Source: Hyphomonas sp. (GTDB lineage Bacteria > Pseudomonadota > Alphaproteobacteria > Caulobacterales > Hyphomonadaceae). From it: a stretch of DNA of 64,000 nt. Numbering within the stretch: position 1 is the first letter of the stretch; every line of letters starts with the position of its first letter. The translations under genes were made by a program, and so were the position numbers. The stretch spans positions 1-64,000 of the forward strand of contig NZ_PNMA01000003.1 in assembly GCF_013823385.1 (NCBI RefSeq), in the 5' to 3' direction. The notes under the pieces were generated by a model, which worked only from the letters and a program-made list of their open reading frames with translations, was not told where the DNA came from and ran no database searches. Of this stretch, positions 1 to 64,000 are shown in pieces.

Positions 1-76
1 CCGGGAGCAGGGCGCTTGATGCGGCAAAGAAACCGCCGGCAGCCGCCGTGCGGAGGAGATTGCGTCGTGTGAGCAT
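1..76 (-). CDS. N-terminus of a Tat-exported protein, probably CopA-type copper oxidase (partial)
   Basis: Only the first 25 codons are inside the window, reading leftward from an ATG at 74-76. The visible residues form a twin-arginine signal (TRRNLLRTAAAGG followed by a hydrophobic Ala/Phe stretch), so the product is exported folded by Tat. Its position just downstream of a CusF-like copper-binding protein, in a locus facing csoR, fits the Tat-exported multicopper oxidase CopA of copper-resistance operons. That identity is inferred from context; no catalytic domain is visible. Confidence 0.5.
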   Translation of the reverse strand, partial: MLTRRNLLRTAAAGGFFAASSALLP

Positions 77-145
77 GATGCGATTCCTAATGTTAGAATC
101 GCCTGCCGCGGGCACTGGAGGCGCCACGCGTGGCAGGCGGCTCGG

Positions 146-667
146 TCAGTGCTGACTGTGGTCCATCTTGCCGTGGTCCATGCCCTTCATGCCGGTGTGA
201 TCCATTCCCGGCATAGTACCATGATCCATGCTACCCGTGTCGCAGGATTTGCCGCTCGCTGCCGCGAGCGCCATCGCCGTCCCATGCATCTTGCCCATGC
301 AGGCGTCGTGCAGGCCTTTCGGTGCGTCGAGCGAACACATCGCTTCAATCCTGTAAGACTTTGACTTTGTGTCCTCAGTCAGGAGGAAATGGACGCGCTC
401 ACCAGCTGCGAAAGCGGACAGGTCAACACCTTTGGCGGCCTTGAAGTCCATCGTCATGGCGTCCCAGTTCAGGGCGGCGATGGGCGTGTGATCGATCGTT
501 GCTTTGGATGCCTTGACGTCGAGCCCGGCGACCGTGCCTTCGCCCATCGGCAAGCCGCAATGGTCTGAGTGCTGCATCGCGGCACTGGAAGTGTCGCCTT
601 CAAGCGCAAAGGCTGGCGAGGCCGCAAGCACAGCGGCAGCCGCAAAAATGGAGTGGGAGAGTTTCAT
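146..667 (-). CDS. CusF-like periplasmic copper-binding protein
   Basis: A 173-residue exported protein with an N-terminal signal peptide ending near AFA-LEG. The central part (GEGTVAGLDVKASKATIDH, later WDAMTMDFKA) matches the small beta-barrel copper/silver-binding fold of CusF, including the W and M residues around the metal site. The C-terminal tail is very rich in Met, His and Asp-His (MDHGTMPGMDHTGMKG type), which would add low-affinity copper sites. The start chosen is the Met before KLSHS; a 17-residue upstream extension is in frame but lies before the signal peptide and is unlikely. It lies between the Tat-exported protein and a Cys/His-rich protein, probably one operon under CsoR control, and should bind Cu(I) in the periplasm. 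Confidence 0.85.
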   Translation of the reverse strand: MKLSHSIFAAAAVLAASPAFALEGDTSSAAMQHSDHCGLPMGEGTVAGLDVKASKATIDHTPIAALNWDAMTMDFKAAKGVDLSAFAAGERVHFLLTEDTKSKSYRIEAMCSLDAPKGLHDACMGKMHGTAMALAAASGKSCDTGSMDHGTMPGMDHTGMKGMDHGKMDHSQH

Positions 668-775
668 TTGGAAGTGTCCTTGAATTGATTGATTATTGAG
701 CGGGTGCGGGTCGCACACGCTGAACGGATGAAACAGGCTGCGCGGCCGCGAGGCACGGGCAGTGTCATCGCAGGA

Positions 776-1186
776 TCAATTCTGCAGGCGGACTTTCAGT
801 TGTAGCGGCGTCAGGGGGGGCGGGGTGCTCCAGCCAAAATGCGCATAACGCCAGTCCAGAAGAACGGGCAGGGCGCGGATCGCGGCCTTCTGGATAATGA
901 ACGGCGGAAGTTCATCGGCACTTTGGGCCGCTTGCACTATCTGAGGAGAGGCAGACACCAGGGCGGCATGATCGCATGTGCAGCATTCCTCTTGAGGGGC
1001 CCCCGGATCATGGCTTGCCTGGTTGGACGGGGCGGGTTCATGCTCGTGGCAGTGGGCCTCGGCGCCGGTGTCACGCGCGATGGCTGGAGTGGCTGAAGAG
1101 AAAACGGTCGCGTGCGCACACAGCTGTCCGGCGCTGAAAACAAACAGTGTGAGAACCACTAAGAACTTGCGGGCAGTATTAAACAT
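776..1186 (-). CDS. Small secreted Cys/His-rich protein of the copper locus
   Basis: A 136-residue protein with a clear signal peptide (hydrophobic LVVLTLFVFSAG, cleavage near CAHA). The mature part holds a His/Cys cluster (HCHEHE, then EECCTCDH) that could bind metal, and a conserved-looking C-terminus ending LQLKVRLQN. I do not recognise a named family. First gene of the leftward copper operon, so it is the one read directly from the CsoR-covered promoter; a role in periplasmic copper handling is inferred from composition and position. Confidence 0.65.
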   Translation of the reverse strand: MFNTARKFLVVLTLFVFSAGQLCAHATVFSSATPAIARDTGAEAHCHEHEPAPSNQASHDPGAPQEECCTCDHAALVSASPQIVQAAQSADELPPFIIQKAAIRALPVLLDWRYAHFGWSTPPPLTPLQLKVRLQN

Positions 1187-1193
1187 GCTCGAG

Positions 1194-1221
1194 TTGACCT
1201 TGGCGCAATCACTGTTAAATA
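1194..1221 (+). promoter_or_regulatory. Candidate csoR promoter
   Basis: TTGACC at 1194-1199 followed 16 bp later by TAAATA at 1216-1221 (or TTAAAT one base earlier). The CsoR-like palindrome starts immediately after the -10 element, covering the expected transcription start, so csoR would be autoregulated. Confidence 0.45.
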
Positions 1222-1237
1222 TACCCCAGAGAGGTAT
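1221..1237. promoter_or_regulatory. Candidate CsoR operator between divergent copper genes
   Basis: Inverted repeat ATACC-CCAGAGA-GGTAT, matching the GC-core, AT-flanked palindrome bound by CsoR repressors. On the minus strand it sits exactly in the 17-bp spacer between TTGACT (-35) and TATTTA (-10) of the promoter for the copper operon; on the plus strand it lies just before the csoR ATG. Both promoters would be blocked by one repressor. Confidence 0.7.
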
Positions 1238-1244
1238 AAGTCAA

Positions 1245-1520
1245 ATGCACCATGCTCCGTCTAAATCAGTTGTAACCCGCCTGAGGAGAATTGAGGGTCA
1301 GGTGCGCGGCGTGTCTGGAATGGTTGAAGAGGGCCGGTACTGCATCGACATCCTGACACAAATCCAGGCTATCAAGGCTGCACTTGCCAAGGTGGAAGAC
1401 GAGCTTCTGAAAAACCATGCAGCCCACTGCGTTGAAGAGGCTATCCTGGACGGCGATGCGGAAAGCCAGAGGCAGAAATTTTCTGAACTCGTTGACCTTT
1501 TCGGAAAGTACCGGACATGA
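1245..1520 (+). CDS. csoR: CsoR-type Cu(I)-sensing transcriptional repressor
   Basis: A 91-residue protein of the CsoR/RcnR all-helical repressor family (core VVTRLRRIEGQVRGVSGM, then YCIDILTQIQAI). The metal ligands follow the copper pattern precisely: Cys33, His58 and Cys62, spaced C-x24-H-x3-C as in mycobacterial CsoR; RcnR-type nickel/cobalt sensors have His in the last position. It should bind DNA in the apo state and release it on Cu(I). The ATG at 1245 was chosen because it gives the usual family length; the reading frame is open further upstream but runs through the promoter and operator. It is divergent from the copper-binding genes it most likely controls. Confidence 0.92.
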   Translation: MHHAPSKSVVTRLRRIEGQVRGVSGMVEEGRYCIDILTQIQAIKAALAKVEDELLKNHAAHCVEEAILDGDAESQRQKFSELVDLFGKYRT

Positions 1521-1881
1521 GCGGGACAGGGGGCTCCTGTCGATCAGCGCTGCAGAACGCAGCTCGACCACGCAGAATCAGATGACCCGCTTGAGCGCGC
1601 GATAATCTCCGCTGGTCTGCCAGATCAACGTAACGCTTAGATCGCTGTGGTTGCGCCATAAACAGCCATACGAGCCATTAAATGCGGCGGTCTGTTCGCC
1701 GCAGTCTGACGCCTCCGGCCGGCCACCCCATCGTCTTGCTGGTTTGAGTTCACGTGTCCCTAGTCTACGCGCCAATTGTAACGTGGACAGTGAGGCATTC
1801 TCCGAGGTCAATCAAATGCAGCAAAATGCATTCTTTGTCCGGTTGGAGGCTTTTGGCGGTGTTAGCAACCAGAAAGCTTCA

Positions 1882-1916
1882 AAACCGGGATACAAACCGG
1901 ATACAAAATGAGATAC
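1882..1916. repeat. Short direct repeat (ACCGG-ATACAAA units)
   Basis: Two tandem copies of an AAACCGG(G)ATACA unit about 12 bp apart, followed by a third partial GATACA. Function unknown; it lies in the gene-free stretch. Confidence 0.4.
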
Positions 1917-2032
1917 ATCTTGCAGTATGAAATCTGGTAAGTGATTGTATTTATTGGAGAAGTAGCATTGTTTTGACGCGCGTCACTCGCGCCATTTCTC
2001 ACGAAATGACCTCCCTGTATTGATTTGATTTC

Positions 2033-2055
2033 AAACGGACTTTCGGGGTCCGTTT
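2033..2055. terminator. Hairpin, possible terminator of the nitroreductase operon
   Basis: Eight-bp perfect stem AAACGGAC / GTCCGTTT with a 7-base loop. It lies about 110 bp beyond the stop of the leftward nitroreductase gene, and ends in a short T run on either strand. No long U-tract, so assignment is tentative. Confidence 0.4.
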
Positions 2056-2167
2056 TCGCCTCGCTGCATCGGGCGGAAGTCCGCAAACCAGATTGGGCCC
2101 TGCGGCCGAGGTCCTGAACACGCCGAAGCCAATCCGTGGCCCCCCGCAAAAAAGGCTGACCCCCGGT

Positions 2168-3256
2168 TCACACAATCACATCGTCCACCGGGCGCCGCAT
2201 CGACATGGGCATGGGCGCGGTTCTACCGAAACGGATCACGAGATTGGGGCGTCGTCCCGGCATGCCCAGCCAGTCTGCGAAAGCCGGGCGCAACTCAGCC
2301 ACTTCGATCGGCATGTTCATATGCGCATGACGGATGCCCAGAACGGTTGCCTGAAGGGCAAAGCGCTCGAAACTCCTGCCAACCTGTATCCAGCCTTCGG
2401 GCCCGTCCGTTTCGGCGGCGAAGACCACAACCCCCGCCGATGACCGCATCTGCCGCGTATATTTCTTGTTTTCGGCCTCCTTGGTGAAGACCCGGTCGAA
2501 CAGGAAACGGCCGGCCCATGTCGGCAATGCCGGGTTTCCGGAGCATTTTGCGAAAAGCCCATCCCCCGTTTCAATCGCGCTGCCGGCATTGAAGCGGATC
2601 CAGCTCTTCAGTTCCCGGACGAAAGCCGGGTCATCCATCTGGGCGCTGTTGCCCTGGACTATGAATTCCAGAACCGCCTCCAGCTTGGGGCGTTCGGTAA
2701 GAAAGATCGCCTGTACACCGGGCATCGATGCCGCGCGCCGGAGCTGCGTCAGGTCTTCTGCCCCAACGTCCTCGCCATCATAGTCCGAACGGGTGGACTG
2801 GCGGGCCGGGATTGCATTGCAAAGTTCCTGGTCACGCGCCGGGGCGTGGCCGAGTGAAACCTGGATGCGCGTTTCCGTCTCTTCTGTCTCGACCCTGATG
2901 TCTGCAGGCCGGCCGCTGGCATTGGCCGCGATCAGGAGGTTCTCTGCTGCGCAGCCAAGCGTGACGAAGATATGATGATCGTCCGGGTCAACGGCCGGTG
3001 TTCTGCGCGAAAAGTCCGGCAGAATGTCTATGGCATCTGCGCCAAGGCGAAACTTCCAGGGCTGGGTATTGTGGGAATTGGGCGCGAGGGTCGCAAACCG
3101 GACGAAGTCAAGAAGGCCCGGTTCAGAGGGAAGCGGGGCCCTTATCGCACTGGCTGCGCGTTCATAGCTGTTCATGCTGCTGCCTCCACATCCGCTGAGC
3201 GCGGCAATTGATGTGGCCGCGCCCCCTGCAATGAGAAATTCTCGTCTGGACCACAT
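2168..3256 (-). CDS. Acg-family FMN-binding nitroreductase-fold lipoprotein
   Basis: A 362-residue protein of the Acg-type nitroreductase superfamily. The motif LAPNSHNTQPWKF near residue 60 is the flavin-site signature of this family, and AIPARQSTRSDYDGE near 150 is the second conserved segment. The N-terminus has a twin-arginine motif (SRREFLIAGG) and a lipobox-like LSGC, suggesting a Tat-exported lipoprotein. Acg homologues lack clear nitroreductase activity and may sequester flavin; the substrate here is unknown. It is the last gene of a three-gene leftward operon, 6 bp after the serine hydrolase. Confidence 0.8.
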   Translation of the reverse strand: MWSRREFLIAGGAATSIAALSGCGGSSMNSYERAASAIRAPLPSEPGLLDFVRFATLAPNSHNTQPWKFRLGADAIDILPDFSRRTPAVDPDDHHIFVTLGCAAENLLIAANASGRPADIRVETEETETRIQVSLGHAPARDQELCNAIPARQSTRSDYDGEDVGAEDLTQLRRAASMPGVQAIFLTERPKLEAVLEFIVQGNSAQMDDPAFVRELKSWIRFNAGSAIETGDGLFAKCSGNPALPTWAGRFLFDRVFTKEAENKKYTRQMRSSAGVVVFAAETDGPEGWIQVGRSFERFALQATVLGIRHAHMNMPIEVAELRPAFADWLGMPGRRPNLVIRFGRTAPMPMSMRRPVDDVIV

Positions 3257-3262
3257 TTCAGC

Positions 3263-4441
3263 CTACTCCTCGCGCCCGCTTCCAAACAGGATCTGTGCCA
3301 GGCGGGCTTCCATATCGGGAAGTACGGGCTGGTCACTGTTGATGATGCCGATGTCGGTATTGATCTGGAATGCCACCGCCGTGTCATAGGCAGGATAATA
3401 TTGGAGGCTCGACACGTAGCCCGGTATCCAGCCGTGATGGCCGTAAACCGGCCCGAAATCGCTCTCTGTACGGATAGAGATACCGAGACCGTAGGAGGAT
3501 GCCGTATCGCTTTCCGGAACAGGAACGCCTTTGAGCGCCTCCCTGTAGGCCGCCTCTGACAGGATGCGCCCGGAGAGGAAGGCGCGTCCCCAGACTGCCA
3601 GATCCCTGGCATTGGCGTAGAGGCCGCCGCCCGTCCATTCGATCGCGGGATTCCAGAGCATGACCCCGGCGTCATCTGTTGTGTAGGACGGCAGTCCAAG
3701 CCCGGAACCGGTCTCCACATAACCCCGTGCGAGGCCCGGCAGCGATGTGGAGTTTGACGGCCCTGTCGAGGAAAGTCCCAGCGGAGCGATGAAACGTTCG
3801 CGTATCACATCTTCATAAGGCCGCCCGGTGGCGCGCTCGATGACAAGACCGAGCAGCAGGTAGCCGGTGTCTGTATACGCCCATCCCTCGCCAGGCGGAA
3901 AAAGGGGCTGCAAATCCAGAACAAGGCCAATCAGCGCCTCGGCTGTGGCGCCATCCACCCTGTCCGGCAATAGCTCGGCGAAGGCATCGAGGTGGACATG
4001 GTCCGGCAAGCCGGAGCGGTGCTGCAAGAGATGGCGGAGGGTGATGTCATTGGCGCTCGGCAGGCGATCGAACCAGTCGCGGTCACCGAGCCATTTGGAA
4101 ATGGGGTCATCCAGGCTGAGCTGGCCCTCATCACTCAGTTGCAGGAGGGTGGCGGCCACGAAGGTTTTTCCGATACTGGCGGCGAGCATCGTGGTGCCCG
4201 TGGACATGCGGCGGTTGTTTTCCCGGTCGGCAAAGCCCAGCGCGATCGTCAGTACGCCGTCTGGTCCAGCGACTGCGACGGTCATGCCGGGTAGGTCATA
4301 GCCGGCAATGATCGCTGTGGTTTCGGTCGTCAGAGTGGCTTCCACATCTCTTGGGCGAGGACCGGTCACGCAGGCGGTGGCCAATCCGGCCAGACACATG
4401 ATGGCTACTCGCAGGCGTGGATACGGTCTCTGCGGCGCCAT
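3263..4441 (-). CDS. Class C beta-lactamase-fold serine hydrolase (lipoprotein)
   Basis: A 392-residue protein with the penicillin-binding/serine beta-lactamase fold. The SxxK nucleophile motif is SIGK (in MLAASIGKTFVAATLLQ, about residue 90); the second motif is YTD in GWAYTDTGYLLLG instead of the usual YxN, and HHG (YGHHGWIPGY) takes the place of KTG, as in class C-like esterases and peptidases. A hydrophobic N-terminus ending LATAC suggests a lipoprotein. Such proteins include esterases and D-aminopeptidases; substrate cannot be told. The start overlaps the upstream CPBP stop (TGATG), so the two are translationally coupled. Confidence 0.85.
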   Translation of the reverse strand: MAPQRPYPRLRVAIMCLAGLATACVTGPRPRDVEATLTTETTAIIAGYDLPGMTVAVAGPDGVLTIALGFADRENNRRMSTGTTMLAASIGKTFVAATLLQLSDEGQLSLDDPISKWLGDRDWFDRLPSANDITLRHLLQHRSGLPDHVHLDAFAELLPDRVDGATAEALIGLVLDLQPLFPPGEGWAYTDTGYLLLGLVIERATGRPYEDVIRERFIAPLGLSSTGPSNSTSLPGLARGYVETGSGLGLPSYTTDDAGVMLWNPAIEWTGGGLYANARDLAVWGRAFLSGRILSEAAYREALKGVPVPESDTASSYGLGISIRTESDFGPVYGHHGWIPGYVSSLQYYPAYDTAVAFQINTDIGIINSDQPVLPDMEARLAQILFGSGREE

Positions 4442-5289
4442 CAGCGGGAAGCCTCGGCGGCCCGGCTTGCGGGAAGAATTTCTTTCACGGCCTGCTCACG
4501 AGAAAACAGTGAGCGGCGGTTGAGCCAGACGATGAGAACGCCGGCCAGCACATAAACATACATGTCGTGCGGCTGAGCATCCGGCCAGAGAGGGTTGTTC
4601 ATCTGGAAGTGAAACAGCATGGCGAGCAGGAGGCTGCCGCGCGTATCATTGAACAATGCCGTGAGAATGAGACTGCACGCGAGGGATCCCAGGAAGAAGG
4701 GTAAAAAGCCCCACGCGGCCTGCGGCGTACCGCTCAGCATGAAGGCGGGCAGATGCCAGACCGCCCAGATAACCCCGAGGATGAGGCCGGCCCAGAACGG
4801 TGCAAGGTGGCGCTGAAGGATCGGCAGCGCAAAGCCGCGCCAACCGATCTCCTCCATGGGCCCGAGGATCAACATGAAACCGATTGCCGGGAGAAGTGCC
4901 GGCAGCGGTTCCGTGAACATCGGCGCAGACAGCGCGTTGCCCTTGATCAGGGCGCCGGCAAAGGAGATGGCCGGAAAGCCAAGGAGCAGGAATGCATACC
5001 ACCAGGGCGAAGCGCGCCACAGAAACAGCCGTGACAGAAAACGTCCAAGCCCCGAGAAGCCTGATGTAATCGCGACCAGCAACAAGGCCGCAATTGCCGG
5101 CGCATAAACGGCAAGGATGAAGAGGGGATGATGCCCGCTCAGCGCGCCAAACCGGGCAACGACCCAATCCTCCGCGAAGATGAAGACTGCAAACAGCCCC
5201 CAGGCGAGCCCGAAGACGATCATCAGAAACGGCGCCAGATACACTGAGCCTATCTCGAACGGTGATGGTCTGCCTGTCTGGCGTTTCAT
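4441..5289 (-). CDS. CPBP-family intramembrane glutamic protease
   Basis: A polytopic membrane protein of about 282 residues with the CPBP/Abi (PF02517) motifs: EEIGWRG in GPMEEIGWRGFALP (glutamates and arginine of motif 1), WHLPAF (motif 2) and FHFQMNN (motif 3). The family includes CAAX prenyl proteases and many uncharacterised bacterial members. The ATG at 5287-5289 (KRQTG) was chosen; an upstream in-frame Met would add 17 polar residues. First gene of the operon that continues with the serine hydrolase and Acg-type protein; the functional link is unknown. Confidence 0.85.
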   Translation of the reverse strand: MKRQTGRPSPFEIGSVYLAPFLMIVFGLAWGLFAVFIFAEDWVVARFGALSGHHPLFILAVYAPAIAALLLVAITSGFSGLGRFLSRLFLWRASPWWYAFLLLGFPAISFAGALIKGNALSAPMFTEPLPALLPAIGFMLILGPMEEIGWRGFALPILQRHLAPFWAGLILGVIWAVWHLPAFMLSGTPQAAWGFLPFFLGSLACSLILTALFNDTRGSLLLAMLFHFQMNNPLWPDAQPHDMYVYVLAGVLIVWLNRRSLFSREQAVKEILPASRAAEASR

Positions 5290-5678
5290 GGCCTGTTCCC
5301 ACCGATGTCTGACGGGGGGCATAGTCCACCCTATGAGCATGAATGTCTTTAGGGGGAGTCCCTGATATTTCCCAGCCCCGGAGAGGGCTCTGATGAGAAC
5401 GGTACATCGCCTGGTGGGAAGCCTGAGTTATTTTCCGGGCAGTCTGACACGAACACGGAATGCAGGCACAGATAAACCATCACGACACGAACAATAATTT
5501 CGACCGAAAGTTCAGTGCTGGAGGTTTTATAGTATGGCGGTGATATGGCGCGCCGGTTGCGACTGCCTCTGCAGGATACCCACATTGCGGGATCGTAAGA
5601 AACATTGAAGGTAGAATATGCTAATATGCATCGCGTAACAGGTCAGTAGTTGCGGCCGGCAACAGAAGAAGTCCGGTA
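5290..5678. other. Divergent intergenic region
   Basis: Upstream region shared by the leftward CPBP operon and the rightward DUF4142 gene. A 78-codon ORF on the minus strand (5349-5585) has no recognisable features and I do not call it. No clear operator or RNA structure seen. Confidence 0.4.
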
Positions 5679-6206
5679 ATGGCAAAATTCCGTTTACCTC
5701 ATGAATACGTAATGCGGCTCAATGCAGAGCTGCGGTCTCGCCACGCGACCTGGATTGAGGGGGAGCGGCCGGAAAAGATATCCAAGGCCTTTGTCGCCGC
5801 TGCTTCCATGGCGGACCTCTTTGAGATGAGGGTTGCGGAGCTGGCGCTCTCACAGGGCGGAGAGAAAGTCAGAACGCTCGCGCAGACGCTTCTGCAGGAG
5901 CGTCGCCAGCAGGCTCAGCGTCTGCGGTCCACCTTGAAAATAGCGGCGCTGGGGGATGCTGAACACCTCGTCCCCTACCAGCTTGACGCCCGCCGGGAAC
6001 ATCTGGTCGATCGCCTGAGCGATACGGGCGATGAAGAAGATTTCGGCGCTTTGTTTATCCGCCAGCAGCGGGCTTCGCATGAAGAGGCGGTCGGTATCTT
6101 TTGTTTTTATGCGGTATATGGCGAGAACGAGGCGCTGAGAGCCTTCGCTCGCATTACATTGCCTTTTCTGGAGCGGCGGCTTGATCAGGTGGCGCAGTTG
6201 ACCTGA
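5679..6206 (+). CDS. DUF4142-like helical protein without a signal peptide
   Basis: A 175-residue, charged, helical protein. The segment FVAAASMADLFEMRVAELAL, followed by repeated E/Q/R-rich helices, resembles DUF4142, a four-helix ferritin-like domain common in alphaproteobacterial stress regions. Most DUF4142 proteins are exported; this one starts directly with MAKFRLPHEY and looks cytoplasmic. Start supported by an AGAAGAA stretch about 8 bp before the ATG. It begins a run of stress-type genes. No catalytic residues can be assigned. Confidence 0.6.
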   Translation: MAKFRLPHEYVMRLNAELRSRHATWIEGERPEKISKAFVAAASMADLFEMRVAELALSQGGEKVRTLAQTLLQERRQQAQRLRSTLKIAALGDAEHLVPYQLDARREHLVDRLSDTGDEEDFGALFIRQQRASHEEAVGIFCFYAVYGENEALRAFARITLPFLERRLDQVAQLT

Positions 6207-6358
6207 TGCAAGCTGCGTTTCTCTGAGGGAGAGGTGTGTACTGATGAAATCAGGATGGAAGATTGTCTCATGTCCCGGAATGCAACATCTGCATTTTGCA
6301 TTCTTCGGGGGGCCGCGCAGGGGTTGACCTGCCGGGCAGATGAGCGCCTCATGCAAGC

Positions 6359-7021
6359 ATGTTAGTCAGCTTTTTATCCGGCTCGCCGGCGCTTGCTGTC
6401 AGCGCTATCAACAGATCTCTTGCCGAGGCCGTAAAACTCCGGCGCGGTGCCGGTGTGTCTCCGGAAACTCCCATAGGGATTGATGACGATGCTCTCGTTA
6501 TCTGCAGGGGAGAAGGGGGAACCGGGATGGAGTTCATGCGCTGGGGTTTTCCGCCGCGTAGCCTGACTAACCGGAATGGCTGGAACCCGCCTATCTCCCA
6601 GGTGCACGATCTGGAAGACCGGTGGTGGCAAGAGTTGAACCGGCCCTATCTGATGCAGGCGCGTCATCGCTGTCTGGTTCCGGTTTCGGCATTCGCGATC
6701 ACGCAAGGCAGGCGCCGGAAGTGGCTCCAGCCGGAACGTGGTCTGGGATTTCTGGCCGGCTTCTGGCGTCCCTGGGAAGGCGACACGCGGCTTGTATCCT
6801 CTCCTGGCGAGACGGAGCGGCGCCGCATGCATAGCCGGTTGAGCCTGTTCGCCATTCTCGCCGTGCAGCCCGTGAAGGGAGGGCGTCTGCGCTCGGATGC
6901 TTTGCCCGCTGTTCTCACCGATCCTGTCGACATAGCCGAATGGATGGAGGGCGGCGAAGAGAGCCTGTTAAACATTCCGGATACTGAGAGAAACGTCGTT
7001 ACAGGAGGTGACCTGGCCTAG
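6359..7021 (+). CDS. Degenerate SRAP (YedK/HMCES-like) protein lacking catalytic residues
   Basis: A 220-residue protein recognisable as SOS-response-associated peptidase family: MRWGFPP matches the WGxxP segment, RCLVPVSAFAI matches RCLVPxxGFYEW, and DALPAVLTDPVDIAEWM matches the MPVIL...D...WL segment. Real SRAP proteins need Cys2 (they begin MCGR) to crosslink abasic sites, plus an Asn, a Glu and a His. Here the protein starts MLVSF, the Glu of the GFYEW motif is absent, and the His before MPVIL is replaced. It may therefore bind DNA ends without covalent chemistry, or do something else. The frame is closed just upstream, so a missed MCG start nearby is unlikely. Confidence 0.7.
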   Translation: MLVSFLSGSPALAVSAINRSLAEAVKLRRGAGVSPETPIGIDDDALVICRGEGGTGMEFMRWGFPPRSLTNRNGWNPPISQVHDLEDRWWQELNRPYLMQARHRCLVPVSAFAITQGRRRKWLQPERGLGFLAGFWRPWEGDTRLVSSPGETERRRMHSRLSLFAILAVQPVKGGRLRSDALPAVLTDPVDIAEWMEGGEESLLNIPDTERNVVTGGDLA

Positions 7022-7096
7022 GCCGGCTGCTGGCGCGATGATCTCAGGCTTCCATCGCCATATCCGTGGAAAATGCCAGGACCGGGATATGAGGGT

Positions 7097-7333
7097 TTAT
7101 CCGGCTCGGTCACGTACCTGCTCAGCGCCCATTGCGGCGGCACAATGGGCGCAGCAATAGATGTTGCCGTTTTCTTCGACTCCATGACCGATGATCCGGC
7201 AGTCGCAGTGGGGGCACACGGGCGCGAGCTTCTGGATTGCACATTCGAAACTGTCGAAAACATACGCTTGACCCGCCAGCCTTACCTCGAATCTTTTGTC
7301 ATACTGATTTCCGCATTGATCGCAGGGTTTCAT
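7097..7333 (-). CDS. Small Cys-rich zinc-ribbon / metallothionein-like protein
   Basis: A 78-residue protein with four CxxC-type pairs: CDQCGNQYD at the N-terminus, CPHCDC in the middle and CCAHC near the end, plus FDSFECAI. The pattern (KPCDQCGN, DSFECAIQ, IYCCAHC) is a conserved small alphaproteobacterial family sometimes labelled prokaryotic metallothionein. It probably binds zinc as two ribbons. Last of a likely three-gene leftward unit (7968 to 7097). Confidence 0.75.
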   Translation of the reverse strand: MKPCDQCGNQYDKRFEVRLAGQAYVFDSFECAIQKLAPVCPHCDCRIIGHGVEENGNIYCCAHCAAAMGAEQVRDRAG

Positions 7334-7370
7334 GGGTTCACTCCTGTCTGCCTAAGGATTAATCGAGATA

Positions 7371-7655
7371 TCATCCCGCAGTGGGAATTCCTTCCGCCAT
7401 TCTGGATTGCTGGCGCAAAATCTTCAGTGCGCCCTCGGCCATGCCTTTGAACTTGGGATCGCCTGCAAGAGGCGCCACGAGTAGCATCGTGGGATCATGC
7501 GCCACTTTTAGGGCATGATAAAACCGTGAGCGGGTGAGGGTGGAGTAGAAGATGTAAAGCCCACTGCCGAGCGCGACGCACCGTTCTGTGCTCGCGGTTA
7601 GCGCCGGATCAGGGTCCAGGAAGACAAGATATTGCTGCGTACGGTGATCAGGCAT
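7371..7655 (-). CDS. Hypothetical protein
   Basis: A 94-residue protein without a recognised domain. It contains mixed hydrophobic segments (YLVFLDPDPAL, GLYIFYSTLTRSRFYHAL, MLLVAPLAGDPKF) and no signal peptide. Its ATG overlaps the last 8 bases of the preceding gene, which supports translation as part of a small operon. Function unknown. Confidence 0.5.
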   Translation of the reverse strand: MPDHRTQQYLVFLDPDPALTASTERCVALGSGLYIFYSTLTRSRFYHALKVAHDPTMLLVAPLAGDPKFKGMAEGALKILRQQSRMAEGIPTAG

Positions 7656-7968
7656 TGTGACCGCTCACGATCCAGCCCGTGACAAGTGCCAGAGCCAGCA
7701 GAAATGCCAGCACAACGATCTTGGCCGATCTTTCTCCGAGGCTTTCCCGGATCCAGCTTCGTTGGTTGCGGGGTGTTCTGATGAGTTCTGCGTCGATCTC
7801 CCTTTCCGTCAGCGCAGGTGTTGTGCCGGCGGCTTCATCATCTGTTCCAAGCGGTGCTGCGGCCGGATCAGGATAATTGACCTTATCTCCAGTATTGCCT
7901 GAGTCGATGGCATGCCTCAGCCGCGCCGCTGCCGATGTGGGGCTCGGAGGGGACAACTTCTCTGGCAT
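7648..7968 (-). CDS. Hypothetical tail-anchored membrane protein
   Basis: A 106-residue protein with a Pro/Ala-rich, acidic N-terminal region, a conserved-looking basic segment (RTPRNQRSWIRESLGE) and one C-terminal membrane helix (KIVVLAFLLALALVTGWIVSG). The ATG at 7966-7968 was chosen because AGGAG lies 7 bp before it; the upstream in-frame ATG at 7986 has no ribosome site. Overlaps the next gene by 8 bp. Function unknown. Confidence 0.55.
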   Translation of the reverse strand: MPEKLSPPSPTSAAARLRHAIDSGNTGDKVNYPDPAAAPLGTDDEAAGTTPALTEREIDAELIRTPRNQRSWIRESLGERSAKIVVLAFLLALALVTGWIVSGHNA

Positions 7969-8147
7969 GGGGACGCTCCTGTTCATTGTGCCGACCTACG
8001 CCTGCGCCCCGCCAGGGTTGCATTACACATAAGCAATAGAGGTTGTTGCGAGGGCCATGGAGGGAACTCTCTGTCCGTCCGCGCGTCGATGGAAGACCCT
8101 TGCGCGGGAAGGTCCCGTTTCTCGCCCGGCAGGAGGAAGAAGCACGC

Positions 8148-9230
8148 ATGATATCCCGGAAAAAGCGACGACTCTGGCCGATGTCCTGGCCAGCTCTGCT
8201 GGCACTGTCCGGCGCCGGACTGATCGGCTTGTCGGCTCTTGTGCCCGAGGCAGGAGCGCAGGCGGCCAGCGTTCATGGCTGGGCCGAATATGCCGGACGT
8301 GTGCTGATTGTGTGCGCAGCCGGATGGATGATCGCGCTGCTGACAGACTGGCGCCTCGCCGCTGCAATTGAGCGCGCCGATATCAGCGTGCCGGATAACC
8401 TCGCCGCCCGCAAGCTCCGGACACGGATGCTGGTGATCCGGCGGGTCGCAGGCGTTCTGCTTGGGGTCATCACGCTATCTGTTGCCCTGATGTCCATTCC
8501 AGTAGCCAGGGAAGTGGGCTTGTCCCTATTTGCCTCTGCCGGGGTAGCGGGAATTGTCGTCGGGATCGCGGCTCAGCCGGTTCTCGCCAATCTGATCGCC
8601 GGTCTTCAGATCGCCATTACCCAGCCTATCCGCATTGATGATGCTGTGGTTGTGGAGGGCGAGTGGGGCTGGATCGAGGAAATTGGATTGTTCCATGTCA
8701 TCATCCGGCTCTGGGACGAACGCCGCCTGGTCACCCCTCTGGCCTATTTCAATCAGAACCCCTTTCAGAACTGGACCAAGCAAAACGCTTCCATCATCGG
8801 GTCGATCTTCTGGTCTCTCGATTACAGAGCCCCTCTGGAAGAGATGCGGGTGTATCTCAAACGATGTTGTGAAGACCATCCGCTCTGGGACGGCAGGGTT
8901 TGTGTGCTGCAGGTTACCGAAGCGCGGCAGGACCGGATCGAGCTGAGGGCTCTGGCGAGCGCCCGTTCGTCTCCCGAGGCTTGGGATCTGCGCTGTGACC
9001 TGCGGGAAAAGATGATTGTATGGCTGCGCGCCCAAGCCCCGTATGCGCTGCCGGTTCAGCGGCTGGAGGGTCATTTTTCCCGGGAACGGGGTGACGGCGC
9101 CCAACGGGGCGATCGAGACGAGTTGCGCAGGATGCCCGATACCATGGACACCGGCGATGACTGGAAACCATCCGGCGCTCCAGGCGTTGGGAGGGAAAGG
9201 AGAACTCCTGATGAAAAAGACATCCCTTGA
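8148..9230 (+). CDS. MscS-family mechanosensitive channel
   Basis: A 360-residue membrane protein. After three predicted transmembrane helices comes the pore-lining segment with Ala/Gly packing (SAGVAGIVVGIAAQPVLANL) and the beta-domain (AITQPIRIDDAVVVEGEWGWIEEI) that define MscS channels; FNQNPFQNWT is the conserved segment after it. A polar 50-residue C-terminal tail is extra. It should release solutes on hypo-osmotic shock, which fits the nearby trehalose genes. ATG at 8148 has AGGAGG about 9 bp upstream. A GGAAC-N16-CGTC sequence at 8063-8087 resembles an EcfG general-stress promoter. Confidence 0.9.
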   Translation: MISRKKRRLWPMSWPALLALSGAGLIGLSALVPEAGAQAASVHGWAEYAGRVLIVCAAGWMIALLTDWRLAAAIERADISVPDNLAARKLRTRMLVIRRVAGVLLGVITLSVALMSIPVAREVGLSLFASAGVAGIVVGIAAQPVLANLIAGLQIAITQPIRIDDAVVVEGEWGWIEEIGLFHVIIRLWDERRLVTPLAYFNQNPFQNWTKQNASIIGSIFWSLDYRAPLEEMRVYLKRCCEDHPLWDGRVCVLQVTEARQDRIELRALASARSSPEAWDLRCDLREKMIVWLRAQAPYALPVQRLEGHFSRERGDGAQRGDRDELRRMPDTMDTGDDWKPSGAPGVGRERRTPDEKDIP

Positions 9231-9483
9231 CCGGATGGCGATGCCCCGCACGTCTCTCAGTTTTGCGCTCCAGTCGCTTGCTTCGGCCGGGCGGCGTTGG
9301 CGGCAGATGATCCCTGGAGCTGAGCCGGTGGCGCCGCCTGGAGAAGAGGTCAGCCATTATAGTGGCTGCCGGGAGGATGTCGTTCTCGGTGGCGCCCCGG
9401 AGACTCCGGTCGGAAAGATCCCGGATGAAAGCCCTTCGGCAAATCGAGACGCGCCGGGAACGGATCAGAAAAGGAGGCGCTAG
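9211..9483 (+). CDS. Possible small hypothetical protein
   Basis: A 90-codon frame starting at an ATG with GGGAAAGGAGA just upstream, overlapping the end of the MscS gene by 20 bp. The product is basic, Pro/Arg-rich and without a recognised domain. The ribosome site is good but coding signal is weak, so it may be spurious. Confidence 0.3.
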   Translation: MKKTSLDRMAMPRTSLSFALQSLASAGRRWRQMIPGAEPVAPPGEEVSHYSGCREDVVLGGAPETPVGKIPDESPSANRDAPGTDQKRRR

Positions 9484-9617
9484 GGCGGCCACCAGATCGG
9501 CGTGGCCTGAAGGCATGGGCAGCATGGAACCGGGAAGAGGCTGAGGCATTGTGAGGGGCGTATAAAGGGAGTTTGAAGAGCGATCATGATCCTGCGATAT
9601 TCACGGTCGGTTTCCCG

Positions 9618-9866
9618 ATGAAGGAATTTCTCGGTTATGCCGCGATGCTGACAGGAACAGCTGCCGCAATCATGGTCTCTGCAAATATCGGGCGGCGGGT
9701 CACGGGTTATGGCTTCGTGATCTTCACGGCTTCTTCCCTTACCTGGATTGCCTATGCTCTTCAGGATGGCGAAACGCCATTGATGCTGCAGAATGCCGTT
9801 CTGACGGCCATCAACCTCGCTGGCATTTATCGGTGGCTGATTGCCAGGAAGGAGCCGTCTCAGTAA
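9618..9866 (+). CDS. Small membrane protein, SemiSWEET/YgjV-like
   Basis: An 82-residue protein with three membrane segments (FLGYAAMLTGTAAAIMVSAN, YGFVIFTASSLTWIAYAL, LMLQNAVLTAINLAGIYRWL). The pattern of a first helix ending in N-GRRVTG, a SSLTWI helix and a QNxxLTxINLxGIYRWL helix is a conserved three-helix family that resembles half-transporters of the SemiSWEET fold. Start could also be a TTG at 9573 adding 15 residues. No substrate can be assigned. Confidence 0.6.
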   Translation: MKEFLGYAAMLTGTAAAIMVSANIGRRVTGYGFVIFTASSLTWIAYALQDGETPLMLQNAVLTAINLAGIYRWLIARKEPSQ

Positions 9867-10069
9867 CCGCCCGGCGGATCGCTTGCCGGAAAGGATTCGT
9901 CTGCCGCCTCATCGATGTGATCCCATTCGGTTGGCGGGTCTTTCATGGCTTCCGGGCCGGCATCCCGCACGGGAGGCTGGGCCTCCTCTGTTGTCCTCCT
10001 GCCGTGGTTTTGGTTCCAAAAGCCGGCCAAAGCAGCCTGTAAGCGTATGAACATGGCTCTGTTCTCCAA
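9860..10069 (-). CDS. Small conserved acidic protein (DESFPASDPP motif)
   Basis: A 69-residue protein whose C-terminal half (MKDPPTEWDHIDEAADESFPASDPPGGY) carries the DExSDESFPASDPP motif of a small soluble family widespread in alphaproteobacteria, often near stress genes. Function unknown. Its end overlaps the convergent gene by 7 bp. Confidence 0.75.
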   Translation of the reverse strand: MENRAMFIRLQAALAGFWNQNHGRRTTEEAQPPVRDAGPEAMKDPPTEWDHIDEAADESFPASDPPGGY

Positions 10070-10076
10070 TGTGGGG

Positions 10077-10280
10077 TCAATAATCCGTGTGCCCCGGAAG
10101 AATATACCGGCTAACGACGAATGCTATGATCAGGCCAAAACCTACCAGGAATGCCAGCAGTGTAAGCATGGGAGGTGGGCGTACCGGCTTGCGCTCGGTG
10201 TCCAGCTCGGCCGGGCGTACCTGGCGTTCCGGAGGAGAGGAGGGCGTACGGGGATCTTCCGGGGGAGGTATATGGGACAT
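10077..10280 (-). CDS. Small single-helix membrane protein
   Basis: A 67-residue protein with a Pro-rich polar N-terminus (MSHIPPPEDPRTPSSPPE) and a single C-terminal membrane helix (MLTLLAFLVGFGLIIAFVV). No family recognised. It lies 7 bp upstream of the DESFPASDPP gene in the same direction and is probably cotranscribed. Confidence 0.55.
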   Translation of the reverse strand: MSHIPPPEDPRTPSSPPERQVRPAELDTERKPVRPPPMLTLLAFLVGFGLIIAFVVSRYILPGHTDY

Positions 10281-10492
10281 GTCATGCTCCTGCGCTGCGT
10301 GGGCCGAACGGCTGCGCCGCTTATTTGTTGCGTTAAATATTTGTAGGAAGGGTGCGTGGGATGATAATAATGAGTGTAATCCGTAGGCAGATTAAAATTT
10401 CCATTCTCACCAACTGTTCATTAGCGCCGAGGGAACCAGATGCGAACTCCATCGTTCGTTCCGGTGATTGCCTCTCCACAGGAACGGCCTTT

Positions 10493-11110
10493 ATGATGGG
10501 GCGGATACTGAAATGGGATATGACCTGCGAATATCGTGCGTGGCCGGATCAGGATGATGCTCTGGCGGCAACAATCCGGCGCCACTTCCAGTCAAGGCAC
10601 AGGGAAGACAGAACCGATGACTATCTCCTGCCGGTGAGCCGATGTTCTCTCAGCTTTCTCCCCAAGATCCGAGCCGGAAAGAAGTTCGAGATAAAGCAGA
10701 AGATCCGGACGGAGGGCGCGATTGAAATCTGGCGGCGCATCCTCAGCGAAAGTTTCCCGCTTCACCCTAATGCTCAGCGTGTCCTTGAGGCCGTTTATCC
10801 GGGTGCCCGGTTTTCCGGCGGCGCGCTGGATACGCCTGGGCGGTTGGTTGGTGCGCTTATGCCCAATGCCTTTATCTGCAGGGTCCGCAAAACACGGCTG
10901 ACATTCCGGAAGGGTGCCTGCAAGGCGGAGATTACGCAAATTGAAGCGCTGGGAAAGGAAACACTGACGGTTGCCCTTGAGTGCAGCAAGCTTGCGCCCT
11001 TGGCGGATTATCTCCAGAAGCAAGGCAGTTCACTGCTTCCCAATATTGATTATGGGACCTGGCTTCGGGCGCAGCTCAAGCGCCATCATTCCTTGTGCAC
11101 TATGCAGTAG
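10493..11110 (+). CDS. Hypothetical protein with possible CYTH-like fold
   Basis: A protein of about 205 residues from the ATG at 10493 (AGGA about 8 bp upstream); an in-frame start at 10352 would add 47 atypical residues. Alternating Lys/Arg/Glu strands (SFLPKIRAGKKFEIKQKI, CRVRKTRLTFRKGACKAE, ITQIEALGKETLTVALE) and a helix at the end resemble the triphosphate-tunnel CYTH layout, where such residues line a barrel. The match is weak and by eye; treat as unknown. Confidence 0.55.
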   Translation: MMGRILKWDMTCEYRAWPDQDDALAATIRRHFQSRHREDRTDDYLLPVSRCSLSFLPKIRAGKKFEIKQKIRTEGAIEIWRRILSESFPLHPNAQRVLEAVYPGARFSGGALDTPGRLVGALMPNAFICRVRKTRLTFRKGACKAEITQIEALGKETLTVALECSKLAPLADYLQKQGSSLLPNIDYGTWLRAQLKRHHSLCTMQ

Positions 11111-11216
11111 CCGCTGGGAAGTTCCTGCATGACGAAAACTTCACGTCACCCCGCGCAACCCTCGCGGTCTGCACGCATTGGCTCCCTGATAGGTTTCAAC
11201 ACTGAAGGAGACCCCC

Positions 11217-12068
11217 ATGACACTGCAGCATGAGAAGATGAAGGAAGGAAAGCTCCCCGGAAACGAGCATTCGCTTGATCCTAAGCCGGACTGGGAACCC
11301 CGCTATCGCGGATCAGACCGGTTGCACAACAAAGTGGCTTTGATAACCGGCGCCGACAGCGGAATTGGCCGGGCTGTGGCTGTGCTGTTCGCACGGGAGG
11401 GCGCCGATATTGCCATAGCCTATCTCTGCGAAACAGAAGACGCGGAGAAGACAAAACAGCTGGTGGAGGCGGAAGGGCGCCGCTGCCGGCTTTTTGAAGG
11501 AGATCTGGGCGACCCGGAGTTCTGTAGGGCCATCGTGTCGGATGTAGTCGCGGATTTCGGCCGGCTTGATATTCTTGTCAACAATTCCGGGGAGCAACAT
11601 CCGGATACGGATATAACCGATATTTCGGATCACCAGCTGCACCGGACATTTCAGACAAACATCTTTTCCATGTTCTATCTCACGCGGGCCGCCAGGCCGC
11701 ATCTGGGCGAGGGGGCGAGTATCATAAATTGCACCTCTGTTACCGGGTATGCGGGCAGCAGCGATCTCCTGGACTATTCTTCCACCAAGGGCGCCATCAC
11801 CGCCTTTACTCGTTCTTTGTCAGAAAACCTGGTGGGCGACGGTATTCGGGTCAATGCGGTCGCGCCTGGCCCGATCTGGACACCGCTCAATCCCTGCGGA
11901 GGGGCGTTGCCTGAAAAGCTTAAAGACTTTGGAGAGAGCACGCCCATGGGCCGGCCCGGCCAGCCCAATGAGGTGGCGCCCTGTTTCCTGTTCCTCGCTT
12001 GCAGCGATTCAAGCTATATGAGCGGGCAGCTTCTTCACCCCAACGGCGGCATTATCGTCGCGTCCTAG
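11217..12068 (+). CDS. SDR-family oxidoreductase (YghA/YdaD stress type)
   Basis: A 283-residue classical short-chain dehydrogenase. Landmarks: Rossmann TGADSGIGRAVA near residue 45, NNSG in place of NNAG near 125, catalytic Ser in INCTSVTGYAG, YSSTKGA (YxxxK) and PGPIWTPL. The long N-terminus with PKPDWEPRYRGSDRL is typical of the YghA/YdaD branch, often annotated glucose 1-dehydrogenase-like and induced by general stress. Real substrate unknown. Start has AAGGAGA 7 bp upstream. Confidence 0.9.
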   Translation: MTLQHEKMKEGKLPGNEHSLDPKPDWEPRYRGSDRLHNKVALITGADSGIGRAVAVLFAREGADIAIAYLCETEDAEKTKQLVEAEGRRCRLFEGDLGDPEFCRAIVSDVVADFGRLDILVNNSGEQHPDTDITDISDHQLHRTFQTNIFSMFYLTRAARPHLGEGASIINCTSVTGYAGSSDLLDYSSTKGAITAFTRSLSENLVGDGIRVNAVAPGPIWTPLNPCGGALPEKLKDFGESTPMGRPGQPNEVAPCFLFLACSDSSYMSGQLLHPNGGIIVAS

Positions 12069-12105
12069 CAGGTGGCGCGGAGCAGGGGGGCTCCAAACCC
12101 TCTCC

Positions 12106-12120
12106 AAACCCTGCGGGTTT
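12106..12120. terminator. Short hairpin between convergent genes
   Basis: AAACCC-TGC-GGGTTT, a 6-bp stem with T ends on both strands, in the 54-bp gap between the SDR gene and the end of otsA. Possible bidirectional terminator. Confidence 0.35.
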
Positions 12121-12122
12121 AC

Positions 12123-13559
12123 TCACTGTTTGCTTTGAAAAGTGGCGAACGGCCCATCCGCTGGCCCGGTCGCCGCCTGGCCGAGGGAAGCCAGACCGCT
12201 GATCCGGATAGCCGCTGCTGATTCCAGCGCGCGAAGATAGCTGTCGGCCCACCAGTCGCCATTGCTGCGCCGGAGAATATCATACATCTGCTCATGCCGT
12301 CTCCGGCGTTCCTGAACGGGCATCTTGGCCGCCCTCCGGATGCCGTCTGCCACCGAGGCAGGATCATGAGGATTGATCAATACGGCGCCGCTCTCAAGTT
12401 GTTCTGCCGCGCCCGCAAACTTTGAGAGGACGAGCACGCCGGGATCATCGGGAGCCTGGGCGGCGACAAATTCCTTGGCAACCAGGTTCATGCCGTCATT
12501 GAGCGGAGTAATGAGGGCGATATCTGCGCGCCGGAGCAGGCCGGCGATTGCCGAGCGCGGCACTGCCCGGTGTATATACTGAACCGGCACGTAGCCAATG
12601 TCGGAAAATTCGCCGTTTACCTCTCCTGAAAGTTGTTCAAGCTCCCGGCGCACATCCATATAGGCGCCAACATCTTCCCGTGTCGGCGGGGCGATCTGGA
12701 CGAATGCTATCCGGTCCTCATCTGCCCGATGGTCCCGAAGATACGCCTGGAATCCCCGAAGGCGGTTGGGGATGCCCTTGGTATAGTCAAGACGGTCAAC
12801 GCCGATCATCAGGCGGTGCTGAGAAAGCGCGGGCGTTTGCGTACGGATGGCCTCCTCGGCCATGTCACGAAATCCCTCTGCATCAATGCCGATAGGAAAG
12901 CTTCCAACACGGATCATCTCATCACGCCATCTGATGCATCGCCCGGAAATAAGCTGCGCTGCGCCGGCGCTGCGAAATGTATCCAGGAACCGGGCGACGT
13001 CACGCGAGGTTTGCAGGCCGACCAGATCATAAGCCGCAAACCACCTGAGAAAGGAATCGCTATGAGAAAGGGCCTGAACGCTACCCGCATCCGGAAAGGG
13101 GGTATGAAGGAAAAACCCGATGGGGTTGGTCACGCCGAGTTCGCGTAGAGCGGCAGCGAGAGGTATCAGATGATAATCGTGAATCCACAGAATGTCAGTC
13201 GTCCGCAAATGCGGTTGTGCGAGTCTGGCCAGCCTTCTGTTGACGGCTTCATAAGCTGCCCGTTGACCGGAGCTGACATCAAGAAGGTCGACCCGTCCAT
13301 GAAGCATCGGCCAGAGGACGGAGTTGGCGTAACCGAGATAATAATCCTCATGTTCGGCCCGGCTGAGGGGCATCGTCAGCCTGTCAAAGGATTCGCCGGG
13401 CCTCGGAATAAGCGTATCGGGAGGCTCGTCATCTCCAGCCTCGGTGCCGATCCACAGACCGCCGCGGCTGTCCATGGTGGATTTGAGGGCAACGACAAGG
13501 CCCCCGCTCGGAGGACCATCTGCCGGAACGCGGTTTGAAAATATCACAAGTCTGGACAT
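12123..13559 (-). CDS. otsA: Trehalose-6-phosphate synthase
   Basis: A 478-residue GT20 glycosyltransferase joining UDP-glucose (or another NDP-glucose) and glucose-6-phosphate into trehalose-6-phosphate in the cytoplasm. Signatures: SNRVP at the N-terminus, WPMLHGR, WIHDYHLIPLA, GFFLHTPFP, RLDYTKGIPNRL and LITPLNDGMNLVAKEF. The ATG at 13557-13559 (SRLVIF) has GGAG 6 bp upstream; the longer TTG start would remove that site from its leader. Divergent from otsB with a 350-bp promoter region between them, so the two trehalose steps are on separate transcripts. Confidence 0.96.
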   Translation of the reverse strand: MSRLVIFSNRVPADGPPSGGLVVALKSTMDSRGGLWIGTEAGDDEPPDTLIPRPGESFDRLTMPLSRAEHEDYYLGYANSVLWPMLHGRVDLLDVSSGQRAAYEAVNRRLARLAQPHLRTTDILWIHDYHLIPLAAALRELGVTNPIGFFLHTPFPDAGSVQALSHSDSFLRWFAAYDLVGLQTSRDVARFLDTFRSAGAAQLISGRCIRWRDEMIRVGSFPIGIDAEGFRDMAEEAIRTQTPALSQHRLMIGVDRLDYTKGIPNRLRGFQAYLRDHRADEDRIAFVQIAPPTREDVGAYMDVRRELEQLSGEVNGEFSDIGYVPVQYIHRAVPRSAIAGLLRRADIALITPLNDGMNLVAKEFVAAQAPDDPGVLVLSKFAGAAEQLESGAVLINPHDPASVADGIRRAAKMPVQERRRRHEQMYDILRRSNGDWWADSYLRALESAAAIRISGLASLGQAATGPADGPFATFQSKQ

Positions 13560-13910
13560 AAGCTTCTCCAACGGACCAGCCTGTCAGATCCGCTCTTTTT
13601 TACGGATGAGGATTAGGGGAGTTGCACCCGCCTATGTTAATTTTTGGAAATTAGATCTTTATACGGAAAAAAGATCCGTGATTATCTCACAATGTATTGG
13701 GCGTCGTATCGGGCGTCGCAGCAGATGTGTGGACCTTCTGACCTACATTTCCGCTTTTCTCGGGAACTTCTGAGTGCGTGATGCGCTTACTTTCTTTTTG
13801 TGAAAGCGCATATGCGAACCCGGCTTTATGATCTGTGCGCTCATTCGCCCCGCCCGCCGCAGCGCCGGCGCCTGCCGGATGTATGTGTGCTCAGGAACTG
13901 ACAGGAACTG
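13560..13910. other. Divergent otsA/otsB promoter region
   Basis: 350 bp with a markedly AT-rich centre (about 13640-13700) and a small ACGGA...TCCGT hairpin at 13661-13680. No gene. Likely holds both promoters; I could not fix -35/-10 elements with confidence. Near the otsB start there is a tandem AGGAACTGAC repeat. Confidence 0.5.
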
Positions 13911-14624
13911 ATGGTCTTTCCCCGCTTATCGGCCGACATGGCGCTTTTTCTGGATTTTGATGGTACGTTGTCGCCCATCCGCGCAGATCCCGGCAGCGTC
14001 TACCTGCCGCCAGAAGGCGCCGGGATTCTCCTGACGCTTGCCGCCCGGCTGCGGGGGGGCCTCGTCATTCTCAGTGGCAGGGACGTGCGCGATCTCGCGC
14101 TTCGTGTTCCTCAGGGGCTCTGGCGCGTGGGCGGACATGGCGCGCAGATATGCGCGCCGGGGGCTGCCCCATCAAATGCTCTGAAGGCTGCGCCCGCAGA
14201 ACTGGTGCAACGGATTCAGCAGATTGCGGATCCTTTCCCGGGCGTCGTTGTGGAGAGCAAGGGCGAAGTGCTCGCCCTGCATTTTCGCAGCGCGCCCGAT
14301 GCCGGCCCTCAACTTGAGGCAGAGATATCGGCAGTCATTGCCGGTTTCAGCGAATACTCCCTGCAAACCGGAAAGATGGTCATCGAAGCGCGCCCGGACC
14401 ATGCCGACAAAGGCAAGTGTGTCACGGCTTTCCTTCAGCGCGGAGAGTTCGCCGGGCGAGCCCCCCTCATGATCGGTGACGACACCACCGACGAAGCGGC
14501 GATGCGCGCCTGCCTGCAGGCGGGGGGTACGGCGATCAAGGTAGGCCCAGGCGCCTCGGTGGCGCCCTTCCGGCTCGACGGTCCGGACGATGTGTGGAAT
14601 TGGCTTCGGGAGGGACTGACGTGA
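13911..14624 (+). CDS. otsB: Trehalose-6-phosphate phosphatase
   Basis: A 237-residue HAD-superfamily phosphatase. DFDGTLSPI at residues 15-23 is motif I, ILSGRD is motif II, and MIGDDTTDEAAM is motif IV; the cap segment MVIEARPDHADKGKCV is that of OtsB. It converts trehalose-6-phosphate to trehalose. The stop overlaps the GTG start of the next gene (GTGA), so phosphatase and glucoamylase-type enzyme are translated together. Confidence 0.95.
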   Translation: MVFPRLSADMALFLDFDGTLSPIRADPGSVYLPPEGAGILLTLAARLRGGLVILSGRDVRDLALRVPQGLWRVGGHGAQICAPGAAPSNALKAAPAELVQRIQQIADPFPGVVVESKGEVLALHFRSAPDAGPQLEAEISAVIAGFSEYSLQTGKMVIEARPDHADKGKCVTAFLQRGEFAGRAPLMIGDDTTDEAAMRACLQAGGTAIKVGPGASVAPFRLDGPDDVWNWLREGLT

Positions 14625-16390
14625 ACAATCTCGAACTTGGAATTATCGGCAACGGCACGATCGCCGCCCTGATCAACGCAGCTGGCGAAATCGGCTGGTT
14701 TTGTCTTCCACGGCTGGATGGAGAGCCTGTCTTCAACAGCCTTCTGGGTGGGCGCGGCCGGTTTTCAGTCGATCTGGCGGGCATTAAATCATGCCGGCAG
14801 ACTTATCAGCGAAACACCGCAATTCTGGAAACAATACTTGAGGCAGAAGATGGCTCGGCCATCCGGATTACCGATTTTGCGCCCAGGTTCACTGATCGGA
14901 GCCGCATGTTCCGGCCAGCCTCGATCGTGCGCCGCATAGAGCCGTTGCGCGGCCAGCCCCGCATCAGTGTGAGGATCAATGCCGAGACCGGCCGTGGCAA
15001 AACCCCTATGCCGGTGCGCCGCGGTGTTTCCCATATCTCGTTTCTGGATGACGCGGCCGGCTTCCGGATTACGACCGATGCACCGCTTGCCTATATCGCT
15101 CAGCAAACGGAGTTTGTACTCGACCGCGCAGTAAGCTTTGTGCTCGGTCCAGACGAACCAGTGTCTGAGGCGCCTGAAAACATGGCGCTCGACTGGCTCG
15201 CCCGAACCAGGGAACAGTGGCAGGACTGGTCACGCCGTCTTGCGACTCCGCCCAAATGGCAGGCAGCCGTAATCCGAGCGGCCATAACCCTGAAGCTCTG
15301 CGTATATGAAGAAACCGGGGGCATCGTCGCCGCACTGACGACAAGCATCCCGGAACATGCCGGATCATCCAGAAACTGGGACTACCGGTATTGCTGGTTA
15401 AGGGATGCTTATTTCACCGTCACCGCGCTCAACCGCCTATCGGCGATGGGTACGCTGGAGCGGTATCTCGCCTATATCCGCAACATCGTTGCGCGCACGC
15501 GAGGCGGTCATATCCAGCCTGTATATGGCATCGCGCTTGAAGAGGCGTTGACGGAGGAAATCCCCGGCTATCTTCCCGGCTATCGCGGTATGGGGCCTGT
15601 GCGGTTTGGAAACCAGGCAGCAGAACATGTTCAACACGACGTCTACGGACATGTGGTTCTTGGCGCGGCGCAAGCCTTCCTGGACGAGAGGCTGCTGACG
15701 AAGGCGGGGCTGATCGAATTCGAACATTTTGAAGCTGTGGGGCAGCGGGCGTATGAAGTCTATAACACGCCGGACGCCGGTATCTGGGAGTATCGTGGAC
15801 GTGAAGCGGTGCACACCTCCTCCGCAATTATGTGCTGGGCGGCCTGTGACAGGCTGGCACGCATTGCCCATGCGCTCGGCCTGACCAAGCGGAGTACGCA
15901 CTGGAAGGGCCGCGCTGCAGAGATACATGCCGCCGTGGTGCAGCAGGCCTGGAACGAGAAACGCCAGGCATTCACCGGCGCATTCGGGGGAGAGGCGCTG
16001 GATGCTTCGGTCCTGCTCATGGCCGAGATCGGATTTCTGCATCCGATGGACCCGAAGTTTCGCGCCACGGTCGCGCGGATCGATGAGGAGCTCCGCGTCG
16101 GAACACATGTCTTCCGATACAGGGTCGCCGACGATTTCGGCCTTCCGCAGACGGCTTTCACAGCCTGCACCTTCTGGCATATCGATGCGCTTGCCAGAAG
16201 CGGTGAGCTTGAGAAGGCGCGCGAAATATTTGAGGCGGTGCTGGCCCACCGCACACAGCTCGGTCTCCTGTCAGAGGATGTAGATCCTTCAACCGGCGAA
16301 TTGTGGGGAAATTTCCCGCAGACTTATTCCATGGTCGGGATCATCAATGCGGCCGCGCGGCTCAGCCCGGAATGGGACGAGGTGATCTGA
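14621..16390 (+). CDS. Glycoside hydrolase family 15 protein (glucoamylase/trehalase type)
   Basis: A 589-residue cytoplasmic protein starting at GTG in a GTGA overlap with otsB. The N-terminal beta-sandwich (LGIIGNGTIAALINAAGEIGWFCLPRLD) and the (alpha/alpha)6 barrel are typical of bacterial GH15. Landmarks: RNWDYRYCWLRDAYFT, EEIPGYLPGYRG...GNQAAEHVQHDVYGH and LLSEDVDPSTGELWGNFPQTYS, the last holding the catalytic base region. Some GH15 enzymes of this architecture hydrolyse trehalose, others alpha-glucans. Coupling to otsB suggests either trehalose turnover or balancing of glucan and trehalose pools; the substrate is inferred. Confidence 0.9.
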   Translation: MNNLELGIIGNGTIAALINAAGEIGWFCLPRLDGEPVFNSLLGGRGRFSVDLAGIKSCRQTYQRNTAILETILEAEDGSAIRITDFAPRFTDRSRMFRPASIVRRIEPLRGQPRISVRINAETGRGKTPMPVRRGVSHISFLDDAAGFRITTDAPLAYIAQQTEFVLDRAVSFVLGPDEPVSEAPENMALDWLARTREQWQDWSRRLATPPKWQAAVIRAAITLKLCVYEETGGIVAALTTSIPEHAGSSRNWDYRYCWLRDAYFTVTALNRLSAMGTLERYLAYIRNIVARTRGGHIQPVYGIALEEALTEEIPGYLPGYRGMGPVRFGNQAAEHVQHDVYGHVVLGAAQAFLDERLLTKAGLIEFEHFEAVGQRAYEVYNTPDAGIWEYRGREAVHTSSAIMCWAACDRLARIAHALGLTKRSTHWKGRAAEIHAAVVQQAWNEKRQAFTGAFGGEALDASVLLMAEIGFLHPMDPKFRATVARIDEELRVGTHVFRYRVADDFGLPQTAFTACTFWHIDALARSGELEKAREIFEAVLAHRTQLGLLSEDVDPSTGELWGNFPQTYSMVGIINAAARLSPEWDEVI

Positions 16391-16501
16391 TCAACCTCAC
16401 CAGGCCCGCTGCCGCTCCCTGCTGCGCAGATCATTCCGCCATGACGTGCGATGAGCGAAGGCACCGCGGCCGTCAACGCTCAGGCCTCGGTGTTAGGCAC
16501 G

Positions 16502-17176
16502 TCAAGGCAGTTCCGGAGCATTGCGCTGCGATGGATCCCGGCTGAAGGCCGGCGCGGCAATAGGGGTGCCCTCGCTGGTCCGATGAGCATGGGCCGCCGC
16601 CGCCCACCATTCCAGCTGCGCCAGCGCTCGGCCAAAGTATCCGTGCCAGGCGTCTGCATCGATCTGCTCAAGGAAGTCACCGTCTGCGGTCAACACTTCC
16701 TGCGCCTTGGGAAGGTGGATCATTGCCGAGACCGGCAGGCAGCCGAGTTCCGAGAGGAATGCCCGCATACCTATGGCGGCGCGGGCGCCGCCCCATTGAC
16801 CCGCTGAGTAAGTCACGATCGCGCTCGGCTTGTATGAAAAGAGCGAACTTCCGAAATGGTTCAGCAGATGGGCCAGCGCCGGGCTCATGGAGTGATTGTA
16901 TTCCGGGCTGACCATCACATAGCCGTCAGCATCCGCGATCTTCCCGGCCAGCTCTGCAAGGGCGGCTGGCGCGGCGTTCGCGGCATAGGCAAAGTGAGGT
17001 TTGAAGACTGCCGGCAGTTCGATTGCCAGGGGGTCAATCAGGTCGACAGAATGCCCCATGGCGGCGAGCTGGCTCTGGCATTGCCGGGCAACGCGCAGGC
17101 CCAGTCTCGCGGGCCGCGGCGGCGTGCTGTCGCGGGCTGATCCGAGGAAGACAAGGAACTTGCTGATGGTGATCAC
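16502..17176 (-). CDS. NADPH-dependent FMN reductase family protein
   Basis: A flavodoxin-fold protein of about 224 residues. KFLVFLGSARDSTPPRPA is the FMN-phosphate loop and VMVSPEYNHSMSPALAHLLNHF is the PEYNxSxPxxLKNxxD signature of NADPH-dependent FMN reductases (chromate/quinone reductase relatives). The start is taken as the GTG at 17174-17176 because it places the first beta strand at the usual distance; an ATG at 17224 would add 16 residues. It lies near the ars operon but is not evidently part of it. Confidence 0.8.
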   Translation of the reverse strand: MITISKFLVFLGSARDSTPPRPARLGLRVARQCQSQLAAMGHSVDLIDPLAIELPAVFKPHFAYAANAAPAALAELAGKIADADGYVMVSPEYNHSMSPALAHLLNHFGSSLFSYKPSAIVTYSAGQWGGARAAIGMRAFLSELGCLPVSAMIHLPKAQEVLTADGDFLEQIDADAWHGYFGRALAQLEWWAAAAHAHRTSEGTPIAAPAFSRDPSQRNAPELP

Positions 17177-17366
17177 CTTCCATCGTGAGGGCGCTTTGTG
17201 ACGAATGGCGCGTACCGCACCCATGTTATGGTTCTGTATAGCCCCGCCTGATGATCTCGGCCATCGCATCCCGTTTGAAATCGGCGCGGAAGCTACCTTC
17301 GCCCCCACTGGCCAGATTGTCTCAAATCCAGGGCGAAGGCCTCTGCAACTCCTCCGCCTCTTTCCT

Positions 17367-18179
17367 CTACTGAGGCAGCGCGAGGCTTGGGTTTGTGAGG
17401 GCCTCAAAGTCGTTCAGATGTCCGCTGAGCTGCCCGTCATTGCTGACAACATGAACATGGATCTTCCGCCCTTGCGGCATGAAATACCTGTCGGGATCGG
17501 CCGGATCGAATATCCCGATGAGCGTTACGTCTGCCTGTTCAATGCGGCCAGCGGCGCCCGCAGGCCGTCCGACAACGCTCCATTCGCCGCCCATGAGCGT
17601 GCCCGAGAGCTTGAAGGGGATGGCCTCGCCCGGACAGCCATGGGAAGGCGCAGCTTGGGCGAGCAAGGCTTCCAGCGCGGCCATGCCGTTTACCGGCGTT
17701 TCAAGCGCGCGTGTTTTCCACGCCTCTGGTGAGGCGGTCACAAGGAACATGGCGCCGGCGCCTTCGCCGGGAGTTGTCACATTCACGGCCGACTTCGGGC
17801 CGGTAGCCCGGGCAATCTGCCAGACGCCGTCGAGCAGGGTCAGTTCCGCCTGATAATCCGATCCCGGACCGTATCCGATCGTGGTCTCTGAGACAGGAAC
17901 TTTGGAAAGAGAAACGGCAACGCGGCCTGGATCGGCCTGCAAGTCAGCGCGGGATCCAAAAGCATGAATGGCAGATGCGCAGACAGCCTCAGCCATCACT
18001 TCTGAAGGCGGCGCTGGCGTAGCGCACGCCGCGAACACGGTGAAACCCAGAAGAGGGAGAACCCTGACGCCGGGCCTTGGCTGAATTTCTGGTCCACGCG
18101 AGTGGGTGCGCGGGAAATATTTGTGCTGCCCGGTCCAAACTCTAGTATTTCCGGGAGGTGTCGAGACAAGAGCCGTCAT
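17367..18179 (-). CDS. Hypothetical lipoprotein, possible acetolactate-decarboxylase-like fold
   Basis: A 270-codon frame. After about 40 atypical residues comes a signal-like stretch LPLLGFTVFAAC suggesting a lipoprotein, so the real start is uncertain. The C-terminal part (RKIHVHVVSNDGQLSGHLNDF) resembles the metal-binding HxH...GHxxDF segment of alpha-acetolactate decarboxylases, and ELTLLDGVWQ the LDGE strand, but the match is by eye. Function unknown. Confidence 0.5.
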   Translation of the reverse strand: MTALVSTPPGNTRVWTGQHKYFPRTHSRGPEIQPRPGVRVLPLLGFTVFAACATPAPPSEVMAEAVCASAIHAFGSRADLQADPGRVAVSLSKVPVSETTIGYGPGSDYQAELTLLDGVWQIARATGPKSAVNVTTPGEGAGAMFLVTASPEAWKTRALETPVNGMAALEALLAQAAPSHGCPGEAIPFKLSGTLMGGEWSVVGRPAGAAGRIEQADVTLIGIFDPADPDRYFMPQGRKIHVHVVSNDGQLSGHLNDFEALTNPSLALPQ

Positions 18180-18286
18180 GTTATGTCCTTGCGTTCCTTT
18201 GGTCGAAGCGGTGATCCGTGATCTGTCGGTCCGGTTGTATGGAATAAGACCGATCCAGATGATTTCGGTGCCAGGAGCAGCCCTGG

Positions 18287-19027
18287 TTAGAGGGAGGACT
18301 GGTTGACGCGCCTGGACAATTCGGCCGGGCTTTCCTTGCGCTCGGAGTAGCGATCAACGAGATAGTCCGCCCGGTCGCGCGTAAGCAAGGTGAACTTTAC
18401 CAGTTCTTCCATCACATCCACGATACGGTCATAGTAGGGCGAAGGCTTCATCCGGCCCGCTTCATCGAACTCCAGAAACGCTTTGGCCACGGAGGACTGG
18501 TTCGGGATGGTGATCAGCCGCATCCAGCGCCCGAGAATACGCAGCTGGTTGACCGCATTGAAACTCTGGGAACCGCCGCACACCTGCATCACGGCAAGGG
18601 TCTTGCCCTGCGTCGGGCGGACACCGCCGAGCGCAAGGGGAATCCAGTCAATCTGGGTCTTCATGATGCCGGTCATCGCGCCATGCCGCTCGGGCGAGCA
18701 CCAGACCATGCCTTCCGACCAGATGACGAGGTCCCTCAGCTCACGGACTTTCGGATGATCATCCGGCGCGCCATCCGCGAGCGGCAGGCCTTCGGGGTCG
18801 AAATGCTTGGTTTCACACCCGAACCGGCGGAGAATGCGCGCGGCTTCTTCATTGGCAAGGCGGGAAAACGACCGCTCACGCAATGATCCGTGCAGCAGCA
18901 GGATGCGCGGCGGGTGCGTTTTGATCTCTGGCGCAAGGAGGGCTTCGCGGTCCACTGGGTGGAAGCTTGACTCGTCGAGCGCGGGCAAAGTGTCGCCGGA
19001 ATCAGCCAACGCGCTCTCCCTTTTCAT
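18287..19027 (-). CDS. arsH: Arsenical resistance flavoprotein ArsH
   Basis: A 246-residue NADPH:FMN oxidoreductase. Typical ArsH features are the N-terminal extension ([12 protein letters not shown]), [19 protein letters not shown], [23 protein letters not shown] and the C-terminal VDRYSERKE. ArsH oxidises trivalent methyl- and phenyl-arsenicals to less toxic pentavalent forms. It is the last gene of the leftward ars operon and overlaps the upstream arsC by 26 bp, which implies translational coupling. Confidence 0.95.
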
Positions 19028-19421
19028 TTATGATCATCTCGCCATCTTCCTTGTAGAGCGGTCCCGGTGGCATCTTTTCCAGGAGGTCCAGAACCAGTTC
19101 GCTCGGACGGCAGAGGCGCACGCCCTTCGGGCTGCACACGATGGGCCGGTTCACCAGCACAGGATGCTCCAGCATGGCGGCCAGGATCGCCTCATCGCTG
19201 ACACCAGGCTCAAGCAGGCCAAGTTCCTTTGCGGGCGATTTCGTCTCACGCAGCGCGCCGCGCGGCGTAAGGCCTGCAGCGGCGAAGAGGCCGAGGAGTT
19301 GTGGCCGCGTCCAGCCTTCCTTGAGGTATTCGATAACCACCGGCACCTCGCCGCTCGCCTCGATAATCGCGAGCACATTACGCGACGTGCCACAGTCAGG
19401 ATTGTGATGAATGACGATCAT
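19002..19421 (-). CDS. arsC: Arsenate reductase, glutaredoxin-dependent type
   Basis: A 139-residue thioredoxin-fold ArsC. The N-terminal [17 protein letters not shown] carries the catalytic Cys10, and [17 protein letters not shown] is the conserved C-terminal region. It reduces As(V) to As(III) with glutathione/glutaredoxin. The operon holds a second, unrelated arsenate reductase (19857-20270) that uses thioredoxin, so both electron routes are covered. Confidence 0.94.
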
Positions 19422-19433
19422 GGGGGCTCCGGC

Positions 19434-19847
19434 TCACTGGATGTCTGATTTGCGCCGGATCGTTCCCTGAAGGTCGAGCGCGGCAGCGGCGGTGTTGGAG
19501 ATTGTTCCGTATTTCCGCACATTCTTGTGCAGCAGTTCGAGGCGCGCGTCCGGCTCGTCCGTGTCGATCACGAGATCATAGGTTACCGACAGAATTTTCG
19601 GAGGTGCGTCCTGCCGGACGCCATGCAAGCGCACTTCCGCCCCCTCCAGCTGAAAGCTGAGCAGGGGAGTGACGCGTTCGATACCCTTCAGCATGCAGGC
19701 TGCGATGGATGCCAGGAACAGTTCTGCCGGATTGAATGCGTCGAGGCGGCCCGCGAGGTCGGTGTCGAGGACAAGCACAGCCTCCTTGGCGCGCGCCTCG
19801 CTGCCATGAGCGTCCACGCGCCGGGCGGACACGGAATATTCCAGCAT
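19434..19847 (-). CDS. OsmC-family protein, one redox Cys only
   Basis: A 137-residue OsmC/Ohr-fold protein. NPAELFLASIAACMLKG carries the first conserved Cys (residue 51). The second, resolving Cys of OsmC/Ohr peroxidases is missing: the equivalent segment reads KYGTISNTAAAAL. Without it a two-Cys peroxidase cycle is unlikely; thiol binding or another role is possible. It sits between the two arsC genes, 9-12 bp from each, so it is part of the ars operon, an association also seen in other bacteria. Confidence 0.85.
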   Translation of the reverse strand: MLEYSVSARRVDAHGSEARAKEAVLVLDTDLAGRLDAFNPAELFLASIAACMLKGIERVTPLLSFQLEGAEVRLHGVRQDAPPKILSVTYDLVIDTDEPDARLELLHKNVRKYGTISNTAAAALDLQGTIRRKSDIQ

Positions 19848-19856
19848 GACGTGCCT

Positions 19857-20270
19857 CTAATTCAGATGCTCGGCTTCAAATTCGGCGAGCTTGGAGTGAA
19901 TAATGTCCCTTGCCCGCGCGAACCGCTTGCGCATGTCCTCAGGCGTCAGCGATGGGTCGTCACTGGCCGGATCATCAATCGGCCAGTGCAGGCGCTGGGT
20001 AGCGCCGGGAAGCCAGGGGCAGATTTCTTCAGCGCATAATGTAATGACGAAATCGAAATCGGCCGCGTTCATCCCATCTACGGATTTCGAGGTGTGGCCG
20101 GTGATGTCGATGCCCAGCTCAGCCATTGCCTCGATGGCGTAAGGGTTCGGACGGGTGGGGGCCGACCCGGCGCTCGCAACTTCGGCACGCTGACCGAAAC
20201 GCCGGCGCGCAAGGCCCTCGGCCATCTGGCTGCGGGCGGAATTTGCCACACACAGAAAGAGAATTTTCAT
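19857..20270 (-). CDS. arsC: Arsenate reductase, low-molecular-weight phosphatase type
   Basis: A 137-residue LMW-PTPase-fold arsenate reductase. The P-loop is CVANSARS with Cys7 and Arg13 (C-x5-R), and the acid loop is [10 protein letters not shown]. The redox cysteine partner lies in the [14 protein letters not shown] segment, typical of the thioredoxin-coupled enzyme. The ATG at 20268-20270 was chosen: GGAGACG lies just upstream and the family starts with the first strand. 11 bp downstream of the transporter gene. Confidence 0.93.
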
Positions 20271-20281
20271 CGGCGTCTCCA

Positions 20282-21305
20282 TCAGTCTTCGGCCGGGAAT
20301 GCGGCGCGCGTCCGGTTTGCCAGTGCCACCAGGGTCAGCATCACCGGCACCTCCACCAGCACGCCGACCACCGTTGCCAGCGCCGCCCCGGAATTAAGGC
20401 CAAACAGGCTGATCGCCACGGCCACAGCCAGTTCAAAAAAGTTCGATGTGCCGATCAGCGCGCAGGGCGCGGCTACCTTATGCGGCACCTTCCACGCCCA
20501 GGCCGCGGCATAGGCAATGGCGAAGATGCCATAGGACTGGATCAGGATCGGTACGGCAATCAGCGCGATCACCAGCGGAGAGGCAATGATCGTCTCGCTC
20601 TGGAACCCGAATAGCAGCACAACGGTTGCCAATAGTCCGATGACGGAGAGCGGCTTGATCTGCTGGGTAAAGCCTTCCACTGCGCCCGTGCCGCCGCGCT
20701 TCATCAGCCAGTTGCGCATCAGCACCCCGGCAATCAGCGGGATCACCACATAGAGCAGCACCGACAGGATCAGTGTTTCCCAGGGCACGAAGATGTCTGT
20801 CACGCCCAGCAGCAGCGCCACGATCGGGGCAAAGGCAAACACCATCACCGCATCATTCACGCTCACCTGCACCAGGGTATAGTTCGGGTCGCCCTTCGTC
20901 ATTTGCGACCAGACGAACACCATTGCCGTACACGGCGCCGCGCCCAAAAGGATAAGCCCTGCAATATAGCCTTCGGCATCCTCGGGTGGGATCAGCCCGG
21001 CAAACACGTGCCGGAAGAACACAACCCCCAAGAGCGCCATGCTGAACGGCTTGATCAGCCAGTTGACCACCAGCGTGATGATCAGGCCCTTGGGCCGGTC
21101 GCCGACGCGCCGCATGGCGGAGAAATCCACCCCGATCATCATCGGCCAGACCATCGCCCAGATCAGCACGGCGACGGCAAAGTTCACATTTGCATATTCC
21201 AGCGCGGCGAGTGCCTGAAAGGCGCCCGGGATGAGCAGGCCAAGGCCAATGCCCGCAAGAATGCAGAGACCTACCCAGACAGAGATAGCGTTCGAAAAGG
21301 CCCAT
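20282..21305 (-). pseudogene. acr3: ACR3-type arsenite efflux transporter with an N-terminal frameshift
   Basis: From 21187 down, the frame encodes an ACR3 (BASS-superfamily) arsenite permease with about nine helices, including the essential Cys in [15 protein letters not shown]. The expected N-terminus is split: MGLFERYL is encoded from an ATG at 21305, but the rest of helix 1 ([19 protein letters not shown]) is in the frame of the main body. The switch falls in CTATCTCTGTC; restoring one more CT would give [15 protein letters not shown], the usual ACR3 start. The intact frame lacks any ATG/GTG/TTG before the GTG at 21187, which would delete helix 1. Either a real 2-base loss in a CT repeat, or a sequencing error. 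Confidence 0.8.
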
Positions 21306-21377
21306 GAAACTGTTACCGTAGATGTTGGGGGGAACTAAGATCGTCATTAGACAGACGAGCAGCTGATGATCTGCGCC

Positions 21378-21716
21378 TCAGCAGCAGGAAGCCTTGTTGA
21401 CGGCATCAAGAACCGGTTCGCAGATTTCGGGGCGCCCGCTGCAGCAGTCCTGCATGAGGTAGAGAATGAGGTCTGTCATGGCGCTCGTATCAGCCGAATA
21501 GATGATGGACCGTCCCTCGCGGCGATGCTGCACCAGGCCTGCATGGCTGAGGATGGTGAGCTGCGCCGACAGGGTGTTGGGCGGAATGTTCAGCTGCCGC
21601 GCAATGTCGCCGGCGGCGAGCCCATCTGGCGCTGCCTTCACAAGCAGACGGAAAACGGACAGGCGCCCCGCATGCGCGAGCGAGGACAGCTTTTCGATAG
21701 CGTGTTCTGATTCCAT
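21378..21716 (-). CDS. arsR: ArsR-family arsenite-responsive repressor
   Basis: A 112-residue winged-helix repressor: ALAHAGRLSVFRLLVKAAP-type N-terminus, DNA-reading helix in LNIPPNTLSAQLTILSHAG, and wing REGRSIIYS. The usual ELCVC site in helix 3 is absent; instead vicinal cysteines occur near the C-terminus (MQDCCSGRPEIC and a final SCC), as in ArsR types that bind As(III) with C-terminal Cys. First gene of the leftward ars operon, controlling it and itself through the palindrome over its start codon. Confidence 0.93.
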   Translation of the reverse strand: MESEHAIEKLSSLAHAGRLSVFRLLVKAAPDGLAAGDIARQLNIPPNTLSAQLTILSHAGLVQHRREGRSIIYSADTSAMTDLILYLMQDCCSGRPEICEPVLDAVNKASCC

Positions 21717-21738
21717 ATTTCACGAATACAGGAAATAT
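21715..21738. promoter_or_regulatory. Candidate ArsR operator
   Basis: Perfect inverted repeat ATATTTC-N10-GAAATAT. It spans from the arsR start codon back over the -10 element, so bound ArsR would block transcription start. Confidence 0.7.
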
Positions 21739-21762
21739 AAATCGGCGCAACAGCTGAGTCAC
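21734..21762 (-). promoter_or_regulatory. Candidate ars operon promoter
   Basis: Minus-strand GTGACT (complement of 21757-21762), 17-bp spacer, TATATT (21734-21739). Predicted start lies about 10 bases before the arsR ATG, which lacks a Shine-Dalgarno sequence. Confidence 0.45.
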
Positions 21763-21987
21763 TCATTCTTCGGTGTGAAGTCACCGAGGAGATCAGCCCG
21801 CGTGGCGCGGAGAAAATCTTTTGATCCTGAAGCCAGCCGCTCCAGGAACGGATCATGCTTCTGTTCATCCGCGATAATTTCCGGTGGCTTGCGGCCGGTT
21901 TTCTGCGCACCCTGTTTTCGTCCTTCGGGCGGGCATTCTTCCTCGGCCTTTCCGGCGACGAGACCCGAGAACAAAAGGGAATGGAAA

Positions 21988-22728
21988 TTGAGCGCGCTGT
22001 TTGAAGAACTGGACTACTGCCCGACTGAGATTGGCGCTATTTCCCTGCGCCGGCGGTGGGAGCCAAGGCTCGGCAAAGACATCTACGAGATCAAGCTCGG
22101 GGACGAGCATCTCATGTCCGACGTGTTCACGGTTTCCGAGATCGCTCTGGCCGATCTGGCGCTCAGCGCGGTGTCAGGAACTGGTCTGCGTGTTCTGGTC
22201 GGCGGTCTGGGAATGGGCTACACGGCGCTCGCGGCGCTGAAAGACCCCCGTGTCTCGAGCGTTGCCGTTGTCGAGCTTCTGGAGCCTGTAATCGACTGGC
22301 ACCGGCGCGGCCTGCTCCCCGTGGGAGACGCGCTGCATAGAGATCAGCGGGTACGGTTCGTGCAGGGCGATTTCTTCCAGCTTGCCTCCTCGCGCGATGG
22401 CTTTGAACCAGATCAGTCGGCCCGTGGATATGATGCGATCCTGCTGGATATCGATCATTCCCCAGAGATGCTGCTCGATAATCGCAGCCGGGGCTTTTAC
22501 CAGCCAGAAGGGCTCGCGGCCCTGTTGCCGCATCTGCGGCCAGGCGGCGTTTTTGGGCTATGGTCCAATGAGGCCAAAAGCGGTCAGTTTACAGATCGTC
22601 TTAGAAGCGTGTTTCCAGAAGCCTGGGCCGCGCCGGTGATCTTCCGGAATCCATATGATTACTCAGAGATCGAACAGACGGTGTATATCGGCCGCGTGCC
22701 GGTCCGGGATGACGGGCGCAAAGTTTGA
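21988..22728 (+). CDS. Spermidine-synthase-like Rossmann methyltransferase-fold protein
   Basis: A 246-residue protein starting at TTG (LSALFEELDY), with AAGGGAA upstream; homologues begin MSALFEELDY, which fixes the start. The fold is that of spermidine synthases: GDEHLMSDVFTVSEIALADLAL, the glycine-rich LVGGLGMGYTALAAL, VELLEPVIDWHRRGLLP and DAILLDIDHSPEMLL. The aspartate gate residues of true polyamine synthases are not obvious, so the activity is uncertain. Convergent with the Usp gene, divergent from ars. Confidence 0.8.
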   Translation: MSALFEELDYCPTEIGAISLRRRWEPRLGKDIYEIKLGDEHLMSDVFTVSEIALADLALSAVSGTGLRVLVGGLGMGYTALAALKDPRVSSVAVVELLEPVIDWHRRGLLPVGDALHRDQRVRFVQGDFFQLASSRDGFEPDQSARGYDAILLDIDHSPEMLLDNRSRGFYQPEGLAALLPHLRPGGVFGLWSNEAKSGQFTDRLRSVFPEAWAAPVIFRNPYDYSEIEQTVYIGRVPVRDDGRKV

Positions 22729-22768
22729 CTTCCCGCCCGTCAGGAAGGGTCGCAGCTCTCTTACCAGC

Positions 22769-23617
22769 CTAGCGGAACAGCAGCAGCGGGATGGGGCAGG
22801 ACCGGATCAACGAGGTTGTGGTCGAGCCGATGATCAGGCTGCGGATGCGGGAATGTCCGTAAGCGCCCATGATCAGGAGGTCGGCGCCATCATGCCCGGC
22901 TTCCTCGGCGATGATCTTTTCGGCATGGCCCGGCCGCGCTTTCGCGGCGGCGTCATAGCCTGCTTCCTTGAGGCGCGCGGCGGCCGCAATGCCCGCCTTG
23001 GCGAGGTCTGACCCGGCCTCGGCAACGCTGAACACCGTAATCCGGGGCCGGTCCGCCATCGGGGACTGGATGAGGCTGTCCAGCGCCTTGCGGGCGCTGA
23101 CCCCATCATCAAACGCAAATACGGCGTGCTGAATGGGCTTGAACGCGCGGCTGGCGATCAGGACGGGCCGGTGAACGGCGCGCACGACCCGCTCCAGGTT
23201 TGAGCCCAGATGCAGCTTTTCAAAGTCGGCGCCTTCGCCGCGCTTTCCCATCACGATCAGATCGCCCGCCCGCTTGACCAGCGAGTCGGCAATCTCGCCG
23301 GTGCGCAGGGCGAGGCTGACATCCTGTATACCCTGGCTTTCCAGCCGCTCATGGGCCGCATCCAGAATGGCGCGCCCCCGTTCCTTGGCCAGCTGCGCCG
23401 TGCGCGCGTCATGCTGGGCCAGTTCGTCCAGCAGGGTCGAGCGGGCGCCGAGGCCGATGGAGCCGGAGAGATCAGGAGGGAAGGAACTGGACCGGGCCGA
23501 GCTGAGAACATGTAGAAGCTCGATATCGCCGCCATACTGGCGAGCCGCCCAGGCGGCGTGATCGCAGACGCTGTGGGTGTAAACAGAGCCGTCGATGAGT
23601 GCGAGAATATGGGTCAT
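22769..23617 (-). CDS. Tandem-domain universal stress protein
   Basis: A 282-residue protein made of two UspA domains. Both keep the ATP-binding signature G-x2-G-x9-G(S/T): MGKRGEGADFEKLHLGSN in the first and MGAYGHSRIRSLIIGSTT in the second. It would act in the cytoplasm as an ATP-dependent stress or transport modulator. 12 bp downstream of the SulP gene, so they are cotranscribed; Usp proteins are often partnered with anion transporters. Confidence 0.93.
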   Translation of the reverse strand: MTHILALIDGSVYTHSVCDHAAWAARQYGGDIELLHVLSSARSSSFPPDLSGSIGLGARSTLLDELAQHDARTAQLAKERGRAILDAAHERLESQGIQDVSLALRTGEIADSLVKRAGDLIVMGKRGEGADFEKLHLGSNLERVVRAVHRPVLIASRAFKPIQHAVFAFDDGVSARKALDSLIQSPMADRPRITVFSVAEAGSDLAKAGIAAAARLKEAGYDAAAKARPGHAEKIIAEEAGHDGADLLIMGAYGHSRIRSLIIGSTTTSLIRSCPIPLLLFR

Positions 23618-23629
23618 GTCTGTTCCTCC

Positions 23630-25120
23630 CTAGTGCGACATCAGCTTGTCGAGCGCGCCGGGTTTGTCATGCAGGGCAAGCTTGTCGACGATGGTTTCGC
23701 TGGCTTCGTTGAGGCCGATGATTTCCACCTTAGCCCCTTCGCGCCGGAATTTCAGCACGATCATGTCGAGTGCAGCGACGCTGGAAACGTCCCAGATGTG
23801 CGCCTGGCTGACATCAATGATCACCTCATCAAGCGCTTCCTTCAGATCGAAGGAGGCATTGAAGGCTTCCACTGAGGCGAAGAACACCTGGCCTTCCACG
23901 ATGTAGCGGCGTGTGCGGCCATCGGCTGAAAGTTCGGAAGTGACGCGGAATATCTGCGAGATCTTGCCGGCGAAAAACACGCCGGACAGCAGCACCCCGA
24001 TCAGCACGCCGATAGCGAGATTGTGGCTGACGATAACCCCGGCAACGGTAGCGATCATCACGATGGAAGAACTGCGCGGATGAACGCGCAGGTTTTTAAG
24101 CGACGACCAGCTGAACGTGCCGATCGACACCATGATCATGATGGCCACGAGGGCGGCCATCGGGATCCGGCTCACCCAGTCTCCCACGAGGAGGATCATC
24201 AGCATCAGGAAGAGACCCGCCGAAAGCGTGGAAAGCCGTCCCCGGCCGCCGGATTTGATGTTGATGATTGACTGGCCGATCATGGCGCAGCCTGCCATCC
24301 CGCCGAAGAAACCGGTAACGGTGTTGGCAACGCCCTGACCCACGCATTCGCGGTTCCGGTCGCTGGGGGTGTCGGTGAGGTCGTCTACGATGGTCGCCGT
24401 CATCAGGGATTCGAGCAGGCCGACGACCGCGACAGCGAGCGCATAGGGGAAAATGATCTGCAGGGTTTCAAAGGTCAGCGGAATGTCCGGGATCAGGAAC
24501 ATCGGCAGCGTGGCGGGCAGCTCTCCCATATCCCCGACGGTGCGGATATCGAGCCCGAAACCGATAGCGATGGCAGAGATGGCAATGATGCAGATCAGCG
24601 GCGAAGGGATTGCCCGCGTCACGAAGGGGAAGAGGTAGATGATGGCGAGACCCAGCGCGACCAGAGGGTAGGTCAGCATCGGCACCCCGATGAGCTCGGG
24701 GATCTGGGCCATGAAGATCAGGATGGCGAGCGCGTTGACGAAACCCGTAATCACCGAACGGGAGACGAAGCGCATCAGCTGGCCGAGCTTCAGGAAACCC
24801 GCGCCGATCTGGAGGAGGCCCGCCAGCACTGTGGTGGCGAGGAGGTATTCGAGGCCATAGTCGCGCACCAGCGTGACCATCAGCACGGCGGTGGCGGCGG
24901 TGGCTGCCGAGATCATGCCGGGGCGCCCGCCCACGATGGCGGTGATCACGGCAATGGAGAAGGATGCGTAGAGGCCGACCCTGGGGTCAACGCCCGCAAT
25001 GATCGAAAAGGCGATGGCTTCCGGAATGAGGGCGAGGGCCACAACAAGCCCGGCGAGCAGGTCGCCACGAATATTGAACAGCCATGTCTCTTTGAAAGAC
25101 TGGAAACTGAGAAATGACAT
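23630..25120 (-). CDS. SulP-family anion transporter with STAS domain
   Basis: A 496-residue inner-membrane transporter. It has the SulP core (LLAGLVVALALIPEAIAFS, GRPGMISAATAATAVLMV, ECVGQGVANTVTGFFGGMAG) with 10-14 helices and a C-terminal STAS domain (DEVIIDVSQAHIWDVSSVAALD). SulP proteins carry sulfate, bicarbonate or other anions; the compact form and sequence are closest by eye to bicarbonate-type members, but the substrate is not determined. ATG at 25118-25120 chosen because the family starts with FKETWLFNIRGDLLAG; upstream frame is non-coding in character. Confidence 0.9.
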   Translation of the reverse strand: MSFLSFQSFKETWLFNIRGDLLAGLVVALALIPEAIAFSIIAGVDPRVGLYASFSIAVITAIVGGRPGMISAATAATAVLMVTLVRDYGLEYLLATTVLAGLLQIGAGFLKLGQLMRFVSRSVITGFVNALAILIFMAQIPELIGVPMLTYPLVALGLAIIYLFPFVTRAIPSPLICIIAISAIAIGFGLDIRTVGDMGELPATLPMFLIPDIPLTFETLQIIFPYALAVAVVGLLESLMTATIVDDLTDTPSDRNRECVGQGVANTVTGFFGGMAGCAMIGQSIINIKSGGRGRLSTLSAGLFLMLMILLVGDWVSRIPMAALVAIMIMVSIGTFSWSSLKNLRVHPRSSSIVMIATVAGVIVSHNLAIGVLIGVLLSGVFFAGKISQIFRVTSELSADGRTRRYIVEGQVFFASVEAFNASFDLKEALDEVIIDVSQAHIWDVSSVAALDMIVLKFRREGAKVEIIGLNEASETIVDKLALHDKPGALDKLMSH

Positions 25121-25559
25121 TTGGATCACATCCGGAACTGAGCGGCGGGCTCCTACTACAGGGTCCGGGCCCCTGCAGGCGACTCCAAGCCGGCGCTGAA
25201 AGAATGGGCGCCGATGCGGGCAAATGCCGTTCGTGCTGCGGCGCAACAGAGGCGCCGTAACGTGGTTTTCCAAAGCTGGCAACCCTCAAGGGCTGCTCGG
25301 GCGGGGCGGGCGTTATCCCTGTTCTGCAGCAATTTCGCCCTAACCCGGAACCTAAGCCCGTCTGAGCCGTTAGGAACGAAACACAAGATGCAGGCACTTC
25401 CAATCGGGGTGACCTGATGCGCGCGTCTTGACCAGTGCCAGGCGGAAAGAGGGGAATGTGTGATGAGCGTGGTTCAATCGATCAGGCCGCAGGCAGACGC
25501 CCACACCGCATCCAATAGAAAGCCGGACGCTTTGCAGCGGTCTCGACAGGGTCATTGGA
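25121..25559. other. Divergent intergenic region
   Basis: About 440 bp between the SulP gene and ctaG, containing upstream regions of both. Small ORFs on both strands look non-coding. No repeats, operators or RNA structure recognised. Confidence 0.4.
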
Positions 25560-26303
25560 ATGGCTGAGTTCATGCCATATTGCGGCCCGCCGCCTGGGGC
25601 GGACACTCTGCTGGCCAACTGGAATCTTGATCCGCTCCCGGTATTCCTCGTGCTGCTGGTATTGACGGGCGGGCTCTATGCTCCGGGCGCAGTTGGCGTG
25701 CCCGCACGCCGCCCGGCCTATGCCACAGTCGCTGCGCTCGGCCTGGCGGCTGCGTTCATCTCGCCCCTGTGCGCGCTGACGGTCGCGCTTTTCTCGGCGC
25801 GCAGCCTGCATCATCTGCTGCTCCTCTGTCTCGTGGCCCCGGCGCTTGCGCTCGCCTTCCGCCAGATCCGCCTCCCCAATGGCGCCGGCGCCGCTGCCTT
25901 CGCAGCCATGTCTCTGGTTCTCTGGAGCTGGCACGTCCCTGCCATCTATTCGGCAGCCTGGAACAGCCACTTCGTCTACTGGGTCATGCAGTTCCTGCTG
26001 CTTGCCAGTGGCTTTGCGTTCTGGGTGTCAATCTTCAGGCTGGAAGGCGGCGCCGGCCACATCCGGGCCGCGCTCCTGCTCGCTGCCCTGGCCGGTCAGA
26101 TGGGCCTGATCGGCGCGATCCTCACCTTCTCCGGAAATATTCTTTATCCTGAGCATATATTCCTGACGGATGCATTCGGGCTCACTGCGCTCGGGGATCA
26201 GCAGCTTGCCGGGCTCGTGATGTGGGTGCCGGGCATGCTCCCCCTTGCGATCATCGCCGCAATGAGACTGCGCCGGGGCTGGCGGGAGGTCTCGGCCGCA
26301 TGA
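25560..26303 (+). CDS. ctaG: Cytochrome c oxidase assembly factor, CtaG (Caa3) type
   Basis: A 247-residue polytopic protein (six to seven helices) of the caa3-CtaG family PF09678. Conserved features: SPLCALTVALFSARSLHHLLLL, LWSWHVPAIYSAAWNS, and the C-terminal DQQLAGLVMWVPG. CtaG proteins of this family help build the CuB centre of haem-copper oxidases. First gene of the oxidase operon; its stop overlaps the next start (ATGA). Confidence 0.9.
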   Translation: MAEFMPYCGPPPGADTLLANWNLDPLPVFLVLLVLTGGLYAPGAVGVPARRPAYATVAALGLAAAFISPLCALTVALFSARSLHHLLLLCLVAPALALAFRQIRLPNGAGAAAFAAMSLVLWSWHVPAIYSAAWNSHFVYWVMQFLLLASGFAFWVSIFRLEGGAGHIRAALLLAALAGQMGLIGAILTFSGNILYPEHIFLTDAFGLTALGDQQLAGLVMWVPGMLPLAIIAAMRLRRGWREVSAA

Positions 26304-26806
26304 TCGCCCTGTTGAAAGCCGGGCACATCGCCTCGCTGTCGGTCTGGTGCGCCGGTCTTCTGGCCTTGCCCATCATCCTGCAGGTCTATGGCCGCCGCCG
26401 TGAAATCAGCACCCAGGCCGGCTTCACCGAGTTCCGTCTCCTGCTGCACGCCGGCTATACGCGCGTCGCCACGCCTGCTGCGGTTCTTGCCATCGCTTTC
26501 GGAACGGCTCTGATCGTGCTGCTCGAGCTGCGCGATGCCTGGCTGATGGCAAAGCTCGCTGTCGTCGCGCTCATGGTCCTGCTGCATGTCTGGCTCGGCC
26601 ACCTCATCCTCAAAACCGCCGAGGGCAGGGGCAGCTATCAGATGCCGTCGCCGGTCCTCGCGCTGCCAATCGGCCTCGTCCTCATCACGGTCGTTCTGCT
26701 GCTGGTTCTGGCCAAACCTGATCTGACACCCCTGCTTCATCAGTTGCCGGAGTTTCTGCAACAGCCTCAGGGCCGCGAATTGCCCCCTGATCTTGTCCCG
26801 ATATGA
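26300..26806 (+). CDS. CopD-like four-helix membrane protein
   Basis: A 168-residue membrane protein starting in an ATGA overlap with ctaG. Its helices (MIALLKAGHIASLSVWCAGLLALPIILQVYG, HAGYTRVATPAAVLAIAFGTALIVL, AKLAVVALMVLLHVWLG) place His residues at the membrane face, like CopD/HemJ-type proteins. It probably assists copper or haem delivery to the oxidase. Its end overlaps the convergent DUF2231 gene by 40 bp. Confidence 0.75.
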   Translation: MIALLKAGHIASLSVWCAGLLALPIILQVYGRRREISTQAGFTEFRLLLHAGYTRVATPAAVLAIAFGTALIVLLELRDAWLMAKLAVVALMVLLHVWLGHLILKTAEGRGSYQMPSPVLALPIGLVLITVVLLLVLAKPDLTPLLHQLPEFLQQPQGRELPPDLVPI

Positions 26807-27279
26807 TAGTCAAAGACGAGCTTGCCGCCATGCCACCCCGTCACCGTTGTCATTCCCGCAGCCAGAATGGATACCAGCAGCCCGCCGGGCAGCACCGCGC
26901 TTTCGGGCGCGCCGATGCGGATGATCCAGTTGGCGCTGAGAATGGCCAGCAGCATAACCGCCAGAATGAAATGGCTCCAGCTTGCCGTGCGGTTGCGGAT
27001 GCCGCGCACCAACAGCAACTCGGCCGTGCCGGTTATGCCCGCCGCCACGCCCATGAAGAACGCACCAAAGGCCGCATACCCCGCCGCGCGGGCCCAGAAT
27101 TCGTCGCCCGTCCACAGGAAAAGAAGGTCAGCGCCCAGAACACTCATCGTCAGGGCAATCGGAAAGGCCACCAGCATGGCGTGCAACGGGTGGCCGGAAA
27201 CGGCGATGCGCGATTCTGTCTCGTGCAGTCCGCGATGCTCCTCAATCGGATCGCTGAGTTTTTGTTGAAGTTCGTCCAT
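26767..27279 (-). CDS. DUF2231 membrane protein, antisense within the oxidase locus
   Basis: A 170-residue protein with four helices. SGHPLHAMLVAFPIALTM is the DUF2231 signature (HPLHxxLVxFPI), followed by AAGYAAFGAFFMGVAAGITG and VTGWHGGKLVFDYHIG. It lies on the opposite strand between copD-like and coxB and so breaks the rightward operon. DUF2231 proteins often accompany cytochromes and may bind haem; function not established. Confidence 0.85.
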   Translation of the reverse strand: MDELQQKLSDPIEEHRGLHETESRIAVSGHPLHAMLVAFPIALTMSVLGADLLFLWTGDEFWARAAGYAAFGAFFMGVAAGITGTAELLLVRGIRNRTASWSHFILAVMLLAILSANWIIRIGAPESAVLPGGLLVSILAAGMTTVTGWHGGKLVFDYHIGTRSGGNSRP

Positions 27280-27300
27280 TGCGCGCCCCTGTCTTGTAGG

Positions 27301-27987
27301 ATGATGTCGATACTCAAGCGCATGGCGGCCGTATCGGTTCCCTTATTTGCGGCGCAGGCCTGCGCAGCGCCCCTGTCTACCCTTGATCCAGCCGGCCCAT
27401 CGGCCGAGGCGATTGCCTGGCTCTGGTGGGTGTTCCTCGCCGGCGCAGGCGGGCTGACCCTATTCGTCATGGCTCTGCTCGCGCTCTCCTTCGGCGCCCC
27501 CCGCGCCGTCTCGGAGCGGCGCTGGACCTGGGGCCTCGGCGTCTGGTTTTCCCTCGCGATACTCAGCGCCATGCTGGTCGCCGGCGTCGCCGTCGGAGAG
27601 CGTCTTCTGCCGAGGGACACAGCCCTGGAAGTTCGCGCCCACGCCCAGCAATGGAGCTGGACCTTCACCCATCCCGGCCCGGACGGCACCGTGATCGAGA
27701 CCGGCCGCGATCTTCACATCCCTGCGGGACAGCCTGTCGACGTGCGGATAACCTCCGCAGACGTCATTCATTCCTTCTGGGTTCCGCGTCTGGCCGGAAA
27801 GATGGATGCCATTCCAGGCCGGGAGAATGTCCTGCGCCTCCAGGCGGCCAGCCCCGGCATCTATGAAGGCCGGTGCGCGGAGTTCTGCGGCATCGGCTAC
27901 GCCACACATCGCTTCCGCGTTATCGCCCACGATCCGGCAGACTGGCCAGCCAGCGTGCCGGCGCAGGCGGAGGAGGCGCCTGAATGA
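27301..27987 (+). CDS. coxB: Cytochrome c oxidase subunit II with altered CuA site
   Basis: A 228-residue protein: signal peptide, two helices (IAWLWWVFLAGAGGLTLFVM and WGLGVWFSLAILSAMLVAGVAV), then a cupredoxin domain (QQWSWTF, DVIHSFWVPRLAGKMDAIPG). The CuA loop reads CAEFCGIGYATHRF. The two Cys and the first His (DVIH) are present, but the canonical His after the second Cys is Tyr and the canonical Met is His. Electron entry may therefore use a modified CuA centre. Start at 27301 or the adjacent ATG at 27304. It overlaps the subunit I gene by ATGA. Confidence 0.88.
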   Translation: MMSILKRMAAVSVPLFAAQACAAPLSTLDPAGPSAEAIAWLWWVFLAGAGGLTLFVMALLALSFGAPRAVSERRWTWGLGVWFSLAILSAMLVAGVAVGERLLPRDTALEVRAHAQQWSWTFTHPGPDGTVIETGRDLHIPAGQPVDVRITSADVIHSFWVPRLAGKMDAIPGRENVLRLQAASPGIYEGRCAEFCGIGYATHRFRVIAHDPADWPASVPAQAEEAPE

Positions 27988-30530
27988 CCGAAAATTCCAT
28001 GCCCCCCGCAGACCACCTGGCAAATCCCCCGCAACCGGCGCTCCGCCTTCACCGCGAGCTCACCCGCGTCTGGAGTAACGCACCGGGCATCCGCGGCGTG
28101 TTCACCGCTGTGAACCATTCCACCATCGGCCTGCGCTTCATGTGTACGGCGCTCATCTTCTTCGGCATCGGCGGCCTCCTCGCCATGCTCATCCGTACAC
28201 AGCTGGCCACCCGCAAGGGCGCCTTCCTCGATACCGAAATCTACAACCAGATATTCACGATGCATGGCAGCATCATGATGTTCCTGTTTGCCATCCCGAT
28301 GCTGGAAGGGCTGGCGATGTATCTCCTGCCCAAGATGCTGGGAACGCGGGATATGGCCTTTCCGCGCCTGTCGGCCTTCGGCTACTGGTGCTACCTGTTC
28401 GGCGGGTTGATCCTCATCGGCGCGCTGCTGATGGGCGTCGCCCCGCGGGACGGATGGTTCATGTACACCCCGCTCTCGGGCAGCACCTATTCGCCCGGCA
28501 TCAATGCTGATGTCTGGCTGCTGGGCGTTACCTTCGTCGAGATTTCCGCGCTCGCGGCCGCCGTTGAAATCACGGTGACCATCCTGCGCATGCGGGCGCC
28601 CGGCATGAAGCTCACCCAGATGCCGCTGTTTGCCTGGTACATACTCGGCGCGGCCGTCATGATGCTGGCGGGCTTCCCGCCGCTGATCCTCGGCTCGGTC
28701 CTCTTGGAGATCGAGCGCGCCTTCGGCTGGCCTTTCTTCGATCCTGAGCGCGGCGGCGATCCCTTGCTCTGGCAGCACCTTTTCTGGCTGTTCGGGCATC
28801 CCGAAGTCTACATCATCTTCCTGCCCGCCGCCGGGATCCTGTCTACGGTCATCCCCGTCCTCAGCCGTACACGGATCCTCGGATATGGCGCCATCGTCGC
28901 CTCCATCCTGGGCCTCGTATTCCTCAGCTTCGGCCTCTGGGTGCACCATATGTTTGCCGTCGGCATTCCGCATATGGCGCTGGCCTTCTTTTCTGCCGCG
29001 TCTCTGCTGGTCGCCGTGCCGACAGCCGTTCAGGTCTTCGCCTGGATCGGCACAATGTGGAAAGGCAGGCCCCAGCTGAAGCTGCCGATGCTTTATATCC
29101 TCGGCTTCTTCTTCACCTTCGTCATGGGCGGCCTGACCGGGGTGATGCTCGCCATCGTGCCTTTCAACTGGCAGGCTCATGACACGGCCTTTGTCACCGC
29201 GCATCTCCACTATGTTCTGATCGGCGGATTTGTGTTCCCGATGATGGCCGGCCTTGCCTACTGGCTGCCGATGATTTCTGGCCGCCGGCGTATCAAGGGC
29301 CTCGGTGAACTGGCTTTCTGGACCATTCTGGTCGGATTTCACGGCACCTTCTTCATCATGCACCTCACGGGGCTCGTCGGTATGCCGCGCCGGATTGATG
29401 TCTATCCGGATCATCCGGAATGGGAGATGCTGAACCTCGTCTCCTCGGTGTTCAGCTTCGTCATGACCTTCGGATTTGCGCTGTTCGCGCTGGATTGCAT
29501 CCTTCAGGCATGGCTCGGAAAACACGCGCGCAGGGATCCCTGGAAAGCGCCAACGCTTGACTGGGCAATGGCCTTGCCACCGCCTGCCTATAATTTTGCC
29601 TCCCTCCCGCGCCCCGATATGACCGGCAGCGAATATGCAGGGGGCGCCGAAGTGGCCCTCACTCTGGCGCGCGGGGAAGGCGTTCTGCCGGGCGCCCCGC
29701 GCGGGCATCGGGAAGTTCTGGTCACGGGCATAGGGCACGCAAGCCCGCAGCATGTCGCCATCCTGCCCGCGAATACGGCGCTGCCCATCCAGTTCGCGGC
29801 CTCCATCGGCGTCTTTGTGCTGATGATGTTGTTCGGCCTCTACTATGTGGCGCTGGCCGCCTTGCTTCCGGTCCTCTGGTTTGCCTGGCGCTGGGCACGC
29901 GCCCTTGTGCCCGCTGGAAGCGTCCCGCCAGTGGAAATCGCGCCCGGCCTCCAGCTGCCAACCCATTACGATAGTGCCGCTACGCTCACCGGCAGCGGCC
30001 TGGCATGTTTTCTGTTCGCCAACGGAACATTTTTCGCTTCGCTGATATTCGGCCTCGCCTTCATCACGCTCGTGTCGCCCGGTCCGGCGCCGCCGCCTCT
30101 GGAAGGGCAGGCTGCTGTATCTGCCATGCTGATCGCCGGCGGGCTGCTGGCGGCGGCTCTGGCATCTCTTGTGCCCGGCCGCGCGCTGAAAGAGGTCTCG
30201 GAGGCCGGAAGTCCGCTGCGCCTGATCGCCTTTGGGCTCGCCGCAAATCTCGCCGCCCTGGCGGCGCTCGCCGGTCTCGCCATCTGGCAACTCGGCGATC
30301 CCCGGGTTCACGCGCAGACTGCAGTTCGCGCGGCCCTGCTGGGCTATGTGGCGCTCCAGCTGTTCATCACCGCCATCTTTGCCGCGTTTGCCCTGGATCA
30401 GGCCCGGCGGGGGGAACTCGCCGCCGGCCATCTCGGCGCGCTCCGCCACTGGAACCTCTGGCAAGGCTACACGCTCGCCATCGGCGCTATCTCGGCAGCG
30501 GTCATCTGGGCGCAGGTGCTCAGCCAATGA
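27984..30530 (+). CDS. Fused cytochrome c oxidase subunits I and III
   Basis: An 848-residue inner-membrane protein. Residues to about 560 form subunit I: TMHGSIMMF (haem a ligand), GHPEVYI (CuB His and crosslinked Tyr), WVHHMF (CuB His pair), HDTAFVTAHLHYVL (haem ligands; the usual HDTYYVVAHFHYV has Tyr where this has Phe). After a linker the C-terminal part has about five to seven helices with TFFASLIFGLAFITLV and ALRHWNLWQGYTLAIGAIS, consistent with a divergent subunit III. Fusion of I and III is known in caa3-like oxidases. It reduces O2 and pumps protons. Confidence 0.92.
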   Translation: MTENSMPPADHLANPPQPALRLHRELTRVWSNAPGIRGVFTAVNHSTIGLRFMCTALIFFGIGGLLAMLIRTQLATRKGAFLDTEIYNQIFTMHGSIMMFLFAIPMLEGLAMYLLPKMLGTRDMAFPRLSAFGYWCYLFGGLILIGALLMGVAPRDGWFMYTPLSGSTYSPGINADVWLLGVTFVEISALAAAVEITVTILRMRAPGMKLTQMPLFAWYILGAAVMMLAGFPPLILGSVLLEIERAFGWPFFDPERGGDPLLWQHLFWLFGHPEVYIIFLPAAGILSTVIPVLSRTRILGYGAIVASILGLVFLSFGLWVHHMFAVGIPHMALAFFSAASLLVAVPTAVQVFAWIGTMWKGRPQLKLPMLYILGFFFTFVMGGLTGVMLAIVPFNWQAHDTAFVTAHLHYVLIGGFVFPMMAGLAYWLPMISGRRRIKGLGELAFWTILVGFHGTFFIMHLTGLVGMPRRIDVYPDHPEWEMLNLVSSVFSFVMTFGFALFALDCILQAWLGKHARRDPWKAPTLDWAMALPPPAYNFASLPRPDMTGSEYAGGAEVALTLARGEGVLPGAPRGHREVLVTGIGHASPQHVAILPANTALPIQFAASIGVFVLMMLFGLYYVALAALLPVLWFAWRWARALVPAGSVPPVEIAPGLQLPTHYDSAATLTGSGLACFLFANGTFFASLIFGLAFITLVSPGPAPPPLEGQAAVSAMLIAGGLLAAALASLVPGRALKEVSEAGSPLRLIAFGLAANLAALAALAGLAIWQLGDPRVHAQTAVRAALLGYVALQLFITAIFAAFALDQARRGELAAGHLGALRHWNLWQGYTLAIGAISAAVIWAQVLSQ

Positions 30531-30847
30531 AGGGCAGGGGGCTTCTCTGGCTTGGCCTCGTCGCGCTCGGCCCCGCCATCTGGGCGGCGGCCTTCACCCT
30601 GGTATACGCCCTCCACGGCGCAGGGTGCGCCGCAGGGTGGGCGGGAATTGACGCTGGCCCCGTCAGCCTTCACCGCCTCCTGATGCTGCTCGGCTGGCTG
30701 GCCGGTATCACGGCGGGCGGCTGGCTTCTGCTGCGCCTGCCTGCCGGCAAGGATCGGGAGACATGGCTCCCCCGCGCCGGCGCGCTGATCGGCCTCTTCG
30801 CGACGCTGTTCACCCTGGTGCCCGTCCTGTTCGCCAGCAGCTGCTGA
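30527..30847 (+). CDS. Small membrane protein of the oxidase operon
   Basis: A 106-residue protein starting in an ATGA overlap with the coxA-coxC fusion, with three helices (LLWLGLVALGPAIWAAAFTL, LHRLLMLLGWLAGITAGGWL, ALIGLFATLFTLVPVLF) and cysteines in GAGCAAGW and at the C-terminus. Small proteins of this kind often end caa3-type operons; function unknown. Confidence 0.7.
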   Translation: MKGRGLLWLGLVALGPAIWAAAFTLVYALHGAGCAAGWAGIDAGPVSLHRLLMLLGWLAGITAGGWLLLRLPAGKDRETWLPRAGALIGLFATLFTLVPVLFASSC

Positions 30848-30915
30848 TGTTTTTGGGGCAGGGCGTCCCTTGGAGGCAATCTGCGTCCGTCTGAGGTCCT
30901 GTTTTGGCAGGGAAT

Positions 30916-30960
30916 TGTCCCGTGCTGTCCGGAAGTGTCCGAAATTGTCCGGATTTGTCC
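30916..30960. repeat. Five TGTCC direct repeats with exact 10-bp period
   Basis: TGTCC occurs at 30916, 30926, 30936, 30946 and 30956, always 10 bp apart, with GGAA/CGAA-like spacers. It lies in the gap between two convergent transcription units, so it is not an obvious promoter element. Confidence 0.75.
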
Positions 30961-30983
30961 ATCGCCTGACCGCGCCTGGCGCC

Positions 30984-31016
30984 AAAAGAAATCCCGCCAG
31001 CGGGGGCTGGCGGGAT
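30984..31016 (-). terminator. Rho-independent terminator of the TonB-receptor gene
   Basis: Perfect 11-bp stem ATCCCGCCAGC / GCTGGCGGGAT with a 4-base loop (30991-31016), followed on the minus strand by TTTCTTTT. It starts about 60 bp after the stop of the leftward receptor gene. Confidence 0.8.
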
Positions 31017-31074
31017 AGGTATCCGTCCGCAGAGGTCTGCCTTCAATTCCGAAGGCAGACCCATTTGCGGCTGG

Positions 31075-33183
31075 TTATTCTGAGAGAACCCGCAGCCTCA
31101 CGCCGATCGTGCGCGGCGTTGGGCCAGAACCGGAAAGAGGACCATTGGTGCCCAGGAATGTCGGGCCACGCTCGTCACCCAGGTTGTTTCCAATTACCGC
31201 AAATTCATACCGTTCAAACCGCAGACCCAGGGTCATGTTGACGACGTCATAGGGATTTGCGGTCAACCCGTTTGCCTGCAGGCGATCGCCCGAATGGCTG
31301 AACCCGATATTGCCAAAGCCGGTAATGTCGTTGCCCAGATCGCGGTTGTAGTTGATGTCGAACCGGTAGTTCTGGTCCAGCGTGTTCACGAGGCGCGAGC
31401 CAGGCCGGAACATCGGCAGGGCCGCCTGAACGACCGGATCGACGGTATCGTATTTGCTGTCATTGAAGTTACCCACAGCCCCAAGGCTCAGGCCCTCAAT
31501 CGGCGTATCCCAACGGATTTCAAGGTCCACACCCTTCGTGGTGGCGTCGCCGAAATTGGTGAAGCCGTTCACATCGGCAATCGCGCCGGGGGTGTTGGTC
31601 TGGAGGTTGGTGTACTCCAGCTGATACAGGTTCAGACCAAAATTGAGACCGAGCTCACGGCTGCGCCATTTGAGGCCGAATTCGTAGTTCTTGGACGATT
31701 CAGGGTCCAGAGCCACATCCGTTGGAATGCCTGCATCCACAAGGGATTGAACCTGCACGCGCGACTGCACGATACCGGGACGGAAGCCGGTTGCCGCCGA
31801 TACAAACATCGTCAGATCGTCGGTGGGAAGATAGGAAATATTGACCCGCCAGGTGGTCACTTCCTCTTCGGTCGGGATCGATGAGGTCGCGTCTTCAAAT
31901 GTGCGCGTGTCGTAATATTGGCGCAGGCCCACCAGAGGCACAACCTTGCCCCCGAACAGCTCATAGCTGACTTCACCGAATACGGCGAAGTTCTCAGTCA
32001 GCGTATTGTTGTCTGCATTGATCACGATCACTGGCAGGGTCAGCGTGTTGAACTGAGGGCCCTCACCATCCTGATAGGCTGCGCCAATGAGCCAGTGCAG
32101 GGGGCCGTCCCCGTTGGAGTTTGCCCGCACTTCCTGCGAGAACAGTTTCGGGCCGAACTGGCTGGAGAACGATCCGGCCGGAGAAAGCGGGATGTTGATC
32201 CCGAAATCGCCTTCCAGATGGCTGGTCGCGCTGGTGATGGAGAACTTGTCGAAATCCACCGTGCCTGTCAGGCTCATCAGGGTGAAGTCCCCGTTGCTGA
32301 AGCCTTTCTGCCCGGCGGTGTTCTGGAAGTAGGGCGGGTTCACGGATGCCGTGAAGCCGGTGAAGTCCTGCCTCGGCTGGAAGTTCCAGTACTGCGCGCG
32401 AAGGGTCACGTTGTCCGCAGGCTTGTACATGGCCACGATGCGATAATCGTCATTCTTCGCGCCGTTCACATCCTCTTCGTCCGGAGTGCCATCATAGGGG
32501 CCATAATAGGCGTCAGCCCAGCCCGGATTGCGCGAATGACCGCCGCTGACGCGGATGGCGAGCTTGTCCTTGATGATCGGCACGGAAAGCGCGCCGGCCA
32601 GACCGTAATTGTAGTCTTCTGCGCCTCTCGTCCGCGAGGTTTCTGCTTCGGCAGAATACTCAACCTTTTCGAGGTTGGGGTCGCGCGTGTGGAAAATGAA
32701 AACACCGCCGGAAGAGCCCTGACCATACAGCGTGCCCTGCGGGCCGCGCAGAACCTCCACGCGCTCCATGTCCAGGAAACGCACCGGAGGGGCGATGCCG
32801 AAATTCGGCACCACAAAAGGAACATCATCGAGATAGTACCCGATCGGCGAATCACCGTTGCTGCTCACGGCGCCGCGGAGATTGTAGATACGGGAACTGA
32901 CCGACTGGCGGAACCCTTCAAAGGCGCCAGGGACGGTCGATACAAGATCGTCGACCGTGGTGATGTTACGCACCTTCATCTCTTCCCCGGAGAACGCCTG
33001 AATGGCGAGGGGGACGGACTGGAGTTCCTGCGCCCCGGTTTTGGACGCCGTGACGGTGACTGTACCGAGCGCGTATTCTTTGTCTGTTGATGGGGACTCT
33101 TCCGATTGGGCGTTGGCAGTGCCGGCAGCCACGGAAAGAGCGAGAATCAGCGAGATCGCTGAAGCGTTGCGGAAACGATGCAT
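31075..33183 (-). CDS. TonB-dependent outer-membrane receptor
   Basis: A 702-residue protein: signal peptide cleaved at ANA-QSEE, TonB box-like region (ALGTVTVTASKTG), plug domain (SVPLAIQAFSGEEMKVRNITTVDDL, VEVLRGPQGTLYGQGSSGG) and a beta-barrel ending TPRTIGVRLRVLSE. No FecA-type signalling extension. It imports a bulky nutrient using TonB energy. A LacI-type palindrome (33217-33230) lies about 35 bp upstream, between TTGACG and a TGTATA/TATAGT -10 region, tying it to the sugar-ester regulon. RBS GGGAGGAAG before the ATG. Ligand inferred to be an acylated oligosaccharide. Confidence 0.93.
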   Translation of the reverse strand: MHRFRNASAISLILALSVAAGTANAQSEESPSTDKEYALGTVTVTASKTGAQELQSVPLAIQAFSGEEMKVRNITTVDDLVSTVPGAFEGFRQSVSSRIYNLRGAVSSNGDSPIGYYLDDVPFVVPNFGIAPPVRFLDMERVEVLRGPQGTLYGQGSSGGVFIFHTRDPNLEKVEYSAEAETSRTRGAEDYNYGLAGALSVPIIKDKLAIRVSGGHSRNPGWADAYYGPYDGTPDEEDVNGAKNDDYRIVAMYKPADNVTLRAQYWNFQPRQDFTGFTASVNPPYFQNTAGQKGFSNGDFTLMSLTGTVDFDKFSITSATSHLEGDFGINIPLSPAGSFSSQFGPKLFSQEVRANSNGDGPLHWLIGAAYQDGEGPQFNTLTLPVIVINADNNTLTENFAVFGEVSYELFGGKVVPLVGLRQYYDTRTFEDATSSIPTEEEVTTWRVNISYLPTDDLTMFVSAATGFRPGIVQSRVQVQSLVDAGIPTDVALDPESSKNYEFGLKWRSRELGLNFGLNLYQLEYTNLQTNTPGAIADVNGFTNFGDATTKGVDLEIRWDTPIEGLSLGAVGNFNDSKYDTVDPVVQAALPMFRPGSRLVNTLDQNYRFDINYNRDLGNDITGFGNIGFSHSGDRLQANGLTANPYDVVNMTLGLRFERYEFAVIGNNLGDERGPTFLGTNGPLSGSGPTPRTIGVRLRVLSE

Positions 33184-33216
33184 TACTTCCTCCCAGAAGT
33201 CATTTTTTCAGAACTA

Positions 33217-33230
33217 TACAAACGTTTGCA
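33217..33230. promoter_or_regulatory. LacI-type operator, site 1 (TonB receptor promoter)
   Basis: TACAAACGTTTGCA, core CAAACGTTTG. On the receptor strand it lies between a TTGACG -35 and the -10 region, ideal for repression. Confidence 0.8.
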
Positions 33231-33507
33231 TAGCGCGCTCGTCAAGCTATTCCAAGATGGCACAGCAAATAAACTGACCTGAGTGTGGCATTTGTATCTG
33301 TTGCCCCGTGACAGGGCTGTCTCTCATGTTTTCCGGCGCCCGCAGACCGCCGGTGCTAAGCCTCATCTGCGAATATTATGGCGCAGTGCAGCAATAGATA
33401 TGCTGCCGGGCGCAGGATCAGGGAACGGATCATCCCTCGCGAGAGCGCAAAACGGACTCAGGCACGGTCTCCGGCTTGCCTTGTGACGGCAACGCCCTTA
33501 CGCGTTT

Positions 33508-33521
33508 TGCAAACGGTTGTA
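33508..33521. promoter_or_regulatory. LacI-type operator, site 2 (ceramidase-like gene)
   Basis: TGCAAACGGTTGTA, 25 bp before the TTG start of the ceramidase-like gene and abutting a TAATAA -10 candidate (33520-33525). Confidence 0.75.
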
Positions 33522-33545
33522 ATAATTCCGATCTGGGAGGCTCAT

Positions 33546-34931
33546 TTGACCACAATATCTTCAAGCGTTTCTGCGCTGCGCGGGGCAGCCGTCGCAATAG
33601 CTTTCGCTGCGGGATGCGCGCCAATGCCGGCGGCCCTGGCGCAGGGGGCGGGATTGAAAGCCGGTGCTTCGAAGGTCGATATCACGCCCTCTGGCGACAA
33701 GCTGCCCAGGATATTCACAGGCATTCTGGATCCGATTCACGTGCGGGCGATCGTGCTGGAAAGCGGCGCGCAGCGAGCCGCGATGGTAACCGTGGATGCC
33801 GGGGCCATTCCGAACGAAATCTGGCAGCGGCTTACCACCAAGGCCGAAGCGGAATTGGGCATTCCGGCAGACCAGGTCATTCTGACGGCAACTCATACGC
33901 ACAGCGTGCCTTTCGGCTGGAGCGTCGGCTATGAGGAGCAGTTGTATCAGGCTGTGGAAGAAGCAGTGGCCGCGCTTCAACCTGCCAAAATGGCTTTTGG
34001 CACGGGCGTCTCCTACATCAATGTAAACAGAAACATCATCGATCCCCAAACAGGTCGCTGGTGGGAGGGGCCGAACTATCGGGGGCCCTCTGACAAGACT
34101 GTCGCTGTGCTGAGCTTTCAGACGCTCGAAGGCGCGCCCATCGGGATTTACTATAATTACGCCGTACACCCGGTAATCACCGGAAACCTTGATCTCATCA
34201 GCGGCGACATTCCCGGTGCAGCATCCGGCTATATTGAGGAGTCCCTTGGGGAAGAGGCTGTTGCGGTCTTTTCCTATGGCGCCGCAGGTGACCAGAACCC
34301 GATCTTTTTCCAGCAGACTTATGATCTCCGGGAAATCCGGATCGCCGATTTCGCCGCGCGTGGAGAGGATATCAGCAATGCGATGCCGCCCGGTGGGCAA
34401 GGGATGGACAGGTCAAATCCAAAAGTTGCGATGCTGATGGAGCAGCAGAAGCAGATGAACGCCACAATGGGACAGATGCTCGGCGAAGAAGTGCTCCATG
34501 TTCTGCGTTCCGGGCTGGCGCGGCCGGTCACGCAAGCTGCGATTTCCGGGGCTCAGATGACGGTCAGCTGCCCTGGACGCAATCGGCTCGACAAGGGGCG
34601 TGCCGGCTATCCGGGCGTCTATGAGGACGCTGATCCTGTGCCCATGAAGCTCAGCCTTCTGAGAATCGGCGATACCGTGATCGGAGGGATCGACGCTGAA
34701 ATCTTCACAATGATTGCTCAGAGGTTCAAAGCAGAGTCGCCCATCAGGAACTCAATCGTTGCGACTTTGACGAATGGCATGGCCCGCTCAGGGTACATTC
34801 CCAATGATGCGGCGTTTGCTCAAAATACGTTTGAGGTTGTTTCCTCCCGGCTGAAGCCGGGCTGTGCGGAAACGGCGATCGTCAATGGCTTTCTTGATCT
34901 GATCGAGGACACTGGCGCCTCATCCGACTGA
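33546..34931 (+). CDS. Exported neutral/alkaline ceramidase-like hydrolase
   Basis: A 461-residue protein starting at TTG with GGGAGG 5 bp upstream. Signal peptide (LRGAAVAIAFAAGCAPMPAALA), then a ceramidase N-terminal-type domain (PF04734): LKAGASKVDITPSG, VTVDAGAIPNEIW, LTATHTHSVPFG with metal-binding His, and YNYAVHPVIT. The C-terminal immunoglobulin-like domain of true ceramidases is absent. This family also occurs in bacterial carbohydrate loci, with unknown amide or ester substrates. Operator site 2 puts it in the LacI regulon, so I infer action on an acylated sugar rather than on ceramide. Confidence 0.8.
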   Translation: MTTISSSVSALRGAAVAIAFAAGCAPMPAALAQGAGLKAGASKVDITPSGDKLPRIFTGILDPIHVRAIVLESGAQRAAMVTVDAGAIPNEIWQRLTTKAEAELGIPADQVILTATHTHSVPFGWSVGYEEQLYQAVEEAVAALQPAKMAFGTGVSYINVNRNIIDPQTGRWWEGPNYRGPSDKTVAVLSFQTLEGAPIGIYYNYAVHPVITGNLDLISGDIPGAASGYIEESLGEEAVAVFSYGAAGDQNPIFFQQTYDLREIRIADFAARGEDISNAMPPGGQGMDRSNPKVAMLMEQQKQMNATMGQMLGEEVLHVLRSGLARPVTQAAISGAQMTVSCPGRNRLDKGRAGYPGVYEDADPVPMKLSLLRIGDTVIGGIDAEIFTMIAQRFKAESPIRNSIVATLTNGMARSGYIPNDAAFAQNTFEVVSSRLKPGCAETAIVNGFLDLIEDTGASSD

Positions 34932-34951
34932 ACTGCGTTGTGCTTTTCAGG

Positions 34952-34988
34952 ATGCCGTATGGGGCCAGGATCTGATCCTGTCCGGCAT
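34952..34988. terminator. Nested hairpin between convergent genes
   Basis: Outer stem ATGCCG / CGGCAT and inner stem CAGGAT-CTG-ATCCTG, just after the ceramidase-like gene and before the end of the leftward fructokinase gene. Only a short T run follows; probable bidirectional terminator. Confidence 0.4.
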
Positions 34989-35015
34989 TTCTGGGAGCTT
35001 TGCTGGCGTCTTGCT

Positions 35016-35912
35016 TCAGATCCCAAGTGCGGAATGAGCCAGCGCAACTGCGCCAAGAGGTCCGGCTTGGCTGCCAAGCCCTGCTGGCCGGATGATGGTG
35101 GCAAAATCCTCCGCTTGCGGAATAGGCAGATACCCCGCGAGGAGTTCCTGCGTGCGCTTCTGCACCATGGGAAGCAGGAAAGGCCGAGACGTACTGACAC
35201 CGCCACCAAACAATACCCGCTCTGCTGATGTTGTAAGCAGCAGCGTGGAAACCAGTTCAGCGATATCATTGGCAATGAGACTCCAGAGCGGATCTGCGTC
35301 GCCCACTTCGGCCATTGGCCGGCCAAAGCGCGCTGCCAGAGCCGGGCCAGAAATCAGCCCCTCAATGCAATCCCCATGGAAGGGGCAGACACCCGAGAAT
35401 GTGTCGTTTGCAGACCGGCGCGTGCGGATATGTCCGATTTCCGGATGCATGTAGCCATGCACCGGCTGCCCATTGATAACCAGACCTCCACCCACACCCG
35501 TGCCAATTGTGATGTAGCAGATGCTGGAGCAGCCTTGTCCCGCGCCCCAGCGATATTCGGCGAGCGCTGCGCCATTTACGTCGGTGTCGATAGCCCAGGG
35601 GCATTCAAAAGAATTGACAAGTTGTGCGGCGACATTGGCATTGGTCCAGTATGGTTTGGGCGTTTTCAGTATACTGCCGAAATTGTCCGATTGTTTCCGG
35701 AGTTGGACGGGGCCAAAGGATGCAATTCCGATCGCCGAGAAGGGCTTCTCGGCATACCAGGTGTTCAGTTGGTCACGCAGACGCGGCAGCGTTTCTTCCG
35801 GTGTGGTGGTAGGAACCGATACCTGATCCCGCACGGTGTTCCCGTCCGCCACAATCGCAATGGATTTTGTGCCACCAAGTTCCACGGCGGCAACACGTGT
35901 TTCTGCGACCAT
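35016..35912 (-). CDS. ROK-family fructokinase
   Basis: A 298-residue cytoplasmic sugar kinase. ELGGTKSIAIVADG is the ATP phosphate loop, GIASFGPVQL and TPKPYWTN match bacterial ROK fructokinases, DTDVNGAALAEYRWGAG carries the catalytic Asp, and HPEIGHIRTRR...GVCPFHGDCIEGLISGPA is the fructokinase version of the zinc motif. It should make fructose-6-phosphate. This points to a fructose-containing substrate for the surrounding LacI regulon. 131 bp downstream of the second hydrolase, same direction. Confidence 0.88.
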   Translation of the reverse strand: MVAETRVAAVELGGTKSIAIVADGNTVRDQVSVPTTTPEETLPRLRDQLNTWYAEKPFSAIGIASFGPVQLRKQSDNFGSILKTPKPYWTNANVAAQLVNSFECPWAIDTDVNGAALAEYRWGAGQGCSSICYITIGTGVGGGLVINGQPVHGYMHPEIGHIRTRRSANDTFSGVCPFHGDCIEGLISGPALAARFGRPMAEVGDADPLWSLIANDIAELVSTLLLTTSAERVLFGGGVSTSRPFLLPMVQKRTQELLAGYLPIPQAEDFATIIRPAGLGSQAGPLGAVALAHSALGI

Positions 35913-36043
35913 TCTGTGTCATCCCTTGCGAAGGAGAGGGTAAGGTGAGCGCTCGTTATGTAAGGCGCGGTGCGATGTCTGGGTTGGGGCCGTCAAGTCT
36001 ATGCATTAAACTTCGCGGAGCTCTGTCAAACTCGCATACGCGA

Positions 36044-37189
36044 CTATTTCCCCAGGTGCTCGTCAAAGAAATCGATCATCACCCTGTAAGCGTCCTGAGA
36101 TTCGGGAACATCCGGGTTGCTGTAAAACCCGTGAAACATGCCCTCCCATACATGCAGGTCTGCCTTTACGCCAAGCTTTACCAGCCTGCTGTGGGTGTAG
36201 ACTGCTGAGCTGAGCTCAAATCCCCGGGTGCCGGTGATGATCTGTGTCGGGGGGAATGCTGCCAGAACGTCATCGTGGTGAGCGGGGGCGACAAGCGGGT
36301 CGTACGGATCAACCTCCGAAAGGTAGGGCATCATGGAACGCTTCGGGGCGCCGGAGGTGTCAGGCGCCGGCCTAGGCGCCATGAAGCGTGCTTCGCCAAT
36401 GGCGGTGGCGGTGTAATTTGCGTCGCCGCCGAAGCCGTTCACCGGCGCGGCGGATCCGGCGCAATAGATGCCCGCTGCGCCGGGCATCGGCAAGCCGTGC
36501 TTCTGGAACCAGGCCAGAGACATGCCGGTCAGCATTCCGCCCGCCGAGCAGCCGAAGATGCCGATATTTTCTGCCGGATAGGTCTTCAGGAGTTCTGCGT
36601 AGACGGCGGCGACATCTTCGCTGGCAGCGGGAAACTTATATTCAGGCGCCTGACGATAGTTGACCGCAACGACCCGGTATCCTCCCAGCGCGGAGATGGG
36701 CATCGACTCCACTTCGGCGCAGGCGGGCCAGCAGGTTATGAATCCGCCGCCGTGCAGGTTTATCAGCACACGGTTCTGATTTTTCGGTTTGATGCCTTCT
36801 GAAGGGGTATAGTCATAAACCGGAACACCGCCGATTTCGGTTTCCACTTTCTGAACGGCAAAGAGCTCTCGTTGCCGATCGATGTAACTCTTCAGGAATG
36901 CCGGGCCCCCGATGCCTTCGACTTCCTTCAGCAGTTCGGGATTTTTCATCGTCAGCAGGTGGTCAACGAGATATGCCTTGCCTTCCGGGCTGAGATATTC
37001 GGACACCGGAACCGACATTGCAGGGACATGCACGACGCCGTCAGGATCGACGCTTACCTGAACGGTGGCTTCGGGGGGCTGCGGGAGAGATTGATGCGCG
37101 CATGCTGCGAGCAGGCTGGCGCAGGAAGCTATAAGGGGGAGTAGCAGGCGGCGCACGGGCATGTTGCGTTCCGGGAACAGGACTTTCAT
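36044..37189 (-). CDS. Exported HSL-type alpha/beta hydrolase (lipoprotein)
   Basis: A 381-residue esterase-like protein. The N-terminus (LLLPLIASCASLLAACAHQS) has a lipobox, so it is probably a lipoprotein in the periplasm or outer membrane. HGGGF in LINLHGGGFITCW is the oxyanion-hole motif of the hormone-sensitive-lipase family, GCSAGG the nucleophile elbow, and GMFHGF the catalytic His. ATG at 37187-37189 has GGAGGATC before it. It follows a related hydrolase by 46 bp. Predicted to remove acyl groups from the transported substrate. Confidence 0.88.
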   Translation of the reverse strand: MKVLFPERNMPVRRLLLPLIASCASLLAACAHQSLPQPPEATVQVSVDPDGVVHVPAMSVPVSEYLSPEGKAYLVDHLLTMKNPELLKEVEGIGGPAFLKSYIDRQRELFAVQKVETEIGGVPVYDYTPSEGIKPKNQNRVLINLHGGGFITCWPACAEVESMPISALGGYRVVAVNYRQAPEYKFPAASEDVAAVYAELLKTYPAENIGIFGCSAGGMLTGMSLAWFQKHGLPMPGAAGIYCAGSAAPVNGFGGDANYTATAIGEARFMAPRPAPDTSGAPKRSMMPYLSEVDPYDPLVAPAHHDDVLAAFPPTQIITGTRGFELSSAVYTHSRLVKLGVKADLHVWEGMFHGFYSNPDVPESQDAYRVMIDFFDEHLGK

Positions 37190-37235
37190 TTGATCCTCCG
37201 ATGTCATCCCTGAGCGGATGGAAAATTGTTTCAGA

Positions 37236-38330
37236 TTATATCTCTTGGGCCTGACCAAATGCCCGGCGCAAGGCATTCACCTTCGCGTTGGTAAAGCGTT
37301 TGGCGATCATGGTATCCGCAGCAATTCTGTCAAAGCCATGGAAGGCGCCGGGCACGACCACCAGTTCAACCGGCACGCCAGCCTCAATCAGCCTGCGCCC
37401 ATATTCGATGTTTTCACTGACAAAGAGATCAATTCCGCCGACGCCAATGAAGGCTGGCGGAAGCCCCGTCAGATTCTCAATGCGCGCGGGGACGCCCGTG
37501 ACAGGTACGCCGCTGCCGCCGGGTGGTTGTCCCAGAAAAGCCTCCCAACCGAAACGGTTGGATGCGGCATCCCAGCCGAAGGCGCCGATAAACGGGGGCG
37601 GCATCCGCGTGCTGCCCGTGCGATCATCCAGCATGGGGTAGACGAGCGTCTGGAAGGCCACGGGCACTTCTCCCCGGTCACGTGCAGTGATTGCCAACAG
37701 GGCCGAATGACCCCCGCCGGCGCTTTCGCCGAGAAGGGCGATGCGCGCGGGATCGGCGCCAAGGGGCTCAGCATTCTGGTAGAGCCACAGCAGCCCGGCA
37801 TAGTTGTCTTCAATTGAACCCTGATAGCGTGTTTCCGGCGCCAGCCTGTATTCGACGCTCACAATGACGCAATCGAGGTCGCGCGCCAGCGCTTGCAGAT
37901 GGCCGACCTCCCATTCGGCCTTTCCCAGTATGTACCCGCCACCATGCGAGTGCAGTATGGCAGGGCGGGAGGCCCCAGGCTTTGCGTTGATAACGAAGAG
38001 TTTCACATCGGGTGCATCGCCAGGCAGGCGCGCAAATTCCTCCAAGACGGCAATGTCAGGCAGGCGGGGAGGCGCAAATGCCGCTCCAAAATTGCGAGCG
38101 GACTTAAGGCTTTCGGCCGAATAGCTGGGAGGTGGTCCATTCTCCAGCATGCGCGCAGCGATTGCGCGCAATTCCGGGTCCACATGGCTGAGCGGATCCC
38201 GCGCCAGTGGCGGGGTGGGACCGGCAGGCTGCGGCTCGATGGCCGCACACGAAGGCGCCCCCATAGTTAGGACGCCCGCCATGCCGAGGCCGGCAATGCC
38301 GAATTGTCTTCTCGTGAGGTGCGCCGCCAT
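37236..38330 (-). CDS. Tat-exported HSL-type alpha/beta hydrolase
   Basis: A 364-residue esterase-like protein with a twin-arginine signal (LTRRQFGIAGLGMAGV). SHGGGYILG is the oxyanion motif, GESAGGG the nucleophile elbow and GAFHGFD the catalytic His segment. Start at 38328-38330 chosen: AGGAGGAAAC precedes it; a longer frame upstream has no ribosome site. Divergent from the LacI gene, with operator site 3 about 140 bp upstream. First gene of the hydrolase-hydrolase-fructokinase unit. Confidence 0.88.
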   Translation of the reverse strand: MAAHLTRRQFGIAGLGMAGVLTMGAPSCAAIEPQPAGPTPPLARDPLSHVDPELRAIAARMLENGPPPSYSAESLKSARNFGAAFAPPRLPDIAVLEEFARLPGDAPDVKLFVINAKPGASRPAILHSHGGGYILGKAEWEVGHLQALARDLDCVIVSVEYRLAPETRYQGSIEDNYAGLLWLYQNAEPLGADPARIALLGESAGGGHSALLAITARDRGEVPVAFQTLVYPMLDDRTGSTRMPPPFIGAFGWDAASNRFGWEAFLGQPPGGSGVPVTGVPARIENLTGLPPAFIGVGGIDLFVSENIEYGRRLIEAGVPVELVVVPGAFHGFDRIAADTMIAKRFTNAKVNALRRAFGQAQEI

Positions 38331-38736
38331 GTTTCCTCCTTGCCAGCCGTTTATCGGCATTTGATATTTTGTCTCTGTCTTGCTGCCCATCCGGGTGATT
38401 GCCTCGTCAAGATGGATCGAGGCTCCCATTCGAGGGCTTCTGAAAAACTACAATCAGAATCCAGTTTGTGCAAACGTTTGTATTTGGAGCGCAAGACGGC
38501 ATCAATCAGTGATTTCGGCAAAACCGAGGGTGCTCCTGACAGTATCTGCCCTTGGCCAGTGGGGGGATCGCGTCTAAATTCAGGCGTGAACTGAGCGGGA
38601 TGTCCGATGCTGAAGGCGGGAGTTTGGGTTTAACGCTACTGGCATAAGCCCTTGTGCATCCTTTCGGGTGTAAGGTGGGCTGACGCCATCGCTGATGGCA
38701 GGTTCATTGCATGTCTTGGTTTTTCAGGGATCCGAA
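38331..38736. other. Divergent regulatory region with LacI operator
   Basis: About 400 bp between the Tat-exported hydrolase and the LacI gene, holding operator site 3 at 38469-38482. No gene is supported here; a direct autoregulation of the repressor is possible but its promoter is unclear. Confidence 0.5.
38469..38482. promoter_or_regulatory. LacI-type operator, site 3
   Basis: TGCAAACGTTTGTA, perfect CAAACGTTTG core, between the divergent hydrolase and lacI-type genes. Confidence 0.8.
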
Positions 38737-39741
38737 ATGAATAAAAAGATCACCATGATAGAGCTGGCGAAGATTGCGCGCGTCGATATTTCGACCGTTT
38801 CGCGCGCTTTGAGCGACAGCCCCGTGGTCAAGGAAAGTACTCGCAAGAGAATCCAGCGGATTGCCAGCGAGGTCGGATATGCTGTGAACGCGCCTGCAAG
38901 CAGCCTGCGGCGAAAGTCGGCCCGCGCTCTGGGAATGGTTATCCCGTTGAACCCGGAAACGGATCAGACGATGTCCGACCCGTTCTTTCTGGAGATGGTC
39001 GGCGGTGTCTCACAAGCTGCTGCGGAGCTTGATTACGACCTGGTGGTGAGCGTTCCGCGCGAAGCGAGCCATGCTGCTGAGCAGCGTCTTCTCAACACGG
39101 GCCGGGCAGATGGGATTATCGTTATCGGCCAGGCGGCGAGGGCTGCTCATCTGAACGAGCTTGCCGCGCGAAACGCGAACATCGTTGTCTGGGGTGCCCG
39201 AATGAAGGGGGCCAAATATACTACAGTCGGCAGCGATAACGCCAAAGGCGGGTATATCGCAGCGACCCATCTTTTCAGCCGTGGCGCACGGAACATCCTT
39301 TTCCTCGGCGATCCGGGGCTGCCTGAAGTGAAGCTCCGGTATGAGGGATTCAAGAAGGCGCACAAGGAGGCGGGGGTTACTCATGACCCGTCTTATCTGC
39401 TGCGCATGAACTTCGGCGGACGCACGACATATGATCAGGTTCTGGAGTTCTTGCGTGCCGGAAACCGGATAGACGGCATCTTTGCCAGCTCGGACATTCT
39501 CGCAAATTCCGCCATGCACGCACTGGTCGCCGAGGGGCTCAGCATTCCGGAAGATGTGAAGGTGGTGGGCTATGACAATATCGGGCAATCATCCATGATG
39601 ACACCGCCCCTTACGACTGTTTCTCAGAGCATTGCCGAAGGCGGGCGTTTGTTGGTGGAGCTTCTTTTGGCAAAGCTGGAAGGCGGAACCGCCAACTCCT
39701 GCTTCACCAAAACGGAATTGATCATACGCCATTCCACCTGA
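38737..39741 (+). CDS. LacI-family transcriptional regulator
   Basis: A 334-residue repressor. Residues 3-60 form the LacI helix-turn-helix (TMIELAKIARVDISTVSRAL) and hinge (VNAPASSLRR); the rest is a periplasmic-binding-protein-like effector domain (GMVIPLN, GIIVIGQA, YKGGYIAATHL-type segment, GIFASSDILANSAMHAL, VVGYDNIGQSSMMTPPLTTV). The recognition helix DISTVSRAL is of the usual type for CAAACG-like half sites, which match the five palindromes nearby. It most likely represses them until the imported sugar binds. Confidence 0.93.
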   Translation: MNKKITMIELAKIARVDISTVSRALSDSPVVKESTRKRIQRIASEVGYAVNAPASSLRRKSARALGMVIPLNPETDQTMSDPFFLEMVGGVSQAAAELDYDLVVSVPREASHAAEQRLLNTGRADGIIVIGQAARAAHLNELAARNANIVVWGARMKGAKYTTVGSDNAKGGYIAATHLFSRGARNILFLGDPGLPEVKLRYEGFKKAHKEAGVTHDPSYLLRMNFGGRTTYDQVLEFLRAGNRIDGIFASSDILANSAMHALVAEGLSIPEDVKVVGYDNIGQSSMMTPPLTTVSQSIAEGGRLLVELLLAKLEGGTANSCFTKTELIIRHST

Positions 39742-39750
39742 TTTCACTGA

Positions 39751-40875
39751 TCAGTGTGAAGTTTGTTGTGTTGCTTCCCTGGCCGCTGGGCGGGCAGCGC
39801 CGATCTTGAGGGAGACGGGAGGCGCAAAGGTCAGTTGGCTGCCCGGAGATGCATATTCAGTATAGGGTGCAAGCAGAGTCACGCTGTCGCTGGAGCATGC
39901 GCTTTGCAGGAAACTCGCGCCAAAGAGATGCTCTGTTCCCGGGATTATCGAGTCATCACGTTCAAACGCGCTGACCCAGGGCCCTCTCATCGAGCTGGAC
40001 TTGTAGAGGCGTAAAACCTTTGTCACGTCTTCTGCAGGCTGGCTCTCATTGATCCGATCACATGCAGAAATCAGCATGAACCAGGTCGAACTCTTCTGAT
40101 CGTAGTGAAGCTTGGGCACTTCGGCCTGTGTGAAAGCTTCTGTATCGGGCAGGAGAATTGGAGGGTGAAGCCCCTCAATCTGAAAGCTGCCGCCTTTCTG
40201 TCTCACCGTTGCGTGAGCCACAGCGCCCTGCGCCGGCGCCGCTTTTGCAGACCAGAACACCTCCAGGGTCTCAGCGTCACCAGCGACAATGAACGGATCA
40301 CGCCAGGCAAGGATCGGCCCGCCCTCTTCGCCGTCCTTGTGGCCCAGCATATCCTTCGCAGGCAGATAATATCCTGCTGACCGGATACGATCGTAGTCGC
40401 GCACAGGGCAGGACAGGGCTGTTTCTGGCAGGGTGTCGAGCCGGATTCCGCTGCGGGAGTGACCAAGGCAGATCGTTTGCAGGAATGGCTTGTCTGTGCC
40501 CGCTTCCCGCAATCCGGTGAAACCGCACACCCAATCGTCCTCCGAGCGCGCGAGCATTCCGCCGCTCCAGACATTGCGTGCGAAGGCGCCATCTCCGATG
40601 GTATGGGGGGATAGATAGGCGCCATGGTCTTGCCAGATGCGGCCTGCATCCCTGGAAGAGAAATGCCGTATATGGAAGGCATAGTCGTTGCGTTCTTCGG
40701 CAAGCACTGGGTTGCCTGCGGCGTCCTTGCGGCTCAGGGCGAGGCAATAGAGATGAGTGGTGCCTCCGGTTTCCGCTGTCCATGAGTCCCACAGCCAGAG
40801 GTCTGGATGCGAAATGCCATTTTCAAAGAGAAGGGAGGACGGCGGTGGAACCGGAACCGGCTTTTGAAGAGTCAT
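39751..40875 (-). CDS. GH68/GH32-like five-bladed fructoside hydrolase (cytoplasmic)
   Basis: A 374-residue protein of glycoside hydrolase clan J. LWLWDSWTAE contains the probable nucleophile Asp30 (GH68 pattern WDxW), NVWSGGML matches the WSG segment, WRDPFIV holds Asp193 of the RDP motif, and AEVPKLHY the probable acid/base Glu252. It is shorter than secreted levansucrases and has no signal peptide, so it likely hydrolyses sucrose or a fructo-oligosaccharide inside the cell. 8 bp downstream of the permease gene; the fructokinase of the same regulon would use its product. Confidence 0.75.
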   Translation of the reverse strand: MTLQKPVPVPPPSSLLFENGISHPDLWLWDSWTAETGGTTHLYCLALSRKDAAGNPVLAEERNDYAFHIRHFSSRDAGRIWQDHGAYLSPHTIGDGAFARNVWSGGMLARSEDDWVCGFTGLREAGTDKPFLQTICLGHSRSGIRLDTLPETALSCPVRDYDRIRSAGYYLPAKDMLGHKDGEEGGPILAWRDPFIVAGDAETLEVFWSAKAAPAQGAVAHATVRQKGGSFQIEGLHPPILLPDTEAFTQAEVPKLHYDQKSSTWFMLISACDRINESQPAEDVTKVLRLYKSSSMRGPWVSAFERDDSIIPGTEHLFGASFLQSACSSDSVTLLAPYTEYASPGSQLTFAPPVSLKIGAARPAAREATQQTSH

Positions 40876-40883
40876 TGTGATAC

Positions 40884-42143
40884 TCAGTAGTCGCTGGAAT
40901 CAGCATTGGCCAATGCGCCGCCAGCTGGATCGGCGATCAGATTGTAAAGTGCCAAGGCAAAGAGAAGCCCCGCGAAGACGGTGGCCAGGTGGAAGCCAAC
41001 TGCCATGTCGCCATTTCCGGCGACATCACTCACATATCCCATGAGCAGGGGGGCAAAGGCTGCAGAGACGGCGGTGAAGAAAAGGATGAGGCCGGCGGCC
41101 GCTCCGTGCTTGGCTTTGGGCAGGCAGCTGATACCTTTCGAGTTGAAGGTGGGGTAGATCATTGACATGAAAAGCCCGGACAGGGGCAGCAAGAAAACAG
41201 CGACGTCTCTTCCAAACAGTGTACTGAGCAGGAAGCAGACGAAGATAGCCCCGGTGAAGGCAGCCATGACAATCTTCCAGTCAAAAACCTGAAGAATCCA
41301 GAGCGCCAGGAAACGGCCCACAGCCCGCAAGATAAAGAAGATCATCACGGCATACGCCGCCACCGCCATCGCGAGGGGTGTGCCCGTGTAGCCCGAGAAC
41401 AATGTTGGTGCCCAGACAAAGATTGCGACTTCGCATGCAACATACAGTGCGATAGCCAGAGAGAACCCCATGGCATGCCGGTTGCCCATCAATCGAACCG
41501 CGCTCAGCATGTCCGCTTTGGAGGCTTCCAACTTGCGCGCAGGCACCGGAAAACGGGTTCTCAAGGATGCGAGGATCATAACCCCGCACATGGCGGCTGC
41601 CAGTAGGTAGAGCCAACGCCAGGACAGCCCGGCCGAATCAAGCGTGACAACGATCAGTGGGCCAACAATAGCGCCAATGGCGAAAAAACCTTCGCACGCA
41701 TTCATGCGGCGGGTGTGGTCGCTTGTGGAGGCGGATATGTCACCGATGAGTGCGAGGATGGCGGTTTTGAAAACCCCGATCGCCAGGCCTCCTGCAAACA
41801 GAAGTGCCAGATAGAAAGAAAATGTGCTGGAGCCGAAAAACACGGCAGAGGAAATCCCATAAACGGCAAGTCCCAGCACAATTGCATTCTTTCTCCCGAG
41901 GGAGTCTGCGAGGAACCCTAGCAGAATGCCACTGAGCGCGATGCCCACCATCGTCGCCCAGTGGAACAGGCTCGCCTCGGTGTTCGACAGGCTTAGCTCA
42001 ATCTTGGCTATGCTGATGATCTCGCCGACTGCATCGGTTGTCATCGCGAACATGAAAAACATGGCGTATGTCAAACCAGTGACCAATCCATAGCGGCTTG
42101 CAGGCCGATCGATGGCTGCTGCGGAGCTGTTGGGTGCAGTCAT
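40884..42143 (-). CDS. MFS permease of the LacI regulon
   Basis: A 419-residue, 12-helix major facilitator. GFLADSLGRKNAIVLG is the loop 2-3 signature (GxxxDxxGRK), and the second half opens after RTRFPVPARKLEASKADM. ATG at 42141-42143 with GAGGA 7 bp upstream; a longer frame would run through the operator. Operator site 5 is 37 bp upstream. Cotranscribed with the GH68-like hydrolase, so it probably brings the deacylated sugar into the cytoplasm. Confidence 0.88.
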   Translation of the reverse strand: MTAPNSSAAAIDRPASRYGLVTGLTYAMFFMFAMTTDAVGEIISIAKIELSLSNTEASLFHWATMVGIALSGILLGFLADSLGRKNAIVLGLAVYGISSAVFFGSSTFSFYLALLFAGGLAIGVFKTAILALIGDISASTSDHTRRMNACEGFFAIGAIVGPLIVVTLDSAGLSWRWLYLLAAAMCGVMILASLRTRFPVPARKLEASKADMLSAVRLMGNRHAMGFSLAIALYVACEVAIFVWAPTLFSGYTGTPLAMAVAAYAVMIFFILRAVGRFLALWILQVFDWKIVMAAFTGAIFVCFLLSTLFGRDVAVFLLPLSGLFMSMIYPTFNSKGISCLPKAKHGAAAGLILFFTAVSAAFAPLLMGYVSDVAGNGDMAVGFHLATVFAGLLFALALYNLIADPAGGALANADSSDY

Positions 42144-42179
42144 TCTTGGATCCTCGCCTTCACTTGATGGTAGATGCGG

Positions 42180-42193
42180 TACAAACGATTGCA
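42180..42193. promoter_or_regulatory. LacI-type operator, site 5 (permease promoter)
   Basis: TACAAACGATTGCA, one mismatch in the palindrome core, 37 bp upstream of the permease ATG. Confidence 0.7.
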
Positions 42194-42290
42194 AATATTT
42201 TCCGGACTTGGCCGTCCATATTCTGCAGCCGTCGTGTTCAAAATTACGTGTTTTTGTGTCCGGCGTGTGGAGGGGGGGCGCAGCCCAGCC

Positions 42291-43586
42291 CTAGCGAAAG
42301 AGATCAAGGTCTATGGCGTCTGCCATGGCTTTGTAGCCAGTATCGGAGGGATGAATGCGGTCTCCGGCGTCGTAGGCTTTCAAAAGATAGGCCGGGTTCT
42401 CTGGATCTCGCACGGCAGCGTCGAAATCGATCACGGCATCAAAGGCCCCGCTATTGCGGATCCATTCATTGATCTCATTGCGGATCACATCCTTTTCCTC
42501 TGTCGCGTAACCGGGAAAGGGCGATCCAAGATCTGGCGTCAGGGTCGCTCCAATTACCCGGATTCCCTTGGCGTGGGCTCGCTGGATGATCTGCGTATAG
42601 GCCGCGATAATGTCTTGAGCGCCTACGGCAGGGAAGGGCTCGCTCATTCCCGGCAGGGTAAGGCCGCTCAGCCCGAGATCATTGATGCCCTCAAGAAGGA
42701 TCAGGTCGGTGACGCCTGGCATCGCCAGAGCATCGCGGTCCAGCCTGGCAAGGGCGCTCTGGCCGACGCTGTCTTGCAGCAGGCGGTTGCCGCCGATGCC
42801 GTGATTGACAATGGCGACGTGGTTCATGCCCTCGGCTCGCAGTCGCTCAGCCAGATAGTCCGGCCAGCCGCGCATCAGCGGATCCCGGCTGCCGGTTCCA
42901 TCGGTGATGGAGTCGCCGAAAGCGACAATCACGCGGCTTACCTCAGGATTGTCCACATGGATGGCCGTCACCAGCGGCCGGGCCACCAGACTTTTGCTGC
43001 CTGTCAGTTCTGCAGCGGCTGTCTGGTCGCCGCCGGGCGCGACCGCCACGATCAGCTGCGGGTCTGCCTGGGGAACCTGAACCGGTTCACGAAGGTACAA
43101 ACTGACGGCAACAATGCCGCCATCCGGAATGGAAAGCGCTACCGGATCGCTCCAGAGAGGCGCGCCAGCGGCGAGGGAAAGGCCATCGGCCGCACCAGAG
43201 AATGTCAGTTTCTGGGGGCTCTCAATGTCGATCTTGCCTTCCTTTACAAGGGCAATGGTCGCGGCGCCGACGGACACTTGGGGAACGCTTGCCCCCCCAT
43301 CGAGGACGATGCGGACCCGCTCACCCCCGGCGCTCACCCGCATCTGGTAACGAACCGTTCCCTCAAGAACCACCGGAACCATTCCCGGAGGGGCAGAGCC
43401 GGCCGCGAGAGGAAGGGAGGGGCTGCTGGCCCAGCTAGCCACCCAGTTTTGACCCGCCGGTGTGTCGTCACTGGGGGCTGGCGTTATCGGTGCCGTCTGG
43501 CATGCGGCCAGCAAAAGCGCCGCGCCCGCCAAAAGACCTTTGAACCAATAAGCAGCACTGCCGGGGCGTACGATAAGGGCGGACAT
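42291..43586 (-). CDS. SGNH/GDSL esterase (lipoprotein) with N-terminal beta domain
   Basis: A 431-residue protein. Signal with lipobox in LLAGAALLLAACQTAP. About 150 residues of beta-rich domain (WVASWASSPS, TVRYQMRVSAGGERVRIVL) precede the SGNH domain: FGDSITDGTGS (block I, Ser nucleophile), HGIGGNRLL (block II), EGINDLG (block III) and HPSDTGY (block V, catalytic His). This layout is common in carbohydrate esterases. ATG at 43584-43586 has GGAG 6 bp upstream. Follows the second SGNH gene by 61 bp. Confidence 0.9.
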   Translation of the reverse strand: MSALIVRPGSAAYWFKGLLAGAALLLAACQTAPITPAPSDDTPAGQNWVASWASSPSLPLAAGSAPPGMVPVVLEGTVRYQMRVSAGGERVRIVLDGGASVPQVSVGAATIALVKEGKIDIESPQKLTFSGAADGLSLAAGAPLWSDPVALSIPDGGIVAVSLYLREPVQVPQADPQLIVAVAPGGDQTAAAELTGSKSLVARPLVTAIHVDNPEVSRVIVAFGDSITDGTGSRDPLMRGWPDYLAERLRAEGMNHVAIVNHGIGGNRLLQDSVGQSALARLDRDALAMPGVTDLILLEGINDLGLSGLTLPGMSEPFPAVGAQDIIAAYTQIIQRAHAKGIRVIGATLTPDLGSPFPGYATEEKDVIRNEINEWIRNSGAFDAVIDFDAAVRDPENPAYLLKAYDAGDRIHPSDTGYKAMADAIDLDLFR

Positions 43587-43647
43587 TTGCTTCTCCAATA
43601 TGAGACGTGAACGGATGGTCAGGCCTGCTACCAACGGGGCGGCGGGG

Positions 43648-44571
43648 TTACTTCTGCGCTTTGGCAATTGCCTGCCGGGCGGCTTCCTGCATGCGGGCAT
43701 ATCCCTCGCGATGCGGGTGAACTCCGTCATGGGTCAGGTTTTCAGACATTTTTGCGCCATCGTCCGTCAGCAGGCTGTGGTAATCCACAAAAACCGCATC
43801 TTGTTGCGCGGCGTACTCTTTAATCCATTGATTCAGAACTGAAATTCTTTCGGGAGGATTGAGTTCGGGGCGCCAACCGAAGGATCCTGCGGGCGGTATG
43901 CTCGCTAGGATCACACCAATTCCGTGGCTTTGCGCCAGGGTGACCATTGCCTCGATATTGCCCTTGAAGGCTTCGTCGCTCACATATCCGGTGTTTTCCG
44001 CCAGGTCATTGGTGCCGGCCATGATGTGGACAACTTCCGGATTCAGCCGGACGACATCCTGCCAGAACCGGACCAGCATCTGGGATGAAGTCTGACCGCT
44101 GATACCGCGGTTGATTACGCCTGGCTCGAACAGTTCCGGATCGCCAATGCTCCAGAATTCGGTAATCGAGTCTCCGAGAAAAACGACCTTTGGTTTAGGT
44201 CCGGCCATGACAGTCAGATTATCATTTTTGTACTGACAGAGATTCCCCCAGTCATTCTTCCGGCGGTCCATATCAAGAGATTGCACCTCCTTCATTTCCG
44301 GTTCGCCGAGATAATGAAGGTGGCTGAAGTCGCTTACGGGATCGAGCATGTCGAGGATGAGATCATCCAGGAATGTGCGGGCCTCCGGGCTCAGCTGCAC
44401 ACATACCTGCGGGTCTTGAGGTGGGGGTGGCGCGCTCTCGCATACCCCTGCCAGCCCCGTAAGTGCGGCAAGCGAGGCAAGGAGGGCAAGACCCCGTCCA
44501 ACGACCGCTGATGGTCGCTGGCCTACATCCGGGTTGAGTATTGCCGAGGGGGGCTTGTCTGCATCAACCAA
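43648..44571 (-). CDS. Exported SGNH/GDSL esterase
   Basis: A 307-residue protein with a long polar N-terminus before a hydrophobic export signal (GLALLASLAALTGLAGVC). Blocks: FLGDSITEFW (Ser nucleophile), RGISGQTSSQML, MAGTNDLAE and HDGVHPHREGY (catalytic Asp/His). Typical carbohydrate acetyl- or acylesterase of the platelet-activating-factor acetylhydrolase-like type. Operator site 4 lies 107 bp upstream. First gene of the SGNH pair. Confidence 0.9.
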   Translation of the reverse strand: MVDADKPPSAILNPDVGQRPSAVVGRGLALLASLAALTGLAGVCESAPPPPQDPQVCVQLSPEARTFLDDLILDMLDPVSDFSHLHYLGEPEMKEVQSLDMDRRKNDWGNLCQYKNDNLTVMAGPKPKVVFLGDSITEFWSIGDPELFEPGVINRGISGQTSSQMLVRFWQDVVRLNPEVVHIMAGTNDLAENTGYVSDEAFKGNIEAMVTLAQSHGIGVILASIPPAGSFGWRPELNPPERISVLNQWIKEYAAQQDAVFVDYHSLLTDDGAKMSENLTHDGVHPHREGYARMQEAARQAIAKAQK

Positions 44572-44677
44572 TTCTATTCCTCCCGGATGTGCTGCTTTGC
44601 GCAGCTTATCTGCTTAGGGCGTTCAGAACATGAGCACGCCGGACAAAGGCGACCAAAATTGCCTGAACGCAACTTTA

Positions 44678-44691
44678 CGCAAACGTTTGTA
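44678..44691. promoter_or_regulatory. LacI-type operator, site 4 (SGNH esterase promoter)
   Basis: CGCAAACGTTTGTA with a perfect CAAACGTTTG core, upstream of the leftward esterase pair. Confidence 0.75.
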
Positions 44692-44799
44692 TTCTGCGCG
44701 GAAAGAAGATTCAATCCCTTCATGCGTCAACCGGTATATCGTAGGGGCAAGCTTCTGGGGAAGTATCCTGAGGTTTAACACCCGATTGCGGCGGTGCTC

Positions 44800-45387
44800 T
44801 CAGGGAACCAAAGACCAACGGCCCAGGAATTCGTATCTCGAATGTCCGACATGGCTGTGCACAAGCGCGATTTCCGTAACCGGTATCGCAATGGGCTCGA
44901 TGGGCTGCGGCGGGATAATCGTCTTGTCCCATACGAGCGTAATATGTGGACTTATCCTTTGACCCGCGCGTGGCGGCTCTCCCGAAAGGACAGAAAAAGT
45001 TTCACCCATGTGTTTGGCAAGGCGAGTGATATGGGGTGACGGGCGCTGCGCACATACGACGAAAGGTTTCTTGGCTCTTCTGTTCTGATAACTCATGACC
45101 ATGTCGAGCTTGAGTTCGAATTGCTCGAAACGGAAGGCCCCGCCTATGATCTTTGACAAGTGGGTCACCCGGGGTGGAAGGCGCCTTCCTCTGAAAACAG
45201 GGTGCAGGGATATGTGCAAGCGGTCAGGCGGGATGGGCGCGCTGCGGAGTTTATAACGGTCCCGGAAATGGGCGCATTTCTCGGCCAGGAACGGAATTGC
45301 GCAGGGAGGGGCCATGAGGGCGAAGAAGAGGTTGTGTTCCTGCGCCTCTTCATCTGGTTGGGGGTAAGGGTCAGAGGAGCGTGGCAT
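44800..45387 (-). CDS. 2'-5' RNA ligase / 2H phosphoesterase family protein
   Basis: A 195-residue LigT-like protein. Its two catalytic motifs are HISLHP (about residue 58) and HITLVW (about 148), the HxS/T pair of 2H phosphoesterases, with the LFFALMAPP first strand. Such enzymes act on 2'-5' RNA or cyclic phosphates; the physiological role here is unknown. Its start overlaps the dnaE2 stop by one base, so it may be read with the SOS operon. Confidence 0.85.
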   Translation of the reverse strand: MPRSSDPYPQPDEEAQEHNLFFALMAPPCAIPFLAEKCAHFRDRYKLRSAPIPPDRLHISLHPVFRGRRLPPRVTHLSKIIGGAFRFEQFELKLDMVMSYQNRRAKKPFVVCAQRPSPHITRLAKHMGETFSVLSGEPPRAGQRISPHITLVWDKTIIPPQPIEPIAIPVTEIALVHSHVGHSRYEFLGRWSLVP

Positions 45388-48300
45388 CAGTGAAAATCCC
45401 GGCTGCGCGGGATCACGCGAACATCGCGTGGATGAACGCCTGCTGTTCTTTTGGGCGGCCCTTTGCGCTCAGCGATCGGGCGGGCCACTTCATCGGGCCG
45501 TGCGAGCACGCCTTTCAAGGGATCGCGCAGCGTATCTTCCGAGAGCAGGTTCAGTTCGCCTGTGCAATCGATCAACTGCTCGGCGACAATATGAGTTACA
45601 TTGTCGGCTGTCTGAACCCGGCCCTTCACGTGGATAATCCGTGAGCGCATGACCACTGCGCGAAACCGTTCCATCACGCGTGGCCAGACAACAAGATTGG
45701 CAATCCCGGTTTCATCCTCCAGAGTGACAAACACAACACCGCTGGCAGTTCCTGGCCGCTGACGCACCAGAACGATGCCGGATGTTTGAACCCGGCGGCC
45801 GCTGGGAAGAGCGGTCACGGCCTTTGTGCTGAGGATACCCCGTCGCTCATGCAGGGGACGCAGGAAATGCATCGGATGGTTTTTCAGAGACAGCCGGGTG
45901 GTTTGGTAATCTTGGATGACATGCTCTGAAGGTGGCATCTGAGGTAGCTCCACGGATGCCTCGGTGCCCTGTTCGGCAAGATGCGCCGCGGTGAAGAGAG
46001 GAAGGATATGTTGGGAAGGCTCGCCTCGCACTTTCCATAAGGCAGCGCGGCGGGAGAGCCCCATTGAGCCAAAAGCATCTGCCGCCGCCAGCCGCTCTGC
46101 AACTGATCTCGGCAGGCAGGCGCGCCGCATCAGTTCCTCAGGTGTTGCATAGCCCGCTCCCCGGCACATCATCAGATGCTCCATGTCAGCCTGGCTGAGC
46201 CCGTCTACCTGACGGAAACCAAGGCGTACGGCAAAAATGCCTTCGCAATCTTGGAGGGGTTCGAGCGTGTTGTCCCAGTCGGAGTAATTCACATCCACGG
46301 GGCGTATCTCAACCCCATGTTCCTGAGCGTCCCGGACGATCTGCGCCGGCGCATAGAATCCCATTGGCTGACTATTGAGCAGGGCAGCACAGAAAACGTC
46401 CGGGTGATGACATTTGATCCAGGAGGAGACATAGACAAGCAGCGCAAAGGAGGCAGCATGGCTTTCGGGAAAACCATATTCCCCAAATCCCTTGATCTGC
46501 TCGAAGCATGATTTTGCGAAGACGGGATCATACCCTCGCTCAATGAGTTTGGAGACCAGTTTTTCCTCATACTGATGTATGGTTCCAACATTCCGGAAGG
46601 TTGCCATCGCCCGCCTTAATCCATTGGCTTCATCGGGCGTGAACCTGGCCGCATCAATGGCGATCTGCATTGCCTGTTCCTGGAACAGGGGGACGCCAAG
46701 TGTTCGGCTGAGAATGGATTGAAGCTCATCTGCCGGCCCCTGGTCCGGGGCGGGGCTCGGATAGGTGATGGTCTCAATCCCCTTGCGGCGGCGCAGGTAG
46801 GGATGGACCATATTGCCCTGTATGGGCCCTGGCCGCACGATGGCGACCTCGATTACCAGGTCATAATATGTGCGCGGTTTCAGCCGCGGGAGCATCGCCA
46901 TCTGGGCGCGGCTTTCCACCTGGAACACGCCTATGCTGTCTCCCTTGCAGAGCATGTCATAGGTGGCCTCATCGCCCTGTTCGATACTGGCGAGCGAGTG
47001 CGTGATGCCCTTGTGTGCTTCCAGAAGATCGAACGCCTTGCGGATACAGGTGAGCATGCCCAGGGCGAGCACATCCACCTTCATGATGCCGAGCGCATCA
47101 ATGTCGTCCTTGTTCCATTCGATGAATGTGCGGTCTTTCATTGCCGCATTGCCGATCGGTACGGTTTCGATCAGGGGCCCGCGTGTCAGGACAAACCCGC
47201 CCACATGCTGGGAGAGGTGCCGGGGAAAACCGAGCAGTTGGCGCGCCAGCTGAACAGCGCGCCGGATCAGGGGATTCCCCGGATCCAGCCCGGCTTCGGC
47301 AATGCGCTTGTCGGGCAACGTATCACTCCAGCTGCCCCAAACGCCATTTGCAAGGGCAGACGAAATATCATCGCTAAGCCCGAGCGCCCTGCAAACTTCC
47401 CGGATGGCTGACCGGGACCGGTAGGAGATAACGGTGGCCGTCAAGGCCGCGCGATGTCGGCCATATCGTTCGTAGACATACTGAATAACTTCCTCTCTCC
47501 TTTCGTGCTCGAAGTCCACATCAATGTCTGGCGGTTCCTTTCTCTCAGGCGAAAGAAAGCGTTCGAAGAGAAGTTTGGTCATTGTCGGATCGACGCTGGT
47601 AATACCCAGACAGTAACAGACTGCAGAATTGGCCGCCGAGCCGCGTCCCTGGCAAAGGATTCCCTGATCACGTGCCCAACGGACGATATCGTTTACTGTC
47701 AGAAAATATGGCGCATAGGAAAGCTGCGCGATGATCTTCAACTCGCTGCGAATCTGGTCGGCGACCTTTTCAGGCACGCCCTCAGGATAGCGCATCTTGG
47801 CGCCCTCCCAGGCGAGGCGTTCAAGATGGGCCTGCGGTGTGGAGCCGGGAGACACCGGCTCATCAGGATATTCGTAGGAAAGCTCGTCCAGACTGAAGCG
47901 GCAGCGTTCAAGAACCTCCACCGAGCGAGCAACCGCCTGCTCAAATCCTTTGAACAGGCGCGCCATCTCTCCGGCGCTCTTGAGATGCCGCTCCCCATTC
48001 GCTTCGAGAAGAAAGCCCGCCGTTTCAATCGTGTGGTGTTCGCGAATGCAGGTCAGAACATCCTGCAAGGGGCGTCTTTCCGGCACATGATAAAGCACAT
48101 CATTTGTCGCGATCAGTGGCGCGCCAGCCCGGTTTGCTATTTCCGCCAGGCGGGAGAGACGCTCGTGATTGCGGCCTGCATAGGCGTGGCGAGCGGCCAG
48201 ATATGTTCGTCCTGGTGCCTCTCTGGCAATTGTCTCCAGTGTGATCAGAAAATCTGTAGAGGGAATATCTGGGGGTGTGACAATCAGGATCATTCCCTCG

Positions 48301-48647
48301 CTGGCCTTCAGGATGTCCGTAACCGTAATTTGGCAATCGCCTTTAGGCGCCCGGAATTTACCTTCCGACAGCAGGCGAGAAAGCCGGCCATAAGCCGCTC
48401 TGTCCATTGGATAGGCAAGAATTTCCGGGCCATCTTCCGGCACAAGGCGCGCGCCCACCACCAGCCGCAAGCCCGCTTCCTTTGCCGCTACATGGGCTCG
48501 CACAACCCCGGCCAGGGTATTCCTGTCGGCCACGCCAATTGCAGCAAGCTTCAGCTCTGCTGCGCGCGCGATCAATTCATGCGCGTGGCTGGCGCCCCGC
48601 AGAAAGGAGAAATTCGTTGTCACGGCCAGTTCGGCATAATCGCTCAT
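45387..48647 (-). CDS. dnaE2: Error-prone DNA polymerase III alpha subunit (ImuC)
   Basis: A 1086-residue C-family polymerase. It starts with a PHP domain (YAELAVTTNFSFLRGASHAHEL, degenerate metal site), has the palm motif PDIDVDFEHERREEVIQY with catalytic Asp residues, the thumb/finger segment FLSPERKEPPDIDVDF, and an OB domain near the end (IVLVRQRPGTASGVVFVTLEDE). It lacks the C-terminal beta-clamp motif region of DnaE1-length enzymes. It performs translesion synthesis with ImuA and ImuB after SOS induction. ATGA overlap with imuB. Confidence 0.96.
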   Translation of the reverse strand: MSDYAELAVTTNFSFLRGASHAHELIARAAELKLAAIGVADRNTLAGVVRAHVAAKEAGLRLVVGARLVPEDGPEILAYPMDRAAYGRLSRLLSEGKFRAPKGDCQITVTDILKASEGMILIVTPPDIPSTDFLITLETIAREAPGRTYLAARHAYAGRNHERLSRLAEIANRAGAPLIATNDVLYHVPERRPLQDVLTCIREHHTIETAGFLLEANGERHLKSAGEMARLFKGFEQAVARSVEVLERCRFSLDELSYEYPDEPVSPGSTPQAHLERLAWEGAKMRYPEGVPEKVADQIRSELKIIAQLSYAPYFLTVNDIVRWARDQGILCQGRGSAANSAVCYCLGITSVDPTMTKLLFERFLSPERKEPPDIDVDFEHERREEVIQYVYERYGRHRAALTATVISYRSRSAIREVCRALGLSDDISSALANGVWGSWSDTLPDKRIAEAGLDPGNPLIRRAVQLARQLLGFPRHLSQHVGGFVLTRGPLIETVPIGNAAMKDRTFIEWNKDDIDALGIMKVDVLALGMLTCIRKAFDLLEAHKGITHSLASIEQGDEATYDMLCKGDSIGVFQVESRAQMAMLPRLKPRTYYDLVIEVAIVRPGPIQGNMVHPYLRRRKGIETITYPSPAPDQGPADELQSILSRTLGVPLFQEQAMQIAIDAARFTPDEANGLRRAMATFRNVGTIHQYEEKLVSKLIERGYDPVFAKSCFEQIKGFGEYGFPESHAASFALLVYVSSWIKCHHPDVFCAALLNSQPMGFYAPAQIVRDAQEHGVEIRPVDVNYSDWDNTLEPLQDCEGIFAVRLGFRQVDGLSQADMEHLMMCRGAGYATPEELMRRACLPRSVAERLAAADAFGSMGLSRRAALWKVRGEPSQHILPLFTAAHLAEQGTEASVELPQMPPSEHVIQDYQTTRLSLKNHPMHFLRPLHERRGILSTKAVTALPSGRRVQTSGIVLVRQRPGTASGVVFVTLEDETGIANLVVWPRVMERFRAVVMRSRIIHVKGRVQTADNVTHIVAEQLIDCTGELNLLSEDTLRDPLKGVLARPDEVARPIAERKGPPKRTAGVHPRDVRVIPRSRDFH

Positions 48648-50251
48648 GCAAATAATCCCTGAACGAACCAGTCTGGCGTTTCACCGCGCCCATCCCCATA
48701 AAGCCCATCCCGGTAGACCCAGTATCTCCGGCCGTCTTCATCCTCCACGCGGTAATAGTCCCGGGTTCGCGGCAGGGGGGCGGTTGTACCTGCCTGGGGC
48801 GGCAGATGGGTCCACCATTCCGGCGCAATGCGTTCGGGCCCATCGGCGCGGACAACCCGCCGAACCTTGCGGCGCCAGACAAAGCGAAGAGGCGGCCCAT
48901 CGGGCACCTCCGCAATCACCTCAACTCTTTCGGGCTGTGTAAGAAGGCGTGTTGGGCGCAGGCCCGGCAGATTTTCAGGCGGGGCGGCGCCGTCCATATC
49001 CTGTCCCGCAAACGGCACGGTACTTTCCGCCATGAGAACAGGATGCCGCGCCTCTGGCAGCGTGATCGTGACGGCGCCCTCGCCAAGGCGGGCGTTGATC
49101 CGGTCGGCGAGTGCCGAGAGCGCTTCCTCGTCGAGGTCGTTTCCGGAGAGATCCCCTGAGAGCGGGCGGCTACCTGCCGTCATGGGGCCGGTCCGGGAGG
49201 CTTCCAGAAGCAGAAGGTCAATTCCAAATCCGGGATCAATCTGGGCAGTCTTCTCACCAAAAAGGCGCAATACATGTTCTGCGGAGCGCACGGGGCGGGC
49301 AGCATTGACGCGTATGGCGCTCATGTCTCCATCGGAGCGGAATGCCTGAAACAGGAAACTCTGCGCGCCGAGGCCATCAGCAGACAAGTACCCGCAAAGT
49401 TCTTCGGTGAGCTTTATCAGGCCGGCATCTATCCCCGCAGCATCTGTCAATGGTTCGGGGCAGGCTAGCCTTGCAAAATGATCCGGTGGCGGACGAAATG
49501 GCGCAAACGGCTCTGATCGCAGGCCGAGCGCCTGATCCAGGCGGAGCGTGACGGCATCTGCGGCCTGCCGGGAATTGAACCGGCGCTTGAGCGCCTTGCG
49601 GTCGATATCATAGAGTTGGCCGATGCGCGTCAGACCAAACCGGCGCAGCAGGGTAATTGCCGCCTCAGAAATGCGAAGGGCGCGTATGGGGAGGGGAGCA
49701 AGCCCCGCGCGTTCCGCGCCGCTGGAAAGAAGCGCTGGCTGGCCTTCCTCGGCTGCGGCGTGCGCCAGGGCCCAGGCTCCGCCGACGGTTCCGGCGATCC
49801 CGAGCCGGTGGCCATATCCCGCCCGCGCGAGCCGGACGGAAAGCTCTCTGGCCATTTTTGCCTCACCCCCGAAGAGGTGGTCGCAGCCCGTGATCTCGAG
49901 GATCAGCCCATCCTCCCCTTCAATCGCGACCAGCGGAGAGAAGCGGACCATCCAGGCGGCCAGTGCGGAGAGAGCTTTTCTGTCGCTCTCCCGGTCAATC
50001 TCTTCGGCGGCAATATCTGGCAGAGTGGCGCGGGCATCGGTAAAACGCAGGCCAGGGTGAATGCCGGTTGCAAGGGCCGCCTGATTGGCGGCTGCCACAA
50101 CAAGTCCGTGGGGAGATTTCTCATGCAGGATGAATGGCCGCAGCCTAGCCGGTTCTCCGGTTTGGGAAACCGGGATGGGGCGGCGCCTCACCCGGCGCAG
50201 GCGATCCAGTGACCATTCCGGGAACCATATTGAGAGATAGCGTTTCATCAT
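48644..50251 (-). CDS. imuB: Y-family polymerase-like mutasome subunit ImuB
   Basis: A 535-residue Y-family-like protein that starts MMKRYLSIWFPEWSLDRL, where active Y polymerases have the catalytic DxDxFFA; the acidic residues are missing, as known for ImuB. The helix-hairpin-helix/little-finger region follows (LTRIGQLYDIDRKALKRRF). ImuB bridges the beta clamp and DnaE2. Start could also be the next ATG (50248). It overlaps imuA out of frame by 107 bp and imuC by ATGA. Confidence 0.93.
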   Translation of the reverse strand: MMKRYLSIWFPEWSLDRLRRVRRRPIPVSQTGEPARLRPFILHEKSPHGLVVAAANQAALATGIHPGLRFTDARATLPDIAAEEIDRESDRKALSALAAWMVRFSPLVAIEGEDGLILEITGCDHLFGGEAKMARELSVRLARAGYGHRLGIAGTVGGAWALAHAAAEEGQPALLSSGAERAGLAPLPIRALRISEAAITLLRRFGLTRIGQLYDIDRKALKRRFNSRQAADAVTLRLDQALGLRSEPFAPFRPPPDHFARLACPEPLTDAAGIDAGLIKLTEELCGYLSADGLGAQSFLFQAFRSDGDMSAIRVNAARPVRSAEHVLRLFGEKTAQIDPGFGIDLLLLEASRTGPMTAGSRPLSGDLSGNDLDEEALSALADRINARLGEGAVTITLPEARHPVLMAESTVPFAGQDMDGAAPPENLPGLRPTRLLTQPERVEVIAEVPDGPPLRFVWRRKVRRVVRADGPERIAPEWWTHLPPQAGTTAPLPRTRDYYRVEDEDGRRYWVYRDGLYGDGRGETPDWFVQGLFA

Positions 50252-50882
50252 TCCATTCCAGATCAAATGCCTGTCCCACCAGGGCCGGCGCGGCGCGGCA
50301 GCGTTCGAGATGGACACGCCAGCGCGCATGGCCCGGCGCGCGAGGATCATAACGGTTAGGCGCTGAGGGCTGAGGGCCTACACGCCAGCGCGTGGTGGCA
50401 GCGGTCGCGCCTTCGCAGATGTGCGGCAGAAGCAGGGTAACCGGTACACCGTGGCGTTCGGAGGCAAGGGTCAGGCGCCGGGTTGCGGTGAAGTCTGCGC
50501 TGTCCACTTCCGCGATCACATGGCTGACAACCCCGGACACGACAGCCTCCTCGACGGCCCAGAGGGCATCGGTGGCGTGCCGGGTCACAAGGCTTAACCG
50601 GCGGGCTTTTCCGCCAGTGGCTTCCCGCAGCGCCGCCTCGGGAACTCTCCCCATGTCGCGTGCAGTGCTGGCCTGGGTCACCCATAGCAGGATAGTCCTC
50701 CGCGGGGGGCGGGGAGCTGCGGCCAGCAGAAAACCGGTTGCGGCTGCCCGGTCTCCATAAGCCGCCTCGGCGATTTCATGCAGCCCGTGCTTGTCCAGCC
50801 CATAGGGAAAGCTGGCCTCCCGTGCGGGCGGGGCAGTCAGCGGGCCAACCAGGCCTTTGGACATGAGCGTGGCGAGATCCAT
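50145..50882 (-). CDS. imuA: Mutasome accessory protein ImuA
   Basis: A 245-residue RecA/SulA-like protein of the ImuA family (GLDKHGLHEIAEAAYGD, FLLAAAPRPPRRTILLWVTQ, RLTLASERHGVPVTLLLP, TRWRV). It lacks a clear Walker A. It starts the SOS mutasome operon. A sigma70-like promoter overlapping an SOS box places the transcript start at or next to the ATG, so the message may be leaderless. The C-terminus continues 107 bp into the imuB coding region. Confidence 0.92.
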   Translation of the reverse strand: MDLATLMSKGLVGPLTAPPAREASFPYGLDKHGLHEIAEAAYGDRAAATGFLLAAAPRPPRRTILLWVTQASTARDMGRVPEAALREATGGKARRLSLVTRHATDALWAVEEAVVSGVVSHVIAEVDSADFTATRRLTLASERHGVPVTLLLPHICEGATAATTRWRVGPQPSAPNRYDPRAPGHARWRVHLERCRAAPALVGQAFDLEWNDETLSLNMVPGMVTGSPAPGEAPPHPGFPNRRTG

Positions 50883-50884
50883 AT

Positions 50885-50899
50885 GTTCTTATTTTGTTC
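50885..50899. promoter_or_regulatory. LexA (SOS) box, alphaproteobacterial type
   Basis: GTTC-N7-GTTC (TTATTTT spacer) 2 bp before the imuA ATG. This direct-repeat form is the alphaproteobacterial LexA site. Confidence 0.88.
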
Positions 50900-50916
50900 T
50901 TTTGCGGGGGAGTCAA
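50888..50916 (-). promoter_or_regulatory. imuA promoter
   Basis: Minus-strand TTGACT (50911-50916), 17-bp spacer, AATAAG (50888-50893). The -10 lies inside the LexA box; predicted start near 50881-50882, at the ATG. Confidence 0.6.
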
Positions 50917-50989
50917 TATCCCTGACGCCAAATGCAGGGGGCGGCGTTTCAAAAATATGGCTGGCGCGAAGGGGCTGGGGCAGGGCGTT

Positions 50990-52135
50990 CTATGGGCGAT
51001 CTTCGGCTGGTTGAGCAGATGCCAGATATTTCCGGATCAGTAGAGCCGCCCGCGCGGAAGCGGTGTCAGCTCCTGAATTGATGGCGGCGGCAAAACCGCT
51101 TGTCTGAAGCGCCACAAATCTGGGATGTTGAGACGCCGCAGACCGGATCAATGCAGGGGCTTCCTCAGCCGAACTGGCAACCTCGCCGAAGGTCCAGTGG
51201 CGATAAAACGGGCTGTCTTTCCAGTCCGCGTCATGCGCATTCAGAAAAACGCAGGGCTTTGGTGTTTGCAGGAACTCATAAACCTGGCTGCTCACATCCC
51301 CCACATAAATGTCGGCTGTCCGAGTGTAGTCCATGTTGATGGAGTGAAGGCTGCCGCCATCAAACCTCAGATTTGATGCCTGAGATAATCGGGAAAGTTT
51401 GTCGAACAGATGTCTGCCTTTGCCGCGTAGCCTCAGATGGGGAGCGACGATGAAATTGAACTCCGGCATCGTCGCAAACGCCTCCACCAGAGACGGCCCA
51501 AATCTCAGCCATGAGCCGAGATGGGCATCAAAGTGTGGATTGTACAGCGCCACCGGCCGGTCATTTTCAAAGAAGCGCGGAGGCGCCGCCGGTAGCACGT
51601 CAAACTTGCAATAGCCTATGACATGGCATGTATCGGCTGTCGCCAAGCCATAGCGCAGAAAGGCATCACGGTCCTTCTGACCCGCAACAAAAACCAGATC
51701 AAAGAGCCGTATACGGTCTTCATACCCTTTTTCCCGATCGCCGGCACCGTGAAGGATATGGATAAGCTTTGGAGACTGCTTGCCGAGCAGTTTCTTCAGG
51801 GCCGTTGATGTGCGTTCCGGCGTCAGAACGGCATCGTATCCGGAAATACGCCGGAGGCTTAGCAGAAGGTTGGGAAGGCGTGGCGGGCACCGATAGAGTG
51901 GCTGCCCCTGATAGAACAATGGCGTTCGCAAGACGTTGCGTGAAAGCTCTGGTGCGTGTGCCCTGATGAGATCTTCATGCCAATCTGTTGGTACAAGGAT
52001 ATCTGGGATCACGCCGCTGCGAGCAAGTTCTCTGGCAACTCCGAGAACATGTAACAGCTGGTGCGCCTCTCCAATCGCCAGCACGAGGATGCGAGGCGAT
52101 GGGACGGATTTTCCGGGAGAGGGAAAGCCGGACAT
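50990..52135 (-). CDS. CDP-glycerol glycerophosphotransferase-like protein
   Basis: A 381-residue GT-B-like protein. HGAGDREKGYE, IGYCKFDVLP, NPHFDAHLGSW and the C-terminal TADIYVGDVSSQVYEFLQTPKPCVFLN match the TagB/TagF family, in which conserved His residues transfer glycerol-phosphate from CDP-glycerol. No membrane segments. It ends a leftward unit (CDP-alcohol transferase, HAD phosphatase, cytidylyltransferase-like), 7 bp after the last, so it probably adds a phospho-polyol head group to a lipid or glycan. Acceptor unknown. Confidence 0.78.
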   Translation of the reverse strand: MSGFPSPGKSVPSPRILVLAIGEAHQLLHVLGVARELARSGVIPDILVPTDWHEDLIRAHAPELSRNVLRTPLFYQGQPLYRCPPRLPNLLLSLRRISGYDAVLTPERTSTALKKLLGKQSPKLIHILHGAGDREKGYEDRIRLFDLVFVAGQKDRDAFLRYGLATADTCHVIGYCKFDVLPAAPPRFFENDRPVALYNPHFDAHLGSWLRFGPSLVEAFATMPEFNFIVAPHLRLRGKGRHLFDKLSRLSQASNLRFDGGSLHSINMDYTRTADIYVGDVSSQVYEFLQTPKPCVFLNAHDADWKDSPFYRHWTFGEVASSAEEAPALIRSAASQHPRFVALQTSGFAAAINSGADTASARAALLIRKYLASAQPAEDRP

Positions 52136-52142
52136 GCGAGCT

Positions 52143-52862
52143 TTAAAAACCGCTATTCTTCAAACCTTCGAAATCCGCCACCGTATCCACCTCAGCCCAG
52201 CGATGGCCCTTGATCAGCACGGTCTCGACGCCGCCTTCGGTGCTTGCGATGGCGTTGATGGCTTTCAGGAACCAGGCCTGAACGCCGTCCTGAGTGCGCA
52301 TCATCTGCTCCAGCTTGCTGCGGAAAATCTCCGGTCCTTTTCCCTGGAAGCGCAGGATACCGATGGACTCTGCATCTGTTTCATTCGGCAGCAGGGTCTT
52401 GCCTATGGCGGTCAGGGATGAGCCGGAAAGTGATACCTTCATATCGTCGGGATCGTAGCTCGTCTTCTGATCAATTGTCACCAGGATTGGCGCGGATGGC
52501 GCGGCAATCACTTTCTCGATCAGGTCCAGCTTGAACAATGTGTCCCCGTTGATCAGCAGGAAGTCGTCATCCATCCGTTCCCGAACCATCCAGCAACTCG
52601 CAAGATTGTCGGCAACTTGAAAAAACGGGTTGAAGAACGGGGTTGCCTTCAACGGGCCGCTGCGGCCTGCAAGCTCGGCTTCCACCAGATTGGGAAGGAA
52701 CCCGGTTACAACCGTTACGACCCGGATTCCAGCCGCCTCGAGTGTGTCCAGCTGATGTCCCAGCAGAGTGGTGCCCTGCACCGGCAAAAGACATTTCGGA
52801 CGGGATTCGGTGAGAGGCAGAAGGCGGGATCCGCGGCCGGCACTCAGAAGGATGGCTTTCAT
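52143..52862 (-). CDS. Nucleotidyltransferase, LicC-like cytidylyltransferase type
   Basis: A 239-residue GT-A-fold NTP transferase. LLSAGRGSRLLPLTESRPKC is the nucleotide-binding loop with the G-x-G-x-R...K signature; FNPFFQVADNLASCW is characteristic of phosphocholine cytidylyltransferase-like (LicC) members, and LINGDTLF supplies metal ligands. It would activate a phospho-alcohol (glycerol, inositol or choline type) as its CDP derivative. ATGA overlap with the HAD phosphatase gene upstream. Confidence 0.85.
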   Translation of the reverse strand: MKAILLSAGRGSRLLPLTESRPKCLLPVQGTTLLGHQLDTLEAAGIRVVTVVTGFLPNLVEAELAGRSGPLKATPFFNPFFQVADNLASCWMVRERMDDDFLLINGDTLFKLDLIEKVIAAPSAPILVTIDQKTSYDPDDMKVSLSGSSLTAIGKTLLPNETDAESIGILRFQGKGPEIFRSKLEQMMRTQDGVQAWFLKAINAIASTEGGVETVLIKGHRWAEVDTVADFEGLKNSGF

Positions 52863-53548
52863 TTGGAAGCGTTCACTTTGTCAGAGAGGAAACCGATTTC
52901 AGGCAAGTTCAAGTCAGCGATTGTCAGATTCCTTTCGCGGGCGGCCTTCCGTAATCCCGAAGAGGGATTGACGGCAATTCCGTGATCGGAATTCAGAAGC
53001 ATATCAAGATCGGAGACGTGATCGCTGTAGGCGAAAGATGATCGTTCAATTCCATGGGCCTCAATGCGCCGGAGCTTTTCAGCCCCATAGCAATTGGCGC
53101 CCAGGAGCCGCGGGGCAGGGTTATCTTCCTCAGAAGACCAATCCAGCCGCGTCGCGATGACTTCATGAAATCCCAGCGCGCGGGCCAGTTTATCGGCAAC
53201 AAGATCGACAGAGGCCGTTGCGATAATCAGCCGGTCGCCCCGCGCTGCATGCCAGCGGATCGCTTCAACGGCGCCCGGCCGCAGGCCGGATGTGACCTCC
53301 CGTTCGATGAAGGCCTCCGCCGCAGCTTCCAATTCTTTCCTTGAGAGATGGGACAGCGATCTGAGGCTCACGACCTTCACTGAGTCCCGGCTCGCTAAAC
53401 CAAGTTTGTAGTTCGCGCCCTGCACAAGGATACGGACAAGGTGAAACAGGAATGCTGGCCGTTTCCGGTTCACGAAAATCAGGAAGCGGGTCCAGGTCGG
53501 AGCCCGTGTGATCGTCTTGTCGAGATCGAAGATGGCGATCGCTGGCAT
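52859..53548 (-). CDS. HAD-IB family phosphatase
   Basis: A 229-residue phosphoserine-phosphatase-like protein. FDLDKTIT is motif I (DxDxT), IIATASVDLVADKLA motif II, and FAYSDHVSDLDMLL motif III/IV. Such enzymes hydrolyse small phosphates, including glycerol-phosphate-type products of CDP-alcohol phosphotransferases. Start at 53548 chosen because the family begins with the first strand; the upstream frame overlaps the neighbour. 5 bp after the CDP-alcohol transferase. Confidence 0.85.
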   Translation of the reverse strand: MPAIAIFDLDKTITRAPTWTRFLIFVNRKRPAFLFHLVRILVQGANYKLGLASRDSVKVVSLRSLSHLSRKELEAAAEAFIEREVTSGLRPGAVEAIRWHAARGDRLIIATASVDLVADKLARALGFHEVIATRLDWSSEEDNPAPRLLGANCYGAEKLRRIEAHGIERSSFAYSDHVSDLDMLLNSDHGIAVNPSSGLRKAARERNLTIADLNLPEIGFLSDKVNASK

Positions 53549-53553
53549 GAGTT

Positions 53554-54690
53554 TCAGATCTCCAGCCAAGATGCGGGTTTTGATTTCCGGGCCATCGCCT
53601 GCACCAACCGTCCCCCGTGGAAAAGCAGGCAGACAAGCGTCCAGGCCGCAATTGCGACAAAACCCCATCCCGGCTGGCCGAAAATGACCGCCGCCATGAA
53701 GATCAGCATGTTGGGATTCCGGCGCGCGGTGATCTCCCGCATGAAGCTGTCGATGGGTTGCCAGACATGGATGTGGAATCCAAACCGCCGGATGAACTCG
53801 CCTTCTTCAAGCCGGTTCAGAACATATCCCGCAAGGATCATTGCCAGAGAGCCGGTCAGCAATGTTTGCGAAGGTCCGCCGGCCGCGCCCTGCAAGCCAA
53901 CAAACATCGCCCAATACCAGAAGGGGGGGTGGATCAGGTCGATCCCGTGGTCATAGATATTACCCCAATTGGAATAGGTCATCGTGGTGCGCGCGAGTTT
54001 GCCGTCCACCGTGTCCAGGAATGTCATGACCCAGGCCGCAGCAAGCCCTGCGGCCCACGCCCCGTTCCAGAACAGCCAGAAGACAATTACGACGAAAACT
54101 AGGCTCGCCGTGGTCACGGTATTGGGCGAAATGCGCAAAAATGCACAAAGGCGGGTGACGTGAAATGCTGGAACAGGCCACGCATATTTGGTCACCAGAT
54201 CGGTTACGCCCTTGTAGGATCCCTTGAACAGCACGCGTTCAATATTGATCGTCTTCTCGCGGCGCATCGACAGGACGTAAGGCACCTCACGCTTGCGCAG
54301 GCTCTTGTTATAGGCGTCCGCAAAGTCATGCATGTCGCCGGGCGTGAGACCGGCTGCCTTCAACGTCCCGCGGTCCGTGATCTGGTGCTCAAACAGCGCC
54401 ATAACAGAGGTGGGATTCACACCTGCGGGCAAATGTACCGCAATCAGCCGCTCGCCCATCCCGTCCTCCGATGGTGCCAGCAGCGCAGCCCCCGGCTGGG
54501 CCAGAAGGTTGCGCTGCAGCGATGGGGACAACACCCATTCAAGACCAGCCAGCAACTGGCCTTCTGCCTGATCCACGCCTGAAGCTCCCGCCTTGGTCCA
54601 GGCACGGCGTTGCCATTCCCGAAGATCAAGTCCCCAGAGCTTTTTGGATAATTCCCCAAGCAGGCGAACCGAGACGGCGTTTGATGTCAT
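53554..54690 (-). CDS. CDP-alcohol phosphatidyltransferase with extra N-terminal domain
   Basis: A 378-residue membrane enzyme. The CDP-alcohol motif DG-x2-AR-x8-G-x3-D-x3-D is complete (VDGKLARTTMTYSNWGNIYDHGID, given in two parts: DGKLAR and GNIYDHGID), with six to seven helices around it. About 170 residues come before it (VLSPSLQRNLLAQPGAALL, TLKAAGLTPGDMHDFAD), resembling the nucleotidyltransferase half of bifunctional inositol-phosphate cytidylyltransferase/DIPP synthases but without its catalytic loop. It transfers a phospho-alcohol from CDP to an acceptor. Start at 54690 chosen over a longer frame. First gene of the head-group unit. Confidence 0.87.
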   Translation of the reverse strand: MTSNAVSVRLLGELSKKLWGLDLREWQRRAWTKAGASGVDQAEGQLLAGLEWVLSPSLQRNLLAQPGAALLAPSEDGMGERLIAVHLPAGVNPTSVMALFEHQITDRGTLKAAGLTPGDMHDFADAYNKSLRKREVPYVLSMRREKTINIERVLFKGSYKGVTDLVTKYAWPVPAFHVTRLCAFLRISPNTVTTASLVFVVIVFWLFWNGAWAAGLAAAWVMTFLDTVDGKLARTTMTYSNWGNIYDHGIDLIHPPFWYWAMFVGLQGAAGGPSQTLLTGSLAMILAGYVLNRLEEGEFIRRFGFHIHVWQPIDSFMREITARRNPNMLIFMAAVIFGQPGWGFVAIAAWTLVCLLFHGGRLVQAMARKSKPASWLEI

Positions 54691-54763
54691 AAGGCGAATA
54701 ACTCTAAAGTGTGCAGCTGAAGGTGGGCTCAAGGATGAAGCCGGCAGAAGGAGAAAGAGCGTC

Positions 54764-55204
54764 ATGCATCGCAATGCAACCTTTGAAACATTTGGCGGCA
54801 GCCGCACTCTGATTTGCGATTACACTCACTGGAGTGTTCAGGTGCGGCCAAAGCAGGTCACTCTTGGCGCCCTCATTATCCTGTCCCACAGCGAGGCCAC
54901 GGCATTCTCCGCGCTGCCCACCGAGGCCTTTGCCGAACTCGCCACTGTTGTCAAAGATGTTGAGGCCATGTGCGCTGACACGTTTGGCAACACGAAGATC
55001 AATTATCTGATGTTGATGATGGTGGATCCCCATGTCCATTTTCATGTTCTTCCGCGTTACGCTGGCCCGGTGATGTTTGAAGGAACCGCCTACACTGATC
55101 CCGGCTGGCCGGGACAGCCGGTCCTCTCGGTCTCAGAGGGGCTGCCGGATGCCGAGCGCGTCGCAAACCAGCTGCGGGCAGTGTGGCCCAATCCTCGGGC
55201 ATGA
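54764..55204 (+). CDS. HIT-family nucleotide hydrolase
   Basis: A 146-residue histidine-triad protein. HVHFHVLPRY is the HxHxHxx active site; TLGALIILSHSEATAFSAL is the family helix. ATG at 54764 with AAGGAG upstream; the longer frame overlaps the divergent gene. HIT enzymes split nucleotide-linked phosphates. Located within the sphingolipid locus, possibly acting on CDP- or ADP-linked intermediates; exact substrate unknown. Confidence 0.88.
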   Translation: MHRNATFETFGGSRTLICDYTHWSVQVRPKQVTLGALIILSHSEATAFSALPTEAFAELATVVKDVEAMCADTFGNTKINYLMLMMVDPHVHFHVLPRYAGPVMFEGTAYTDPGWPGQPVLSVSEGLPDAERVANQLRAVWPNPRA

Positions 55205-55226
55205 TCGGCGGCACGCAACTGCATCT

Positions 55227-56024
55227 TCAGCCCTGCCGCCTGGCAGCAATAATGCTGCGGACCAGATCAAGGTCGGCCTGCGAGTCGACGTCGATGGCGG
55301 CTTCGGCAAAGGGCATGACGACAACGCCAGCGCGCGCCCCAAGCCGCGCAGAAATCAGCTCGAAAGCCCGGTGAACAGCGGGCCTGCCGATCAGCAGCCG
55401 AAGCGCCGTCACCGGACCAAAGCGCCAGGCGATCTTCAAGGGTTTCTTCCGGTCCTGCTCGGCCTGCTGCCAGAACCGGATGATCTTGAGCGCGTCCGGT
55501 GAATTGATGAAAAACAGGTTGCAACCCGACATCGGAGCCCCCCCGAAGGGGATATAGGTGCGCCGGGTTTCCGGATAGCTTGCCTGGATGGTGTCTTTCG
55601 CCGCCAGGCCCACAGTTAAATCCGCGCCGCTGCGAATGGCTTCCTTAACGAAGTAGTCCACCATCTCTGCTGTCAACAGGGCATGATCGCAGGTTGTCAC
55701 AAGGAGGGGCAGTTGAATCCCGCCATCAATCGCGCCCAGCAGGCTGGATGCGGGGCCGCCTGATACCGATAGAGCTTCGTTCACCGCGATTCCCGCGCGG
55801 GTTTTTTCGAGCACATCTGGGGCGAGACCGGACACATAAGGTGCCGCGCGCAGACGGCCACTTTGCGTCAGGGCACGGAGCACTCTTGAGAGCATGGGCG
55901 CTCCGCCAATATCGATCAGCGCTTTGCTTTCCACGCCATGGGCCGTGGCAAGCGCATCCCCGCTCGCCCGCGCGCCGGCCAGAACAAGCGCATACGCCGT
56001 GTCACGCGCGGTTGGGTCGCTCAA
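55227..56024 (-). CDS. MobA/IspD-like nucleotidyltransferase
   Basis: A 265-residue NTP transferase. YALVLAGARASGDALATAHGVESKALIDIGGAPML contains the nucleotide loop (shown here in parts: LVLAGAR and SKALIDIGG); TTCDHALLTAEMVDYF gives metal ligands. Starts at TTG in a TTGA overlap with the ceramide-synthase-like gene, so translation is coupled. It probably activates a head-group precursor for the sphingolipid pathway; the substrate is inferred. Confidence 0.8.
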   Translation of the reverse strand: MSDPTARDTAYALVLAGARASGDALATAHGVESKALIDIGGAPMLSRVLRALTQSGRLRAAPYVSGLAPDVLEKTRAGIAVNEALSVSGGPASSLLGAIDGGIQLPLLVTTCDHALLTAEMVDYFVKEAIRSGADLTVGLAAKDTIQASYPETRRTYIPFGGAPMSGCNLFFINSPDALKIIRFWQQAEQDRKKPLKIAWRFGPVTALRLLIGRPAVHRAFELISARLGARAGVVVMPFAEAAIDVDSQADLDLVRSIIAARRQG

Positions 56025-57205
56025 AGGGGTTTTCCGTAGATTCGATAAGTCTTGTATCGGGGCGTGTCGAACAGCGAGATGATGTTGATCAGATTGGTGT
56101 TTGTTTCCAAAATCCACGAGGCTTCAATATTGCGCACGCCTCGGGCGTGCTGCGCGGCCAGCGTCATGCTGCAGGTTGCCGCCATGGTCTGCACCCCGCG
56201 GCGCGTCTTGTGGAATTTCCGGCGCATTCCAGCGAGCGGTATCCGCGCTGTTTTCGTTCCCGCAATCTTCAGCCGGTGCAGGAACTGAACCCAGCCGAAT
56301 GGCAGCAGCCGCCCATTGAGCCCCTCCGCAGCTTCGAAAATATCGGGCAATACGAGTGCAAAGCAGGCTGGCTCCTCATCAATCAGCCCGATCCATAGGT
56401 TATCGGGGCTGATGAGGGGTTTCAGCTCTTTGGCCATATGTGTGATTTCGGCCTTACCAAAGGGCACAAAGCCCCAATTATCCGACCACGCATCATCGAA
56501 GATGTCGAGGATCTGATTGATTTCATTCTCATAGTTGCGGCTGTCCAGGCTGCGGATTCTCAGTCTCGGATCCCGCTCAAACCCTTCAATCAGCCTGCTC
56601 GCAATCGGTGGTGGTTCAAATGTCTCATCCATGCGGATCATGTAGGCGAACATGTCCATCGCCTTTGAATAGCCAGCCTGCTCCAGAGCCGGGGCATAGT
56701 CCGGCCGGCCATGCAGCATCATCATCACGGGTGGGGTATCAAAACCATCGACCAGAAGGCCGCATTCTTCGTTCACGGAGAAATTGAACGGACCTGCAAT
56801 CCGCAGCATGCCCCTCTGGCGCAACCATGCTTCTGCAGCCTTCATCAGCGCAGCGATGGTTTCCCCGTCTTCCTGCAGGGTATCGAGAAATCCGAAATGA
56901 CCGGTCTGATCATTGTGCCGCGCCAGATGGGCGGGATTGATGAACACGGCAATCCGGCCAACCGCCTGCGCGCCGCGCCAGGCAAGCAGTAACTCATGCG
57001 GCATCTGTGCGAGCGCCGGGTTGCGTCGGGGATCGATCTGCGCAGCGCGCTCAAATCTCAGTGGGGCACGCCAGGCTGGCAGGTGGCCATATGCGCGGAA
57101 GGGGAGATCCAGAAACGCACGCCGGTCCGCTGCGCTTTCCACCCGCCGCACCGTGACAGGTTCATTGCCAACATGGATATTCTGAATTGGCGCATGGATG
57201 TTCAT
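56021..57205 (-). CDS. bcerS: GNAT-like protein, probable bacterial ceramide synthase
   Basis: A 394-residue protein of the YghO-like GNAT superfamily group: GHFGFLDTLQEDGETIAALM, GMLRIAGPFNFSVNEECGLLVDGF, WGFVPFGKAEITHMAKELKPL and the C-terminal ASWILETNTNLINIISLF. In Caulobacter a GNAT-type protein of this description (CCNA_01212) acylates the sphingoid base, and it sits in the same neighbourhood of spt, acp and cerR as here. Predicted to transfer a fatty acyl group to 3-ketosphinganine. ATGA overlap with the DUF2141 gene. Confidence 0.82.
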   Translation of the reverse strand: MNIHAPIQNIHVGNEPVTVRRVESAADRRAFLDLPFRAYGHLPAWRAPLRFERAAQIDPRRNPALAQMPHELLLAWRGAQAVGRIAVFINPAHLARHNDQTGHFGFLDTLQEDGETIAALMKAAEAWLRQRGMLRIAGPFNFSVNEECGLLVDGFDTPPVMMMLHGRPDYAPALEQAGYSKAMDMFAYMIRMDETFEPPPIASRLIEGFERDPRLRIRSLDSRNYENEINQILDIFDDAWSDNWGFVPFGKAEITHMAKELKPLISPDNLWIGLIDEEPACFALVLPDIFEAAEGLNGRLLPFGWVQFLHRLKIAGTKTARIPLAGMRRKFHKTRRGVQTMAATCSMTLAAQHARGVRNIEASWILETNTNLINIISLFDTPRYKTYRIYGKPL

Positions 57206-57687
57206 TTGCGCAGCTCAAGCCGGACCGTCGTCATCTCTTCCCCGGCCTTGAAAGCGGCTTCGTCGAACGTGGGCATACGCAGTTTAAGTTTCTGGTTGTT
57301 GGAAAGCGCAAAGGGTTCGGCAGGAAGCTTGTTCCAGTGCCGGGCGAGTTCCCGGTCACCATTCACGTCATGATAGGCTGCGACCGCATACGTCCCCGAG
57401 GAGGCCAGATCGAAGCAGACCCGCTGAGACCCGTTCTCGGCAGGTACCCGCACCCGCTTCAGGCGAGAAGCCTTTTTCAGGAAGTCGCGGTCGCTCGGCT
57501 TGTACAGCTCGACGGTCAATATCCCCTCGGCGTAAACACCGGTTACGACAACTTCAATCTGCGGGCCCCCGTTTCCACAGACTGCGCCGGCCTCATCGGC
57601 CCGAATATTCAAGACATTTAGGGTTTGCGCCGCAGCTGTCTGGCAAAAGATCGCCAGCATCAGCATCAGAACCTTGCCAAGCTGCAT
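57202..57687 (-). CDS. Periplasmic DUF2141 protein
   Basis: A 161-residue secreted protein. Signal peptide LMLMLAIFCQTAAAQ; the DUF2141 core includes GTYAVAAYHDVNGDRELARHW and GLPxEPFALSNN-type segment (KLPAEPFALSNNQKLKL). Two extra cysteines (VCGN, VCFD) may pair. It heads the unit with the ceramide synthase-like gene and the nucleotidyltransferase. Function unknown; conserved near lipid genes in alphaproteobacteria. Confidence 0.85.
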   Translation of the reverse strand: MQLGKVLMLMLAIFCQTAAAQTLNVLNIRADEAGAVCGNGGPQIEVVVTGVYAEGILTVELYKPSDRDFLKKASRLKRVRVPAENGSQRVCFDLASSGTYAVAAYHDVNGDRELARHWNKLPAEPFALSNNQKLKLRMPTFDEAAFKAGEEMTTVRLELRK

Positions 57688-57817
57688 TAACACAGTCCTA
57701 TTGTGACACATATGCTTCAGTTTGTTAGTAGCGCTAAGCCGGTGCAGGGATCAATGGACTGTCACATGCGATGCTATAACAAAGTCAGCCGAGTGCGATT
57801 GGCCGGGGGAACAGCTA

Positions 57818-58996
57818 ATGATTGCCAGGCTTGATCGCTACCTGATCCGTAGCTTTCTTGGCATGTTTGCTGGTCTTACCGTACTGGCCATGGCCCTCTT
57901 GCTGCTGGAGCGGCTTATCCGGATCACCGAACTGGTATCAGGCTCGGGCAACGCCCTCCTGTCGGGCTCTTTGCTGATCGCCAATCTGATTCCGCATTAC
58001 CTGAATCTGGCATTGCCGGGCGCGTTCCTGATCTCGATGATCCTGACCATCGACCGGCTCAGCCGCTCAGGCGAAATCGTGGCCCTGATGGCGGCCGGGG
58101 TTTCGCTTTACCGGATTGTCCGGCCTTTCATGGGCGTTTCCCTCGTTCTGGCGGCTGCGTCCCTCCTCATCTCAGGCTTCCTTCAGCCCCTGTCGCGCTA
58201 CTCCTATCGCGAGATTGTCTATAATCTTCAGCACCAGTCGGTGCTGTCGGTGTTTCAGGAACAGAAGTTCGTTCAGTATAACGACCGGATCATCTGGACA
58301 GACAGTGTCCAGCCATCCAGCCGGCGGCTGGGACAAACCTTCATTCTCGAGACTGAACCTGACGGAACACGCACCGTGCTGACCGGCCGCACCGGCCTTT
58401 TGCAGGAGCCTCGCTCGGGAGAATGGGAAATCATTCTCCAGGAAGGTGCGGGCGCGACATATCGCGAAAGCGATGCGCCGGATGCGTATGACAGGATCGA
58501 ATTCGGAGAGCTTATCTGGCCGGTGATCCCGGATGCCGGGCAATACCGCGAACGCGGCAATGACGAGCGCGAGCTGTTCCTTTCCGAACTGCTCAGCCCA
58601 TCGTTAACTGCCAAGGGAGAAGGCATCGCGCCCGCCGTTGCCGCCTCAGCATTTCATGACCGCACCAGCCGCGCAGCCCTTCTGCTCGTCATGCCCCTCA
58701 TCGCCATCCTTCTCGGTCTCAATCTCGGCCGGATCGCCCGCTCCAGCGGCGTGATTCTCGGTATCCTCATCCTGCTGAGTGTCCAGAAGGTTCTGGAGTT
58801 CACTTTGGTTCAGACAAGCGAGGGCGTCATCCCTCCCTGGGTGGGCTTCTGGCCTGTCGTCGTGCTTGTCGGGCTCGTCGCGCTTGTCCTGTTCCAGCGC
58901 CTTTCCGAGGGCCGCGTGCTAGCTGGCGCCCGCAGGATCGTTGCCCGCCAGGGAACCGACTATGCTAGCGCCCTCGCCAGGAAGCAGGCCCCATGA
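57818..58996 (+). CDS. LptF-like (YjgP/YjgQ) inner-membrane permease subunit
   Basis: A 392-residue protein: two helices, large periplasmic jellyroll domain, then four more helices (ALLLVMPLIAILLGLNLG and following). It begins MIARLDRYLIRSFLGMFAG, the LptF/LptG signature. LptF/G with LptB2 extract LPS from the inner membrane. Housekeeping lptF/lptG usually neighbour lptD/surA; here the pair is coupled to a ceramide-kinase-like gene, so I infer a dedicated sphingolipid extractor. Start at ATG 57818. Confidence 0.9.
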   Translation: MIARLDRYLIRSFLGMFAGLTVLAMALLLLERLIRITELVSGSGNALLSGSLLIANLIPHYLNLALPGAFLISMILTIDRLSRSGEIVALMAAGVSLYRIVRPFMGVSLVLAAASLLISGFLQPLSRYSYREIVYNLQHQSVLSVFQEQKFVQYNDRIIWTDSVQPSSRRLGQTFILETEPDGTRTVLTGRTGLLQEPRSGEWEIILQEGAGATYRESDAPDAYDRIEFGELIWPVIPDAGQYRERGNDERELFLSELLSPSLTAKGEGIAPAVAASAFHDRTSRAALLLVMPLIAILLGLNLGRIARSSGVILGILILLSVQKVLEFTLVQTSEGVIPPWVGFWPVVVLVGLVALVLFQRLSEGRVLAGARRIVARQGTDYASALARKQAP

Positions 58997-60048
58997 CCAA
59001 CCGCCTTACCCGGTATCTGTCCCTGCTTTTCCTGCAGCGATTGCTCGTCGTCACGCTGGCGCTGGTTGCGCTGCTGGGCGTCCTGGACGCGCTCAGCAAC
59101 GCCGACAAGCTGCCGGCAGGCGCCGGGTTTGAAGGCCAGATGCGATACATGTGGCTGCGCCTGCCGGCCCTGTTCGACCGGATCGTGGTGTTCGCCTTTC
59201 TGCTGGCTGCGCTTCTCACCTACGCCTCGCTCTTCCGGCGCAATGAACTCGTGTCGATCTCTGCTTCCGGTATTTCCGTATTCGGACAGATGAGGACACT
59301 GGCGCCCGTCGTCTTCATGGCGGGTGTCGTCTCTGCTTTCGTTATTGACACCGCAGGCCCGCCTGCCAGCCGGGCTTTGCAGGGCTGGCTCGGCGCCGAT
59401 GCGCTACAGGAAGATACCCAGGCTCCTGAAAAGCTCTGGCTTTCCGATGGCCGGCTGCTGATCGAATTAAGCAGCATGCAGAATGATGAGCTAAGCGGCA
59501 TCACGATTTTCGAACGCAATGCCGAAGGGGCCGTCGTTTCCGTCACCGTGGCCGAAACAGCTCGCCCCGCAGAGGGGGGCTGGCAGCTTTCCGAAACCAG
59601 CCAGCGGCGCTTCGATGGCAATGCGCCCCGCGAGATGCCCTTCTGGCCAAGCCAGCAAACGCCGGAAAGCCTCCAGCTTCTGCTTGCGCCGCCGCGAGAT
59701 CTTGCCGTCGCAAATCTTCTTGCACTCAGTGAAATGCGCGGATCGGGAAGCCGCCCCTCCGGCGCTTATCTTCTCTGGGCGCTGAACCGTATACTGCTGC
59801 CTGTCACCGCAATTGGCTTTCTGTTCCTGGCGGTGCCGATCATGCAGGTCTATGGCCGGCGCTCCAATGCCGATCTCGCCGTCGCAGGCGGCGTGGCCGC
59901 TGGCTTTATTTACATGGTGGTGGACGGCATCCTGAAAACCCTGGCAGAAAACGGCAGCCTCAGTCCCATATTGGCCGTCGCGCTTCCAATCATCTTCCTC
60001 TTCTGCGCCAGCTTGTGGTTGGCATTGGACCGCGAGGTCAGAAAATGA
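58993..60048 (+). CDS. LptG-like inner-membrane permease subunit
   Basis: A 351-residue YjgP/YjgQ family protein with the LptF/G layout: MTNRLTRYLSLLFLQRLLVV, FLLAALLTYASLFRRNELVSISASGIS coupling region, jellyroll, and ILLPVTAIGFLFLAVPIMQVYGRRSN. Starts in an ATGA overlap with the LptF-like gene, and its stop overlaps the lipid kinase (ATGA). Partner of the LptF-like subunit; lptB, lptC and other bridge parts are not in the window and may be shared with LPS. Confidence 0.9.
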   Translation: MTNRLTRYLSLLFLQRLLVVTLALVALLGVLDALSNADKLPAGAGFEGQMRYMWLRLPALFDRIVVFAFLLAALLTYASLFRRNELVSISASGISVFGQMRTLAPVVFMAGVVSAFVIDTAGPPASRALQGWLGADALQEDTQAPEKLWLSDGRLLIELSSMQNDELSGITIFERNAEGAVVSVTVAETARPAEGGWQLSETSQRRFDGNAPREMPFWPSQQTPESLQLLLAPPRDLAVANLLALSEMRGSGSRPSGAYLLWALNRILLPVTAIGFLFLAVPIMQVYGRRSNADLAVAGGVAAGFIYMVVDGILKTLAENGSLSPILAVALPIIFLFCASLWLALDREVRK

Positions 60049-61007
60049 GCCGCCGGATCGGCTTCATCGTCAATCCGCTCAGCCATACAGTCCAGCGCAA
60101 GGGCTCAACGCTCGAGCGGGTCGCTGCGCGCGTGGAAGATGCTGTCCTGATCCGGATCAATGACTTTGCACGCCTGCCTGAGCAATTGCGCGAACTTGCG
60201 GGAGAAAAGGTCTCAGCCGTCTTCATTGAAGGCGGGGACGGTACCCTTCAGGCCGTATTGTCTGGCTGGCCGGGCCTCGCACAAGGAGGCGGACAATTAC
60301 CGGACCTGGCGATACTGCCCGGAGGCAGCACCAATCTCGCTTTCAAGGTGGCGGGCCTGCGCCGCAGCGCGGCTGATGATATTGCCGCGTTTATAAGATC
60401 CTATCGCGCGGATGGCCTCACCACGCGAACAAGCCTCCCAGCGCTCCGGATCGAAAGTCCCAGCCTGCCGGCGCCGTTGGTCGGTATGCTGCTCTCCACC
60501 GGATCACTGGCCCGCGCGATGATCTATACCCAGAAACAGATCCACGGGGATGGTCATCGCGGATCGCTCGCCGTTGCCGAAGCAGCCACGCGTTTCGTTC
60601 TGTCGCCAGAGGCTTATCTGGATACGGATGGGGAACCGCTGCTTCGCGCCGGTGATTTCAAGGCAGACAGCGCAGCATTCCGCCTGCAGGGGGCACATGC
60701 GCTCAGCCTCATGACGACCCTTCCGTATCTCAGCCTCGGTCTCAAGCCATTCTGGGGAGAGGCAAGCGGGCCCATTGCCGTCACCTATGCCCAGTGGCCC
60801 ATCTCTGGCTTCCGGGCCGCCTTCCTGAAGATTCTGACGAATACCACTGGCCCGGAAATGACCCGTCATGGCCTCACCAGCTACCGGACAGACAGTCTCA
60901 ATCTCTGCTGTTCCGGGCCGATTGTGTTGGACGGAGAGCTGTTGCAAATCCTGGATGATGCCCCCATCAGGGTCTCCTCCACCCGCCCCATCCGGTTCTT
61001 GCGATGA
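60045..61007 (+). CDS. cpgB: DAGK-family lipid kinase, probable ceramide kinase
   Basis: A 320-residue diacylglycerol-kinase-catalytic-domain protein. IGFIVNPLSHTVQRKGS is the first strand with the phosphate-binding loop, FIEGGDGTLQAVLSG is the GGDGT motif, and LPGGSTNLAFKVAG matches GGTGND (with Ser-Thr-Asn). In Caulobacter the equivalent gene in the sphingolipid cluster encodes ceramide kinase CpgB, which makes ceramide-1-phosphate. Symbol assigned by position and family. ATGA overlaps on both sides. Confidence 0.82.
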   Translation: MSRRIGFIVNPLSHTVQRKGSTLERVAARVEDAVLIRINDFARLPEQLRELAGEKVSAVFIEGGDGTLQAVLSGWPGLAQGGGQLPDLAILPGGSTNLAFKVAGLRRSAADDIAAFIRSYRADGLTTRTSLPALRIESPSLPAPLVGMLLSTGSLARAMIYTQKQIHGDGHRGSLAVAEAATRFVLSPEAYLDTDGEPLLRAGDFKADSAAFRLQGAHALSLMTTLPYLSLGLKPFWGEASGPIAVTYAQWPISGFRAAFLKILTNTTGPEMTRHGLTSYRTDSLNLCCSGPIVLDGELLQILDDAPIRVSSTRPIRFLR

Positions 61008-61933
61008 TAACGCCTGACGCCCGTTTGCCAGCCCTGCGTGCCCTGATCCTTGAGGACCAGATTGATCTGGGTGAAGGTGCGCGCGAAGTCGCGCAAGCCA
61101 TCTGTGAACGTCATAAAGGCGCGGTGCGCGGACTGGTTTTCTACGGGTCCGCCATGCGTCAGGGCGAAGTGGCAGACAAGATGTATGATTTCTATGTCAT
61201 CGTTGATCAGTACAAATCTGTCTACGGATCTGGTTTGAAGCGTTTCGGATCGTGGTTGCTGCCGCCGGGCGTGCACTACATGCAGATCACCGGTGCTAAC
61301 GGCAAACGCCTTCGGAGCAAGTATTCCATCGTTTCGGAGAAAGCGTTTCAACGGCGCGCGCGGGGCGGTGCGTTCGAGAGCATGCTCTGGGCACGTTTCG
61401 CTCAGCCTTCCGCCGTGCTGTCAGACAATCCTGAAGTGCGCGCACAGCTTCTGGATACGCTGGCCCTCGCCTGCGCGCATTTCGCTAACGAAATCCGCCC
61501 TTTGCTGTCAGGTCCAGTTGCGCCCCTCATGCCTTGGATCAGAGGTCTTAGCGAGAGCTACAAAACGGAACTAAGGCCGGAGCGACCGGACGCACGCGCC
61601 AGCGAGATCGTGGCCCGGTTTGAGGGCCGGTATCGAAAGCTGTCGGAAATTCTGTTCGCGTCAGAGCTGGAAATACCACCAAAACCCGGCCGCGCCCGCG
61701 CGTTTCTCTGCCAGGGGAAATGGATACTGCGCCGGATCATTGGCAAGCCCGTGGGCGCGCTGCGCGTCTTGAAGGCGGCTGCGACATTCGATGCCGGCCT
61801 CGACTATATTCTTGAAAAGGTCGAAAGCCATTCCGGCGTTCGCATTTCGGTGACGGAGGCAGAGCGCCGCCGTCCCTTGATCCATGCGCCATCCCTGGCC
61901 TGGCGGCTCTACCGTGCTGGCGCCTTCCGCTGA
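61004..61933 (+). CDS. Ceramide-phosphoglycerate pathway protein (nucleotidyltransferase-like)
   Basis: A 309-residue protein that starts in an ATGA overlap with the lipid kinase. GLVFYGSAMRQGEVADKMYDFYVIVDQYKS resembles a nucleotidyltransferase fold (GS-x-R...D-x-D; seen in parts as FYGSAMR and DKMYDFYVIVD). It is followed by helical regions without membrane segments. A similar gene sits beside cpgB in the Caulobacter sphingolipid cluster and is needed for phosphoglycerylated ceramide. The exact reaction is not established by the sequence. Confidence 0.75.
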   Translation: MITPDARLPALRALILEDQIDLGEGAREVAQAICERHKGAVRGLVFYGSAMRQGEVADKMYDFYVIVDQYKSVYGSGLKRFGSWLLPPGVHYMQITGANGKRLRSKYSIVSEKAFQRRARGGAFESMLWARFAQPSAVLSDNPEVRAQLLDTLALACAHFANEIRPLLSGPVAPLMPWIRGLSESYKTELRPERPDARASEIVARFEGRYRKLSEILFASELEIPPKPGRARAFLCQGKWILRRIIGKPVGALRVLKAAATFDAGLDYILEKVESHSGVRISVTEAERRRPLIHAPSLAWRLYRAGAFR

Positions 61934-61943
61934 CGGCGCCAGC
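61916..61943. terminator. Stable hairpin between convergent sphingolipid genes
   Basis: Perfect 9-bp stem GCTGGCGCC / GGCGCCAGC, extended by wobble pairs, overlapping the stop codon of the rightward operon and 12 bp before the end of the leftward spt gene. No U-tract; possible bidirectional terminator or RNA-end barrier. Confidence 0.4.
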
Positions 61944-61954
61944 GTGGGGGCGTT

Positions 61955-63148
61955 CTAAGTCAGATCACGGAATGCCGAGACAATCGCATCGATCTCTTGT
62001 GCAGAATGAGCCGCCGACACGCTGAGCCGGAGCAGGGATTTCGCATGCGGGGTTGCAGGCGGGACGGCGAGGTTCACATAGATGCCAGCCGCCAGAAGCT
62101 GGTTCCATTCCCGCACAGCCGTCAACTCGTCCGGGCGCGGCAGGGCGATGATCGGCCCCGGCGGAGATGCCGGCGCGAAACCCGCTTCCGCCAATCCGGC
62201 ATGAAGCTGGTGCGCCCGTGCCATCAGTTCACGGCTGAGATCGGGCCCATTCATCATCTCGCCCATTGCCGCGCGGGCGGCGGCGACGTTTGAAGGGGAT
62301 CCCGACGCCGTGAAAAGGTAAGGCCGGCTCACCAGCCGCATCAGATCAAGGCCGGAATGGCGCGATACGCAGAAGCCGCCAATCGAGGCAAAGCTCTTCG
62401 AGAAGGTGCCGGAGAGAAAGTCGATCTTGTCGAGCACGCCAAGCGCGTCGGCAAGTCCGCGCCCACGTTCGCCATAGCAGCCAACCGAGTGGGCTTCATC
62501 CACATAGAGATAGGCGCCATGCTCATGGGCCACCGCAACAAATTCATCCAGCGGCGCCACATCGCCGAGCATGGAATAAAGCCCTTCCACCACAACAAGG
62601 CGCGCGCCTTCGTCAGGCAGGCGTGCCAACCGCTTGGCAAGGTCTTCGGGGCTATTGTGCCGGAAGCGGATGGTTTCAGCGTCGCTCAGACGGCACCCGT
62701 CATAAATGCAGGCATGGCTGTCGGCATCGATCAGCAGATGGTCGCCGCGTCCTGCCAGCGTACTGATCGCGGCGAGGTTTGCCTGGTATCCGGTGGTGAA
62801 GACGACCGCAGACTTTGCGCCGAAGAAGGTCTTCAGGTCTTCTTCAAGATCGATATGCTCGCGGAAAGTTCCGTTCGCCAGCCGGCTGCCGGTCGTCGCC
62901 GTTCCCTGGCGGGCAATGGCGTCGATGGCGGCAGATTTAACGGCCTCGGAGAATGTCAGCCCCAGATAATTGTTCGTGCCGGCGAGGATGATTTCCCGCC
63001 CGTTCACAAGCGCGCGGGTGGGTGACAGGATCTCGTCAAAAGTCATGCCGAACGGCAGCTTGCCAAGCGACAACACTGCTTCGGCGCGTTGCCCGATCTT
63101 CTCGAACTTCTCGAAAATGTCGGACTTTTTGGCGTCACTATCGAACAT
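61955..63148 (-). CDS. spt: Serine palmitoyltransferase
   Basis: A 397-residue alpha-oxoamine synthase (PLP enzyme, fold type I). Features: NNYLGLTFSEAVKSAAIDA, GTATTGSRLANGTFREHIDLEEDL, VDEAHSVGCYGERGRG (DEAH, cofactor His/Asp) and TFSKSFASIGGFC with the Schiff-base Lys. It condenses serine with a fatty acyl-ACP/CoA to 3-ketosphinganine, the first step of sphingolipid synthesis. KBL and ALAS are alternative family members, but the overlapping ACP gene and CerR-like neighbour favour Spt. It overlaps the ACP gene by 11 bp. Confidence 0.9.
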   Translation of the reverse strand: MFDSDAKKSDIFEKFEKIGQRAEAVLSLGKLPFGMTFDEILSPTRALVNGREIILAGTNNYLGLTFSEAVKSAAIDAIARQGTATTGSRLANGTFREHIDLEEDLKTFFGAKSAVVFTTGYQANLAAISTLAGRGDHLLIDADSHACIYDGCRLSDAETIRFRHNSPEDLAKRLARLPDEGARLVVVEGLYSMLGDVAPLDEFVAVAHEHGAYLYVDEAHSVGCYGERGRGLADALGVLDKIDFLSGTFSKSFASIGGFCVSRHSGLDLMRLVSRPYLFTASGSPSNVAAARAAMGEMMNGPDLSRELMARAHQLHAGLAEAGFAPASPPGPIIALPRPDELTAVREWNQLLAAGIYVNLAVPPATPHAKSLLRLSVSAAHSAQEIDAIVSAFRDLT

Positions 63149-63395
63149 TTGCGAGCTGTCCTATCTTTGCAACGAGGTCTTGAACGGTGTCGATATCGGA
63201 AGCCGCCTCGACGGGCAGGGAGATATTATAAAGATCCTCAAGTTCCATCACGATGTCGAATATCTCGACAGAATCGATCTCCAGATCGGCCCCTATACGC
63301 GTATCCGGACGGATGGCGGCCTGAGTGTGGCTGCGTGCCGAGAGCACTCTGGCAACGTCTTCAAAGATCGTTTTCTGATCTGTTCCTGAGTGCAT
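63138..63395 (-). CDS. Acyl carrier protein for sphingolipid synthesis
   Basis: An 85-residue ACP. LEIDSVEIFDIVMELEDLY carries the phosphopantetheine Ser42 in the DSVE motif (DSLE/D in housekeeping AcpP). Acidic four-helix protein. It overlaps spt by 11 bp and follows the reductase by 2 bp, so it should supply acyl chains to Spt, as the equivalent ACP does in Caulobacter. Confidence 0.92.
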   Translation of the reverse strand: MHSGTDQKTIFEDVARVLSARSHTQAAIRPDTRIGADLEIDSVEIFDIVMELEDLYNISLPVEAASDIDTVQDLVAKIGQLANVR

Positions 63396-63397
63396 CT

Positions 63398-64000
63398 TTA
63401 CGCTCGTTTCTTTCCAAACTTGTACATTTCCCTAGCAGACCGCCGAAAGGGGGCAATACATCGCTCCAGCGTTACGTCCAGCGGGGTGGGATCCGGAATC
63501 TGGGTGTCCGCGAGCCAGTCGCCAGAGAGCAGTTCCTTCACCTTGCCGCTGGAAAACACCTGCGGCTCTCCGTTCAGCTTCACAGCAAGGTCTGCCGCCT
63601 GACCAGCCACTTTCATCAGTAGGGGAGGCATCACAATGCGGCGCACTCGGCGGAGCAGCACGCGCTGCGCGCTCTCGGCGATATCATCCCAGCTGAGGTT
63701 TAGGTGGCCGGCGGGAGCCATGGTTCGAATGCCGCTCGCAGTCTTGTGGGCACAGGCGGCAAGGCATCGCGAAGCATCGGCTACATCAATCACGGAAAAA
63801 CGGAACTTCGCCGCCGCCCCGCTGGGGCTGGGCAGAAAACCTTTGGCCAGAGCCGAAAACAGCGCCTGTGTCGCCTCGTCATCCGGGCCAAGAACGGCGG
63901 GGGCGCGGAAAATGGTAAGCGCCATGCCTCCTGCATTTTCGATGGCCAGTATCTCACTGTCAGCCTTGGAGCGCGCATAGTCCGAAGCATCAGGCCGCTG
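63398..64000 (-). CDS. cerR: NAD-dependent epimerase/SDR, CerR-like ceramide reductase (partial)
   Basis: The C-terminal 200 residues of an extended SDR; the N-terminal Rossmann part is outside the window. YARSKADSEIL is the YxxxK active site at the right edge, followed by LTIFRAPAVLGPDDEATQALF and FSVIDVADASRCLAA typical of NAD-dependent epimerases. In Caulobacter the adjacent SDR CerR reduces the 3-keto group to finish ceramide. Name given by family and position. Ends 2 bp before the ACP gene. Confidence 0.8.
   Translation of the reverse strand, partial: QRPDASDYARSKADSEILAIENAGGMALTIFRAPAVLGPDDEATQALFSALAKGFLPSPSGAAAKFRFSVIDVADASRCLAACAHKTASGIRTMAPAGHLNLSWDDIAESAQRVLLRRVRRIVMPPLLMKVAGQAADLAVKLNGEPQVFSSGKVKELLSGDWLADTQIPDPTPLDVTLERCIAPFRRSAREMYKFGKKRA

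What the first reader, a model, noticed from the sequence alone, without database searches (positions are those of the whole stretch)
31075..44691. Predicted LacI regulon for an acylated fructose-containing sugar
Seen: TonB receptor, ceramidase-like hydrolase, two HSL-type hydrolases, two SGNH esterases (all with export signals), MFS permease, cytoplasmic GH68/GH32-like hydrolase, ROK fructokinase and one LacI regulator, with matching palindromes before five of the units. Known: GH-J enzymes split fructosides; the ROK CPFHGDC motif marks fructokinases. Inferred: the OM receptor takes up an acyl-sugar (for example an acylated sucrose or fructan), exported esterases strip it, the permease imports it, and it ends as fructose-6-phosphate. 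I know no described system with this gene set.
Basis: partly seen in the sequence, partly recalled or inferred. Interest (0 to 1): 0.75.

Follow-up and report, generated by a model that had tools for sequence, protein, structure and literature searches.

The report
Acylated-sucrose uptake regulon in Hyphomonas
A marine bacterium carries one co-regulated gene set that seems built to take in a sucrose-like sugar masked by acid groups, strip the groups off, import the bare sugar and split it with an unnamed enzyme family; the genes look well linked, but the substrate is still a prediction.

Summary
In detail: ten genes lie where stated, and five matching LacI-type palindromes stand before five units. 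At up to one mismatch the palindrome has seven places in the 4.18-Mb genome, five of them here. The cytoplasmic hydrolase (GHx) belongs to a family that gives the window copy no Pfam or NCBIfam hit, yet has a GH32/GH68 (clan GH-J) propeller fold and conserved catalytic motifs. Of 62 fetched GHx loci, 53 show no such esterase set; most of them look like plain sucrose-type cassettes (LacI 45, permease 48, kinase 43, another TonB receptor 40). Nine loci, like the window, join GHx to exported-type esterases and/or a ceramidase-like hydrolase, with a different TonB receptor in 8 of 9. On the GHx tree this trait changes at least three times. Eight of the nine loci have the operators (Hyphomonas, Pseudokordiimonas, one more alphaproteobacterium); a gammaproteobacterial one has none. 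Likeliest sugar: sucrose. The acyl group is unknown; acetyl or short-chain is my guess, and an aromatic-acid hint was not upheld. New variant of a known kind (sux-type loci); no activity is shown.

The parts
31075..33183 (-). TonB-dependent outer-membrane receptor (type 'TBDT-a', the type found with esterases)
   Evidence: PF00593/PF07715; type a in 8 of 9 esterase-type loci and 2 of 53 other GHx loci
33217..33230 (.). LacI-type operator TACAAACGTTTGCA before the TBDT
   Evidence: perfect match; conserved in L026-L028
33508..33521 (.). operator TGCAAACGGTTGTA before the ceramidase-like gene
   Evidence: one mismatch; perfect or one-mismatch copies at the orthologue in L026-L028, L037, L041
33546..34931 (+). 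ceramidase-like (PF04734) hydrolase with signal-like N-terminus; start corrected from 33378
   Evidence: PF04734 E 5e-17; TTG 33546 with upstream GGGAGG; His motifs H117/H119 and H208 invariant, residue facing the ceramidase Ser is Asn251 in 9 of 9
35016..35912 (-). ROK-family kinase, fructokinase-like (CPFHGDC)
   Evidence: PF00480; best NCBIfam FrctkaseScrK E 1e-58, 199 bits against a cut-off of 400
36044..37276 (-). HSL1: hormone-sensitive-lipase-type esterase, putative lipoprotein (likely start 37162)
   Evidence: GCSAG_HSLs E 9e-103, below cut-off; HGGGF and GCSAGG, lipobox LAAC
37236..38429 (-). HSL2: hormone-sensitive-lipase-type esterase with Tat-like RRQF motif (likely start 38330)
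   Evidence: PF07859 E 2e-51; LipP1-like, below cut-off; HGGGY and GESAGG, TRRQF
38469..38482 (.). operator TGCAAACGTTTGTA before HSL2-HSL1(-ROK), divergent from lacI
   Evidence: perfect match
38695..39741 (+). LacI-family regulator (likely start 38737)
   Evidence: PF00356/PF13377; a LacI of this cluster lies in the locus of 45 of 53 non-esterase GHx loci
39751..40875 (-). GHx: GH-J-type hydrolase without signal (five-bladed propeller; W29-D30-S-W32, W103-S104, R192-D193-P194, E252)
   Evidence: no Pfam/NCBIfam hit alone; profile hits levansucrases E 4e-7; AF2 pLDDT 92.4; fold = GH68/GH32
40884..42194 (-). MFS permease (likely start 42143)
   Evidence: PF07690
42180..42193 (.). operator TACAAACGATTGCA before MFS-GHx
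   Evidence: perfect match
42291..43730 (-). SGNH1: CBM-like + SGNH esterase, putative lipoprotein (likely start 43586)
   Evidence: PF13472; PDB 9kr0 (SGNH/GDSL hydrolase, no function named) E 1e-65, then 7tog/7toj (FjoAcXE-like acetylxylan esterases) E 2e-58 and 5e-53
43648..44571 (-). SGNH2: GDSL/SGNH esterase with signal-like N-terminus
   Evidence: PF13472 E 2e-29; GDSIT, GTNDL, DGVHP
44678..44691 (.). operator CGCAAACGTTTGTA before SGNH2-SGNH1
   Evidence: one mismatch; same place in L026-L028

Best explanation
A single LacI-controlled catabolic regulon for an O-acylated fructose-containing small sugar, most likely acylated sucrose. Steps: (1) the TonB receptor takes the acylated sugar across the outer membrane; (2) envelope esterases (HSL1, HSL2, SGNH1, SGNH2) and the ceramidase-like hydrolase remove its acyl groups; (3) the MFS permease imports the bare sugar; (4) GHx, a cytoplasmic clan-GH-J-type hydrolase, splits the fructosyl bond; (5) the ROK kinase makes fructose-6-phosphate; (6) the sugar or a product releases LacI from five operators. 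Shown by sequence: gene set, operators, conservation, predicted fold and motifs. Inferred: substrate, every catalytic and transport step, inducer, export of each enzyme.
Confidence: 0.6

Rival explanations
1. Plain sucrose (or short fructo-oligosaccharide) regulon in which the esterases serve another task, e.g. stripping acetyl groups from unrelated plant or algal oligosaccharides that occur together with sucrose; the shared LacI only uses sucrose as a cue.
For: 53 of 62 GHx loci have none of these esterase clusters; SGNH1 relatives de-acetylate glucuronoxylan.
Against: A different TonB receptor comes with the esterases; no xylanase or other glycosidase besides GHx is among the ten genes; the esterase trait changes at least three times on the GHx tree, losses allowed.
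Confidence: 0.2
2. The acyl groups are phenolic acids (phenylpropanoid sucrose esters), and de-acylation also feeds aromatic catabolism.
For: L042 is flanked by protocatechuate 4,5-cleavage genes (LigK and LigB-type models above cut-off) and L036 by a VanA-type oxygenase, an MFS nearest the aromatic-acid model (below cut-off) and a MarR regulator.
Against: No operator at >=12 of 14 positions lies before those genes; LigK at E<=1e-40 is absent from all 7 esterase-type genomes of the genus and present in only 3 of 61 relatives; the neighbour in L037 is instead a sodium/solute symporter (VC_2705 family above cut-off; monocarboxylate and acetate models only below).
Confidence: 0.1
3. The sugar is not a fructoside: GHx acts on a pentofuranoside or another sugar through its GH43-like propeller.
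Against: Credible profile hits in the PDB are GH68 only; WDSW, WSG and RDP motifs align with levansucrase or inulosucrase; fructokinase-like kinase and sucrose-symporter-like permease in loci.
Confidence: 0.1

Closest known systems
sux sucrose CUT locus of Xanthomonas campestris (SuxA TBDR, SuxB amylosucrase, SuxC transporter, SuxR LacI), PMC1790865 (passages seen)
   Same: LacI-repressed set of TonB receptor, inner-membrane sugar transporter and cytoplasmic sucrose-splitting enzyme
   Different: GHx of a GH-J-type fold plus a fructokinase-like ROK replace amylosucrase; four exported-type esterases and a ceramidase-like hydrolase are added; five operators
LacI-family sucrose regulons (ScrR, CscR, SuxR), PMC4052901 (passages seen)
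   Same: Permease, hydrolase or phosphorylase, fructokinase and outer-membrane component under one LacI regulator
   Different: In the passages shown no exported esterases; the words TonB and Hyphomonas do not occur in the main text held
GH68 levansucrases/inulosucrases and GH32 fructosidases (clan GH-J)
   Same: Five-bladed propeller; WDSW, WSG and RDP motifs, conserved Glu
   Different: No Pfam/NCBIfam hit for the window protein; 374 aa, no signal; E252-V-P254 looks closer to the GH32 E-C-P motif (recalled) than to the E-I-E-R of GH68
FjoAcXE-like acetylxylan esterases (7TOG-7TOK), PMC9105624 (passages seen)
   Same: CBM-like + SGNH architecture of SGNH1, E 2e-58 to 7tog
   Different: No xylan-degrading enzyme among the ten genes
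Neutral ceramidase (4WGK, 2ZWS)
   Same: PF04734 N-terminal homology and His motifs
   Different: The Ser is replaced by Asn; shorter protein

Membership tests
Clan GH-J (GH32/GH68) | five-bladed beta-propeller fold | tested here: met
Clan GH-J (GH32/GH68) | catalytic Asp (WDSW), RDP and acidic Glu conserved | tested here: met
   D30, R192-D193-P194 and E252 invariant in 52 of 52 rows; WDSW, WSG and RDP aligned with levansucrase or inulosucrase. The register of the Glu is not resolved: E252 faces the first Glu of the levansucrase E-I-E motif
GH68 proper | match to the Pfam GH68 model | tested here: not met
   window protein none at E<=10; 20 of 52 relatives at E<=0.1, best 9e-7
GH32 proper | match to the Pfam GH32N model | tested here: not met
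   window protein none at E<=10; 28 of 52 relatives at E<=0.1, best 5e-8
Clan GH-J (GH32/GH68) | activity on beta-fructofuranosides | not testable with these tools
   needs enzyme assay
Fructokinase ScrK (NF045550) | score above curated cut-off (400 bits) | tested here: not met
   199 bits, best of all models; two core-locus kinases 239 bits each
Neutral ceramidase | catalytic Ser of the P. aeruginosa enzyme (identity recalled) | tested here: not met
   aligned residue is Asn251, invariant in 9 of 9
LacI regulon | palindromic operators before the target units, enriched over the genome and conserved | tested here: met
sux-type CUT locus | TBDT + inner-membrane transporter + sugar enzyme + regulator in one locus | tested here: met
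sux-type CUT locus | induction by sucrose | not testable with these tools
   needs expression data

The most novel reading that the evidence does not exclude
A dedicated bacterial utilisation system for acylated sucrose (or another acylated fructoside): one LacI regulon that couples TonB-driven uptake of the masked sugar, an envelope set of esterases (four in the window, two to six in related loci), and intracellular cleavage by an unnamed GH-J-type family. The esterase module has been joined to, or lost from, a widespread sucrose-type cassette at least three times, in alphaproteobacteria and possibly a gammaproteobacterium.
Probability: 0.5. Interest if true: 0.7.

Novelty: new variant of a known kind. 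Interest (0 to 1): 0.55.

Why it matters
It would show that marine bacteria eat acylated sucrose or a similar masked fructoside. Three paper searches aimed at this (12 of 563 papers shown, 12 of 60, 10 of 39) showed no title describing a bacterial uptake system for it. It also points at a GH-J-type enzyme family, in 62 loci from Alpha- and Gammaproteobacteria and Bacteroidota, whose window member no Pfam model recognises, with a substrate hypothesis that one enzyme assay can test.

Tried and rejected
Single-sequence searches with GHx found nothing in Pfam, NCBIfam or PDB; only profiles worked. The looser operator word in the window alone was not significant. Phenolic acyl groups: suggested by flanks of L036 and L042, rejected as the main reading because operators do not reach those genes and LigK is missing from the esterase-type genomes of the genus. 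A true ceramidase was rejected on the Ser-to-Asn change. The AF2 model of the ceramidase-like protein was poor (pLDDT 68.9), so no fold search was made with it. Paper searches for acylsucrose or sucrose-ester use by bacteria showed nothing that fits (titles and starts of abstracts of the papers listed, not all matches). A fructan polymer was thought less likely because no exported glycosidase is among the ten genes.

How counts were made. In 'WIN' counts as one locus. The longest-ORF rule missed genes, e.g. the ROK of L037 and L041, which searches show in the same contigs (L019, L021), so kinase counts are lower bounds; several contigs are short, so absences there are weak. 'Esterase-type' means at least two of the HSL1, HSL2, SGNH1, SGNH2 and ceramidase-like clusters, or the last alone; other esterases were not looked for. 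L079 and L089 dropped out of the 64 fetched loci because no GHx ORF clustered there, leaving 62 (two of them fragments, L084 and L086). The scan uses two short peptide patterns and is not exhaustive. One HSL2-like ORF in L027 (1013-2002) lies outside the cassette. A4 holds the window plus 51 of the 62 GHx ORFs (near-duplicates, fragments and some others left out); the tree adds L041. L026, L027, L028, L037, L040 and L041 are the same contigs as those of G034, G012, G016, G005, G028 and G002 by length.
Full report
What is there. The region 31075-44691 holds ten genes: a TonB-dependent receptor, a PF04734 (neutral ceramidase-like) hydrolase, an ROK kinase, two alpha/beta hydrolases of the hormone-sensitive-lipase kind (HSL1, HSL2), a LacI regulator, a protein without family (GHx), an MFS permease and two GDSL/SGNH hydrolases (SGNH1, SGNH2). 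The four esterases keep their catalytic motifs, and in the window their N-termini carry lipobox-like or Tat-like motifs; in the orthologues these patterns are patchy (lipobox in 4 of 8 HSL1, 3 of 7 SGNH1, 0 of 7 SGNH2; lipobox or Tat in 7 of 8 HSL2-like ORFs), so export is inferred. GHx starts with no signal. The ceramidase-like gene probably starts at TTG 33546, which puts the 33508 palindrome just upstream of it. The window's genome shares its genus with that of Hyphomonas polymorpha.

Operators. The consensus TRCAAWCGWTTGYA has 7 places in the 4.18-Mb genome at up to one mismatch; 5 of these are the five palindromes before the five units, and all three perfect places are here; the backward control pattern gives 3. 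The shorter CAAACGWTTGYA has four exact places in the genome, all here. In nine related esterase-type loci plus the window there are 41 sites at 13 or more of 14 positions; 60 permuted half-sites gave a mean of 1.5 (the three highest 15, 26 and 26, which I did not inspect). In the 54 other loci scanned, 37 have at least one site, 92 in all, against a mean of 5 for 20 permutations, highest 38. In L026-L028 all five sites lie at the same places as in the window; L037, L040 and L041 have 13-of-14 sites by the receptor, GHx, SGNH2 or the ceramidase-like gene; L042 has sites before BD-FAE/HSL2, ROK/GHx, HSL1 and the receptor; L036 before ROK/MFS-GHx and the receptor; L083 has none.

The sugar core. 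A pattern scan of the genome-contig collection gave 64 loci, 62 with a clustered GHx ORF, from Hyphomonadaceae, Robiginitomaculaceae, Parvularculaceae, Kordiimonadaceae, Porticoccaceae, Cellvibrionaceae and Flavobacteriaceae among others. In 53 of 62 none of the esterase clusters is seen; of these 45 have LacI, 48 a permease, 43 a kinase and 40 a second kind of TonB receptor, TBDT-b. Kinases are ROK (best model fructokinase ScrK, below cut-off) or PfkB (ribokinase on top in one tested, fructokinase in the other, below cut-off); one permease kind, three tested, hits only the sucrose/proton symporter model at E<=1e-20, far below cut-off. This is the layout of the sux sucrose locus (PMC1790865, passages) with GHx plus a kinase instead of amylosucrase. 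I infer that the core handles sucrose.

The esterase add-on. Nine loci and the window carry it: Hyphomonas polymorpha, H. beringensis and a MAG with the same ten-gene layout; H. chukchiensis, H. oceanitis and a MAG with a second layout that also has a BD-FAE-type hydrolase and, in two of the three, a carboxylesterase; Pseudokordiimonas caeni (ceramidase-like, BD-FAE-type and carboxylesterase only), alphaproteobacterial MAG NORP106 (HSL1, HSL2, BD-FAE-type, ceramidase-like) and a gammaproteobacterial MAG (HSL1, SGNH1, SGNH2, ceramidase-like). TBDT-b is in 0 of 9 and TBDT-a in 8 of 9, against 40 and 2 of 53 (Fisher p 2e-5 and 1e-7, not corrected for kinship). Among 61 whole genomes (own included) GHx is in 13, once each. 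At E<=1e-40 the ceramidase-like gene is in 7, all within those 13 (hypergeometric p 4e-6, same caveat). HSL1 is in the same 7 plus one 39% match, SGNH1 in the same 7 plus three 39-42% matches. Six of these seven genomes are also six of the nine loci, so the two tallies are not independent. On a 53-row GHx tree the esterase label changes 5 times, at least 3 forced by well-supported branches; one gain with two losses cannot be excluded.

Reading. A module that brings a different outer-membrane receptor and adds esterases to a sucrose-type core, under the same operator, fits uptake of an acylated form of the core sugar. SGNH1 is a relative of acetylxylan esterases of known structure (E 2e-58; the top PDB hit, 9kr0, names no function), and HSL-type enzymes favour short acyl chains (recalled), so acetyl or short-chain acyl groups are my first guess. 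The ceramidase-like protein keeps the histidine motifs but has Asn where the ceramidase has its Ser; its chemistry is open. A tempting lead, aromatic-acid genes beside L036 and L042, was not upheld.

Literature. Eight paper searches, three of them on acylsucrose or sucrose esters, showed no bacterial acylsucrose utilisation system among the papers listed; I saw listings and abstract starts, and passages of PMC5507952, PMC4052901, PMC1790865 and PMC9105624.

Verdict. Observation confirmed; interpretation right in outline, refined to an acylated-sucrose variant of a sucrose-type regulon; substrate and inducer untested.

Noticed in passing
   Followed up: partly
L042:1-6065 and L036:1-5726: Esterase-type loci bordered by protocatechuate 4,5-cleavage genes (L042) and by a VanA-type oxygenase with an aromatic-acid-type MFS (L036).
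   Followed up: partly
L044, L053, L088: A gene that looks by eye like trehalose-phosphate synthase (OtsA) stands beside the ROK kinase or MFS permease in Hyphomonas core loci.
   Followed up: no
window 44800-50350: Just beyond the locus lie ORFs that look like a 2'-5' RNA ligase, an error-prone DnaE2 polymerase and an ImuB-type protein (recognised by eye, not searched).
   Followed up: no
L049, L050, L058, L059, L064 (Flavobacteriaceae): GHx genes without a LacI, permease or kinase of the core clusters nearby; their contexts were not examined further.
   Followed up: no
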